From a virus: a stretch of DNA of 45,759 nt. Made by a program: the position numbers and the translations under genes. The notes under the pieces were generated by a model, which did not search any database, was not told the DNA's origin, and was given only the letters and a program-made list of their open reading frames with translations. Where the stretch lies: positions 1 through 45,759 of the IMG/VR virus record IMGVR_UViG_3300027852_000063; one strand, given 5' to 3'. Below, piece by piece: positions 1-45,759 of this stretch (position 1 is the first letter of the stretch; the number at the start of each line of letters is the position of its first letter).

Positions 1-537
1 GGTTACAAAGGGTATAATACTATAAGCAGAGAGATGTTTAGAAGTAAGTATTATGAGAATTTATTAAATGTAAAAGATAAAACATTGTATATGGTTATGT
101 GTGATAATATACTAAGAAATTCTAATGCTTACTATAAGAAAGGATTATTAATATCTAATTTATCACAGAGTAGTATGGTTAAAAAAACTGGAATCTCGTG
201 GACCGATATTAGAACTAAGTGCATTCCTAAATTAGACTCGTTAGGTATTTTGTGTAAGATCGAGTCAAATAACAATTGTAAATATGTTCTAGGAGTTAGA
301 ACTGAAGAAGGTAAAGAATTACTATTTATTTATTATTTAATTATACTACATGAAAAGCATATAGAAAAAGTGTTGGAGGAGACAGACTCATTTAATAATC
401 CATATAGAATAGTTAAATTACAAGAAGTAGATTATTATAATAATAGTCTACGAGATAATATAATAGATATTGTTAGTAACGGTGGCAGTAAATATAAATT
501 AATGGAAAAGGTAGAAAATGTCGAAAATAACCTATAA
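1..537 (+). CDS. Probable winged-helix DNA-binding protein, 5' end outside window
   Basis: The frame is open from base 1. The first in-window ATG is at 34 and has no convincing ribosome binding site, while the codons before it read as ordinary protein, so the true start is probably upstream. The segment around residues 37-80 from that ATG (Gly-Leu-Leu-Ile-Ser, then a Ser-rich turn, then a helix and a Leu-Gly-Ile strand) looks like a winged helix-turn-helix of the kind found in replication initiators and phage regulators. This is a pattern impression, not a firm family match. The 3' end overlaps the next gene by 20 bases, so the two are probably translated together. The function is unknown. 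Codon use is AT-rich like its neighbours. Confidence 0.7.
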   Translation, partial: GYKGYNTISREMFRSKYYENLLNVKDKTLYMVMCDNILRNSNAYYKKGLLISNLSQSSMVKKTGISWTDIRTKCIPKLDSLGILCKIESNNNCKYVLGVRTEEGKELLFIYYLIILHEKHIEKVLEETDSFNNPYRIVKLQEVDYYNNSLRDNIIDIVSNGGSKYKLMEKVENVENNL

Positions 538-1039
538 TAAAAGTACAGACGAAAAAAAATCGAAAAAACAAATAGAGGCCCGCGTTGAAAAAATTACAAG
601 AGATACTTCTCCTGAAATAGGGTTATCTTTTGCTGAGGTAAAAACTAGAATAGAATCTGTTGTTGAATATGAACGAAATCGAAATAGAGATAAAATAGAA
701 GATTTGACATCTCAAGTTGTAGAATTAGTCGATAGAGTTATGGATCTAGAGAAAGAATTATTGACTAAGAATATAGAGTTATCAAATAAGAAGGAACAGA
801 TAGTAATATTGAGTGACGTACTAGAAACCGAAAGAACCAGGTTAGATAGTTTTGCTAAAGGAATAAAAGAGGTTAGTGATAAACCAGAATTTGATAGGCC
901 ACAAATAAATGAGTCGGTTTTTATAAATCCTATGGGAGAGGATAATTTTGTAGAATCACATATAATTCCAGAGAAAGTTATAGGTGGTGATGTGGCTACT
1001 GATTTAGACAAATTAAGGAAATTAGTAAAGAAAGGGTAG
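518..1039 (+). CDS. Coiled-coil hypothetical protein
   Basis: This 173-residue protein starts at an ATG inside the end of the previous gene. Residues about 50-115 form a long charged heptad-like helix rich in Glu, Lys and Leu, so a coiled coil and oligomerisation are likely. The N-terminus is Lys-rich. The C-terminal third carries Pro and Gly and reads as less ordered, ending in a Lys-rich tail. No catalytic motif is visible and I do not recognise a family. The 3-base gap to the next gene and the overlap with the previous one place it in the same operon as the putative DNA-binding protein, so a partner role there is possible but unproven. Confidence 0.8.
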   Translation: MSKITYNKSTDEKKSKKQIEARVEKITRDTSPEIGLSFAEVKTRIESVVEYERNRNRDKIEDLTSQVVELVDRVMDLEKELLTKNIELSNKKEQIVILSDVLETERTRLDSFAKGIKEVSDKPEFDRPQINESVFINPMGEDNFVESHIIPEKVIGGDVATDLDKLRKLVKKG

Positions 1040-1042
1040 AGG

Positions 1043-1396
1043 ATGCGTGTAGTTAAGTTTGAAGATGTAAGAAGTGTGGAGTTGATGAAGATAGCTAAGT
1101 TAACGGCAGAAGTTAAAAAGTTAAATATGGAAATAGATAATTTACGTGCAGAATTACCTCCACGTAATGAGATAGCAGCTGTTATGTGTATAAAAAGACA
1201 TTATGTCGAAACTGGCGAATGGCGTGTTGTAGAGACTAGTATAGAGAAGTATGTAGAAGAATTGTATAATAGAGGATATTTAGTAATTAAACCTACACAA
1301 ATTAAAGTAGGGTATTCAGAAGATAAAGAACTTGGTACTAATTTTACTGTACGTATGATATTCGACGAAACTGAAGATGTGGAAGATAAAATATGA
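1043..1396 (+). CDS. Hypothetical protein with N-terminal coiled coil
   Basis: This protein has 117 residues. The ATG is preceded by an AGAGG-type site that overlaps the end of the upstream gene. Residues 8-38 are a Leu/Lys/Glu-rich helix of coiled-coil type. The remaining residues alternate helix and strand, with a Val-Lys-Pro strand region near 80-110. No known domain is recognised. Its stop codon overlaps the start of the next gene in an ATGA arrangement, the usual sign of translational coupling. It belongs to the early or middle accessory block, but its function cannot be told from sequence alone. Confidence 0.75.
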   Translation: MRVVKFEDVRSVELMKIAKLTAEVKKLNMEIDNLRAELPPRNEIAAVMCIKRHYVETGEWRVVETSIEKYVEELYNRGYLVIKPTQIKVGYSEDKELGTNFTVRMIFDETEDVEDKI

Positions 1397-1566
1397 AAAT
1401 AAAATTTGAGAAGCCAGATGGTAGATACTGTAATATGAAAAATTCGGAATGTAAAAAAAATGGGATAGTTTATAAAGATACATATGGTTACATTTGTGCT
1501 AGATGCGGAGGTCGTGTATCTAAATGGCTACCAATGTCTATGCTAATTAAAAAGATTTGTGTTTAA
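1393..1566 (+). CDS. Small zinc-ribbon protein
   Basis: This 57-residue frame runs from the ATGA overlap with the previous gene to a TAA at 1564. It has Cys13, Cys20, then a Cys35-Ala-Arg-Cys38 pair followed by Gly-Gly. This is the shape of a small zinc ribbon, with the CxxCGG knuckle the most telling part. Such proteins bind nucleic acid or another protein, but the target is not visible here. The start position, the overlap and the Cys pattern support a real gene. The stop lies just before the start of the actin-like ATPase gene, so the two are probably co-transcribed. Similar small Cys-pair proteins occur at 3071 and 8967. Confidence 0.65.
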   Translation: MKIKFEKPDGRYCNMKNSECKKNGIVYKDTYGYICARCGGRVSKWLPMSMLIKKICV

Positions 1567-1580
1567 GCAATGGGGGTAAT

Positions 1581-2576
1581 ATGGAGCAAGGAATTGGGTT
1601 AGACATAGGCACTAATATGTTAGTAAGTGCTATGAAAGATGATGAAGGAAACGAAGTCTATAAAAAACAACGTGATAGTTTTTTTAAGATATCACCTAAG
1701 TCAGCTGTGAACAGAAAAAGTATAAAGATGTCTTTAGAAGGTCGTAAAGTAAATTTTATTATGGATGGTGATGATTTTGTTATAGTGGGAGAAGATGCTG
1801 TTGTGATGGCGAATGAGAGAAACGTGAATACACGCCGACCTATGGCAAAAGGGGTATTATCCCCGAAAGAAAAAGATTCATTACCAATGATAAAATTACT
1901 AATACAAAGTTTACTTTTAGATGCTTCACCTGGTCCTCTTGTTTTTTCCATACCAGGTAATCCTGTAGGTGAGAGTTTTGATATCCATTTCCATAGAGAA
2001 ATGATAAAGACTTTTGTTAAAGAAATGGGTTTTGAATCCTCTGATATAAATGAAAGTTTCGCAATAGTGTTTTCTGAATTACTTGATCATAATTTAAGTG
2101 GTCTGTGTATCAGTTTCGGTGCTGGTATGATAAATGCATGTTTATCGTTCGAAGGAGATCCGTTAGTAGAGTTTGCTTTTTGTAGAGGCGGCGATTGGAT
2201 TGATAAACAAGTAGGAAATGCATTAGATATAAGTTCCTCTATAGTTCAAATAGAGAAAGAACGTGGTGATATAGATTTATATAAACCAGAAGGCAAGATA
2301 CAAGAAGCAATAAGTGTTTATTATAATGTGTTGATAGAGTATGCAGTAAAAAATATTATATATGAATTGAAAAAAATAAATTTACCACCAGCGGTTGTTA
2401 GGGGTGGTTTGCCTGTTGTAATATCTGGTGGTCTTGTATTGGCTAAAGGGTTTAAAAATAAATTTATAGAGGAAGTAGAGAATAATAAATTTCCATTTTC
2501 AATAAAAGAAATAAAGGAAGCAAAAGAGCCTATGCTAGCTGTTGCAAGGGGATGTTTACTGGCTGCATCTATATAG
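1581..2576 (+). CDS. Actin-like (ParM/MreB/Hsp70-fold) ATPase
   Basis: This 331-residue protein has the actin-fold nucleotide-binding signatures in order. Phosphate-1 lies at residues 6-12 (Gly-Leu-Asp-Ile-Gly-Thr-Asn). A connect-type segment lies near 157-165 (Asn-Glu-Ser-Phe-Ala). Phosphate-2 lies at 176-183 (Cys-Ile-Ser-Phe-Gly-Ala-Gly-Met). An adenosine motif lies at 279-291 (Val-Val-Ile-Ser-Gly-Gly). Family members polymerise with ATP and segregate plasmids (ParM), shape cells (MreB) or position phage DNA. I chose the ATG at 1581 because a GGGGG site sits 4 bases upstream; an upstream in-frame TTG has no such site. The small basic protein that follows could be a ParR-like adaptor, but I see no sequence proof. 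The exact subfamily is uncertain. Confidence 0.85.
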   Translation: MEQGIGLDIGTNMLVSAMKDDEGNEVYKKQRDSFFKISPKSAVNRKSIKMSLEGRKVNFIMDGDDFVIVGEDAVVMANERNVNTRRPMAKGVLSPKEKDSLPMIKLLIQSLLLDASPGPLVFSIPGNPVGESFDIHFHREMIKTFVKEMGFESSDINESFAIVFSELLDHNLSGLCISFGAGMINACLSFEGDPLVEFAFCRGGDWIDKQVGNALDISSSIVQIEKERGDIDLYKPEGKIQEAISVYYNVLIEYAVKNIIYELKKINLPPAVVRGGLPVVISGGLVLAKGFKNKFIEEVENNKFPFSIKEIKEAKEPMLAVARGCLLAASI

Positions 2577-2585
2577 GGATAAATT

Positions 2586-2906
2586 ATGTTTGAAAAAATA
2601 ACACAAAATGCACGAATAAATCAATTAGCATGGGAAACCATAGTGTTGCCTACACTACAACAATTATACACTGCTAGAAGAAGGGTTAACCATATAAGGT
2701 TAGAAGCTATTCTAACAATTTTAGGTAGACGAGAGGCTTGGGTTTTTGATAACTATATAAGTAGAGATGACGAAAAGTTAGGTGTAAAAGGATTATTAAT
2801 TGTATTAAAAGAAAAACGAGAAAACATAAAAGAAGAAAAGGTAGCTGTTAAGTGGTTAAAAAAAGAAATAATAAGAAAAGAAAATGCATTGAATCATAAA
2901 GGATAG
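2586..2906 (+). CDS. Small basic hypothetical protein downstream of actin-like gene
   Basis: This protein has 106 residues and starts 9 bases after the ATPase gene. It is mostly helical. The C-terminal third (about residues 68-106) is strongly Lys/Glu-rich with a net basic character, which could bind DNA or a filament. No known domain is recognised. In ParM systems the gene after the ATPase often encodes the DNA-binding adaptor ParR, and the size fits, but the ribbon-helix-helix expected of ParR is not evident. I therefore leave it as hypothetical. Confidence 0.7.
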   Translation: MFEKITQNARINQLAWETIVLPTLQQLYTARRRVNHIRLEAILTILGRREAWVFDNYISRDDEKLGVKGLLIVLKEKRENIKEEKVAVKWLKKEIIRKENALNHKG

Positions 2907-2915
2907 GAGGAAAGT

Positions 2916-3074
2916 ATGACAAAAGGTACAAAACAATATTTTGAATGTACTTTTGGAAATAAATCTCATATTAGTTTGTTTGGTAAAATAGTTTTGTCAC
3001 CTTTTATACTAATGATCGGTGGTTTATTTATGATTTTTGATTTTTTATTTGGTAAAAAGGGAGAGGTTAGATGA
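2916..3074 (+). CDS. Small single-pass membrane protein
   Basis: This 52-residue frame follows a clear AGGAGG site 4 bases upstream of its ATG. Residues about 22-46 form one hydrophobic stretch rich in Leu, Ile, Phe and Gly, so the protein probably spans the membrane once, with a short Lys-rich C-terminal tail. Its stop overlaps the next ATG as ATGA, so translation is coupled to the zinc-ribbon gene. The function is unknown. Its size suggests a host-takeover or membrane-associated phage peptide rather than an enzyme. Confidence 0.65.
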   Translation: MTKGTKQYFECTFGNKSHISLFGKIVLSPFILMIGGLFMIFDFLFGKKGEVR

Positions 3075-3337
3075 CTTTAAAACAACGTATCTGTGGGTTT
3101 ATAGGTCATAGAAGTGATGTATTCGAAGCATGGAATGGAGACCGCATAAATAATGTTAGATTTATTTGTAAACGGTGTGGGTATAAAAGCCGTTGGTTTA
3201 GAACTAAAGATTGTGACATTGAGCAGGAATCTAAAAAATGTTGTTCTGTTGGTGGGCAGTTTGGAGTTGACGCAGATAAATTAATTTTTTGTGATACATG
3301 TAGTAAGAGAGATTTGTGTATTAAGGAAAGGAATTAA
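3071..3337 (+). CDS. Cys-rich protein, DUF1660-like
   Basis: This protein has 88 residues. An N-terminal segment (Cys8, Gly-His near 12-13) is followed by Cys33-Lys-Arg-Cys36-Gly, then Cys48, Cys57-Cys58 and a Cys75-Asp-Thr-Cys78 pair with a further Cys82. The first half resembles the short phage family DUF1660, which has a Cys...Gly-His...Cys-x-x-Cys-Gly layout and is thought to bind zinc. The second half adds another possible zinc site. Its role is unknown. It is coupled to the membrane peptide gene by an ATGA overlap. Confidence 0.7.
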   Translation: MTLKQRICGFIGHRSDVFEAWNGDRINNVRFICKRCGYKSRWFRTKDCDIEQESKKCCSVGGQFGVDADKLIFCDTCSKRDLCIKERN

Positions 3338-3355
3338 ATGGTATAGGAGGTAGAT

Positions 3356-3613
3356 ATGGGGGATGCTTATTCAGGAGTTGATGGATCTTTGTGGCATCGT
3401 AACATCGAAGATAAATTTGAGCAAATACGAACTTTGATATTTGAAGTATTAACTGCAGAGCCTCAGTTAACACTTAGAATGAAGCAAGAGATAGATAAGA
3501 CTCTAAAGTGTTTTACAATGGATAAATGGATTACAGAAGAAATAGATGGAAAAACTGTAAGGCGTTTAGTGTTTCCTGAGAAACTAATAGCCAAGATTCG
3601 AGGGAATGATTAA
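3356..3613 (+). CDS. Hypothetical protein
   Basis: This 85-residue protein has an AGGAGG site 5 bases upstream of its ATG. It appears mainly helical, with an amphipathic segment at about residues 15-50 and a short basic end. No family is recognised and no motif stands out. The strong start signal, the lack of a competing frame and the tight spacing support a real gene. Confidence 0.7.
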   Translation: MGDAYSGVDGSLWHRNIEDKFEQIRTLIFEVLTAEPQLTLRMKQEIDKTLKCFTMDKWITEEIDGKTVRRLVFPEKLIAKIRGND

Positions 3614-3639
3614 AATGGATTTTATAATGGAGCGTAAGG

Positions 3640-3870
3640 ATGCGTTTAAAATATTTTAAGTGGGTTGATGATCATATACCAAAGGATGGCGCCTACCATA
3701 ATGTTATTATTACTGAGGATAGTTTATATGTTGATAATGTGTATTGTTATATCAATGAGGAGCTAGAAAAACGAAGAATCATGCCTATACTATTGAAATA
3801 CTTTGGTATTGCTTTCTATATGTTAATTATTGTTGGTTTATTTTACATATTTTATACAGGGAGAGGGTAG
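3640..3870 (+). CDS. Small membrane protein with C-terminal helix
   Basis: This protein has 76 residues. A GGAG site lies shortly upstream of the ATG. Residues 1-48 are soluble-looking, with many charged and aromatic residues. Residues about 49-72 form a single hydrophobic helix, followed by Thr-Gly-Arg-Gly. The layout suggests a tail-anchored membrane protein with the N-terminal part in the cytoplasm (inference). It is not recognisable as a holin. It is the last sizeable gene before the leader with the solitary CRISPR repeat. Confidence 0.65.
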   Translation: MRLKYFKWVDDHIPKDGAYHNVIITEDSLYVDNVYCYINEELEKRRIMPILLKYFGIAFYMLIIVGLFYIFYTGRG

Positions 3871-3874
3871 CATC

Positions 3875-3919
3875 ATGGCAGGTTTTGGAGGTTGGATAGA
3901 TAAACATCTTGCGCAATGA
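3875..3919 (+). CDS. Possible 14-residue leader peptide
   Basis: A very short frame starts at an ATG preceded by GGGAGAGGG and ends in TGA at 3917. It would encode 14 residues with Gly and Trp. The ribosome binding site is good, but at this length chance is a real alternative. If translated, it would end about 30 bases before the CRISPR-type repeat. Confidence 0.25.
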   Translation: MAGFGGWIDKHLAQ

Positions 3920-3948
3920 TTTATTGTTTGTTTTATTAAATGCTAAAC

Positions 3949-3980
3949 ATCGCTCCCCGTGCGGGGGCGTGGATTGAAAC
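3949..3980 (+). repeat. Solitary type I-C CRISPR repeat (SRU1), candidate RNA anti-CRISPR
   Basis: This 32-base unit matches the type I-C repeat pattern. It has a CGCTCCCC left arm, a CGGGGGCG right arm, and the conserved 3' end GTGGATTGAAAC that becomes the crRNA 5' handle. The RNA would fold as a 7-bp stem (one G-U pair) with a CGTGC loop. It is GC-rich in AT-rich surroundings, stands alone with no second repeat, and lies in a 150-base leader between 3919 and 4070. It points the same way as transcription. Over the last 29 bases the copy at 15965 differs by one base (loop G/A). Phage-borne solitary repeats are known to work as RNA anti-CRISPRs; that role here is inference. Confidence 0.85.
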
Positions 3981-4069
3981 TATTACAAAAAAATAAAAGA
4001 ATAGGTAAGCCCCTGAAAACCAGTAGTGTGTGGCAGATAGTAGCGACCTATAAAAAGGGGGCTATCTTT

Positions 4070-4477
4070 GTGGATAAATTAGCAGAAAAAATAGACACAT
4101 TAACGAAGTTAATATCGGTAAAACACAAAACACCTGTGGCCGAACAAGATTGGATTTATTTAATTCATCATATGCATCAACCTGAAAAAGAGGCGGATAT
4201 GGAGACTTTGCATCATTGTGAGTTATTTGAAAAAAAGAGCATGAAGGGGAAAAAGTTTACACAAAAACATGTAAAAGAAGGTAAAGTATATCAACATGTT
4301 TTAGACTTGAAAAAAGTAAGCGATAGTCCGAAGGTTGTTTATGATCATTTAAATAATGGATTTAAAGTTAAGGTTAGGAAAATAAATAAAAAAGAGTATG
4401 CGGTGCTGTCTGGATTAGTCAGTATTAAAAAAACGAAATGGTCAGATCAAGATGCAGGTAAGTTATGTGTGGTATAG
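4070..4477 (+). CDS. Basic hypothetical protein next to SRU1; candidate Acr by position only
   Basis: This 135-residue protein uses a GTG start with an AAAGGGGG site 8 bases upstream. A longer frame could begin at a GTG inside the CRISPR repeat (3959), but that start has no site and the added residues look like read-through of RNA structure. The protein is Lys/His-rich, mainly alpha plus beta, with a His-His-x-His cluster near residue 32. I recognise no family. It overlaps the amidotransferase gene by 13 bases. Solitary CRISPR repeats on phages are often close to anti-CRISPR genes, so this is the best candidate by location. Nothing in the sequence itself proves it. A short inverted pair (AGCCCC near 4008, GGGGCT at 4058) could mask its start site. 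Confidence 0.7.
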   Translation: MDKLAEKIDTLTKLISVKHKTPVAEQDWIYLIHHMHQPEKEADMETLHHCELFEKKSMKGKKFTQKHVKEGKVYQHVLDLKKVSDSPKVVYDHLNNGFKVKVRKINKKEYAVLSGLVSIKKTKWSDQDAGKLCVV

Positions 4478-5901
4478 TCGCTTGTATTGGTAATTATGAA
4501 CAAACGGATTTAATAGATAGATTATCTATTATAAAGCATCGTGGACCTGATGATGAACAGTATTTGTTTTTAGATAAGTTTGGGTGTGGTTTTGTTAGAC
4601 TCAGTATAATAGATGTGGATAATGGTGCGCAGCCAATTACCAATGAGAATAATACAATTATAGTAATGTGTAATGGTGAAATATATAATTATAAGGATTT
4701 AACTTTGGAATTGAAAAATAAAGGGCATATATTTAAAACTAGTAGTGATGTAGAAGTACTTATTCATTTGTATGAAGAGTATGGTGTGAAGTGCATAGAT
4801 TACTTACAAGGTATGTATGCTTTTGTTATATACGATGCCATAGAGTGTAGATTGGTGGTTGGTAGGGATCATATAGGGTTGAAACCATTGTTTTATGAAG
4901 TAAGTAAAAATAATATATTTATATCTTCCGAGTTAAAGTGTTTTTGTGGTACGAATGATGATGTTGCTTCTTTGATGGAAAAAAATTTATTTGGTTTTAT
5001 ATTAGATACAGAATCTACGGTGTATGAAAATGTAAAGCAAGTTAAACCAGGATGCGTTTTTTATGTTGATTATCCATTACTTAGTAGAATTAATCATTAT
5101 GAGGCTAATTATAATATAAAGGAAAGTTCTTTAGAAGATTGTTTGAAAAAAGCAGTGGAAACACATCTATTGAATTCAGATGTGGATGTAGGTATATCCC
5201 TTTCCGGTGGAGTTGATTCATCACTAATAGCGGTGCTTTGTAAAGAAGTGAGAGCAGATGTGAATACCTATACTCTTACTACCACACGTGGGTCAGAAGA
5301 TGCATACTATTCTAGAAAATTGGCTAGAAAATATGGGTTTAACCATACTGAAATCACCATTGATAGTGTACCAGCGATAGACAATAATTTTAATTATGCG
5401 TTGGATTATGTATTGTCGGATAGTGGTGTGTTTAACAGTAAAGGTGATATTGTTGTGATGCGCTTCTATGAAAAAGTTGCAAAGTATGTTAAAGTAATGT
5501 TGTCTGGTGATGGTGGCGATGAATTATTTGGTGGGTATTGGATGCACGAAAAACCTTTAGGGTTTAAGGATAAGTTATTATTAAATTGTTTTGATGACAC
5601 GTTTAAGTGCTGGTTAGATCGTAAGTTTCCAGAAAACAATGAGTGCGTTGGTGCAAAAAGTGTGTTAGATATATTGTTTACTTCAGCATTACCAAATTAT
5701 CATTTGTGGACTCTTGATAGAAGTTCTATGAGATATGGAGTGGAAGCTAGGGTTCCTTATTTAGATGTAAATGTAATGTATAATGTATTGAATAAAGAGA
5801 GTAGAATTGGTAAAAAATTATTAAACTCTATGTATCTAAAGTACTTACCAGATTACATAGTGAATAGAAGTAAAGTAGGTTTTTGTGACGCTTTGGGGTA
5901 G
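4465..5901 (+). CDS. asnB: Asparagine-synthase-type glutamine amidotransferase
   Basis: This 478-residue protein has a class II glutaminase half followed by an ATP-pyrophosphatase synthetase half. Glutaminase residues include the N-terminal nucleophile Cys2, Arg45 in a Arg-Leu-Ser-Ile-Ile-Asp segment, Asn70-Gly-Glu-Ile-Tyr-Asn and Asp95. Synthetase residues include Ser-Gly-Gly-Val-Asp-Ser-Ser at 247-253, Ser-Gly-Asp-Gly-Gly-Asp-Glu at 347-353, and the later Glu-Ala-Arg-Val-Pro-Tyr-Leu-Asp. All key residues are present, so an active enzyme is likely. The reaction moves glutamine ammonia to an ATP-activated carboxylate. It is shorter than the usual 550-630 residues and ends just after the Arg-Ser-Lys-Val-Gly-Phe element. 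The substrate could be aspartate or a cell-wall carboxyl; the M15 peptidase next door makes the wall option worth testing. Confidence 0.9.
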   Translation: MCGIVACIGNYEQTDLIDRLSIIKHRGPDDEQYLFLDKFGCGFVRLSIIDVDNGAQPITNENNTIIVMCNGEIYNYKDLTLELKNKGHIFKTSSDVEVLIHLYEEYGVKCIDYLQGMYAFVIYDAIECRLVVGRDHIGLKPLFYEVSKNNIFISSELKCFCGTNDDVASLMEKNLFGFILDTESTVYENVKQVKPGCVFYVDYPLLSRINHYEANYNIKESSLEDCLKKAVETHLLNSDVDVGISLSGGVDSSLIAVLCKEVRADVNTYTLTTTRGSEDAYYSRKLARKYGFNHTEITIDSVPAIDNNFNYALDYVLSDSGVFNSKGDIVVMRFYEKVAKYVKVMLSGDGGDELFGGYWMHEKPLGFKDKLLLNCFDDTFKCWLDRKFPENNECVGAKSVLDILFTSALPNYHLWTLDRSSMRYGVEARVPYLDVNVMYNVLNKESRIGKKLLNSMYLKYLPDYIVNRSKVGFCDALG

Positions 5902-5914
5902 GGGGTAGAAAAAG

Positions 5915-6361
5915 ATGGGTATTAACTGGAATAAGTATAAACACTTTGAAAGATACGAGTTTGATGATCCAGATGTTCCAGGATCGGGTGATAGGATAAA
6001 TGAACAAACAATAATATTACTACATAAAATTCGTGTTGACCATGGTATGCCAATCATTACACATAATAAGTATGGATTACGTGGTTGTGTTTGTGTAAAA
6101 GAAGAGGGGCACTCAAGCAGATCAGAACACTATATAAGTAACGGAGCTTCTGCGGTTGATTTTCATTTTAAAACGAATATGAATGCTAGGGAGCAAGTAA
6201 AAATAATTTTAGAGTCAGGGTTTAGGGGTATTGGAGTATATTATGATTGGACTTGGCCTAGAATTGGTAAGTTGTCTGTAGGTTTTCATGTAGATTTACG
6301 AAAAAGTAGATACGCTATATGGAAGCGCGATAAGGGAAAGTATGTTTATTTTTTAAAATAA
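5915..6361 (+). CDS. Peptidase M15-family cell-wall peptidase
   Basis: This 148-residue protein has a layout typical of the M15_3 type: an N-terminal Phe-x-x-x-Glu-Phe-x-x-Pro segment, Gly-Asp-Arg-Ile-Asn, a Leu-x-x-Ile-Arg helix and a zinc site. The zinc ligands appear to be His72 and Asp82 (Ser-Glu-His...Gly-Ala-Ser-Ala-Val-Asp) and His125 (Gly-Phe-His-Val-Asp-Leu-Arg). The His-to-Asp gap is three residues longer than the common HxxGxAxD form. Family members cut peptidoglycan peptide links as D,D-carboxypeptidases or endopeptidases and often serve as endolysin or tail-tip enzymes. There is no signal peptide and no wall-binding domain. It follows the amidotransferase gene by 13 bases. Confidence 0.85.
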   Translation: MGINWNKYKHFERYEFDDPDVPGSGDRINEQTIILLHKIRVDHGMPIITHNKYGLRGCVCVKEEGHSSRSEHYISNGASAVDFHFKTNMNAREQVKIILESGFRGIGVYYDWTWPRIGKLSVGFHVDLRKSRYAIWKRDKGKYVYFLK

Positions 6362-6379
6362 TGGGGGGTATTAAAGAAA

Positions 6380-6601
6380 ATGGAAGAAAGAATTATTGGA
6401 GTATGTAAGTGGTTTTCACCAGAGCGGGGTTATGGCTTTGTTATAAGAGAGGATGATCCAGGAAGTGAATACTTTATACATTATTCATCTATCGAAATGG
6501 ATGGGTATAAAACGTTAAAAGCAGGACAGAAAGTAAGTTTCATATTAGTGGATACTGATAAAGGAATTCAGGCAAAAGAAGTTAAGGCAGAGGGTATCTA
6601 A
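6380..6601 (+). CDS. Cold-shock domain protein
   Basis: At 73 residues it is the standard length of a CspA-type OB-fold protein. RNP1 is seen as Lys-Trp-Phe-Ser-Pro-Glu-Arg-Gly-Tyr-Gly-Phe-Val (about residues 10-21), and RNP2 as Tyr-Phe-Ile-His-Tyr-Ser-Ser-Ile (about 31-38). The C-terminal strand pattern Gly-Gln-Lys-Val-Ser-Phe is also present. Such proteins bind single-stranded RNA or DNA, melt RNA structure and can act in antitermination. In a phage it may assist expression of structured transcripts. It has a GGGGG site upstream and directly abuts the next gene. Confidence 0.92.
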   Translation: MEERIIGVCKWFSPERGYGFVIREDDPGSEYFIHYSSIEMDGYKTLKAGQKVSFILVDTDKGIQAKEVKAEGI

Positions 6602-7015
6602 ATGCTGCTTCAAGAGGCTATTATAGAAAAAGAATTTATAAGGGATAGAATAGACATCATTATGGAAGTTATTTTAGAACACGGTGATGAGATACTTGGA
6701 AGTGACTTAGACACTTTAAAAGATCTATATGATAAGTACCAGTTATTTTGCATAGCGATAGATAGAGCTTTTCATACTACTGAATTGGATTATGAAGGAA
6801 AGAAATTAACTATTGCTGATGGAGTTGTATTAAAAAATGTACTACAAATTAAAATCGAGGATAAGAAAAAATTATTGATTAAAATCGAGAATAAGCAAAA
6901 ATCATTGGTGCATTCAAATGATGTTGATTTAAGAAAAGAGCTTAATGATTTGTGTACTGATTATAAAATACTAGATATGGCTATACAACGTACGTCATGG
7001 ATTGTTGAGGTTTAA
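6602..7015 (+). CDS. Helical hypothetical protein
   Basis: This 137-residue protein starts immediately after the cold-shock gene stop. It is almost wholly helical, with repeated Lys/Glu-Ile-Glu stretches at about residues 78-104, including a near-duplicate pair (Ile-Lys-Ile-Glu-Asp-Lys and Ile-Lys-Ile-Glu-Asn-Lys). A coiled-coil hairpin is likely. No enzyme motif is seen and no family is recognised. Its end overlaps the next start by one base. Confidence 0.7.
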   Translation: MLLQEAIIEKEFIRDRIDIIMEVILEHGDEILGSDLDTLKDLYDKYQLFCIAIDRAFHTTELDYEGKKLTIADGVVLKNVLQIKIEDKKKLLIKIENKQKSLVHSNDVDLRKELNDLCTDYKILDMAIQRTSWIVEV

Positions 7016-7248
7016 TGTTTATGATATTTAAATATTTTGTGTCTTTTGACGAAGAGGGAATAGATTGTTTTTGTACACACCGCTGTGAGAAGGGCAAAGA
7101 CTGTGATGAGTATATTTTAAAATTAATAAAAATTGGAGATGATAATTTAGGTGAAGAACTGAATGAGTTAGAGTCCCAAATTAAAAAATTTAAAACAGAG
7201 GTTGAGAAAACGGTAAAGGAGATGAAAAAAATAAAAAGATTTTTATAG
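7015..7248 (+). CDS. Small protein with Cys cluster and C-terminal coiled coil
   Basis: This protein has 77 residues. Residues 18-30 hold Cys18, Cys20, His22, Cys24 and Cys30, a possible metal site. Residues about 44-75 form a Lys/Glu-rich coiled coil. The start overlaps the previous stop by one base, which supports coupled translation. There is a second ATG two codons in. The function is unknown. Confidence 0.65.
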   Translation: MFMIFKYFVSFDEEGIDCFCTHRCEKGKDCDEYILKLIKIGDDNLGEELNELESQIKKFKTEVEKTVKEMKKIKRFL

Positions 7249-7257
7249 GGGGTGGTT

Positions 7258-7854
7258 ATGTTAATAGGTATTGTGGGTAAAGCACAATCAGGAAAAGACA
7301 CTGTAGCTGCATTAATGAAAGATATGTTTTTAGAACAGCATAGCATGAATTTTGAACTCGTGGCATTTGCTGATTACCTGAAGGAGTTATGTACTAAGTA
7401 TTTTAATTTAACATATGAGCAGGTGTATGGGGATAAAAAAGAATGGTATGATGTAGATCGTCCTAAGGTGGACGGTAGTTGTTGGAATGCTCGTGAGATA
7501 ATGCAGTTTGTAGGGGAGTCTGTTCGTAGCGTAGATCGTAATTTTTGGGTAAAGGAATTAAATAGACGAATAAAAGGGTATGACAATGTTATTCTAACCG
7601 ATGTTAGGCATTTAAATGAGTTTAAGTATGTGAAGAATAACGATGGGTACGTGTTGAATATTCAAAGAGAGAATAGAAAGAAAATAGAGACTAATACTCA
7701 TATTTCTGAAGTATCTTTGGATAGATATGAAAGTGATAGTTATGATTTTGTTATTGTAAATTCGTATACTATGAATGAGTTAAAAATAGTCGTCGAATCA
7801 ACTGTTGATATGATTATAAAATTAGAAATACTAAAAAAAACTTGGGGGTGTTAA
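7258..7854 (+). CDS. Deoxynucleoside monophosphate kinase-like P-loop enzyme
   Basis: This 198-residue protein begins with a strand and a P-loop at residues 4-15 (Gly-Ile-Val-Gly-Lys-Ala-Gln-Ser-Gly-Lys-Asp-Thr). A Phe-Ala-Asp-x-Leu-Lys-Glu segment and an Arg-Glu-x-Met-Gln-x-Val-Gly-Glu helix follow, and later a Leu-Thr-Asp-Val-Arg strand. This order is typical of phage dNMP kinases (T4 gp1-like) and related adenylate-kinase-fold proteins, which phosphorylate dNMPs to dNDPs for phage DNA synthesis. I chose the ATG at 7258 because the GGGGG site is better spaced for it than for a GTG two codons upstream. Substrate range cannot be read from sequence. Confidence 0.82.
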   Translation: MLIGIVGKAQSGKDTVAALMKDMFLEQHSMNFELVAFADYLKELCTKYFNLTYEQVYGDKKEWYDVDRPKVDGSCWNAREIMQFVGESVRSVDRNFWVKELNRRIKGYDNVILTDVRHLNEFKYVKNNDGYVLNIQRENRKKIETNTHISEVSLDRYESDSYDFVIVNSYTMNELKIVVESTVDMIIKLEILKKTWGC

Positions 7855-7856
7855 GA

Positions 7857-8132
7857 ATGGCAACAAAAGGTAAAGATATAACAATTAAAATAGCTAGTGA
7901 TGATGTAGTAGGATCTGAAATAATGAAAAGTGGTAGTTACAAATACGCGTCTCTAACTGCTAAACCATCAGATAATCAGTATATACGTGTTTCATTTGAA
8001 TGGAAGGATAATAATGTTCCTGATACTGTTTTAGACATAATGAAATTAATAACAGCAAGTGAAGTGATAGGGGAGTCTGATGAATACAAAGAAGTGAGTA
8101 AACGAATGGATTCTGTCAAGGATAATGAATAA
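7857..8132 (+). CDS. Hypothetical protein
   Basis: This 91-residue protein starts at an ATG with a TTGGGGG site about 8 bases upstream. An earlier in-frame TTG at 7842 is inside the kinase gene and has no site. The first 50 residues look strand-rich, and the end is helical and charged. No family is recognised. The last base of its stop codon is the first base of the next gene's start codon. Confidence 0.65.
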   Translation: MATKGKDITIKIASDDVVGSEIMKSGSYKYASLTAKPSDNQYIRVSFEWKDNNVPDTVLDIMKLITASEVIGESDEYKEVSKRMDSVKDNE

Positions 8133-8353
8133 TGGCGATACCTATTGAAGAGTTTATAACCCCTAGATTTATTCGTTACCAAACTAGGTATCCACTTAGT
8201 TATAATGAGCAGGATAGGTATGTTAGGTATGGTGGGGCTAATACTAGACATTGGCGTATAGAGCCCCAAGAAGGGTATAATGCAAATAACCCTTCTATCA
8301 CACCTGTACGTGTTAATTTAAATGTTAGTAAGTTATCATTTAGGCCTAGATAG
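8132..8353 (+). CDS. Small Arg/Tyr-rich hypothetical protein
   Basis: This 73-residue protein overlaps the previous stop by one base. It is rich in Arg, Tyr, Asn and Pro with few hydrophobic runs, which suggests an extended or partner-bound structure. No motif is recognised. The coupled start and consistent codon use favour a real gene. Confidence 0.6.
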   Translation: MAIPIEEFITPRFIRYQTRYPLSYNEQDRYVRYGGANTRHWRIEPQEGYNANNPSITPVRVNLNVSKLSFRPR

Positions 8354-8378
8354 TTATAAGGAAAAGGAGAATTACATA

Positions 8379-8930
8379 ATGGTAGACAGGATGAAAATAT
8401 TTAAACATGAGTTGGATTTAATAATGGATGATGAAGTAAAGGAATTTACGATAGCTTGTATGAAAGAAGCACCTGAGTATGTGTTTATTGATTGTCCTTC
8501 TAGTTCTACAGGGAAGTACCATCCAACTTCTGAATTAGGGGGGGATGGTAATATTCTTCATTCTAAAAGAGTGTTTGCTGTAGCTTATGAATTGTGTAGA
8601 GGTTTGGATTGTGAAGAAAATAGGGATGCTATTATAGCGGCAGCTTTATTGCATGATTTGGCAAAGCAGGGATTGAAGAAAACTGGGCATACTATTAAAA
8701 GCCATCCACAAGTAATGGCTAAACTTATAGGCGATGTGTATAATAATGAATTTAAAGGTAAAATAGAAGCGAACAAGGCAAATATAATTTATTGGGCAGT
8801 TTTTTACCATTATGGTCCGTGGAGTCAGGCAAAGGATAAAAAACCTTTGTGTGAATATACACCAGAGCAACTATGTGTTTATGTTAGTGATTATGTTGCG
8901 AGCAAAAGATTTATACATGTACAGATATAA
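8379..8930 (+). CDS. HD-domain phosphohydrolase
   Basis: This 183-residue protein starts at the ATG at 8379, which has an AAGGAGA site; the longer in-frame start at 8322 lies inside the previous gene. Metal-binding HD signatures are His61 (Leu-His-Ser-Lys-Arg-Val), the His92-Asp93 pair (Ala-Ala-Leu-Leu-His-Asp-Leu-Ala-Lys), His104/His109 and a late Asp (Ser-Asp-Tyr-Val-Ala). HD proteins hydrolyse phosphoesters of nucleotides, cyclic dinucleotides or RNA. A phage member next to a dNMP kinase may act on nucleotides. A role in destroying a host immune nucleotide signal is possible but not supported by any specific motif. Confidence 0.85.
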   Translation: MVDRMKIFKHELDLIMDDEVKEFTIACMKEAPEYVFIDCPSSSTGKYHPTSELGGDGNILHSKRVFAVAYELCRGLDCEENRDAIIAAALLHDLAKQGLKKTGHTIKSHPQVMAKLIGDVYNNEFKGKIEANKANIIYWAVFYHYGPWSQAKDKKPLCEYTPEQLCVYVSDYVASKRFIHVQI

Positions 8931-8966
8931 CTATTTAAATTTTTAAAGAAGTGAGGAAATAGAAAT

Positions 8967-9230
8967 ATGGCTGAAATTGCACCTGGATCAGCTGATAGAA
9001 GGTATGATCCAGAAATAGGATTAAGAAAGCATAGGGAACGGATACATAGGGATTCAAAGAGATCTGATGAAAAAAATCTACCATTTACATTTTCTAAACC
9101 TAAGAGGGGCAATCCTTCTAATACGTTGTATGAATGTGAGGAGTGTGGGTCTCAATTTTTTGGTGGAAAAAATACATTTATGATAATATGTACAACTTGT
9201 AAAGATGTACGAAAGGTAGTAAAAGTATAG
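8967..9230 (+). CDS. Zinc-ribbon protein
   Basis: This protein has 87 residues. The N-terminal half is Arg/Lys/Asp-rich and probably unstructured. The C-terminal half has Cys57-Glu-Glu-Cys60-Gly and Cys76-Thr-Thr-Cys79, a classic zinc ribbon. This class commonly binds nucleic acid or RNA polymerase. It lies immediately before the NusG-like gene with no gap, so a role in transcription is a reasonable guess. It is not a recognised named family. Confidence 0.7.
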   Translation: MAEIAPGSADRRYDPEIGLRKHRERIHRDSKRSDEKNLPFTFSKPKRGNPSNTLYECEECGSQFFGGKNTFMIICTTCKDVRKVVKV

Positions 9231-9710
9231 ATGTGGTATGTATGGACTATCGTTACTAAACGTATGAAGGATGTGTGTGTTTATTTAGATGGGTTATCTT
9301 TTGTTGGTGCTTATTTGTACCCAACTATAGATAAAAAAACAGAAAGAAAAGGTAAAGAACCACTTACTAGAAAAGTACCTGTATATGGTAATTACATATT
9401 CATTAAATACGATAGAACTGAAGACAAGGATTGTGTATTAAATAGGTGTAAATGGTTGGTTGGCTATGTGGGTCTGTGCACTGATAAAGAGATGAAGATG
9501 GTTAGAAAGGTAGTTAATTATGATTATGGTGATCTATTTAAAGATGATTATATATCGGTGGGGTCCCACGTTAAATTTATAACTACAGTATTTAGTGGTT
9601 TTTCAGCTATTGTAATGAATATGGATGGTGATGTTGTTACCGTTAGTATTAGATTGTTTGGAGCTGATAACTTAATAAAGTGTAATATGGATGATATAGT
9701 ACTATTATAG
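9231..9710 (+). CDS. NusG/RfaH-like transcription factor
   Basis: At 159 residues it is close to the length of RfaH and short NusG proteins. The N-terminal part (1-95) fits the NGN domain: Trp-Tyr-Val-Trp at the first strand, Val-Pro-Val-Tyr-Gly-Asn-Tyr-Ile-Phe-Ile at 49-58, and Val-Gly-Tyr-Val-Gly at 77-81. The C-terminal part (105-159) fits a KOW-type barrel: Val-Gly-Ser-His-Val-Lys, Phe-Ser-Gly-Phe, then Val-Ser-Ile-Arg-Leu-Phe-Gly. NusG proteins bind the RNA polymerase clamp and control pausing and termination. Its place just before the terminase and head genes suggests late-operon antitermination (inference). It follows the zinc-ribbon gene with no gap. Confidence 0.82.
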   Translation: MWYVWTIVTKRMKDVCVYLDGLSFVGAYLYPTIDKKTERKGKEPLTRKVPVYGNYIFIKYDRTEDKDCVLNRCKWLVGYVGLCTDKEMKMVRKVVNYDYGDLFKDDYISVGSHVKFITTVFSGFSAIVMNMDGDVVTVSIRLFGADNLIKCNMDDIVLL

Positions 9711-9720
9711 GGGTGAAAGT

Positions 9721-10134
9721 ATGTCAGGAAAAAAAGGAAGACCGTGTGGGTACAAATTAAGTAGTGTGTCTAAAGAGAAAATAAGACAGAAACGTATTGG
9801 TACAGAGCATTCAAATGAAACTAAAGAAAAGATTTCTAGATCGTTAACTTTATATTTTAAGAAGAAAAGATCTATATATAATGATATGTATAGAGAATAT
9901 AAAGAAATGGGAGTGCTGGATTGGTTAGAATTACATAAGGATGAAATAAACAATATGGATGATGTGCTGACTGCTAAAAGGGCAAGGTACGTTAATCAAC
10001 GAGAAGTATCTTATAATAATTCCATTGAAATGTTTGGACATTCCGTTACGCCTGAATTTATTTTATTGGTTAAGGAGCGTATAAAATTAGAGAGTGAAAA
10101 GTGTGTGAAAGTGAGAGGTGGTAATGAGTGTTAA
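9721..10134 (+). CDS. Hypothetical protein with NUMOD3-like DNA-binding motif
   Basis: This 137-residue protein has an N-terminus (about residues 10-42) with the pattern Ser-x-Glu-Lys-Ile followed by Gly-Thr-Glu-His-Ser-x-Glu-Thr-Lys-Glu-Lys-Ile-Ser. This resembles the NUMOD3 DNA-binding element usually attached to GIY-YIG or HNH homing endonucleases. No nuclease domain is attached. The rest is helical and basic. It overlaps the next gene by 11 bases and sits directly before the terminase genes, so it might help recognise packaging DNA. Other explanations are a homing endonuclease remnant or a regulator. Confidence 0.7.
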   Translation: MSGKKGRPCGYKLSSVSKEKIRQKRIGTEHSNETKEKISRSLTLYFKKKRSIYNDMYREYKEMGVLDWLELHKDEINNMDDVLTAKRARYVNQREVSYNNSIEMFGHSVTPEFILLVKERIKLESEKCVKVRGGNEC

Positions 10135-10654
10135 GCGGGGTAGAGGTCGGCCTAAAAAAGTAGATTTTAAAGAACTTTTAGATAAGGTATTACCAGTTTC
10201 GGATCTTTTTTCTGACGATGAAATTATAGTATACAATGGTTTGATGGATGTTTATTTACAGGATTTCACTACTACTGAATTAAGCGCTAATGATATAGAT
10301 GATGTGATGACAATAGCAACGAATAAAATATTCGAAAGAAGATTGCTAAAAGATAGTAAAGAGAATCCTAATCAGCAAATCTCTATTGCTACTGCTATTG
10401 ATAAGCTGCGAGGTCAGACCAATAAGTTAAAAGAGAATTTAGCCAGTAGACGAAAAGATCGTATTGATCCTAAACGAACTACTGGGTTGAGCATCGTAGA
10501 TCTTGTGGTTGAGTTTAGTGAACGTAAAAGTGAGGTACATAAAGATAAATTAAAAAAGTTGTCACAATTAAAAAAGGAAGAAGATGAAGTAAAAAAGTCT
10601 GAACTTCTTATTGGTAATAAGAACGATGCCGATGCTAATTTAATTGGTAAGTAG
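10124..10654 (+). CDS. Probable small terminase subunit
   Basis: This protein has 176 residues. The ATG at 10124 has a GAGAGGTGG site; the GTG at 10118 lies within that site. The N-terminus holds an AT-hook-like Arg-Gly-Arg-Gly-Arg-Pro-Lys-Lys. A central acidic helical part and a C-terminal Lys/Glu-rich helix follow. The call rests on position directly before the large terminase and on general features (DNA-binding N-terminus, helical oligomerisation region), not on a clear family match. It would recognise phage DNA and regulate the packaging motor. Confidence 0.55.
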   Translation: MSVKRGRGRPKKVDFKELLDKVLPVSDLFSDDEIIVYNGLMDVYLQDFTTTELSANDIDDVMTIATNKIFERRLLKDSKENPNQQISIATAIDKLRGQTNKLKENLASRRKDRIDPKRTTGLSIVDLVVEFSERKSEVHKDKLKKLSQLKKEEDEVKKSELLIGNKNDADANLIGK

Positions 10655-10710
10655 AATATTTAGTAGTGGGTAGGGCTAATGAGTAGAAAAATAGATTTAA
10701 TTGAGGGGTT

Positions 10711-12423
10711 ATGGATAGCTTTGATAATGTAGATGTTATAATGGATGCTGGTAGTGATCTAATAGCTCTTTATTTAGAGGATCCTGTATTAGCAGCTTAT
10801 GACCTATTGGGGGTTGATTTAGACGCTATACAAAGAGTTATTCTGCGTGATATGTGGTCTAAAAATTATGTTATTAGTGTGGCAGGTCGAGGTGCTGGTA
10901 AAAGTTTTTTGCTTGGAGTTAATGCGGCATTACATGCATTGTTGTATCCTGGGTACAGAGTCGGGTTGCTAGGTCCAAGTTTTAGACAGGCTAAAATGAT
11001 ATTTGCTGAAATAGAAAGGTTGTATATGGGGTCTAGTATTTTAAGAGAGGCTTGTGCGCAAAAACCTATAAAAGGTGCTGACAAATACCATTTACAGTTT
11101 AAAGGAACTAATACAACGTTTGGAAGCACTATCGAAGCTCTACCACTGGGAGTCGATGGGGGGAAGATCCGAGGTTCTCGATTTTATTTAATAGAGATTG
11201 ATGAATTAGCGCAGGTGCCACCTGTTATTATTGAAAGAGTTTTAAGACCTATGGGGGCTGTTGTATTAAATCCTATGAAACGAGTGCGATATTTAGAGAA
11301 AATGAATGAACTTCTTAAACAGGGTTTAATTTCAGAAGATGATATAGAAGGACAGGCCGCAAATAAAATTATAATGACATCATCTGGTTATTTTAAATTT
11401 AATCATATGTGGAAAAGAATGTGTGCATATTGGCAAGCTATTAGAGAGGAAGAAGGTGGCGCAGATAAGTATGCAGTACATCAAGTACCTTATCAGTTGT
11501 TATCAGAGGGATTTTTAGAGATGGATAACATCCTTACTTCTAAACGTGATATGTCTTCTTTAGAATTTAGTATGGAGTATGAGGCTGTCATGGTTTCGGA
11601 TAGTGACGGGTTTTTTAAAGCATCTCTTTTAGAAAAGTGTTCTGTAGACAGCGATTTTTCTGTGGAGATGGTTGGAGCTGGTGACGCTTCCTATATTCTA
11701 GGTATTGATCCTTCTCAGGGAAAGGGTGCAAGATGTGGTATCATTATAGTTAAATTAACCGAACCAGCTGGTATTGTTTATGTAGGTGCTTTGAAAAATC
11801 TTTCTATACCTAGGACTGCACGTAAGATACAGGATTTAACGCATAAATATAATATTGTTAGAATATGTATGGATTCTCAAGGTGGTGGTATTCCTATAAA
11901 GGATTTATTGGAAGAAGGGTATGGTGATAGAACTCCTATATTGGATATAGACGATAAAGAGAATTTTGGTAAGAGCGGTAAACGTATATTAGAGATGGTG
12001 AATCCAGCTCCTTCATGGATTTCAACAGCTAATTTTAATTTACTTTCTTTGTTAGAAAATAGGAGATTATTATTTCCATTTATGCCATATATTACATCTG
12101 GTTTAGAAGACGAAGTATACAATGATATTAAACTATTAAAATCACAATTATTGAATATAGTAGTTTCAGAAACAACTTCAGGTGTTAGACATTTTGATAC
12201 ACCTAAGAAAGGCCAAAACAAAGATTTGTATTCCGCTTTAGTTTTAGCTGGTCATGGGGTGATTCAGTTAGGTAAAGAGTCGTTAGAAACAATTGTTAAT
12301 ATAGAGACGACAGGACTAATTCGTAAGCATACACCAGGTGCTAGTTTTAATGAGGCTGGGGATGGAATTGTACCTATAAATTATTTTAATTCAGCTGTTT
12401 TACAGCCTATTAATAAGCGGTAA
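10711..12423 (+). CDS. terL: Large terminase subunit (packaging ATPase-nuclease)
   Basis: This protein has 570 residues. ATPase half: Walker A Ala-Gly-Arg-Gly-Ala-Gly-Lys-Ser at 58-65, Walker B Leu-Ile-Glu-Ile-Asp-Glu at 160-165, and a coupling-type Thr-Ser-Ser-Gly near 223-226. Nuclease half: an RNase H-like start Gly-Ile-Asp-Pro-Ser-Gln-Gly with Asp333, a second acidic site near Asp388 (Ile-Cys-Met-Asp-Ser), and a late Asp in Lys-Asp-Leu-Tyr-Ser-Ala. It pumps DNA into the prohead through the portal and cuts concatemers. The ATG follows a GAGGGG site. The next gene after a 133-base spacer is the portal. Confidence 0.95.
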   Translation: MDSFDNVDVIMDAGSDLIALYLEDPVLAAYDLLGVDLDAIQRVILRDMWSKNYVISVAGRGAGKSFLLGVNAALHALLYPGYRVGLLGPSFRQAKMIFAEIERLYMGSSILREACAQKPIKGADKYHLQFKGTNTTFGSTIEALPLGVDGGKIRGSRFYLIEIDELAQVPPVIIERVLRPMGAVVLNPMKRVRYLEKMNELLKQGLISEDDIEGQAANKIIMTSSGYFKFNHMWKRMCAYWQAIREEEGGADKYAVHQVPYQLLSEGFLEMDNILTSKRDMSSLEFSMEYEAVMVSDSDGFFKASLLEKCSVDSDFSVEMVGAGDASYILGIDPSQGKGARCGIIIVKLTEPAGIVYVGALKNLSIPRTARKIQDLTHKYNIVRICMDSQGGGIPIKDLLEEGYGDRTPILDIDDKENFGKSGKRILEMVNPAPSWISTANFNLLSLLENRRLLFPFMPYITSGLEDEVYNDIKLLKSQLLNIVVSETTSGVRHFDTPKKGQNKDLYSALVLAGHGVIQLGKESLETIVNIETTGLIRKHTPGASFNEAGDGIVPINYFNSAVLQPINKR

Positions 12424-12427
12424 TAAA

Positions 12428-12448
12428 CTAACTGTTCTAATATATAGA
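12428..12448 (+). promoter_or_regulatory. Copy 1 of a repeated intergenic motif (CTAACTGTTCT...TATATAGA)
   Basis: The motif CTAACTGTTCT, two variable bases, then TATATAGA lies a few bases after the large terminase stop. The same motif with only the two variable bases changed lies at 30365-30385. A shorter relative (CTAAC followed by CTATATATAG) is at 14570-14584. All three are in gaps between structural genes. They could be phage promoters, RNA processing sites or recombination junctions; the TATATA part resembles a -10 element. Confidence 0.5.
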
Positions 12449-12472
12449 TAGGCTTATTGCGCAAAAATATAA

Positions 12473-12518
12473 TTTACATTATTATGGTGTACACTTATTC
12501 TTGTTTGTACAATGTAAA
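12473..12518 (+). other. Imperfect dyad in terminase-portal gap
   Basis: TTTACATT at 12473-12480 pairs with AATGTAAA at 12511-12518. Inside it, GTACA at 12489-12493 pairs with TGTAC at 12506-12510, leaving a bulge of 8 bases on the left side. It could be an RNA hairpin or an operator. No U-tract follows, so it is not a standard terminator. Confidence 0.4.
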
Positions 12519-12556
12519 ACCAACCAACTAATAAATAAACAACATGAAGGTAAAAA

Positions 12557-14248
12557 ATGGATGTAAAAGAAATAAAACAGATAACTAAAGATTTGAAAAA
12601 TAAATACCCTGAAATAGGACTAGAAAAAATAGAAGTAAATGAGGATGGTGGAAAAACATCTTTTTTTATGAGGCCTACTGAAAAGACACTTGCTTCATTA
12701 CCTCAAGAGCAAGCATCTATTATTAAAAGGGACTCTATAAGTAGAACTACGTTAGATTTGATAAAACCAGATGTACTTACACGTTCTGCTACTGATATAT
12801 TTAAAACCTCGATGGAGTACTATTTTACTAAAGATATTTATGGATCTCATATTGATATATTATCTAATTTTGCTTGTAAAGGATTTGAAAACGATATTGA
12901 TGATAAAGATATAAAACAGTTTTATGATGTATGGTGTTTTGACGTTGATTTTAGACGTATGATTGAATGGATTTTTCTTGATTTTTTTAGAGTTGGTATG
13001 GTGCGCTCTTATAAAGTAGTTTCTAAGTATGAACCTAGAGTATCCTACTTATCCCCAACCCCCGGAAAAAAAATTAAAAAGTTTAATAAAAAAGCAGTGG
13101 GTGCTAAAAAAAAGCAATGGTCTAAGTCATTTATACCGGTTGCATACACAGTGCTAAATCCATTGATGATAGAGATAAAAGGAAGTCTACTTTTTAATAA
13201 TGAAGAGGTTTACTTAAAACCAAGTGAAGACTTAAAGAAATTGTTGAAGAAAACTGATGCTACTGATGCTGATAAAGCTATAATAAAAGCTTTGCCAAAT
13301 GAGTTTAAGAGTGCTGTAGAATCTGGGGAAGATATTTTATTAGACCCGTTACTGGTGGGGGCTATTGACTATAGGAAAATGCCTTATGAAAGATATCCAA
13401 AACCACGTGGTGTTAAGGCATTCACGGCTATAGAGTATAAAGATGCGTTACGAGAAGCAGATTTAAGTACACTTGATGGTATAACAAATTATATTTTGAA
13501 AGTGACTGTGGGTAATGACAGTTTTCCTATAACTAGTCCAGAGCAATTAAAAAGTGTTGCAGAGTTATTTAATACATCAAGTAAATCTTTTGATGTGGTG
13601 TATAATCATACTTTAGAAATAGAAAAAATAGTGTCACCGGAAATAGATAAAATACTTGGTCAAGACAAGTATAGGCAGGTAAATGATGATATAACAGGGG
13701 GCTTAGGTTGTTCTAGAGCTATCATTGACGGAAAAGGTGATATGAATGCTGAAGAGGTTGAATTAGTAGTAAAAACCATTCTTGAGGAGATTAATTACGC
13801 TAGAAGGCAAGTTACACGGTGGATTTATGGTGAGTATAGACAGATAGCAGAAGCTTTAAACTTTGATCGTTTTCCTAGAGTACGTTGGGATGATACTATA
13901 TTAAGAGACATCATACTCTACTTATCAACTATTAGTCATCTTGTTGATAGGAGAATGCTATCATACAGAACGGCTTTGGAGAGATTAGGATTTGATTATG
14001 ATAATGAGCACGCTAATATGGAAGAAGAACTACCGTCGGTTATGGATGGGGTACTAGGTATAGTTGGTAGTCCTTTTCAGCGTAGTGCTGTACAAACTAC
14101 ACAAAAAGCGCCGAAAGGAACCCCTTCTTATGGGAGGCCAGCTGGCAAAGCATCTGCTAGTATAGATTTAGACGTTGTTAAAGATATGACTGATGCAGAG
14201 TATGACGCATTTATGAATGAGGTAAATAATATGCGAAAGAGGAGTTAG
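12557..14248 (+). CDS. Portal protein
   Basis: At 563 residues it is in the usual range for portals. The call rests on position after the large terminase and on internal features: an N-terminal helical wing region, a Lys-rich insertion near 167-193, a Pro-Arg-Gly-Val-Lys-Ala-Phe-Thr-Ala-Ile-Glu-Tyr segment followed by Asp-Ala-Leu-Arg-Glu-Ala-Asp-Leu-Ser-Thr at about 289-310, and a long C-terminal helical part. In portals of large siphophages the Arg-Glu-Ala-Asp helix belongs to the stem/clip region. Twelve copies form the ring at one capsid vertex through which DNA moves. The last 60 residues are low complexity. Confidence 0.85.
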   Translation: MDVKEIKQITKDLKNKYPEIGLEKIEVNEDGGKTSFFMRPTEKTLASLPQEQASIIKRDSISRTTLDLIKPDVLTRSATDIFKTSMEYYFTKDIYGSHIDILSNFACKGFENDIDDKDIKQFYDVWCFDVDFRRMIEWIFLDFFRVGMVRSYKVVSKYEPRVSYLSPTPGKKIKKFNKKAVGAKKKQWSKSFIPVAYTVLNPLMIEIKGSLLFNNEEVYLKPSEDLKKLLKKTDATDADKAIIKALPNEFKSAVESGEDILLDPLLVGAIDYRKMPYERYPKPRGVKAFTAIEYKDALREADLSTLDGITNYILKVTVGNDSFPITSPEQLKSVAELFNTSSKSFDVVYNHTLEIEKIVSPEIDKILGQDKYRQVNDDITGGLGCSRAIIDGKGDMNAEEVELVVKTILEEINYARRQVTRWIYGEYRQIAEALNFDRFPRVRWDDTILRDIILYLSTISHLVDRRMLSYRTALERLGFDYDNEHANMEEELPSVMDGVLGIVGSPFQRSAVQTTQKAPKGTPSYGRPAGKASASIDLDVVKDMTDAEYDAFMNEVNNMRKRS

Positions 14249-14249
14249 T

Positions 14250-14564
14250 ATGGTATCTGATGAGTATGATCTAAGAGTAATTAAAGAAATGGCTGATTCA
14301 CAACTTAAGGCTGTGACTTGTTTTTCTAATGATGTTAGAGAGTTTACTGGTGAGTTAAAAGTACTTAATCTTAGAATGGAGAATGTTGTAGGTACATTAG
14401 AGTCTATAGAGAATAAACTGTCTAATGGGATGAAGTCTGATATTATAAAAGAAGTAGACTGCTCTATTGATTGCAGAACTAAGACACTTTATTATAAGAT
14501 AGCCGCTACGTTTGCAGCAAGTTGCGCTATTTTTGGATTTATAGTTTATATTTTAAAGTGTTAA
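14250..14564 (+). CDS. Coiled-coil membrane protein, XhlA-like layout
   Basis: This protein has 104 residues. Residues 30-70 form a coiled-coil-like helix, and residues about 82-102 form one hydrophobic helix ending in Leu-Lys-Cys. The soluble helix plus C-terminal anchor resembles haemolysin XhlA-type phage proteins, which attach to the membrane and aid lysis, but the similarity is in layout only. The location between portal and protease is unusual for a lysis gene. It starts two bases after the portal stop. Confidence 0.65.
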   Translation: MVSDEYDLRVIKEMADSQLKAVTCFSNDVREFTGELKVLNLRMENVVGTLESIENKLSNGMKSDIIKEVDCSIDCRTKTLYYKIAATFAASCAIFGFIVYILKC

Positions 14565-14619
14565 TTAAACTAACCTATATATAGTATAGAATGATTTTAA
14601 ACTTGGAGGTAGTTATAAG

Positions 14620-15933
14620 GTGGGACATAAAGGAGACGATGAAAAAACATATTATTTAGAAGCTCCTATACAGATGGTCGATGAAACAGAAGATATGAAG
14701 CGTGTTGTTGCTTCAGTAATAGATCTACCTATTGGAGAAGATAAACAACCCGATCTTTTATATTTTACAGCCTTATTTGCGTCGTCCGGGGCTAATCTAA
14801 ACCACGCATACTTTTTTCCGTCTGAGCTAGTTGCAGCTAGGAACACTATTGCAAACAAAGCTGTTGATATTGAGCACGATGAAGAAGAGATAGTAGGGCA
14901 TTTATATGATTGGAAGTTTGTCGATAAAAACAATGAAGCGATAGACGTTGATTCACTATTAGCACAATCAGATGATGAGATTGATACATTAGGTATGGAT
15001 ATAATAGTTGCAGGAGTTGTATACAAAACTAGGTTTAAAACACTCTCAAAAGAGGTACAGGAAAATAAATGGTGTGTATCTTTAGAAACATTTTATGAAG
15101 ATTACGATATAAAAGTGGGGGACACTTGTTTAAAGAGGCAAGAAGCTGAATCTTTAGGGTTGACCTTAAAAGAATTAGGCAAAAGTGTACGCATTGTTAA
15201 AAACAATTATGAAATGTGTTGTGGTGAAGTGAAAAAAGTGTTAAGAAATTTATTGTTTTCAGGGTGTGGATTTGTTAAACATCCGGCTAATACCACTTCT
15301 TTTGTATTAGAAACATCTAATGTGAATGACGAGGATCCTATCATTATAAATATTGTAGATGATACCACGAGCGGTAAAATAGAAGGCAGTATAAACGCAG
15401 ATACAGATGAAGACACATCTTTTAAGGTACAGCTGCCTGAGCATATAGTTGAAAAAATAAGTAATGAGACAGAGAAGTCTCAAGTAGTCAATTTAAAGCT
15501 TAAGGATGGTACGTTGTTTGAGAATATAGGTTTAGAAGAGATGAATTGTGTTGTTTTACCCAAGGATGTAGCAACCTCTGAAATAGAGGACATTGAATTT
15601 AGTGAAGTCTCTGTGCAGGTGGAGAATGCAGATATTGATACAATAGATATAAGAAAAAATACCAGTGTAGGTATTTGTGTCAATTATAAACGTTTTGTAC
15701 ATAATGCTTCTGGTGGTATTGTTCACAATGATTGGTGTTCTTTATACGCAACAGAGTGTGCTTCTTTTTCTAGAGATGTTACAGATCCAGATTGTTTAAA
15801 AAATGTGGTAAGAAATAAAGCTACCGCATACATTAATTATTTATTTGATAAGTATGAAGAGAATTCAAGAATAGCTGAATTAATGGATGAATTATTGAAT
15901 AATTTATCTATAGTGTCTATTTTTAAGGTTTAA
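14620..15933 (+). CDS. Putative prohead protease / core protein
   Basis: This 437-residue protein has a GTG start with a GGAGGT site 8 bases upstream. The N-terminal 260 residues fit a capsid maturation protease: Asn-His-Ala-Tyr-Phe-Phe-Pro near 61-67, Val-Asp-Ile-Glu-His-Asp with His86 followed by Val-Gly-His, and Trp-Cys-Val-Ser-Leu-Glu with Ser154 as candidate nucleophile. A later Gly-Phe-Val-Lys-His-Pro-Ala-Asn near 237-244 matches the usual 'hPAnp' element. The C-terminal 180 residues are acidic and may be scaffold-like. It would cleave scaffold and capsid tails before packaging. It precedes the scaffold and capsid genes. Confidence 0.72.
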   Translation: MGHKGDDEKTYYLEAPIQMVDETEDMKRVVASVIDLPIGEDKQPDLLYFTALFASSGANLNHAYFFPSELVAARNTIANKAVDIEHDEEEIVGHLYDWKFVDKNNEAIDVDSLLAQSDDEIDTLGMDIIVAGVVYKTRFKTLSKEVQENKWCVSLETFYEDYDIKVGDTCLKRQEAESLGLTLKELGKSVRIVKNNYEMCCGEVKKVLRNLLFSGCGFVKHPANTTSFVLETSNVNDEDPIIINIVDDTTSGKIEGSINADTDEDTSFKVQLPEHIVEKISNETEKSQVVNLKLKDGTLFENIGLEEMNCVVLPKDVATSEIEDIEFSEVSVQVENADIDTIDIRKNTSVGICVNYKRFVHNASGGIVHNDWCSLYATECASFSRDVTDPDCLKNVVRNKATAYINYLFDKYEENSRIAELMDELLNNLSIVSIFKV

Positions 15934-15964
15934 CGTTTCCGACTTATAGCCGGGATATTTAAAA

Positions 15965-15996
15965 GTAGCTCCCCATGCGGGGGCGTGGATTGAAAC
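15965..15996 (+). repeat. Solitary type I-C CRISPR repeat (SRU2)
   Basis: This 32-base unit begins GTAGCTCCCC and ends GTGGATTGAAAC. From its fourth base on it is identical to SRU1 (3949-3980) except for one loop base (A for G). The stem is 6 bp with one G-U pair. It lies in the 96-base gap between the protease gene and the 137-residue protein gene, 33 bases before that start codon, and in the transcribed orientation. No second repeat or spacer follows. It would be part of the late head-gene transcript. It may act as an RNA decoy for Cas proteins or as a Cas5-type cleavage site within the leader. Confidence 0.85.
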
Positions 15997-16029
15997 AAAT
16001 GACAAATTAACTAAGGAGGATTAAAGCTT

Positions 16030-16443
16030 ATGCCACAAGCTAGAACAGGAAAAACTAAAAGTATGCCCAAAGTTGTAAGGGTTAATGCGGATGATGGCGA
16101 TGCTATTCTGTATAGAAATTTAGGGAATGGTAGACGTTTAACTTTCGCTATGGGTTTAAATGCTACGTTGGCATCTGGTGTCACTTCAGTAGTGATAGCT
16201 AGCGGTATTAATTATGGTGGTTACAAATTATGTGATGGTATATTTAGTGCGACTCTCTCTGAAGCTGTTGTCGTAGTTAGTGGTACAATAGCGAGTGGTA
16301 CACCTAATACAGAATTAGTTGGGAAGTATTATATTCAAAGAAATACTACTGAAAATGTGGTGACTTTGAGGTCCACAGCTACTCCTACTGCAACTACTAA
16401 TTTTGATATAATTGTGATGTTGGGGACAGCTGCATCTATATAA
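16030..16443 (+). CDS. Small beta-rich structural protein, possible capsid decoration
   Basis: This protein has 137 residues with an AAGGAGG site upstream. After a basic N-terminus it is rich in Thr, Ala, Gly, Val and Ser with strand-like alternation, typical of head decoration or stabilisation proteins. It lies between protease and scaffold, and the strong start site implies high expression. Its leader contains SRU2. I recognise no named family, so the decoration role is inference from position and composition. Confidence 0.7.
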   Translation: MPQARTGKTKSMPKVVRVNADDGDAILYRNLGNGRRLTFAMGLNATLASGVTSVVIASGINYGGYKLCDGIFSATLSEAVVVVSGTIASGTPNTELVGKYYIQRNTTENVVTLRSTATPTATTNFDIIVMLGTAASI

Positions 16444-16474
16444 CATTGAAAGGTTAAATAAGGAGGTTTAGTAG

Positions 16475-17122
16475 ATGAATGATCAATTACAGACTGATGT
16501 GCAGTTAATTGTAGATAGTATTTTCAAGGAGAAAGAAGATGCTGATATGAGAAAGGCTGCTGAAAGAGCTCTAGAAAGTGCGTCGTCTTCAATAGGAGAG
16601 CTCAAAGAGTTGTTGGTGGTTAGTGAGGATAAAGTAACTGAGTTGGAGACAGAGCTTTCTTCAGTAAATGAAAAAAATTCTGAAATGGAAAAAGAGTTGG
16701 GTAGTCTTAAGTCTGAGAAAGAGGAAGCTGAGAAAAATGCTGAGGCTGCTTCTAAAAAAGACGCTGATCAGATAGATGTATTGAATGAGGAGTTGTCTTC
16801 TATTAAAAAGGATATCGCAGCTAAAGAAAGAATAACTGAATTGGATACAGCTGGGGTTGCTCTCGAAAACAAAGAAGAGCAGTTTAGTAGAGTCAAAGAG
16901 ATGACTGATGAGGAGTTTACATCTTATAGGGATGAGTTAGTAGCGTTGAGGCAGTCAGTGGTAGCAGAGCTTGATAAGTCTGAGGATGGTGGTATTATTC
17001 CGGCTAATGTCAACACAGATGATGCCAATACGGCTGCGCTTAATATGGAACTTGAGACATCTTCATTGGTAGATAAATATTCTGAACTTGGTAACGCCAT
17101 GGCAGACAAAGTTAGTAAGTAA
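16475..17122 (+). CDS. Scaffolding protein
   Basis: This 215-residue protein is very rich in Glu, Lys, Ser and Ala, with a long coiled coil from about 40 to 125. A short helical C-terminal end (about 185-215) fits the capsid-binding helix of phage scaffolds. It follows an AGGAGG site and lies between the protease and capsid genes, the standard place. Scaffold proteins guide assembly of the capsid shell and are then removed or cut. The position and composition make this call fairly secure without a sequence family match. Confidence 0.75.
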   Translation: MNDQLQTDVQLIVDSIFKEKEDADMRKAAERALESASSSIGELKELLVVSEDKVTELETELSSVNEKNSEMEKELGSLKSEKEEAEKNAEAASKKDADQIDVLNEELSSIKKDIAAKERITELDTAGVALENKEEQFSRVKEMTDEEFTSYRDELVALRQSVVAELDKSEDGGIIPANVNTDDANTAALNMELETSSLVDKYSELGNAMADKVSK

Positions 17123-17148
17123 AATTTTTGTAAGGAGGAATGTAAACA

Positions 17149-17814
17149 ATGTTTATTCCTAGACAATCTGTTGTTGAGGATCAATTTTGTCAGTATAAAG
17201 AGACTTCAAATACTACTGGGTATGGTAGTGTTATAGCTTATGCTGGCGCTGTGTGCTATTTAGTTGAGGATTCGACTAATCAGGCTGCCCTTGTTAGTAT
17301 TTATGAAGGTGATGAGCCTACTGATGCCGATGAGCGTATTCCTGATGGGTTTTTGATGCAAAAAGTTAAATGTGGATACCACACTGTGCATCCGGTTGGT
17401 TATTATATGCCTGGTGATTTGGGGTCTTCTGATGTAATTGCCCAACCCAAATATACTAGTGGTAACATAGCTGGCACTAACACTGCGCCGGTTGGGGTTG
17501 CTAATTTAGGTATTTGGGATACTGATCATTACATGGTTAAGTATACTGGTACTTTAGGCACTAATGGTACTGTTACTGATGGCGATCATATGAAACCTGG
17601 GCAGAAATTGGTTGTGTGTAATAATTCTGGTGGGGTAGCTGGAGCTGGTACTTCTAGAGTGACTAATCACGATGTTGCACAGACTAGTTATGGCAGGTTC
17701 ACCAATGTGACTACAACTGTAGCTAGGGTTGTTGAAGGCGCAAGTGCTGGACAGTGTGCTGCGAATTTAAATAACACTACATTATTTGCTATAAGAATCA
17801 GGTTACTGATTTAA
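17149..17814 (+). CDS. Head decoration-like / minor capsid protein
   Basis: This 221-residue protein has an AAGGAGG site. It is rich in Gly, Thr, Val and Asn, with beta-type alternation and no long helices. Position directly before the major capsid gene and the strong start signal suggest an abundant head protein that stabilises the shell. The segment near 75-105 (His-Pro-Val-Gly-Tyr-Tyr-Met-Pro-Gly-Asp) resembles a beta barrel hairpin of decoration proteins, but I cannot name a family. An alternative is a head vertex or fibre-base protein. Confidence 0.65.
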   Translation: MFIPRQSVVEDQFCQYKETSNTTGYGSVIAYAGAVCYLVEDSTNQAALVSIYEGDEPTDADERIPDGFLMQKVKCGYHTVHPVGYYMPGDLGSSDVIAQPKYTSGNIAGTNTAPVGVANLGIWDTDHYMVKYTGTLGTNGTVTDGDHMKPGQKLVVCNNSGGVAGAGTSRVTNHDVAQTSYGRFTNVTTTVARVVEGASAGQCAANLNNTTLFAIRIRLLI

Positions 17815-17816
17815 AA

Positions 17817-17846
17817 TTGTAAAAAATTGGATTAATGTGCTATTAT
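17817..17846 (+). promoter_or_regulatory. Sigma-70/SigA-type promoter for major capsid gene
   Basis: TTGTAA at 17817-17822, an 18-base spacer, then an extended -10 TGCTATTAT (hexamer 17841-17846). It lies in the 67-base gap before the capsid gene, whose AAAGGAGG site follows. The -10 is inside a near-palindrome (TGTGCTATTATAGTACA), so an operator or hairpin is also possible. A separate strong promoter for the capsid gene would make sense. No experimental evidence. Confidence 0.45.
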
Positions 17847-17881
17847 AGTACATCCAAATTTATAAAGGAGGAAGTAAGTAC

Positions 17882-19684
17882 ATGGATAAGAAAGAAATGA
17901 GAGAGTTATTTAAGGCTACTGCTGCTGATACTAGTGAGGGTAAGTTGGCGGCTAAAGCTTTTGCTGGTGCACTTACTACTCCAATACTTAAAGCAATAGA
18001 GCTTGAGTCAGTTATGAGAGGGCTTTTTGCTGTTGAAGAGCTAGCTCCTGGAGCACAGGCTGTATATCCTGTTGCTGAGGATTTTGAAATTCCTGTTTGG
18101 GTATTACCAGGACTTGGTTAAAATATTGACCCTTATTATGGTAACATAATAATGAAAATTCAACTGTAACGCTGGGAAATCTTGCTAGGCAGTTATTACT
18201 ACCGAGGTAAAAATATGACTGATATGAGACAACCAGGTGGCAACCAATTATTTGATTTAGGGTGGTTAATAGGTGTTATAGATAGTGATGGTTCTTATGT
18301 TTTGTCTAAACAGTATCATTATAAAAGTGGAACACTCTATTTTTTTCCCGCTATAGAAATAGCTAATGATAATACGGATCTTATCGCTAATTGTGATAGA
18401 ATTATAAAAGAGTGGTTTAAAGTTGGTGTTTATATTGCCCCTAAACCGAGAAAGACTGGTAAAATGGGGTATAAAGTGTCTTTAAGGGGAGTTAAAAGAT
18501 TATATAAGTCATTACCGACTATAGCTGAATATGAGATAGCGAAGAAGAGACAAGCTGAATTATTATTAGAATACATTAATAACAGAATGAAGGTTAATCG
18601 CGGGAATCCTGTTACAGATAGAGACATAGAGATAGCCATTGAGCTTAGGAAATTGAATCATAGTCACAACAATATATCGAAAAATATACCTAAGCGACTT
18701 AAAAAAAATAAAATAATTGAAGCCCCCAACGACTAAACGTTGAACATCCTATGAGGATGATGATATAGTCTGAACTATATGGAGACATATAGAGGGAATG
18801 CCGAAGAGCTTCCCCGCCTAGAGAAATCTGGGTCATAAAAGTAACAGACTGATGTAGCTCAAAACTTTATAGAAGGTATTGGAGAAGAAGTAAATGTTCC
18901 CACATTTTCACTTAGTACAGCTGGGGACTGGAAAATTTCGTATGCACGAGATTCAAGAATAGATATACCTCAAAGGGCTGCAGCTAAAGCGGCTAAAGCT
19001 ATAGCAGATTATGAGGAAGAGTGTGGTTGGAGAATTATTTTACCTGCGGCTACATCTTCGTTTTCTGGTAAAGGTCTTTTGGGGGCACGTCCTGCACCTA
19101 TATATGAGGTTGATGGTGGATCTACCGGTGCTGGGTTTTTGTCTAAAGAAATAATAAATAAAATGATGACAGGGTTTGTTAGGATTGGTCGTACGTTAAC
19201 TGATTTGTATATTAGCCCTGAGGAAGCTGCTGATATTCGAGAATGGACAGATACAGACATCGACCCTATAACTCGAAGAGAAATATTTCAAGCTAGTGGT
19301 ATGGGACAAGTTTGGGGTGTACAGTTACATGTGTTACAGCATCTTGGTGCAACTGGGTTGTATAATATTAATGGTAGTGATTCTGAGTATGGTAAATTTA
19401 CAGCTACCGCTGTTACCGAGGCTTTCAATGACTATGTACTAGATAATCCAAATGTGACTGCTGCTAATGGTACTGTGTCTACTATCGGAGAGACCCAGAT
19501 TATAGGCTTTGACTTGAGTACAAATGATTCAATGGTCATGCCTATACGACAGGCTTATGAGGCACATGATGACCCAGCTCTGTTAAGATATCAGAAAGCT
19601 GGTTTTTTCGGGTGGGAAGAAATAGGTTTTGCAATGCTGGATTCAAGAATCGTGTCTATTGGAGTAATTGATAGGACTGTGTAA
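17882..19684 (+). CDS. Major capsid protein, split by a group I intron
   Basis: The gene is two exons: 17882-18119 and 18852-19684. Joined, they give 1,071 bases and 356 residues in one frame. Exon 1 alone would stop at residue 79. The junction rebuilds residue 80 as Tyr (T from exon 1, AT from exon 2) and yields Val-Leu-Pro-Gly-Leu-Gly-Tyr-Val-Ala-Gln-Asn-Phe-Ile-Glu-Gly. This fits my recollection of HK97-fold capsid proteins with a Val-Leu-Pro...Gly-x-(Val/Ile)-x-Gln-Asn element. Exon 2 continues with Trp-Lys-Ile-Ser-Tyr-Ala-Arg-Asp and later a Trp-Gly-Val-Gln-Leu-His-Val segment. It follows scaffold and decoration genes. The AAAGGAGG start site is strong. Family assignment is by position and pattern. 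Confidence 0.85.
18120..18851 (+). mobile_element. Group I intron (self-splicing) within the capsid gene
   Basis: Paired elements visible: P1 formed by GGTTAA at 18116-18121 and TTGACC at 18126-18131, with the U-G splice pair at U18119; a hairpin 18133-18152 of 8 bp with a GTAA tetraloop (P2); P3 from TTCAAC 18159-18164 and GTTGAA 18739-18744; P7 from GACTA 18731-18735 and TAGTC 18766-18770; P8 hairpin 18745-18759. The endonuclease gene sits in the P6-side loop. The 5' splice follows U18119. The reading frame then needs the 3' splice after G18851; G18847 would create a stop with this 5' site. Exon 2 AUGU can pair with AUAU in the P1 loop (P10). Length 732 bases. Confidence 0.85.
18215..18736 (+). 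CDS. LAGLIDADG homing endonuclease, intron-encoded
   Basis: This protein has 173 residues from the ATG at 18215, which follows a GAGGT site. A longer frame from a TTG at 18182 has no site and overlaps intron core bases. The LAGLIDADG motif is at about residues 16-28 (Gly-Trp-Leu-Ile-Gly-Val-Ile-Asp-Ser-Asp-Gly-Ser-Tyr). Only one motif is present, so it should work as a homodimer. These enzymes cut intronless alleles at the insertion site so that the intron is copied in by repair. The C-terminal tail is Lys/Asn-rich. Its stop codon lies within the intron core near P7. Confidence 0.88.
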   Translation: MTDMRQPGGNQLFDLGWLIGVIDSDGSYVLSKQYHYKSGTLYFFPAIEIANDNTDLIANCDRIIKEWFKVGVYIAPKPRKTGKMGYKVSLRGVKRLYKSLPTIAEYEIAKKRQAELLLEYINNRMKVNRGNPVTDRDIEIAIELRKLNHSHNNISKNIPKRLKKNKIIEAPND

Positions 19685-19729
19685 AATAATTATTATTGTT
19701 AGGGTGCGCAACTTAATGTATTAAATGTA

Positions 19730-19754
19730 ATCCGCCAACGTTTAGTTGGCGGAT
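19730..19754 (+). terminator. Perfect 10-bp hairpin after the capsid gene, no U-tract
   Basis: ATCCGCCAAC (19730-19739) pairs perfectly with GTTGGCGGAT (19745-19754) around a GTTTA loop, in the 106-base gap after the capsid gene. GC-rich in AT-rich surroundings. The bases after it are CACTCGCAAAATT, so no U-run supports classic intrinsic termination. It may stop polymerase weakly, protect the capsid mRNA 3' end, or be a processing site. Confidence 0.6.
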
Positions 19755-19790
19755 CACTCGCAAAATTAAGGTAGGAAAAGGAGAAGAAAA

Positions 19791-20246
19791 ATGAATGGGT
19801 ATATTAGAAATAGAACACCCGTATATAAACATGCTTTAAAACGGGCTATAGGCCCTGGTAGTACGGTTTCTTTAGACGAGTTACACGAACAATACGGTAA
19901 GAAACATGACATACCAAAAGGTGAACAATTTGCTAGATGGCTTAGAGAAGTTAAATTACAAGATAGTGTTATTTGGGAAATTGTATGTGATGATGCTCAA
20001 ATACTAAACAGCAATTTAAGGAAAGAGGAAAAAAGTAAACAACCAGATAATGTTGTTCCTATGGTGGTGAAGAATATAACTATAGAAGACGTTGTAGCTT
20101 TTTCTGTTAAAAAGGGAAGAGAAGAATTACCAAAAATTGTTGATGTTAAATTACTTACCTATGCACTTAAACAAGCTAATGGAATGGCCAATAAAGATAC
20201 ATTATGTATAATGTTAAGAAAACGATTGAAAGAGTTAGAGATATAA
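19791..20246 (+). CDS. Hypothetical head-region protein
   Basis: This 151-residue protein has an AAAAGGAGA site. The start (residues 1-20) is basic. The middle has a Lys-His-Asp-Ile-Pro-Lys-Gly-Glu-Gln-Phe-Ala-Arg-Trp-Leu segment that looks like a small helical DNA- or protein-binding fold, and the end is helical and Leu/Lys-rich. No family is recognised. It is the first gene after the capsid hairpin and may be a head-vertex or connector accessory. The strong start site and clean frame support the gene. Confidence 0.65.
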   Translation: MNGYIRNRTPVYKHALKRAIGPGSTVSLDELHEQYGKKHDIPKGEQFARWLREVKLQDSVIWEIVCDDAQILNSNLRKEEKSKQPDNVVPMVVKNITIEDVVAFSVKKGREELPKIVDVKLLTYALKQANGMANKDTLCIMLRKRLKELEI

Positions 20247-20264
20247 TATAGAAAAAATGAGGTC

Positions 20265-20531
20265 ATGATGGCAGAAAGAACGTTAAGATCACCCAAGTTT
20301 TATTCTAGTGCTGTATCAGGTCGCACACGTTATAATCCAGAAACAACAGAATATTATGACTCAAGTTCTAACTTAGTTAGAATTGAGGAAAGGATGCAAG
20401 TAGGCAGAGCTAAAGTACTGATGTGGGCACAAACCATATCTGGATCTGGTTTTGCACAAAATTGGCCCGTTTACACAGAGACAGTTGTGTATGATAGATG
20501 GGGAGAGACCACTTATTCTGGTACAGTTTAA
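20265..20531 (+). CDS. Small hypothetical structural protein
   Basis: This 88-residue protein starts at one of two adjacent ATGs (20265 or 20268) after a GAGG site. It is rich in Ser, Thr, Arg and Tyr, with a strand-rich second half (Val-Leu-Met-Trp-Ala-Gln-Thr-Ile-Ser). No family is recognised. It begins the block of beta-rich genes and may be the base or anchor of the proteins that follow. Confidence 0.6.
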   Translation: MMAERTLRSPKFYSSAVSGRTRYNPETTEYYDSSSNLVRIEERMQVGRAKVLMWAQTISGSGFAQNWPVYTETVVYDRWGETTYSGTV

Positions 20532-20555
20532 ATAGATCCTAATAGGGAGTAATAA

Positions 20556-22091
20556 ATGGCCACACCCACACTAACAACTGATTTCACTGTGATTAGTGCA
20601 TGCGACACTACAGATGACTGGACTGCTGGTTTCTTAGCTACAGACACAAGTATATATAAAGAAAATGGTACATCTTTAACTGCGACTATAAGGTTATCTA
20701 ATGACGATAGTACTTTCACTCCTGTTTCTGCACTAGATTTAACCAACACACATTTACGTATGTGGTTTCTTTGCACGTGGGTTGGTATGATGGATATTTA
20801 CTCAAACGGTGGAGTGCAGTACTTTGTTAGCGATGGATCCAACACCGGGTATTGGAATATGTTAGGTAGTGATAATTATGACGGTGGTTGGGTGCTATTA
20901 ACCATTTATACAGGTTTTGATGTTGACAGTGGTACTAAACCAGATATGAGTGCTATTACAAGTCTTGGTTTGTTGTATAACCAAACTACTGCACCTAAAA
21001 ACGTTGCCAATACGTGGTGGGATTATTTTGTTTATGGAGATGGTTATAGAGTTACTGGCGGGACTGACTCTGACTTGGTGACTTTAAATGATATATACAC
21101 TGCTGATGCATCTGCTGGTTATGGTGTTCTTCAGAAGATTAGTGGTGTATATTTTGTTAATGGGTTAATGGAGTTTGGTGATCCTGATAATAGTTCGGAT
21201 TGCTATTTCGGTGATACAGGAGAGACTCTTGTTTATACTGATGCAAGAATTTACGATAGTCTCTATGATTTAGTATTGTATGGTGGTGCGTCTACATCTA
21301 CTTCTTTTCAGTTTGGTGCAAAGGTAGGAGATTCAGGAATACAGGGTCTGTCTTTGAAATCGGTTGGTGGGCAAGATTATAAAGTAACTGTATCTGGTAG
21401 TAATATAGATATTTTAAAATTTTATGGAACTTCGTTTTTCGGTGCTAGTGATATATTATTACCTACAGTAGCAAGTGGGTCTGTTTTAAACTGTAGCTTT
21501 GAAGAATGCGGTCAGGTAGTTCCACAAGATTATACAATGCGTAATTGTAATTTTATCAATGCAATAGGGTACGCTTTAGTTCTAGGAGAGTTAACTAATG
21601 ATGTTAAAGACAGTGCTTTTATAACATGCAGTTCCGGTATAAATATAACTGTATCTGGTACGTATGAGTTTGATAATATAACCTTTGATGGGTGTACTTA
21701 TGATATAGTCAATTCGAGCGGTGGAACTGTTATTATTGAAGCATTAAACGGTGCTAATCCACAGTCATACATAAATTTATCTGGTGGTTCAGTATCAATA
21801 GAAAATAGTGTAGCAGTAAGTATACATGTTGAAGATGCGATAGGTAATGATATATCTGGGGCCAGGTGCTTTGTCTCTAGGACTTCAGATGATTATGAAG
21901 TTATGAATTTGCTTACTGATGGAAGTGGTGACGTTACAACTAATTATAATTTCAGTGTAGACACCAGCATCAGTGTTCGTGTTCGTAAATCAAGCACAGG
22001 CACACGCTATGTTAATTTTTCTACTTTAGGTACTATAACTGAGTATGGCTATGCGTTATCGGTCATCTTAGAAGAGGATATAAATATATAA
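20556..22091 (+). CDS. Beta-rich fibre-like protein (jelly-roll plus beta-helix layout)
   Basis: This protein has 511 residues. Residues 1-170 resemble a carbohydrate-binding-module-like sandwich (Asp-Thr-Thr-Asp-Asp-Trp-Thr, Leu-Arg-Met-Trp-Phe). Residues about 200-410 show short repeating strands with Cys-Ser-Phe-Glu, Cys-Asn-Phe-Ile and Ile-Thr-Phe-Asp-Gly-Cys turns, as in right-handed parallel beta-helices. The last 90 residues look Ig-like. No catalytic residues are identified. It lies between capsid and connector genes, so a head fibre or whisker is more likely than a tail fibre, but this is inference. Confidence 0.7.
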   Translation: MATPTLTTDFTVISACDTTDDWTAGFLATDTSIYKENGTSLTATIRLSNDDSTFTPVSALDLTNTHLRMWFLCTWVGMMDIYSNGGVQYFVSDGSNTGYWNMLGSDNYDGGWVLLTIYTGFDVDSGTKPDMSAITSLGLLYNQTTAPKNVANTWWDYFVYGDGYRVTGGTDSDLVTLNDIYTADASAGYGVLQKISGVYFVNGLMEFGDPDNSSDCYFGDTGETLVYTDARIYDSLYDLVLYGGASTSTSFQFGAKVGDSGIQGLSLKSVGGQDYKVTVSGSNIDILKFYGTSFFGASDILLPTVASGSVLNCSFEECGQVVPQDYTMRNCNFINAIGYALVLGELTNDVKDSAFITCSSGINITVSGTYEFDNITFDGCTYDIVNSSGGTVIIEALNGANPQSYINLSGGSVSIENSVAVSIHVEDAIGNDISGARCFVSRTSDDYEVMNLLTDGSGDVTTNYNFSVDTSISVRVRKSSTGTRYVNFSTLGTITEYGYALSVILEEDINI

Positions 22092-22103
22092 CGGAGGATA
22101 AAA

Positions 22104-24527
22104 ATGAGTGATACTATTTTAGGCGGTGACTTTACTGTCTACTATCGAAGCGAAAATAGACAAAAGAGAATTAAATATACTGGATCAGGATCAACCTACT
22201 CAGTGAACCAGTTATACTCTGCTCTGCTCGATTTATTTGATGAGTTAAATCAGATGGATGACGGGACGCCTATAAGTGCTCAGACTCCAACAGAGTATAC
22301 GGTAGGTATTATAGACTCTGGTGATTCCGAAGCGTGGTTTATTGATCGTGAATCTGTAGAGTATTTATATGGTGGCGCTATTAAGACTGCTTCTTGGGCA
22401 AGGGTTGAAGGTTCCAATAACGGTATTGTTTTAATTGCTAATGTTTCATCTAACAATATTGTAGTTGGTGATATTGGTGAGGACATTACTCACGGTGATG
22501 GTGATTCAGGAACGTTGTTAGACGTGCAGGGGAATTATTTATGGATTAGACCTGATTCTACTTCTTCTGATGATAGTTTTGATGCCACTACAGGTACTTT
22601 GACTTGTAATGGTAATACGGCTACACAGACTGAAGCATCTAAAACTGGTGAATCTCTTTGGGCCAATATTTATTCTATTGGTACGATTGAAAGCAATACT
22701 CATTTATATTTAAATCAAAATGGTGTATTGTTGACTGGGTATAAGTCTGCTACGGATTGGTGGTCTGATGGGCATATTGATATTTTAGTAAATGTTAAAG
22801 AAGTAAGTACAGAGGCTGACGATGCTGTTATACAGGTGTTGGCAAGGAAATTTAGCGCTGTATATGATTACTATGAGGTTGATTTAACCTCTGGTGGTAG
22901 AAACCCAATACCTTTGGCTACCTCAGTTGATTTGGACAACCAAGAAGGTTACCGTGAAATGGATGGTTTGTCTGTGACAGGTGGTCCGTTCACAGTTGGT
23001 GAGATAATAGAGGATGATGGGGATGATACTATACAGGGCATTGTTACATTCCAGGATACCGACACGCTTAGGTATTACCTGATAGGTGATCCTTTAACTG
23101 ATTTTTCAGTTGCTACTGGCCAATTTACAGGACAGTCTTCTTCTGCTTTTGCTAATGCGGTTGATCCTACAAATGTTGGTCCTGCTAATCTAACTACCCC
23201 ACCGACTATAGTGCATACAGCTAGAGATGTTGATGATATTGACGAAGATGGGACTGCGGAGCCTTATTCTATAAATATAGATGTTAATCAAAATACTTTA
23301 AGTGATATGTGGGGATGGTTAAAGTATATTACAAGACGTGGTGAGGCTGGCACTGGTAATACTGACGGTGTTGGAGGTCAGTTCTATATTGGAACCCAGT
23401 TGCAGGTTGAATATACTGGACAGGCTGGTGGTGCTTGGACAGAAGGCAATATAGTTTATTTAGTTGATACTGATAATAGTTCAGGTCTTGGCGTTAATTC
23501 AACAATTGCTTATGGAGTTGTGGTAGCAGACCACGACGATGGTGCGACTGGTGATTTGCTTATTAGGACTATTAGAAGTTATGCTGCCTTAACACATGTA
23601 GAGAAGGTGTGGGATGCTGCAAGTACCCCAACTGTGACTGCTGATTACGCGTCTAGTAGAGTTGTAACACCTACTAAGCAGAGTCCTTTCGGCACTTTTG
23701 CTGGAGGTGTTTTCTTCGGCGCTGAAGGAGTTGTTCTTACTGATTATAAGGCGACCGATGCAAATAATTTTCAATTAAAAGATGATGATGGAAATGTTGT
23801 AACAGCACCTAATAAAGTCTCTGTTGTAGTGTCTAATACACGTTTGGGTGATAAGATTGCGCTTTTCCGTTTAACTGGAACTGGTGGAGATATCAAAAAA
23901 GATGATTATGCTTGCACAACTCAAAGTGGAGAATCTACCACACTAATAGCTGGTAGCACTATATCTCCTGAGGCGCCTGGTAAGGCTACTGGTGGTATAG
24001 TTAGGATAGTTAGCACTACTGCGCAGGAGGAGTATAGACTCAGGTATACATCATGGGCTGGCTCAACTTTTACACTATATACTGATACTGGTACAGCTAC
24101 CGGCGGCGATTCCAATACCTTAATTGATAATGGCGCTACCTTCTCAGGTTCTGTATTAGTAGGAGATTTAGTAAGAAACAAGACTGAAGATGTGGTTGCG
24201 TATGTTACTGAAGTGGTGAGTGATACCACATTGGAAACCACAGTGGTAAGTAGTTGGAGTGGGGATGAGTATTACATAGGGCATCTACCAACTAGTGTGT
24301 CTGGTGGCGATACTATTTACGTGCCTTTCATTGATATTTATGAGACGGCTGGGACATCGGCGAATCCAGGTGACGCAAGTGTGAATGTAACTTATTCTGT
24401 AAGTATACCAACTCGTATTAGGGTCAGGAATGCAGGCGATATTATACCATTTGAAACAGATGGTGCTATTGGTTCTACTGGTTTAGCGGTTGCTACGATT
24501 AGAACTAGCGACACTATATATACTTAA
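22104..24527 (+). CDS. Large repetitive beta-structured virion protein
   Basis: This 807-residue protein has an ACGGAGG site 6 bases before the ATG. It is very rich in Gly, Asp, Thr, Ser and Val. Short modules with Val-Gly-Asp-Ile/Leu-Val and Gly-x-Leu-Leu-Asp-Val recur (about residues 120-150, 290-320 and 680-705), consistent with several small beta domains in a row. There is no hydrophobic anchor and no recognised enzyme site. By position it is part of the head-fibre-like cassette. The function (surface binding, decoration or neck appendage) is open. Confidence 0.7.
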   Translation: MSDTILGGDFTVYYRSENRQKRIKYTGSGSTYSVNQLYSALLDLFDELNQMDDGTPISAQTPTEYTVGIIDSGDSEAWFIDRESVEYLYGGAIKTASWARVEGSNNGIVLIANVSSNNIVVGDIGEDITHGDGDSGTLLDVQGNYLWIRPDSTSSDDSFDATTGTLTCNGNTATQTEASKTGESLWANIYSIGTIESNTHLYLNQNGVLLTGYKSATDWWSDGHIDILVNVKEVSTEADDAVIQVLARKFSAVYDYYEVDLTSGGRNPIPLATSVDLDNQEGYREMDGLSVTGGPFTVGEIIEDDGDDTIQGIVTFQDTDTLRYYLIGDPLTDFSVATGQFTGQSSSAFANAVDPTNVGPANLTTPPTIVHTARDVDDIDEDGTAEPYSINIDVNQNTLSDMWGWLKYITRRGEAGTGNTDGVGGQFYIGTQLQVEYTGQAGGAWTEGNIVYLVDTDNSSGLGVNSTIAYGVVVADHDDGATGDLLIRTIRSYAALTHVEKVWDAASTPTVTADYASSRVVTPTKQSPFGTFAGGVFFGAEGVVLTDYKATDANNFQLKDDDGNVVTAPNKVSVVVSNTRLGDKIALFRLTGTGGDIKKDDYACTTQSGESTTLIAGSTISPEAPGKATGGIVRIVSTTAQEEYRLRYTSWAGSTFTLYTDTGTATGGDSNTLIDNGATFSGSVLVGDLVRNKTEDVVAYVTEVVSDTTLETTVVSSWSGDEYYIGHLPTSVSGGDTIYVPFIDIYETAGTSANPGDASVNVTYSVSIPTRIRVRNAGDIIPFETDGAIGSTGLAVATIRTSDTIYT

Positions 24528-24538
24528 TGGGGGATAAT

Positions 24539-24703
24539 ATGGATTTAGATTATGATATCGATGCCCTTAAAGAGGGCATCGAGAAGGCTAAGAAAAATAT
24601 AAAGGTGTTTGAACAAGCGATAGATGGAGAGAATAAAACGATAAAAGATTATCGTAATATGATAGCTGTTTTAGAAGACAAAAAGGATAGGATGACTACT
24701 TAA
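24539..24703 (+). CDS. Small coiled-coil protein
   Basis: This 54-residue frame starts at an ATG with a GGGGG site and ends one base before the next start. It is almost entirely helical and charged (Lys/Glu/Asp), with a heptad-like pattern over residues 9-50. It could be a trimerisation or chaperone peptide for the flanking fibre-like proteins. A perfect 10-bp inverted repeat lies in its first codons. Confidence 0.55.
   Translation: MDLDYDIDALKEGIEKAKKNIKVFEQAIDGENKTIKDYRNMIAVLEDKKDRMTT
24558..24582 (+). other. Perfect 10-bp inverted repeat inside a small gene
   Basis: TCGATGCCCT (24558-24567) pairs with AGGGCATCGA (24573-24582) across a TAAAG loop. It begins 17 bases after the ATG of the 54-residue frame. 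As RNA it is a stable hairpin just downstream of a start codon, able to affect translation or act as a processing or pause site. No U-tract follows. Confidence 0.6.
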
Positions 24704-24704
24704 A

Positions 24705-26774
24705 ATGGCAGTAAGATCTGATATATCTATAGATTGGAACTCTTCACCAAGAGTGATTAACATAACGTCTGAGTCTACTGAACTAACTATACAGGATTTA
24801 GTGGATACTTGTCGTGAGCGTGAAGAGAGATTAATCAATATGGATAACCCCTACCTTGTTGATGCCGCCGGTAAAGAGTATTTAGGCGGCACAACATATG
24901 TAGGAATTACAGTAACATTGAAGAATGCTGTTGTTGCGTTTAAGGCGAGGCCTGGTCCAGATTGGGTATTGTGCTCTATACAAGGTGGTAATCTGGTGGC
25001 TGTGGATGATTCAGAGCCACCAGTGTATATAGATGTTCGTAAACCAACTGCGTATACGTCTTGTAATCTTACAGCGTCGTCGTCAGCTACTTTGCAGGAG
25101 CAGTCTAGTCTTCAGTATAGTTCTTTCAATGGGGGCATTACTGTCGATGTGGTTAACGGCACTGCTGGTGTGGAGTTTCCTACAGGAACCTCTGAACAAC
25201 CAGTTAATAATTTAGACGATGCTAGGGCGATAGCAAGTGAGAGGGGCTTTGAACTTTTATATATTATAGGCAATATAACTTTTGGGACAGGTGATACTCT
25301 ATCGGATTTCGAAGTGGTAGGGCAGAACTTTAACAAGACACTTATAACAATAAACGCTGCTGCAAATATATATGATTGTGAATTTAGTGATGCTAACGTT
25401 GTAGGGGTGTTAGACGGTAGTTGCGTTTTCAAAGATTGTATGTTAAGTGATTTGGACTATTACAGTGGGGTGATATCACGATGCATTTTACTACCAGGAA
25501 CGATAACGTTGGGAGGTGGCAATCCCGCTCATTTTCTGGACTGTTGGTCTGGAGATCCGGGAGTAGATGTACCAACAATAGATATGGGCGGAAGCGGGCA
25601 ATCATTGGCGCTGCAAAATTACAATGGGGCACTAAAACTAACAAATAAAAACGGGGATGAAGAAGTTATTGTGACCCTAAATTCAGGGGAAATAGAAATA
25701 GCAAGCACAGTAACTAATGGTGATATATATTTAAGAGGAGTTGGCGAAGTTGTTGATAATTCTACTGGAACTGCTGTAGTAGATAGTCTTTCTTTATTAT
25801 CAGCTTATAGTATTACCGCCATACACTGGAAGGAAGTATATGTAGACACTAATAGCACTGTATCAGGCACTGCATTTCCTATTGGGACTTCAAGGTATGC
25901 TGTTAATAATTTGAGTGACGGTATCGCTATAGCAACGCGTGAAAATTTAGGTAAGTTTTTTGTAAATGGAAATATAACATTAACTGAAGATGTGTCTGGT
26001 TACCATTTTGAGGCTTTTGATCCATTTAGGTGTGTTATTGACTTCAATAATGTAAATGTAATAAACGCGTCTTTTGATAGATGTGGTTTGAGTGGTGTAA
26101 TTAATGGACCAATAAATTGTGTACAGTGTGGCGCATTTGATATCAGTAATATGAGTGGCACGTTAAAAGATAGTATAGTTACTAGTGGAATTGAATTTGC
26201 TGAAAATAGTTTCACTTATCTTGTTGATACTACTGCTGAAGGCTTTGGCATACTAAATATCGATATGAATAAGTCCGCTAAAGTAGTGGCACTTAATTGT
26301 GAGATGTCGTGGGAAGTAACTAACATGACAGACGCTGCGGCCAGTATTACTAAAACTGGAAGTGGTAATGTATTTCTTGGTGCAACAAATACAGCTGGTT
26401 TTGTGGCAGTAGGTACATCTGGTAAAATAATAGATACCGGGCAAACTGGACTATATATTTATGATGACACTACACGGTCAGTTGTATGGGACGAACTTTC
26501 TTCTAGACATAGTATAACTGACTCTTTTGGAAAAATAGTATCAGATTCGGAGAGTGTTTTACTTAGGTCTGTTGGTCTTATGCAGGAGAACTATTACTTA
26601 GATCAGACTGTGTATACAACATATCAAGGGGCTAAGTTACTAACTAGTGGTAGAATTCGTATTTATTCTAATGGAGTATCAGTAGGCACCGATGATGATG
26701 TAGTAAGTACGTATTCAGTTACATCAGAATGGTCAGGGGATGAATTACAAACTTATAAAGTAGTTAAACAGTAG
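24705..26774 (+). CDS. Beta-helix fibre-like protein with internal duplication
   Basis: This protein has 689 residues. Two copies of a roughly 200-residue unit are visible. Both begin with Val-Tyr-x-Asp or Val-Asp-Val, then Gly-Thr-Ser-x-x-x-Ala/Pro-Val-Asn-Asn-Leu-x-Asp and Ile-Ala, then Asn-Ile-Thr, and continue as beta-helix-like rungs (Cys-Glu-Phe-Ser-Asp, Ala-Ser-Phe-Asp-Arg-Cys). The last 70 residues (Leu-Met-Gln-Glu-Asn-Tyr-Tyr-Leu-Asp to Gln-Thr-Tyr-Lys-Val-Val-Lys-Gln) form a separate domain repeated at the end of the 28195 protein. No catalytic site is seen. A trimeric head or neck fibre is the likely nature. Confidence 0.72.
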   Translation: MAVRSDISIDWNSSPRVINITSESTELTIQDLVDTCREREERLINMDNPYLVDAAGKEYLGGTTYVGITVTLKNAVVAFKARPGPDWVLCSIQGGNLVAVDDSEPPVYIDVRKPTAYTSCNLTASSSATLQEQSSLQYSSFNGGITVDVVNGTAGVEFPTGTSEQPVNNLDDARAIASERGFELLYIIGNITFGTGDTLSDFEVVGQNFNKTLITINAAANIYDCEFSDANVVGVLDGSCVFKDCMLSDLDYYSGVISRCILLPGTITLGGGNPAHFLDCWSGDPGVDVPTIDMGGSGQSLALQNYNGALKLTNKNGDEEVIVTLNSGEIEIASTVTNGDIYLRGVGEVVDNSTGTAVVDSLSLLSAYSITAIHWKEVYVDTNSTVSGTAFPIGTSRYAVNNLSDGIAIATRENLGKFFVNGNITLTEDVSGYHFEAFDPFRCVIDFNNVNVINASFDRCGLSGVINGPINCVQCGAFDISNMSGTLKDSIVTSGIEFAENSFTYLVDTTAEGFGILNIDMNKSAKVVALNCEMSWEVTNMTDAAASITKTGSGNVFLGATNTAGFVAVGTSGKIIDTGQTGLYIYDDTTRSVVWDELSSRHSITDSFGKIVSDSESVLLRSVGLMQENYYLDQTVYTTYQGAKLLTSGRIRIYSNGVSVGTDDDVVSTYSVTSEWSGDELQTYKVVKQ

Positions 26775-26785
26775 AAAGGGACTAT

Positions 26786-27235
26786 ATGTTAAAAGATATT
26801 ATTGTAGACAGGCACCAACAGAAAATAGTTGACAGTGTGACATATTTTTACGATGTGGTAAGGAGTAAATGGCTTAGTGTTGGTAGATGTAACGTTACAT
26901 ATGGAATTAATCATAGAAATATAAATTCTTCACGGTGGTTATCTGTAGCACATGGCATTTATTCGAATAATATTGGTTTTAAAACACCAAAAACAGGCAC
27001 AATAACAACTGCTGTAATTCAGGTAAAAAATCCAACATCTTGTAAATTTACAGTGATGGAGGATGTTAATGTGACACCTATTTTGACTATGGGCTTAATT
27101 AACGAAGTGGACAAAACTATTGATTTGGATGTGGACTTTGATGAAGGTGTATCTTTAAGATGTTATATTGAAATAATAGATGATAATGTGGTTGATTACC
27201 CATTTGTAGTGTTAGAGTGTGCATCTAGAGTGTAA
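26786..27235 (+). CDS. Virion protein, paralogue of the C-terminal half of the next gene product
   Basis: This protein has 149 residues. From residue 17 on (Tyr-Asp-Val-Val-Arg-Ser-Lys-Trp-Leu-Ser) it aligns with residues about 178-308 of the 27257 product (Tyr-Asp-Ser-Val-Lys-Ser-Lys-Trp-Leu-Ser). Shared landmarks include Gly-Phe/Tyr-Lys/Arg-x-x-x-x-Ala/Gly-Thr-Ile and the end pattern Val-Val/Ile-Leu/Val-Glu. It is beta-rich and probably a fibre tip or binding domain. The two arose by duplication within the cassette. The specific ligand is unknown. Confidence 0.7.
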   Translation: MLKDIIVDRHQQKIVDSVTYFYDVVRSKWLSVGRCNVTYGINHRNINSSRWLSVAHGIYSNNIGFKTPKTGTITTAVIQVKNPTSCKFTVMEDVNVTPILTMGLINEVDKTIDLDVDFDEGVSLRCYIEIIDDNVVDYPFVVLECASRV

Positions 27236-27256
27236 TAATTGTAGGGGGTAAGTTGA

Positions 27257-28183
27257 ATGTCTGAAATGTGGTCAGTAGTTATAAAAAACAATAATCCTAG
27301 TGACTATTTAATTGAAGATTTAGGTATATCTGTAACTGCCTCTGGTTCAGTGGATTTCCACACACAGTTTACATATAATGAAATAGTTGGTTCAGATGAC
27401 TTAAGAACTGCTGTTTCTGGTAGTAATTTAGTTGTGAATGATGGTACTTCTGATTTGTCTTCTTTGAATGGTGTTTACTATTTATCTATAGAGAATTTAA
27501 ATCATTTAAGGGATAATTACTATGACAAAGGTGAATTACAAACGTCTGGTCAATCTCAGATTAATTGGGACAATATATCAGGAGTTCCAATTGGGATTGA
27601 AGGTAATACTCTAGACGGAGCTTATGATGAAGGTGGGGCAGGTGCAGGACGACAAATAGTGGTGGATGCTGGCGCAGTTAGATTTGATGCTACTGTTTCT
27701 GGGTCTTATGCACCAATAGAATTAACAGAGTTGACTACTTTGCCTACTACAGGATTGTTGGGTGGGCAATTAGCAATTAAAGAAGGGATTCTGTATACTT
27801 ATGATTCAGTAAAGTCGAAATGGTTAAGCACTCAAAGGATGTTTCTTTCTTTTGGTAGAGCAGGACGTACAAAAAACCAGTACTTAGCATATTCAGCTGG
27901 GTCTTTACCATCCAATAAGTCTGGGTACAGACTTGCTAGAAATGCTACTATAGTGTCGATTACTGGACAGTTAGAGGTACAAGGGTCGTGTGTTATTAGA
28001 TTACGAAAAAACGATAGTATTACTAGTATAGCATCTTTAGCTATTTCTTCTGTAATTGGTAATCAAGACACTACGGTTAATGTAGATATTAATGCTACAG
28101 ATTATTTACAAGCGTATCTTGAAGCTTCTGGTGCGCCTATTCGAGATCCTATGGTGATAGTTGAGATAGCATGGAGAGAATAG
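27257..28183 (+). CDS. Virion fibre-like protein with shared C-terminal domain
   Basis: This protein has 308 residues with a GGGGG site upstream. The N-terminal part (1-90) is strand-rich and may attach to the particle. A linker region with Asn-Trp-Asp-Asn-Ile-Ser-Gly-Val-Pro (about 97-105) is a common phage fibre trimer element. The C-terminal 130 residues are paralogous to the preceding 149-residue protein. The combination suggests an attachment module plus a tip domain. Confidence 0.7.
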   Translation: MSEMWSVVIKNNNPSDYLIEDLGISVTASGSVDFHTQFTYNEIVGSDDLRTAVSGSNLVVNDGTSDLSSLNGVYYLSIENLNHLRDNYYDKGELQTSGQSQINWDNISGVPIGIEGNTLDGAYDEGGAGAGRQIVVDAGAVRFDATVSGSYAPIELTELTTLPTTGLLGGQLAIKEGILYTYDSVKSKWLSTQRMFLSFGRAGRTKNQYLAYSAGSLPSNKSGYRLARNATIVSITGQLEVQGSCVIRLRKNDSITSIASLAISSVIGNQDTTVNVDINATDYLQAYLEASGAPIRDPMVIVEIAWRE

Positions 28184-28194
28184 GAGTTTGAATT

Positions 28195-28719
28195 ATGTCT
28201 ACTGGAATGGTTGGGAAAAAAGTATATGAGGACTTTTCAGTTACTGATGAAAACAATGATTTAGTGGACGGTATTTCAGTTAATACTTTTATGGCTGATT
28301 TATTTGACCCAGATGGTTTGGAAGTAAGTGCTTCTATGAGTGTTAGTATGGTTGAACTTGGCAATGGTCATTATAGAATAGAATTTACACCGAATAAGAG
28401 TGGTGCTTGGTATTTGGTTGTTTACCACACCCAGTATTTTCCTTGGGGTAAAGCGAATGATATTATAGTATATACTAGTGATTTTAGCAGTTTAGGGGAT
28501 ACTATTGCCAGAATTATTGGTTTAGTGCAAGAGAACCACTATTTGGATAACACTGTTTATACAAATTACCAAGGAATTAAATTACTAACAAGTGGTAGAA
28601 TGCGTATTTATTCAAACAAAAATTCTGTTGGAACTGGTAATGATGTACTTGGCACATACATAGTCACATCAGAGTGGTCTGGTGATGAACTACAAACATA
28701 TAAGGTGGTTAGACAATAA
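28195..28719 (+). CDS. Ig-like virion protein with duplicated C-terminal domain
   Basis: This protein has 174 residues. Residues 1-95 look like an immunoglobulin-type sandwich (Tyr-Glu-Asp-Phe-Ser-Val-Thr, Gly-Asn-Gly-His-Tyr-Arg-Ile-Glu-Phe-Thr-Pro). The last 72 residues (from Ile-Gly-Leu-Val-Gln-Glu-Asn) repeat the end of the 24705 product at high identity, including the final Trp-Ser-Gly-Asp-Glu-Leu-Gln-Thr-Tyr-Lys-Val-Val. A shared end domain suggests the same docking partner or trimerisation unit. The stop overlaps the next ATG. Confidence 0.7.
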   Translation: MSTGMVGKKVYEDFSVTDENNDLVDGISVNTFMADLFDPDGLEVSASMSVSMVELGNGHYRIEFTPNKSGAWYLVVYHTQYFPWGKANDIIVYTSDFSSLGDTIARIIGLVQENHYLDNTVYTNYQGIKLLTSGRMRIYSNKNSVGTGNDVLGTYIVTSEWSGDELQTYKVVRQ

Positions 28720-28922
28720 TGAGTATAGCATTGGCGACTAAAGGCATGATAAGTACGGTAGGCATTGGGGGTGGCGGTGGCTTAGTGTACGTACCGATTG
28801 GTGATGCAGAAGTTGGAACGGAAAGAATTGGCAGTAAAAGTATGAGTAGTAAGGAATTGGATCCTGATTTAAGAATTGTAGAACTAAAACCGAAAATCAA
28901 AGCGTATGCAAATACTGAGTAA
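28719..28922 (+). CDS. Small Gly-rich hypothetical protein
   Basis: This 67-residue protein starts one base inside the previous stop. It contains a Gly-Gly-Gly-Gly-Gly stretch at about residues 17-21 and a charged second half. No family is recognised. The Gly-rich start could be a flexible peptide displayed with the neighbouring fibre proteins. Confidence 0.55.
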   Translation: MSIALATKGMISTVGIGGGGGLVYVPIGDAEVGTERIGSKSMSSKELDPDLRIVELKPKIKAYANTE

Positions 28923-28937
28923 TAAAGGTAAAAAAAC

Positions 28938-29810
28938 ATGATACAACTAACTATTTTTGTTGATGACATTACTACAGTAATGAGCGTGTTCACACATATA
29001 AGATTGTATACTTCAGATGATGAAACTGGTACGTACACTCATTTGGATTATATAGCACTAGCAGCTGGTGTTTCTACATATACGTATACACATATAGAAG
29101 GTACTTCCGACACTTGGTATAAATCATCTTATTGGTCAGTTGCAACAGAAAGTAGCTTGTCTGATCCGGTAAAGGGCACCAGTGCTTCCCTTTATCATTA
29201 TCCAACGTATCCAGAGGAAATTGATTTCAGTTCAACAGAACTTACTATTATTAACAAAATTAGAAAACTTACTGGCGATAATAAATCTGTAGAAAGAATA
29301 CACATGGATAGTGAGTCTTTTAATTGTTATATAAAGGAAGATGATAAAACTGTTGAATTAGATTCTATAGGATGGCCGGTTTATATAACTATTAATAATG
29401 TTGAACAAACAAGCTTACAGAATCCGTGGGTTCAAGGCTATAAGTTTTTGACATTTAGTGGAACGTTAAGCGCATCAAATGATGAACTTATAATTTGGTA
29501 CTATAACTTTAAGTTTTCGGACAGGGAAGTGTATGAAGCTTATGACACAACAATGATCCCACCAGGGCTTTCTTCAACTACTGTGACAGAGGATCATATG
29601 GTTCTACAAGCGGCTATTGATTTACTAGAAAATATGTACGCGGAAGCTGTAGTTGATGATGGAGCGGTTGTAAGAAATGATGCTACCACGTATGATCCTT
29701 CTCCAGGTCTAAGAGAGTGGGATAAGAAAATAGAGCGTTTGAAGAAGCGGTTAGATGATTTAGTTAAACAATATATGTTTTCATCGTTGGAAGGTATATT
29801 AATAGATTAA
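28938..29810 (+). CDS. Head-tail connector-region protein with FN3-like N-terminus
   Basis: This protein has 290 residues. Residues 1-75 resemble a fibronectin type III/Ig sandwich (Leu-Tyr-Thr-Ser-Asp-Asp-Glu-Thr-Gly-Thr-Tyr-Thr-His). The middle is mixed. The C-terminal part (about 215-285) is helical with Leu-Gln-Ala-Ala-Ile-Asp-Leu-Leu-Glu-Asn-Met-Tyr-Ala, a typical adaptor (gp15/gp6-like) helix bundle. An adaptor ring bound to the portal is the best guess from position between fibres and the zinc-bearing connector. The fold family is not confirmed. Confidence 0.6.
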   Translation: MIQLTIFVDDITTVMSVFTHIRLYTSDDETGTYTHLDYIALAAGVSTYTYTHIEGTSDTWYKSSYWSVATESSLSDPVKGTSASLYHYPTYPEEIDFSSTELTIINKIRKLTGDNKSVERIHMDSESFNCYIKEDDKTVELDSIGWPVYITINNVEQTSLQNPWVQGYKFLTFSGTLSASNDELIIWYYNFKFSDREVYEAYDTTMIPPGLSSTTVTEDHMVLQAAIDLLENMYAEAVVDDGAVVRNDATTYDPSPGLREWDKKIERLKKRLDDLVKQYMFSSLEGILID

Positions 29811-29850
29811 TTAAAAGTAAAAGGGCTAAGTAAGGATGGGTAATTAAATA

Positions 29851-30360
29851 ATGCGACGTAATAGAATATCTAGCATGACAAAACGTAAGTTTGGTAAGGT
29901 TATGATGGGGGTTATAGACGGTCTAAGTGAGGATATAATTGTTTATAAGGTTAACTTACATTTAGAATGTGTAAATTGTTATTTTGATAGTGTCAATAAT
30001 AAAAGTAGTGGGGTATGTAAAGTAGACAGTGGTGAACCTAACTATTTTACAATTGGACGCTGCCCAGTTTGTAAAGGGGAAGGTGTAGTTACTGTTGCAA
30101 GAAAGAAGTATATAAAAGGGCTTGTTATATGGAACCCAAGAGAAGACAGCTTAAATGCGCTTTCTTATAATCAATCTGGGATGGAAGGGAATACTTTGGT
30201 TGAGGTTAAAACTGATAAATGTTATTTAGAACTACTACGGGATTGTCAATATATTATGTTAAACGGTGCAAAATGTAGGCTAGCTAAGCCTCCATTTTTA
30301 GAGGGTTTAGGTAAGGACACCATAACTAGGTCCATATTTTTCACTACGGAAAAAGTGTAA
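29851..30360 (+). CDS. Zinc-finger-containing head-tail connector protein
   Basis: This protein has 169 residues. A metal site is visible at Cys36, Cys39, Cys53 and Cys70-Pro-Val-Cys73-Lys-Gly-Glu-Gly. The CPxCxGxG element is like that in some head-closure proteins of large siphophages. The rest is strand-rich. The position between adaptor and tail-completion genes supports a connector role. No ribosome binding site of the AGGAGG type is obvious; an AAGGATGG lies about 13 bases upstream. Confidence 0.65.
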   Translation: MRRNRISSMTKRKFGKVMMGVIDGLSEDIIVYKVNLHLECVNCYFDSVNNKSSGVCKVDSGEPNYFTIGRCPVCKGEGVVTVARKKYIKGLVIWNPREDSLNALSYNQSGMEGNTLVEVKTDKCYLELLRDCQYIMLNGAKCRLAKPPFLEGLGKDTITRSIFFTTEKV

Positions 30361-30364
30361 TTAT

Positions 30365-30385
30365 CTAACTGTTCTTTTATATAGA
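30365..30385 (+). promoter_or_regulatory. Copy 2 of the CTAACTGTTCT...TATATAGA motif
   Basis: This copy is identical to the one at 12428 except for the two variable bases (TT instead of AA). Here it runs into the GAGGG ribosome binding site of the gene at 30396, so a transcript starting at it would be nearly leaderless. Nature unknown. Confidence 0.5.
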
Positions 30386-30395
30386 GGGTTTAGTA

Positions 30396-30962
30396 TTGAG
30401 TAATAAAGATGTATTTATAAAAAAACTTGAAAAAGTTATAAAGGATGAAATGGTGCCAGATCTTGTTGCTGTTATTATGGAGGAGTTTGATCAACAAGTG
30501 TTAACTAGGGATGACCCAGAAGATCCTATGTCGTTGTACACATGTCGAGAGGAGTTTAAATTATTTTTAGAAGAGACAGTTGAAGTGTCTTTTGAAACAA
30601 CGGATGATGAGATAAAATTTGAGATTGGGGATAAGAATCGCTTGGGTATGGAAGATATGCTAGATGAAAATACGACTGATTGTTTGAGAATTATTGGTAC
30701 TGTTTTTAATGGTATTTCTGGTAGATATGTTTTAGTAACTCTTGATATGTATGAGAAAATGTTTCCTATAAGTACAGATAAAGATATTGGACGTACTGGT
30801 TTGGCGTATCTCATGGAAAGAGCCACTTATGATCGTGGAGTTGTTAAATATGGGTGGCAGCCCAAACAAGATTGGGGTTTTTCTAACACGCCTCCTATAG
30901 ATGTATTTCAAGATGCTGTAGAAAAAATAAATTTTAATAGATACATAGAGATGGCACTTTAA
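30396..30962 (+). CDS. Tail-completion / connector-region protein
   Basis: This 188-residue protein uses a TTG start with a GAGGG site 9 bases upstream; no ATG nearby fits. Mixed alpha/beta, with an acidic N-terminal third. Its place between the zinc-finger connector and the next small structural protein is where head-closure or tail-completion genes lie. I cannot assign a family. A C-terminal Gly-Trp-Gln-Pro-Lys-Gln-Asp-Trp-Gly-Phe segment near 150-160 may be a contact loop. Confidence 0.6.
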   Translation: MSNKDVFIKKLEKVIKDEMVPDLVAVIMEEFDQQVLTRDDPEDPMSLYTCREEFKLFLEETVEVSFETTDDEIKFEIGDKNRLGMEDMLDENTTDCLRIIGTVFNGISGRYVLVTLDMYEKMFPISTDKDIGRTGLAYLMERATYDRGVVKYGWQPKQDWGFSNTPPIDVFQDAVEKINFNRYIEMAL

Positions 30963-30964
30963 TT

Positions 30965-31768
30965 ATGGAAAGACTAAGAAAAGAGGATTTGAGTTTACAT
31001 CATTATATAAAGAATAGTGTATTAGATTCTTTTATAGAGACTGAGACAAAAATTCCATTAGATTTTGTTGAAGATGAATCTACCTCTTCCTCTTATGTGT
31101 ATGAAGCAGTATCGGTTATGACCCCAAGCCCTACTAGTAAAGGTAGAGGGTGGGTGTATGTAGATGATATGTATTCGTCTAATGAACAATCTATTGCTGT
31201 TACAGTGTATGAGTCAGATGGTGGTACTGTAATAAGTGGTACAAATTATATGGTTGATTATGTGGATGGTAGAACGGTGTTTTCTTCAGGGGCTATTGTG
31301 CCACACTATGTTACATATAAATGGAATTATGTGTCGGTAGTAAATGAATGGCCTATGGATGCTTCTTCAGACGTACCTATAGTAGTTGTAGATTTGGACA
31401 GAACCAAAAAAGAAGGATTTCAACTTGGTGGTGGGAAGAAGGTATCTCGCAACGGTAATGTTCATATATTTGCATATAGTACTGCTGAGAGAGACGATTT
31501 AAAAGAGATTTTATATGATGGTTTTTATTTAAGATCTTGTCCTAATATAGATTTTATTAGTGGCAGTTATATAGATTGGGACGGAACTTTTAATTCTGGG
31601 TTTGAGTATACTACCATTAGTGGTTCTAGTAAATTATTTTTTGAAGATATAGAAGCAAGGAATGTGGTTGTGTCTACTATTCCTAGTAGAGAGTTTACTA
31701 TGTTAAGTGATGTAAATCGTTATAGAGCTAGAATATCTTTTACGATGTGTCACTGGGAAGAAGCTTAA
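30965..31768 (+). CDS. Probable tail terminator-region protein
   Basis: This 267-residue protein starts two bases after the previous stop. It is beta-rich and has an Asp-Tyr-Val-Asp-Gly-Arg-Thr-Val-Phe segment and a Val-Val-Val-Asp-Leu-Asp stretch. The gene sits immediately before the tail tube gene, where tail terminator proteins are usually encoded. The length is greater than that of most terminators (about 130-200 residues), so this is a positional guess. Confidence 0.55.
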   Translation: MERLRKEDLSLHHYIKNSVLDSFIETETKIPLDFVEDESTSSSYVYEAVSVMTPSPTSKGRGWVYVDDMYSSNEQSIAVTVYESDGGTVISGTNYMVDYVDGRTVFSSGAIVPHYVTYKWNYVSVVNEWPMDASSDVPIVVVDLDRTKKEGFQLGGGKKVSRNGNVHIFAYSTAERDDLKEILYDGFYLRSCPNIDFISGSYIDWDGTFNSGFEYTTISGSSKLFFEDIEARNVVVSTIPSREFTMLSDVNRYRARISFTMCHWEEA

Positions 31769-31845
31769 TAATGGAAAAGGATGAATTAAAGAATGTATTT
31801 AAAATAGATAATTGTATTTAAATAAGTAAGGAGGTTACATTAAAC

Positions 31846-33450
31846 ATGGCTAGTAGAAATCGAGTTATGTATGCATCGCAAGCTGTATGGGCGAATGGGC
31901 ACCCGTTATACAGAGTGCAAACATTTGGAAGTACTACTACTTTTACAAATGAAGATATTTTTGAAATTGGGCATCTCGACATAATTGATGTTGTTGATGA
32001 TGTGCCTGCAGTTGCTATAACACTGAATACAAATGATTTTGGTGATGTAAAAACCATGGCTATTTTGGCACAGGTGGCTGATGCTAAATTAGGTATGACG
32101 GCTACTGCTGCTGACGCTACAGGTAATTTGGTAGTTGTGTCTGGTACACAGTTGACGGAGACTACCACATTTTTACATGGGGCATCGTTAGCAGATTTTG
32201 CTATTGTGTGTGGTAATTTACCTGGTGTGTCATTATGGGCACCTGTTCAGAGTGAGTGTGATTTAGGTACTCTTGCTAATAATATTGATCAGACAATGTA
32301 TCTGGATGAAGTGTATGTGAATAGTCTTGAATTTGCTTATACTACTGGAGCTAATGCTACTGAGAACTATGGGGCTGAATGTGATAATAAAATGTACTTA
32401 CTCAATGATGGTAGGTTTCTTAATTGGGAATCTTTCACTTTAGCTTCTGGAACTACTGATGTAACATTAGATCTTGATACCGGTAGCAGCATACGTGTTG
32501 TTGAAATGGAAGATAGTACTCTTGGATTTTTAAGGACAGACTCTGATGGGTACAGGGCTGTTACTTTGTATGACTATAGTTTAAACACTATGACTAATTA
32601 TAGGGTTGAGGAAGGTACCGGATCTAATGATAATTATTTTGTGTATAATCCGGCCGATAATAAACTTTATTTACCTAATTTGCTTTCTATTGATGGTGCT
32701 GGAACTGATATATTATATGCAATGTATGCGGCAAATGCGTATACCCAAACCGCAAGTAATGTGTATTTCGAAGCACTGTCTAGTGTGACTAGACCTGAGA
32801 ATGTTGGGGCTATTAGGCAGGGTCAGGTTGAGGTGTACATTGTTGCTACTGACGATGCTGCTTACGAGAGCGCATGGAGGTTAACTGGGTGTACAGTTTC
32901 TTGTGATCTTACACGAGAGCCTCTTACTGAGTTAGGGCATTTAGGGCCTTATGATAGACCATTGACATTACCTATACCTGTTACTGTTACCGTTGATAGT
33001 ACCGCAGGTGATTTAGCTAATTGGGCTAAATTTGCTAATTTACAAACTGAGTATGATGCAGGTATGAGTGATATTAATCTTACTGCTCTTATGACGTCTG
33101 ATACGCTTAAATTGGTTGTTATGGTGTACGAGCAGACTGATGTTGAAGCTGGGGGTACTGGTTCAGCGAGACTTGTTAAATCTGGATCTGAGTTAGATGG
33201 TGTTAATTATTTTAATGATGGGGTTATGGCTGCGTATAGTCCTACAGTAGGGAATCCAGTTCAGGAATTTCCTTTGAAGACTATTGTTGTTGAGCATTTA
33301 AAAATGACTGACGAAGCTTTTTCATTAGATATGGGTGCAAATGCGACTCAGACTTATGGTTTTAGATCAACTAATGACTTGTATGTTGTGAAGGGTGGTT
33401 TGTCTGTAGGTAACATAACTGGTGCCTTTAAGGTTCGAAGAAATAGTTAA
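31846..33450 (+). CDS. Major tail tube protein (siphovirus type)
   Basis: This 534-residue protein has an AAGGAGG site 11 bases before the ATG. It is beta-rich and Thr/Ala/Asp-rich. A conserved-looking tube segment is Ile-Gly-His-Leu-Asp-Ile-Ile-Asp-Val-Val-Asp-Asp-Val-Pro with Val-Ala-Ile-Thr-Leu-Asn-Thr (about 42-65). A late Val-Glu-His-Leu-Lys-Met-Thr resembles the repeated tube fold. There is one such gene and no sheath gene, which favours a non-contractile tail. The large size implies extra domains on the tube surface. The call rests on the gene order tube, chaperones, tape-measure position. Confidence 0.75.
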   Translation: MASRNRVMYASQAVWANGHPLYRVQTFGSTTTFTNEDIFEIGHLDIIDVVDDVPAVAITLNTNDFGDVKTMAILAQVADAKLGMTATAADATGNLVVVSGTQLTETTTFLHGASLADFAIVCGNLPGVSLWAPVQSECDLGTLANNIDQTMYLDEVYVNSLEFAYTTGANATENYGAECDNKMYLLNDGRFLNWESFTLASGTTDVTLDLDTGSSIRVVEMEDSTLGFLRTDSDGYRAVTLYDYSLNTMTNYRVEEGTGSNDNYFVYNPADNKLYLPNLLSIDGAGTDILYAMYAANAYTQTASNVYFEALSSVTRPENVGAIRQGQVEVYIVATDDAAYESAWRLTGCTVSCDLTREPLTELGHLGPYDRPLTLPIPVTVTVDSTAGDLANWAKFANLQTEYDAGMSDINLTALMTSDTLKLVVMVYEQTDVEAGGTGSARLVKSGSELDGVNYFNDGVMAAYSPTVGNPVQEFPLKTIVVEHLKMTDEAFSLDMGANATQTYGFRSTNDLYVVKGGLSVGNITGAFKVRRNS

Positions 33451-33458
33451 ATTGAAGA

Positions 33459-33490
33459 ATAGAAGGGGTGGTTAAATCCACCTCTTCTAT
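33459..33490 (+). terminator. 13-bp hairpin after the tail tube gene, no U-tract
   Basis: ATAGAAGGGGTGG (33459-33471) pairs with CCACCTCTTCTAT (33478-33490), with one G-U pair and a TTAAAT loop. It begins 9 bases after the tail tube stop. No U-run follows, so it may limit read-through or protect the abundant tube mRNA rather than fully terminate. Confidence 0.6.
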
Positions 33491-33535
33491 AGTGCATTAA
33501 ATGATTACGGAAAATATAAAGGAATGAGGAGTAGA

Positions 33536-33787
33536 ATGATGGCAATGGACAAGCATAAGGATAAATTAAATAGGTATGTGAAAGAACAAGTTACGGATAT
33601 GTTTGAAAAAATATTAGATTACTCTGAAATTGTGGTTTACAACCAAGATCAATACAAAAAGTTAAGATCTAAGATACTACGATGTGGTAATGATTGTGTA
33701 AGAAAAATAAGCAAAGAAGTTGAGATGTATTATGATGTAAAGTATGATCCATGTAGTGAAACAGTGGTAGAAATTATAAAGGAATAA
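33536..33787 (+). CDS. Small hypothetical protein
   Basis: This 83-residue protein starts at the ATG at 33536 after a GAGGAG site; an ATG four codons earlier overlaps that site. The protein is helical and basic, with two Cys near 51 and 55 and a C-terminal Val-Lys-Tyr-Asp-Pro. No family is recognised. It is located between tail tube and chaperone genes, so a tail assembly accessory is possible. Confidence 0.6.
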   Translation: MMAMDKHKDKLNRYVKEQVTDMFEKILDYSEIVVYNQDQYKKLRSKILRCGNDCVRKISKEVEMYYDVKYDPCSETVVEIIKE

Positions 33788-33801
33788 AGGAGGAGGATGA
33801 A

Positions 33802-34593
33802 ATGGTTGAAGAAAGACGGAGTTTTTCATTAGATGATGGTAAGGTTTATTTTATAGCGACCCCAACTGCTGAAAATATTAGAAATGCTGATTGGCAGTAT
33901 AGCAAGGTGTTTACTAAAAGTCTCAGTGAAGGTATAAACACATCCGCTGAAATGATGGATATATTAAAGCAACGTGGTGTAATAGGGCCAGAATTTGAGC
34001 AAAGAGGCCAAGAGCTGACCGATATGCTGAATGAAAGAATTCAAAAGCTTGAAGCGTGTACGGATATGGATGAGAAGCAGAGTTTGGCTATGGAAGTAGC
34101 TAATATGAGGGAAGAAGTGTTTAGGTGGAATCAGCGTTTACAAGTGCCTTTATCTCATAGCTGTGAGTCTTTAGCTGATGATGCTCGTTTAGAGTTTCTA
34201 ACTTACAGTATGGTGGAAAAAGATGATGGAGAAAAGATTTGGGATAGTTATAGTACTTTTTTAATAGAGAAAGATCAAGGGTTGATTTTAAGATCTCGCT
34301 TTGAAGTTATGTTGTACTTACGTGGATTGGACCAAGATTTTCTTGATAGGACACCTGAAGCTGTAGCTATACAAGAAGTTGAAGTAGAGTTGCAGAGTAA
34401 AGCTGAGGAAGCTATTCAATCTATAAAAGATTTAACTGATAAAGATACAGCAGATAAAGGTAAGCAGGAATTTCCTGTAGATGGTGGATTCACTAGTCAT
34501 AGTCCTGAAGGTTCAGAAGCAAGTAACAAGGTGGATGTTGAACCTAAGGATAAAACTAAAAACAAGCGTACTGGTAAAAAGAACAAAGATTAG
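33802..34593 (+). CDS. Tail assembly chaperone, copy 1
   Basis: This 263-residue protein has an AAGGAGGAGG site. Central pattern: Tyr-Ser-Lys-Val-Phe-Thr-Lys-Ser-Leu-x-Glu-Gly-Ile-Asn-Thr, then Leu-Lys-Gln-Arg-Gly-Val, a Leu/Glu helix, Ala-Asp-Asp-Ala-Arg and a Trp-Asp-Ser-Tyr region followed by Phe-Glu-Val-Met-Leu-Tyr. The same order appears in the 34684 protein, so the two are paralogues. The C-terminal 50 residues are disordered and Lys-rich. Position between tail tube and tape-measure-position gene supports a chaperone of the gpG/gpGT class. Here the pair is two separate genes rather than a visible frameshift product. Confidence 0.65.
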   Translation: MVEERRSFSLDDGKVYFIATPTAENIRNADWQYSKVFTKSLSEGINTSAEMMDILKQRGVIGPEFEQRGQELTDMLNERIQKLEACTDMDEKQSLAMEVANMREEVFRWNQRLQVPLSHSCESLADDARLEFLTYSMVEKDDGEKIWDSYSTFLIEKDQGLILRSRFEVMLYLRGLDQDFLDRTPEAVAIQEVEVELQSKAEEAIQSIKDLTDKDTADKGKQEFPVDGGFTSHSPEGSEASNKVDVEPKDKTKNKRTGKKNKD

Positions 34594-34601
34594 GTGATTG
34601 T

Positions 34602-34638
34602 TGTGTACTAGAGAAAGACCCACTTTCTCTAGTACACA
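34602..34638 (+). terminator. Perfect 16-bp hairpin between the two chaperone genes
   Basis: TGTGTACTAGAGAAAG (34602-34617) pairs perfectly with CTTTCTCTAGTACACA (34623-34638) around an ACCCA loop. It is the strongest inverted repeat in the window. The following bases are TCAAGAAGG, so no U-tract. It could be a terminator of unusual type, an RNase cleavage site, or a stabiliser that sets different levels of the two chaperones. Confidence 0.65.
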
Positions 34639-34683
34639 TCAAGAAGGAAAGGCTTAAGTCTGATGGGAGGCTTGAATGAGTAG

Positions 34684-35688
34684 ATGGAACTGACGTATGA
34701 TGAAATAGAAGGCTATATCGAAACCATATCTAATGGTAAAAAAATAATAGTAATAAACGACGTATTGTACATATTGAAGTACCCGTCAATGTTTGATCGT
34801 TTGATGGCTAGACATTTTTACAATGTGGAATTAAAAAAGGCAATTGACGATGGTATTTATACTAATAGGCAGATGGAAGAACTAATAAAAAAACGTGGTT
34901 TGTTTACTTCTGAGGACATACAAAAACTTGGAGTATTACATAATAAGCTCGATGCTCAAAAAGTGGTATTGGCTAAGACTACTAAAGTTAAGGCTAAGCG
35001 GGATAGGGTAAAAAACATTATAATTAAGATAGAAAATGATATAATGGAGCTTGAGTATAAAAAGAAGTCTAAGTTGTCTTTGACTGCTGAATCAAAAGCT
35101 GATGAAGTTAAAATGTTTTATTTATGTTATTCTGGGGTGCATGACTGTATATCTGAGAAGTGTTGGGGAGCATTTGATGATTTTTTAAATGAAAGTGACT
35201 ATGATTTTAGGCAAACAATACTTTATGAGTTCATGCTATTTTATAGTGGTATTAAGACAGAAATAATAAGATCTATTGCTAGAAGCAGTATGTGGAGAAT
35301 GCGTTATATAACTAGTCTTAAAGCTTCTGAAGCATTATTTGGTATACCAACAGCAGAGTACACTAACGATATGGTAAATTTAGTTTATTGGTCTCATTTC
35401 TATCAAAATATTTTTGATATGATGCCTGAAGACCAACCATCTGATGTTATAATAGAAGATGATAGGGCTCTTGATACATATATGACTGAGTACTATAAAG
35501 AAAAATCTAGAGATGCTGCTGATAGAAAAAGTAGAAACAAACAACAGAAATTATCTGCTTTTGATAAAGAGGAAGTAATTATAACTAGGAGTAATGAGTT
35601 GTATGAGGACATTGAGTATAATGTTCCTAAAGAAGCACAGTTAGTAAAGGATAAGAATGTTATAAAGAAAACAGCACGTCGTAGGTAA
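34684..35688 (+). CDS. Tail assembly chaperone, copy 2 (paralogue)
   Basis: This protein has 334 residues. Landmarks match copy 1: Met-Ala-Arg-His-Phe-Tyr-Asn-Val-Glu-Leu-Lys-Lys-Ala-Ile-Asp-Asp-Gly-Ile-Tyr-Thr (about 38-57), Ile-Lys-Lys-Arg-Gly-Leu (about 68-73), a long charged helix, Ala-Asp-Glu-Val-Lys, Cys-Trp-Gly-Ala-Phe-Asp-Asp-Phe, and Leu-Tyr-Glu-Phe-Met-Leu-Phe. A Lys/Arg-rich tail follows. It directly precedes the giant tape-measure-position gene, as a second chaperone or extended form would. A GGGAGG site lies about 13 bases upstream of the ATG, a loose spacing. Confidence 0.65.
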   Translation: MELTYDEIEGYIETISNGKKIIVINDVLYILKYPSMFDRLMARHFYNVELKKAIDDGIYTNRQMEELIKKRGLFTSEDIQKLGVLHNKLDAQKVVLAKTTKVKAKRDRVKNIIIKIENDIMELEYKKKSKLSLTAESKADEVKMFYLCYSGVHDCISEKCWGAFDDFLNESDYDFRQTILYEFMLFYSGIKTEIIRSIARSSMWRMRYITSLKASEALFGIPTAEYTNDMVNLVYWSHFYQNIFDMMPEDQPSDVIIEDDRALDTYMTEYYKEKSRDAADRKSRNKQQKLSAFDKEEVIITRSNELYEDIEYNVPKEAQLVKDKNVIKKTARRR

Positions 35689-35820
35689 TAAAAATTTTTT
35701 CACTGGATAGGTTTGGTTTAATTCACTTCTAATTTTCATTTCTTAAACGGCTTAGAATAGATAGGCAGGGAATACTTTTTTTCACTGTAATTCATTAATT
35801 TATCTAGGGGGCCGTCCAAA

Positions 35821-38800
35821 TTGGCAAATCCAAATTTAACTTACACTATTAAACTAAAAGAAGAAGCAGGTAAATCATCTGTAAGCACTGATGTAAAAAC
35901 TGTAACTAGAGACTTGTTGACTGTGTCTAAATCAGTTGATGCATTAAAAAAGCAAATACAAGATGATTTAAGTGCTAATAAAAGGCATATTGCTACAATA
36001 ACAAAAAATGTTAATAATTTTGTCAAAATAGCAGAACAATCTGATGTTTTGTCTGGGGTTATAGATAAATTAACTAGTCGTTTAGACAAATTACCTACTA
36101 CAATTAGGGCTATTGCAACTAAAGCTATTGAAGAAGCTAAGTCTATACGTGGAAAGTCTGCTGAAGTTTCTTTTGGTACGCCAGGTAGTTCTACATACGA
36201 TAAAACCACTAATGATGTTTTGTCTGAACTTATTAAAATGAGGAAATCTGTCAAACAAGCTCCTGAAACTAGAATTGCGGATGTAAGTAAAGGCAAGATT
36301 GAAAGTGCCATATCTGATCTAATAAAATCGATAGCATCTGGACAACAGGATGTGAAAAAAGAGTTAAATGATTTACGTAGTGTGGTTGCTTCTCTTGTAA
36401 GACGAGAAGAGCAGAAACCTGTAGCACTTATGGGTAAGACGTTAGAACCTTTAACAAAAGAAGTTAAGGTATTAGCTAAAGAGTTGAAAGATACGAAAGT
36501 AGCCATACTGGATTTAGAAACAGGACCTATAAAAAACAATGGAGTAGATTTTATAACACAAGCTGGGGTAATAGTAGAGAAGTTAGGTACTATTTTAAAA
36601 ACACCTAGTGGGCAATTAAATGTTAAAGAGACTTACTTTAAACCTCCTGTAAAGACAGAATCTGAGTATAAGCAGTTATATAAGGGTGTACCTATAAAAC
36701 CAGTTGATTTTAAAACACTAGAAGACAAAGGTAAAACGGTAGAAGATGGGTTGGTAGAATTGGCTAATAGGTTAAAAGAGGCTGAAGTAATTATCGGGCA
36801 TAACATAGGTAACTTTGATTTAAAGGTGTTGGAAGCGGCATTTAAAAAAGCTGGAATTAAAATAGATTTAGCAGCTAAGCAATATTATGATACATTAGCT
36901 GAAGCTAATAAAGAATTTTTTTCTAGGCCTGCTGGTCAGGCATTAGGGTCTTATGCTGAATCATTTGAGAAGTCTGGTAAAAAGTTGGGGCGAGGCGCTA
37001 GTCATGAGGCTGGATATGACGTAAGAGCTAATGCAGAACTGATTAAAGCGATGGCATCTGAAGCAACTAATCTAATATCAGTTGAAGGTGATATGGAGAA
37101 AGTTGTAGAGAGAATAAATAAAAAACTCGGAACTTTAACTGTTACTACAGATTCTGTACAAGCAAAGATACATGCCTTTGGCGATACGATTATGGAAACA
37201 TCCCATGGTTTGGATGGTTTTAACCTTAGCTTATCTAAATCTGCTGATAATGTTTTAAAACATGCTGAAGTTAAACTAGGTAAGCCTTCAGATATTAGGT
37301 CTGCAATACAAGTACAAAGTTATGTTTCCACGGTTGTAGAGCCTACTAAACCAGGAGTACCTGAGCAGCAGTACAGTACTAAAAAAGGTGATAGACGTGA
37401 AGTTAATTATTTAATTGATGATCTTTCTAAATCATTGACTAAACTACAAGATAATATAGTTAAGGCATTGAAAACTAATTTAAGTGAAGGATGGGAACTT
37501 TTAGAAACTGATTCGGGTAAATTTTTTGAACTTGGTAAGGGGCAGCGGGAATGGGAATTAAAGATAGTTAACGTAAAAGATATAAAGAAAGAGTTTGAAG
37601 ACGCATTTAGAATAAAAATTGATCCTGATAAGATGGGCATGCAAGGGTTGCTTGAAGTGTATGGAGCAGAGTTAAAAAAGTTTTTACATAAACAAGCGGG
37701 TACTCCAGAGGATGTTGCTATTGCTGTAGAAGCATGGGCTAAGTCAGCACCTAAAGAGGATATTGCATCTCTTACTGATACAATGCAATACCAGATTAGT
37801 AAAATACGTGAGGGCGGGTTGTCAAGAAGAGAAATAATGGATATCCCCTACTTAGGTGAGATATACAAAGCTACAGTTGCTGAAGCTGAAGTAATGCGTA
37901 AATTAAGTAAAGATATTGTTAAGACTATTAGTGTACCAACGGCTAGAGTAACTGAACAAGGAACAGTAGCATTTCAAACTAAATATGGCAGCGAAAGAGC
38001 TTTGTCTAATTTTGTAACTGTTACAAGGGGGTTAGAACGATTAGTAAAAGAGTACAGTGAGTTGGGAGGCACTAAGGAAAAAGAAAAAGCTAGCATTCTG
38101 GCTGTCGGTTTAAAAGATGTACCTTTTAAGATAGAACCTGGTTTCGAAGCTATTTTCGATGAGTTTGCTAAACAAGTTATTAGTGGAGTTAAAGGAGTTG
38201 GTGGAACAGGTGTTCTTAGAGAAAGCTATACTGAGGCTATAAAGTTAAGAAGGGCTGAACGAGGAAAGCCTTTAGAGGAACAAAAGTTAGCTGCTAGTGG
38301 TTTAGAAGAGTTGGAGACAACAGCGAAAAATCTTGGTATTACCGCATTAGATGTTGCTCAAGCTTTTGATAAGGTTGATTTTGATAATTTTTATGATGTA
38401 TTAGATAAACTGTACACTTATACTGGCACCGGCGGTAAGAAGTCGTTTATGGAGCAATCTGGCCAAAAGATGAATGAAAGAACTCTTCGTGAAATTGATA
38501 AAGTTGTTAATGAATTGCAGGGTATACTACCTCTTATTGAGCCTGGAAGGCCTAGAAGAAAAGAATATGATGAAAGAGTTGTTAATGTTTTAACTAAACC
38601 AATATTAGAAAGACTTACGCCTAATGCTCAAAAAGACTACATAAAGCAATTAAATTTACGGTTGGCAGAGTTAATAGCTGCTGCTAAAAAAACTGGTAAA
38701 TCTGGGCTTTATGCTGGTAAAGAGTATTTAGGTGTACCAGAACAACTATCCACAATTAATATAAGTGATTCAGCTGGGGCAGCATTTAGACAATTTAATA

Positions 38801-41800
38801 AGGAGTTCGATAGTTCTTTAAAGAATTTAGATTCTACTATGGTTAAAATGACCACAGGTAATCTTAAGACGTTAGCTCCTTTTGGTGAGCAGTTCAATGC
38901 GTGGAATAGGCAAATGTCTTATGTTACTAATGCTATGACTAGTAAAACTGGTGGTTTTGAAGTTCCTTCTATGTTAAGTGAAAGTGAGGCCAAATTAGTA
39001 AAAAGTGGTAAATATGGTACAGCTGGGTATGGTATGACAGTAATGACAGAATTAAGAAACACAGCTAGTACTTTTGAAGATCAGATAATGATATCAGGTA
39101 AATTGGCTAAAGCGTTTACTGAAATAGTAAAACCGTTGGTAGGGCCTGGAGCAACTATAGAGAAGGGTAGAAAAATTGGAGAGATAGAACCAGGACTTAA
39201 ACATATCAGTGAATCAGGAAAAGATTTTAGAGATAGTGTAGTTGAAGCGTCTAATAAAATTCAAGACGTGCTTGGAGTAGAAAAGAGGTATGAAGGGCGC
39301 GCTGATGTAGCCGGCATTTTATCTCAGGTTGAAAAGGCAAGAAGAACACACAGAGGTGAATCTGTAGAGGTGCAAATAGCTAAATTAACAGAGGTGTTTT
39401 TAAATCACTTTGGAAGAAAATTTTCTACTAGATATGGCACTAAAGGTGTAGGGGTTTCTGTTCCAGAGATACAAAGTGCGGGGGATATATCTAAATTTTT
39501 AAAGGGTGGTTTTAAAGCTAAAGTTGCACCTGGTGGTCTTGGTGTTGTTGAACGACAGAAAAGTATGGGGGAGTTGTCTGTAGAAATACTGGAAGATGTG
39601 TTTGGGTCTGGTGCTGTTAAGGACGAACTAAAAACAAAACTACTTGAGTCTGGAAATAGGTTTATTATAGATATTTTCACAGATGCACGTAAGGGGATTG
39701 TAACTGAAACACAAGCTGCGGAACAAAAAAAGGTTTTTAATGATGTAGTAGGCCAATTTGAAAAAGCAGGTTTTGCGGTAAAAGATTTTGAGGGTATAGA
39801 AGGAATAAAAAAGATAAAAGAGATTTATACACAAAGGTTTGGTAAAGAAGGCTTGGTAGAAGCCACACCTATAGAAGCTAGAATAAGTTCATATGGTGTA
39901 GCTAAAAGAGGAATACAAGCAGAAGTATTGGAACCTATTATTGCTAATTTAGTAGGTAGTACTAAGGGTACTACAATAGTTAAGGATGTATTTGAAAAGA
40001 AAGCATATGAAAGTTTTTTAGGTAAAAAAGGTGAAGAAGGTGAATTAAGTAAATATCTAAAAGCACTAGGGTATACTGGTCTCGATAAAGAAGAGATAGT
40101 GAAAATAAAAAATAGCTTAGGGGAAGACGCAGCTAAACTTGAGGAAGCCCACTCTGTGTATTCTAATGTTGTAAATGAATATGGAGAAAGAATAAAAAGT
40201 GTAGTTGGTCCTAAATTTTTACAAATAGTGGAAGAACCACATATATATAGGGGATGGGGTGCAAAAGAAATATCTAAAGGCATAAAGGGAGAAAAACTTA
40301 ATTTACAGGCTTTTTCTGCATACGCTAATATTTTTGGTGAAGGCTCATCAATGTTGAATGAATTGGGTAGATCTGTTTCTTTAACTTCTAAAGAAGGGTG
40401 GGAAGCTATTCGTTCTTTACAAATGTTAAATCCTGAATTGAATGTCTTTAGTAAACGAGTATTATCTACTCTTCCTACACATAAAACTTCAGATATAAAA
40501 ATGTTTGATAAAGCTACAGGAACTGTAGAGGAATTTAAAGATACTATATTTGATATTAGTAAATACCCATCTGCTTTTAAAATTCAATACCCTACTGGTA
40601 TGAGTGGAGCAAAGGAAGAGTTGTATATTCCTGGACCTGAGCTTAGAGGAACATATAAAGAAGAATTAATGGGTGGGAAAAGGGCTCCAGCGGAAGCTGG
40701 TAGACGGTTGGAGATATTTCTACAGAAAATAAGAGAAGTAGAAGACATACTTACAGGTGGTACGGAAGGGGTGTCTGGAAAGGTACCCAAAGAGCAATTA
40801 CGTGGTGCTGTTTTACAACATGTTACTGATGCTTATAAAACAGTACAAAAATTAGAAAAAACACCCACTGAAGAGAACCTACAATCAATACGTCAAATTA
40901 TAGATAGTTTAAAAGTAGGGTTATCTACGACTGAAGATGTACCTTCTATATACGCACCATTTGTACCTGGAAGACGTTCTAGTGCAGGAATGCCACAATT
41001 AGAGGCTGTTGAAAGATACGAAAGCTCTGAGTTGGAACGTGGTATAAAGGGTATGTACAGTAGGATAGTGGGGCGTATAAACGATATACTAGTAGGAGCA
41101 AAACCAGATGAGTTACGTAAGGAAATAAGTGATATAGAATCTTATTTAGTTAAATATAAAAAAACAGGGGCTATACCTGAAGAGGCTAGAGGATATTACG
41201 AAAAAAGCAAAACAGCTGCTGGAGGACGAGAAAGATCTTTTGAAGAAGTTATGTCGATGTATCGTAAAAGATCTGAATCACGATTATCAGCAGAATCTAC
41301 TTTTGATATAGAATTAAAATCTGGTAATTTAGACGAGTTTGCAAATAGATTGGGTGTTAAAATTGAGTATACGGTAGAGGACGCTTTAAATAAAGCCCTT
41401 GAAAAAATGAATGTTGCAAAAATAAAATACTATAAAACACTAGGTGAAAGCGTTATAGGGCCTAAAAAAGGTATAGAAAACGTATTTTTTCAAAGGGCTA
41501 TACCTGCTATTTCTGCTAAAGCTATAAGTGCACAAGTAGATAAGGTTGAGGAATTGACTGAACTATTAACTTTTCTTAAAGGTAGAAAAGATATAGTGAT
41601 GACCACTAAGTTAGAAGGTGGTAAAAATGCTATTTCTGCTTTAGGAGAACTTATAAAAAAGCATGAGGAGTATGTTGCAAAAGCTAAAGAACTTGGATTA
41701 CCAGTTTTAAAAGAAGGTGAGATAGGTTTGCCGAAAGAGATGGCTGCTCAGTTACGTGTTAGTGCTGAAGGAGGCAGAACTAATTTAGCCGAACTTATAG

Positions 41801-44800
41801 AGAAAAAAGCAAAGAAAGAAGAGTCTGTATATGTAGAAAGTACAAGATTCCCGTTTACTGGAGCACATAGTATACAACCTGCTAAGGCTAGATTAATGTC
41901 AGGTGAGTTGGCAAAACATGCTATTTCTGTTCCTGGTTCACCTGAACTTGATTTTGATACATTAAATTCTATATTGGATGGTTTGAAAGAGTATGTTGAA
42001 GGTCCAGAGGGGTTGGTACAAAAAAGAGAAGAAGCTTGGGAGCAAGGGGATGTATCTGCAGCTAAAAACCTCACCAATGAAATAGAAGCAATAACTACAC
42101 TTATTAAAAAAGCTACTCCGACGTTTATGGCTATGGAACAAAAGCTAGATTATGATGGTGATGCTTTGTTTGTGCATACTGGTCAATTGGAAGCATCAAG
42201 AGAGGAAATTAAAAGACATTTTGATGAGTTAGGAAAAGATATATTATCTGTAAGGTCACTATTTCAGACATTGTTTACTGCTGTCGATGAAAAAGATGTG
42301 CGCACCTTGTCTGAAATGGCTCAAGTATTTTATAAACGGCAGCCTGAGTCTGGTGGGTTTGAGTTTCTAACTAAACCATCTATAATAACTGAAGTAGAAG
42401 ATATGAATATAAACAAAGTTTTAGAGGCTTTGTTTATGTACACTAAAAAGGGAGAAAAAGCTTCTACAGATTTATCCAAAGGACAGATAACTAAAGAAGA
42501 GTATGGTAAGGTTTTTAAAGAGTCTACTTATGACTTGTTACAGGGTACTGTTATGCCGTCGGCATATATAAAAGCTGGTGCGTCTCAAGATGAAAAAGCC
42601 TTATTTGGTAAGGTTTCTGAAGTTTCAAGAACAGGATTACCAGAAGAAGAGCATTTAAATGATATGCAAAAACGTATAAGAGATATAACTGTACAGGCAT
42701 TGAAAAAAATGCTTTATGAGAAAAAGTATAGTGATGCTATTGTAAGTCAACTTTATAAATTACATACAGGTATTACAGTAGAAGGTATTTCTAGGGTTGC
42801 GAGGATGACTGAGATAGAAACTGGAATAGGTAAAGGAACAGCTGGAACTGGAGCGGCTGCTAAGGGACCATCCGAATCTTTTTTACGTAGATGGCCAAAA
42901 GAAAGTATAGCTCTAGGTGAACGTCCTGTTAATGAGTTTGCCACTAGAATGAATGAGTTAATGCGTTTTATAATTCAAAAAGGTATGGATGAAAAACATG
43001 CTGGTGTAAGGGCTGTTTCTGAAGACATATTACAGAATATTGGTAAGTTCAAAGGTGCAGAGAAAATTGTTGAGGTGATGAAGGATGAGGAAGGGAGTTT
43101 TGAAGAATTTTTAGATTTTGGGGGTCAGATAACGAGATCAGCAAAACTTCGTTTGGGTAAATTAAGTACTTCAGACCTTAAGACTGAGTTAAAAAGATTT
43201 GAAGTTGGGGCTATGTCTGATGAAGATATGGCTAAAGAGTATAAATCTAAAATAATTGATGGTACTGCTTCTACTAGAGATGAAATGGCTAAAGCTTTAA
43301 TAACAAGCGCTGCTGAATATGATTTAAGTAGAGGTGATATTATAGATAAGATTATAAAACATATTGATTTAGAAGCTTTTTTCCAAGAATTATTTAGACA
43401 AATTAAACGTACTGCTGTAGCAGGATTGGTAAAAGCAACTACAAGTAGACTGGAAGGGTTGCCGCCAGAATTAGTTGGTAGAACTAGAAAAGAGGTGACA
43501 GCAGCTGGAGGAATAGAACCTTTTGCTAAAGCAAAAATAGAAGCTGAATCAATGACTCCAGCTGGCATAAATATACTAAAGTATATTACTACTGAATTAC
43601 AACCTTTATATAAAATGAGGACCAGTGCTGAGACTATATCTAGTGCAGCACAAAGATCTTCTGTTGCTCTTGATCCAGAAGTAATGGATGTCAATGACGA
43701 AAAACTAAAAAACACTTATGAAGATATAAGGAGTATGTCTGTAGTATTATCCAAGTCTTTACAGCAAACTTTAGACGCTGGTGGTATCGATACTTATTCT
43801 AAGATGGTAAGTAGTGCCATTGGTGCTAGAATGGATGAGTTAGAGTCATTATCTGCTGTAGCGCAATACATGGATATTGAAATGGGGAAACCTTTAGGAA
43901 CAAAAGAAGTCACATTAGCTACTGGTGAAGCTCGAGATGTACCAAATTTAGCAAGCCAACTTGTTGGAGCTGGAGTGTATGGTGCAGATACCAAGGCTAT
44001 AGACCAATATGTTGAAAAGTTATCACAAAAAGTAGGGGTACCAACACTTACTACTGAAGAAAAAAATCTAATAAGATATAAAGAAGAAGAGGCGGGGGTA
44101 TCTAAAAAGATAATTGATGCATCTAAAGAAATGTCAGGCGAAAGTGTTGGAAATAAATTTGACACCTACAAAGAAGATATCCGTGATATGGTGGAGTTTG
44201 AGTTATATACTATAGAACAACTAAGACGCGTATCCGAGGCACTAAAGACCATTCCGATGCAAAAAGAATACATGGAAACTATGGTTTTGGGACGGGGTGG
44301 TCCTGTTGGGGCTGGTGGTACTGGGTCCATAAGTACACAAAAAAGTGTCATAGACAGGGTTACTACTGGTGGTGCAACAACATCGTCAAGTAGCTTAAAA
44401 GATGCAGCCATTGATGGAGCTAATGAGATTGCCGAATCAATGGCTGCTATGCTAGTTAAGAGGCGAGGAGAGGCGTTAGAAGAGTTAAATCGCAAAGCAT
44501 CTGGTGGTATAGAGGATTTAAAAGGGGCTAACCTACTAGAACGCTACAGAGCGAGCGGTTTGCATGGAGGTGGGGGTTTTCGTGGAGAAAGCCAGGTAGA
44601 GGCTATAATGAAGGAGATGTTAGGTGTTGGTAAAGAAACTACTCCTCTTTTAGAGGCCACTTCTTTCCGAGGTTCTGCTATACATGAGGCAAAAAAGAGT
44701 GAGTATGAACGTAAGTTTGGAGAGATTACTACTGAAGGATTGGTGATAGGGCAAGATGCTATAGCTGGTCATTTTGATGTGATGTTTAGAGAACAGGGTA

Positions 44801-45759
44801 AGAATGTAATTGCTGATATAAAATCAATATATAAACCACAGGAATTTGAAGCTTTAAAACGCGTAAGTGGTATTATGGAAGGGGGTGGTTCATTATCAGA
44901 GGCATTGACTACCATAGACGTTGAGTTTTCTAAAGTTGCTAAATCGATTAGAAGACGCATGGAAGCTAATACAAGCCAATTAAATTTTTATTTAAGTAAG
45001 TATAAAGATTATGTCGGGCAACTTAAGTACATTAGTATGGATAAGCCTTATGATGAGGAAGTTACTATAGATATAGGTGCGTTTGATGCAAAACGCTATG
45101 AAAGCGATATAAATACTGTTAATGAGGCTAGAGCGAATATACTTAAGGTGTTTGAATCTGGTGGTATTACTCCTGAGCTAGAGCAATATAGGCCTATTGT
45201 TGAGGAGTTTGAGAAGAAGATAGGTGGTAAAGTTGTACAGTTTTCTAAATCGGAACTTATGAGTAAGTTGCCCCGTACCGCTTCTTTGAGTGAGTTGGAG
45301 TCTGCTGAGAAAGCTATGGAAGGGATTGCTACTGGGTTAGACGCAGCGGAGCAAGAGGCCTTTTCTAATATCAGTGAGCGTTATTTAAGATTGTTTGAAG
45401 AGTTAAAATCACTAGATAAAGCTGAGAGAGTATGGTCAGCAGCAGGAGCTGGTGGTATAGGGGGAGGTGTACCTCCTACAGGTGGTCCTCCTGGTGGGGG
45501 TGTTGGTGGTCCTCCTAGTGGCCCTCATGGAGGTGGGGGTGGTGATGATGAAAAGGAATATTTGAGAAAAATGAGGGAAAATATAGAAAGGCTACTTCAA
45601 TTGGAAAAAACTGCCAAAACCGGTAGAGTTGGCCTTTTTATTGATATGGAGACTTTATTACGTGAATTAGAAGAAAGGATGATAACAAGTCAAGGTGGTA
45701 GAGGTGAATATGTTGATTTAATGAACAAACTTAACACAGCACTAGAAAGTACTGATGTT
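35821..45759 (+). CDS. Giant multi-domain protein in tape-measure position, 3' end outside window
   Basis: The frame starts at a TTG (GGGGG site 9 bases upstream) and has no stop for 3,313 codons, to the window edge. I checked every in-frame codon. Domains: residues 1-215 helical; 227-410 DEDDh exonuclease (Asp231-x-Glu233, Gly-His327-Asn...Phe-Asp333, His395 and Asp400); long helical stretches; 2008-2125 RNA-polymerase-like segment (Arg2009-Phe-Pro...Ser-Ile-Gln-Pro, then Asp2110-Tyr-Asp-Gly-Asp2114 and Val-His); 2950-3060 PD-(D/E)XK nuclease (His2955, Asp2986, Asp2999-Ile-Lys3001, Gln3053-x-x-x-Tyr3057); 3209-3241 Gly/Pro-rich linker; then helical. Tape measures set tail length and enter the host; here enzymes appear to be built in. 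A 132-base gap precedes it. Confidence 0.85.
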   Translation, partial: MANPNLTYTIKLKEEAGKSSVSTDVKTVTRDLLTVSKSVDALKKQIQDDLSANKRHIATITKNVNNFVKIAEQSDVLSGVIDKLTSRLDKLPTTIRAIATKAIEEAKSIRGKSAEVSFGTPGSSTYDKTTNDVLSELIKMRKSVKQAPETRIADVSKGKIESAISDLIKSIASGQQDVKKELNDLRSVVASLVRREEQKPVALMGKTLEPLTKEVKVLAKELKDTKVAILDLETGPIKNNGVDFITQAGVIVEKLGTILKTPSGQLNVKETYFKPPVKTESEYKQLYKGVPIKPVDFKTLEDKGKTVEDGLVELANRLKEAEVIIGHNIGNFDLKVLEAAFKKAGIKIDLAAKQYYDTLAEANKEFFSRPAGQALGSYAESFEKSGKKLGRGASHEAGYDVRANAELIKAMASEATNLISVEGDMEKVVERINKKLGTLTVTTDSVQAKIHAFGDTIMETSHGLDGFNLSLSKSADNVLKHAEVKLGKPSDIRSAIQVQSYVSTVVEPTKPGVPEQQYSTKKGDRREVNYLIDDLSKSLTKLQDNIVKALKTNLSEGWELLETDSGKFFELGKGQREWELKIVNVKDIKKEFEDAFRIKIDPDKMGMQGLLEVYGAELKKFLHKQAGTPEDVAIAVEAWAKSAPKEDIASLTDTMQYQISKIREGGLSRREIMDIPYLGEIYKATVAEAEVMRKLSKDIVKTISVPTARVTEQGTVAFQTKYGSERALSNFVTVTRGLERLVKEYSELGGTKEKEKASILAVGLKDVPFKIEPGFEAIFDEFAKQVISGVKGVGGTGVLRESYTEAIKLRRAERGKPLEEQKLAASGLEELETTAKNLGITALDVAQAFDKVDFDNFYDVLDKLYTYTGTGGKKSFMEQSGQKMNERTLREIDKVVNELQGILPLIEPGRPRRKEYDERVVNVLTKPILERLTPNAQKDYIKQLNLRLAELIAAAKKTGKSGLYAGKEYLGVPEQLSTINISDSAGAAFRQFNKEFDSSLKNLDSTMVKMTTGNLKTLAPFGEQFNAWNRQMSYVTNAMTSKTGGFEVPSMLSESEAKLVKSGKYGTAGYGMTVMTELRNTASTFEDQIMISGKLAKAFTEIVKPLVGPGATIEKGRKIGEIEPGLKHISESGKDFRDSVVEASNKIQDVLGVEKRYEGRADVAGILSQVEKARRTHRGESVEVQIAKLTEVFLNHFGRKFSTRYGTKGVGVSVPEIQSAGDISKFLKGGFKAKVAPGGLGVVERQKSMGELSVEILEDVFGSGAVKDELKTKLLESGNRFIIDIFTDARKGIVTETQAAEQKKVFNDVVGQFEKAGFAVKDFEGIEGIKKIKEIYTQRFGKEGLVEATPIEARISSYGVAKRGIQAEVLEPIIANLVGSTKGTTIVKDVFEKKAYESFLGKKGEEGELSKYLKALGYTGLDKEEIVKIKNSLGEDAAKLEEAHSVYSNVVNEYGERIKSVVGPKFLQIVEEPHIYRGWGAKEISKGIKGEKLNLQAFSAYANIFGEGSSMLNELGRSVSLTSKEGWEAIRSLQMLNPELNVFSKRVLSTLPTHKTSDIKMFDKATGTVEEFKDTIFDISKYPSAFKIQYPTGMSGAKEELYIPGPELRGTYKEELMGGKRAPAEAGRRLEIFLQKIREVEDILTGGTEGVSGKVPKEQLRGAVLQHVTDAYKTVQKLEKTPTEENLQSIRQIIDSLKVGLSTTEDVPSIYAPFVPGRRSSAGMPQLEAVERYESSELERGIKGMYSRIVGRINDILVGAKPDELRKEISDIESYLVKYKKTGAIPEEARGYYEKSKTAAGGRERSFEEVMSMYRKRSESRLSAESTFDIELKSGNLDEFANRLGVKIEYTVEDALNKALEKMNVAKIKYYKTLGESVIGPKKGIENVFFQRAIPAISAKAISAQVDKVEELTELLTFLKGRKDIVMTTKLEGGKNAISALGELIKKHEEYVAKAKELGLPVLKEGEIGLPKEMAAQLRVSAEGGRTNLAELIEKKAKKEESVYVESTRFPFTGAHSIQPAKARLMSGELAKHAISVPGSPELDFDTLNSILDGLKEYVEGPEGLVQKREEAWEQGDVSAAKNLTNEIEAITTLIKKATPTFMAMEQKLDYDGDALFVHTGQLEASREEIKRHFDELGKDILSVRSLFQTLFTAVDEKDVRTLSEMAQVFYKRQPESGGFEFLTKPSIITEVEDMNINKVLEALFMYTKKGEKASTDLSKGQITKEEYGKVFKESTYDLLQGTVMPSAYIKAGASQDEKALFGKVSEVSRTGLPEEEHLNDMQKRIRDITVQALKKMLYEKKYSDAIVSQLYKLHTGITVEGISRVARMTEIETGIGKGTAGTGAAAKGPSESFLRRWPKESIALGERPVNEFATRMNELMRFIIQKGMDEKHAGVRAVSEDILQNIGKFKGAEKIVEVMKDEEGSFEEFLDFGGQITRSAKLRLGKLSTSDLKTELKRFEVGAMSDEDMAKEYKSKIIDGTASTRDEMAKALITSAAEYDLSRGDIIDKIIKHIDLEAFFQELFRQIKRTAVAGLVKATTSRLEGLPPELVGRTRKEVTAAGGIEPFAKAKIEAESMTPAGINILKYITTELQPLYKMRTSAETISSAAQRSSVALDPEVMDVNDEKLKNTYEDIRSMSVVLSKSLQQTLDAGGIDTYSKMVSSAIGARMDELESLSAVAQYMDIEMGKPLGTKEVTLATGEARDVPNLASQLVGAGVYGADTKAIDQYVEKLSQKVGVPTLTTEEKNLIRYKEEEAGVSKKIIDASKEMSGESVGNKFDTYKEDIRDMVEFELYTIEQLRRVSEALKTIPMQKEYMETMVLGRGGPVGAGGTGSISTQKSVIDRVTTGGATTSSSSLKDAAIDGANEIAESMAAMLVKRRGEALEELNRKASGGIEDLKGANLLERYRASGLHGGGGFRGESQVEAIMKEMLGVGKETTPLLEATSFRGSAIHEAKKSEYERKFGEITTEGLVIGQDAIAGHFDVMFREQGKNVIADIKSIYKPQEFEALKRVSGIMEGGGSLSEALTTIDVEFSKVAKSIRRRMEANTSQLNFYLSKYKDYVGQLKYISMDKPYDEEVTIDIGAFDAKRYESDINTVNEARANILKVFESGGITPELEQYRPIVEEFEKKIGGKVVQFSKSELMSKLPRTASLSELESAEKAMEGIATGLDAAEQEAFSNISERYLRLFEELKSLDKAERVWSAAGAGGIGGGVPPTGGPPGGGVGGPPSGPHGGGGGDDEKEYLRKMRENIERLLQLEKTAKTGRVGLFIDMETLLRELEERMITSQGGRGEYVDLMNKLNTALESTDV

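Follow-up and report, generated by a model that had tools for sequence, protein, structure and literature searches.

Among the genes of a viral genome fragment, two solitary repeats of the type I-C CRISPR kind are present, separated by 12,016 nt. The fragment, referred to here as the window, is the whole stretch of DNA that was analysed, a 45,759-base virus record with a GC content of about 35%, in which nearly all long open reading frames lie on the + strand. The features of the two loci are listed below, where the hairpin refers to the predicted fold of the isolated unit.

3875-3919, +: 14-aa mini-ORF MAGFGGWIDKHLAQ, directly upstream of copy 1
3949-3980, +: solitary type I-C repeat, copy 1, G-loop allele with the mismatch G1A, reading ATCGCTCCCCGTGCGGGGGCGTGGATTGAAAC
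3951-3969, +: predicted hairpin of copy 1, 7-bp stem (3951-3957 with 3963-3969) including one G-U pair, 5-nt loop
3970-3980, +: 11-nt 5' handle of copy 1, TGGATTGAAAC, with the Cas5c/Cas5d cut predicted between 3969 and 3970 from I-C processing
4070-4477, +: gene for a 135-aa protein downstream of copy 1, GTG start with AAAGGGGG upstream, no family
4465-5901, +: asparagine-synthase-like gene (Asn_synthase 1e-44, GATase_7 8e-40), in the same direction after the 135-aa gene
14620-15933, +: gene upstream of copy 2, a virion-module neighbour conserved in relatives (58 loci)
15965-15996, +: solitary type I-C repeat, copy 2, A-loop allele with the mismatch C3A, reading GTAGCTCCCCATGCGGGGGCGTGGATTGAAAC
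15986-15996, +: handle of copy 2, TGGATTGAAAC, with the Cas5c cut predicted between 15985 and 15986 on the basis of PMC5965380
16030-16443, +: gene for 137 aa following copy 2, AAGGAGG upstream, identity of at most 51% in relatives, head/decoration-like judging from position alone

Each copy agrees with the natural repeat GTCGCTCCCC[A/G]TGCGGGGGCGTGGATTGAAAC at 31 of 32 positions, and the sole mismatches are G>A at position 1 in copy 1 and C>A at position 3 in copy 2. For example, copy 1 differs at a single position of 32 from the natural repeat carried by L006, L011, L015 and L016. When the window was searched with the natural 32-mer, allowing A or G in the loop and no more than three mismatches, exactly two sites were found, and the mean number of chance sites over 100 shuffles of the window was 0.00. 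With blastn-short, copy 1 scored 61.9 bits (31 nt at 100%) and copy 2 scored 58.0 bits (29/32 nt at 100%).

The 29-nt core of the natural repeat occurs exactly in 16 stretches, from 12 prokaryotic genomes that include Dethiobacter, Desulfovibrio, Desulfobacteraceae, Latescibacterota, Paenibacillus, Saccharibacillus, alphaproteobacteria and others, and most of these stretches are arrays with spacers of 33-36 nt. The cas-gene context was inspected in two of the genomes. The array comes after cas8c, cas7c, cas4 and cas1c in the Dethiobacter MAG, while cas1c, cas4 and cas7c adjoin the array in the Desulfobacteraceae MAG. The repeat is assigned to type I-C since, in the two genomes inspected, arrays of the same sequence adjoin type I-C cas genes. 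Both loop bases are found in the arrays of genome contigs, A in L004, L005, L012-L014 and L017, and G in L006, L007, L011, L015 and L016, and the loop base of each window copy is one of these natural alleles, that is, G in copy 1 and A in copy 2.

Both copies are solitary. Within about 250-300 nt of each copy, the best other match to the repeat has at least 16 mismatches in 32 positions, and no cas gene was matched among the window proteins scanned. For a solitary repeat unit (SRU), SRUFinder sets thresholds of at least 90% identity and at least 90% coverage to a known CRISPR repeat with a bit score of at least 41.1, and both copies reach all three. Copy 1 lies between 3870 and 4070 (with the mini-ORF ending at 3919) and copy 2 between 15933 and 16030, both thus being intergenic, and no full or partial repeat is present within 100 bp of either. 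In these respects the window units are like the SRUs that SRUFinder collected from IMG/VR3, PLSDB and GTDB prophages (PMC10651486), which are intergenic, with at least 90% identity and coverage, more than 41.1 bits and no neighbouring repeat; the main text of that paper makes no mention of several SRU copies together. A viral mini-CRISPR array has at least two repeats around a spacer, an arrangement that neither unit shows, and the array or mini-array reading was dropped because a second local repeat is absent at both sites. The first-pass annotation had described 3949-3980 as a solitary type I-C repeat of a phage, accompanied by no cas gene, pointing along the transcript and present in two copies, and it is borne out in each of these points.

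In type I-C processing, the cut by Cas5 (Cas5d) leaves 11 nt as the 5' handle and 21 nt as the 3' part (PMC5965380), and the 11-nt Cas5c handle is intact in both window copies. When the 32-nt units are folded, the canonical hairpin is the predicted minimum for both, although the stem of copy 2 comprises 6 bp because C3A abolishes the outermost pair. A competing hairpin is predicted in the 116-nt context fold of copy 2. Fold energy was dropped as proof of structure, with a z of about -1. The Rfam search gave no known RNA family, and the tRNA search found none.

Copy 1 is sense to the genes on both sides. Upstream of it, a small ORF ending at 3870 is followed by the 14-codon mini-ORF, and its own end lies 89 nt ahead of the next start, GTG 4070. 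An ORF start at 3959, inside copy 1, was considered and dropped, since the likely start is the GTG preceded by AAAGGGGG and the product of 4070-4477 is 64% identical to that in the relative L067 from residue 4 on. The small ORFs around copy 1 matched zero Pfam families and gave no convincing hit to a PADLOC family. No homologue of an acr gene was recognised near the units, and the promoter and terminator scans gave nothing above background. The product of 4465-5901 contains glutamine amidotransferase and synthase domains and matches PHROG 16728, a family with no assigned function.

Copy 2 is likewise sense to both flanking genes, placed 31 nt past the stop of 14620-15933 and 33 nt ahead of the start at 16030. 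Terminase relatives are encoded by 80 phage contigs, and the 16030 orthologue could be located in 44 of them. The gap upstream of this orthologue is 3-68 nt long and repeat-free in the 44 relatives, against 96 nt in the window, and copy 2 was thus gained inside the late operon. The upstream protein has about the usual length at its C-terminus compared with the relatives; copy 2 was therefore gained, and not uncovered by truncation. The end of the window gap (ACTAAGGAGGATTAAAGCTT) is similar to the leader of the relatives, such as AGTTAAGGAGGATTAAATT in L062, L064 and L065. Relatives of the upstream protein were recovered by tblastn on the terminase-relative contigs, and an IMG/VR pattern scan for them returned none. 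The 29-nt GC-rich core of copy 2 has not drifted within the 35% GC genome, and no other I-C repeat was found in the 1.13 Mb covered of the window and the 80 terminase relatives, where the near-matches are unstructured handle matches with one mismatch only. In L050, L052, L060, L067, L068, L078, L095 and L096, the gap before the 16030 orthologue holds a conserved small hairpin, AGCTG...CGAG(T/C)CAGT, which is a different RNA element at the site where the window has copy 2.

As for the phage itself, the terminase similarity to cultured phages is only about 30%, to Bacillus megaterium phages, and the portal is about 22% identical to that of phage G. Consequently, no host is inferred from cultured phages. 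A comparison of 320 spacers from arrays with the same repeat against the window and its relatives gave no convincing match among the matches listed, and prophage relatives were found in none of 297 Desulfobacterota-side and 300 Bacillota-side genomes. The comparison with type I-C host repeats that the first-pass annotation had proposed succeeded in part: arrays with the same core exist in 12 genomes, but none of these is identified as the host of this phage. Elsewhere in the window, 1557-2576 encodes an actin-like protein (Pfam Volactin, 6.5e-68) with homologues in 31 related phage loci, and a single open frame of about 3,320 codons, from about 35,700 to 45,759, encodes a very large protein truncated at the contig edge. 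A 202-nt direct repeat (26572-26773 and 28517-28718, 75% identity) spans the 3' ends of two genes, and a 20-nt inverted repeat with a 5-nt gap and 95% complementarity (34598-34642) lies directly past the gene 33802-34593.

Could such units be common among phages? An IMG/VR scan with GGGGGCGTGGATTGAAAC returned 63 stretches, mostly with one unit each. A looser scan with GCGTGGATTGAAAC was filtered for structured units, that is, those whose handle adjoins a stem of 5 bp or more with TCG at the base, and the counts that follow are lower bounds among the matches listed. The filter kept at least 84 structured solitary I-C units, at least 77 of them distinct, in at least 76 contigs. Among the matches listed, and with a simple ORF caller, an exact handle demanded and related phages only partly removed, 61 of the 77 distinct units are intergenic, and, for units with two callable neighbours, the sense orientation relative to both (37 units) outnumbers the antisense orientation relative to both (14 units; p=0.002). 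When a covariation subset is picked solely by its basal TCG and GCG, standard pairing is seen in 134 of the 145 inner stem pairs, compared with 115 +/- 2.2 (maximum 123 in 2000) when the 3' halves are reshuffled, and the covarying changes include C-G to G-C and T-A. This covariation points to mimicry of I-C repeats and not to activity, since host repeats covary too and the 77-unit set was picked by stem and handle. Judged by their sequences, these units show that faithful mimics of I-C repeats are widely carried by phages, which does not imply activity of each.

Two or more distant solitary units are present in at least seven contigs among the matches listed, namely the window and at least six others, and contig 3300014656_000213 is an eighth two-unit case, whose second unit is cut by the contig end. 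A type I-C case with two copies in one phage had been expected to be notable; the second copy in the window is real, but the recurrence of distant pairs in at least seven contigs, the window included, makes the arrangement less exceptional than supposed. The two units of 3300017989_000161 differ in their stems, as do those of L203, each stem being consistent with itself, and neither pair is therefore a plain duplication. We also found three identical solitary I-C units (GTCGCGCCCCGCGCGGGCGCGTGGATTGAAAC) at 9303, 11360 and 11957 of contig 3300031673_000079 (L208, L229), all in one direction.

The closest known system is RacrIC1, an I-C unit from a prophage of Bifidobacterium pseudocatenulatum, which lies 11 nt behind acrIC5 on a bicistronic RNA, inhibits the I-C system in Pseudomonas aeruginosa and restores infection (Camara-Wilpert et al., 2023; PMC10651486). 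Like it, the window units are solitary type I-C repeats in a phage-derived element with no cas genes, and their sense position among genes resembles the co-transcription of RacrIC1 with a protein gene. However, RacrIC1 follows acrIC5 and was shown to be active, whereas the window has no recognised acr homologue and two candidate copies; RacrIC1 also comes from a prophage, and the window phage has no sign of being one. A type I-C RNA anti-CRISPR (Racr) is not new, one having been validated in 2023, and in this respect the first-pass annotation overstated its case. With RacrIF1, the window units would share the mimicry of a repeat that the crRNA-processing nuclease binds and cuts. For lack of a 5' handle, the inhibitory RacrIF1 complex contains neither Cas5f nor Cas8f; the I-C mechanism must differ, and so should the stalled complex, since Cas5 is here the cutting enzyme and the downstream RNA would retain the 5' handle. 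The mini-CRISPR arrays of Saccharolobus portogloboviruses (PMC6858448) also place host-type repeats in a viral genome, but there a spacer lies between two repeats and related viruses are targeted, while the window units are single.

Two solitary repeats, complete in hairpin and handle, co-oriented with their neighbours and with no array or cas match, argue for the reading that had led from the beginning. We put the probability at about 0.72 that both units are operon-embedded Racrs against the type I-C system of the host. Both repeats would be transcribed within phage mRNAs, and host Cas5c would bind each hairpin and cut past the stem, so that the downstream RNA would begin with TGGATTGAAAC. 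On the phage mRNA, Cas5c could then assemble as on a guide, probably together with Cas7c and Cas8c, and this decoy assembly would leave fewer free Cas proteins for real crRNAs. A fuller dummy complex is conceivable in type I-C, as the downstream RNA would keep the handle. The usual type I-C PAM is TTC, and no self-targeting would be expected at the unit's own locus, because the repeat fills the PAM position with AAC instead. With one copy in the accessory region and the other in the virion-gene region, decoys may be present both early and late.

Under a more elaborate form of the Racr reading, which we hold to be rather unlikely, several mimics of different host alleles would sit in mRNAs of different phases, and host Cas5c would make handle-bearing dummy guides, giving a whole but useless Cascade, and would also cut and time the operon. 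If so, the phage's own mRNAs would be turned into dummy guides by host Cas5c. What stands out in the window is that the two copies lie in different transcription regions, each with a different natural loop allele and an intact 11-nt handle. The kind of decoy is already known in outline from RacrIC1, and the window is a new two-copy example and a strong candidate for a Racr pair. RNA anti-CRISPRs are a recent discovery and tested type I-C cases are few, and this phage would offer a clean natural test case, with two separate units, one of them in a late operon whose site is empty in relatives. Multi-copy, in-operon I-C units also recur across unrelated phages.

Alternatively, the units may be Cas5c-dependent processing or regulatory sites in phage mRNAs, altering downstream expression instead of, or besides, acting as decoys. 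Both are flanked by genes running in one direction, with the next start 33 or 89 nt further on, and the placement within operons is similar in L114, L195, L203, L245, L247 and L274. However, such sites would require an active I-C system in the host, no phage precedent was found, and the neighbours differ among phages, with no common regulated gene, so that we regard this explanation as unlikely. Host repeats captured by array recombination, or left by a decayed mini-array, and now functionless would fit the lineage-specific distribution of the units, and their near-identity to host repeats would fit a recent capture. But the repeats stand at two independent sites whose flanks are unrelated and lack both a spacer and a second repeat, the copies are not a simple duplication since their alleles differ, and both are intergenic and sense, a bias shared by the wider set, which makes a relic origin quite unlikely. 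That the units are one-repeat crRNA-like guides against a competitor virus or host gene, like viral mini-arrays or the CreA antitoxin RNA, is highly improbable: the complete I-C handle would in principle permit an effector complex, and some viral mini-arrays do target related viruses (PMC11656645, PMC6858448), but the 36 nt downstream are an ordinary leader with a ribosome-binding site, they match only short AT-rich stretches outside their own locus among the loci compared, and no spacer is defined without a second repeat.

In addition, arrays with more than one repeat were observed on other viral contigs. A three-repeat I-C mini-array lies at 4022-4186 of L003, a phage contig with 60% GC, beside genes resembling those for phage tails and lysis. 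The viral contigs L143 and L183 have I-C arrays of 11 and 12 repeats, respectively, at one end, which could belong to the phages or represent host sequence at the edge of the contig.
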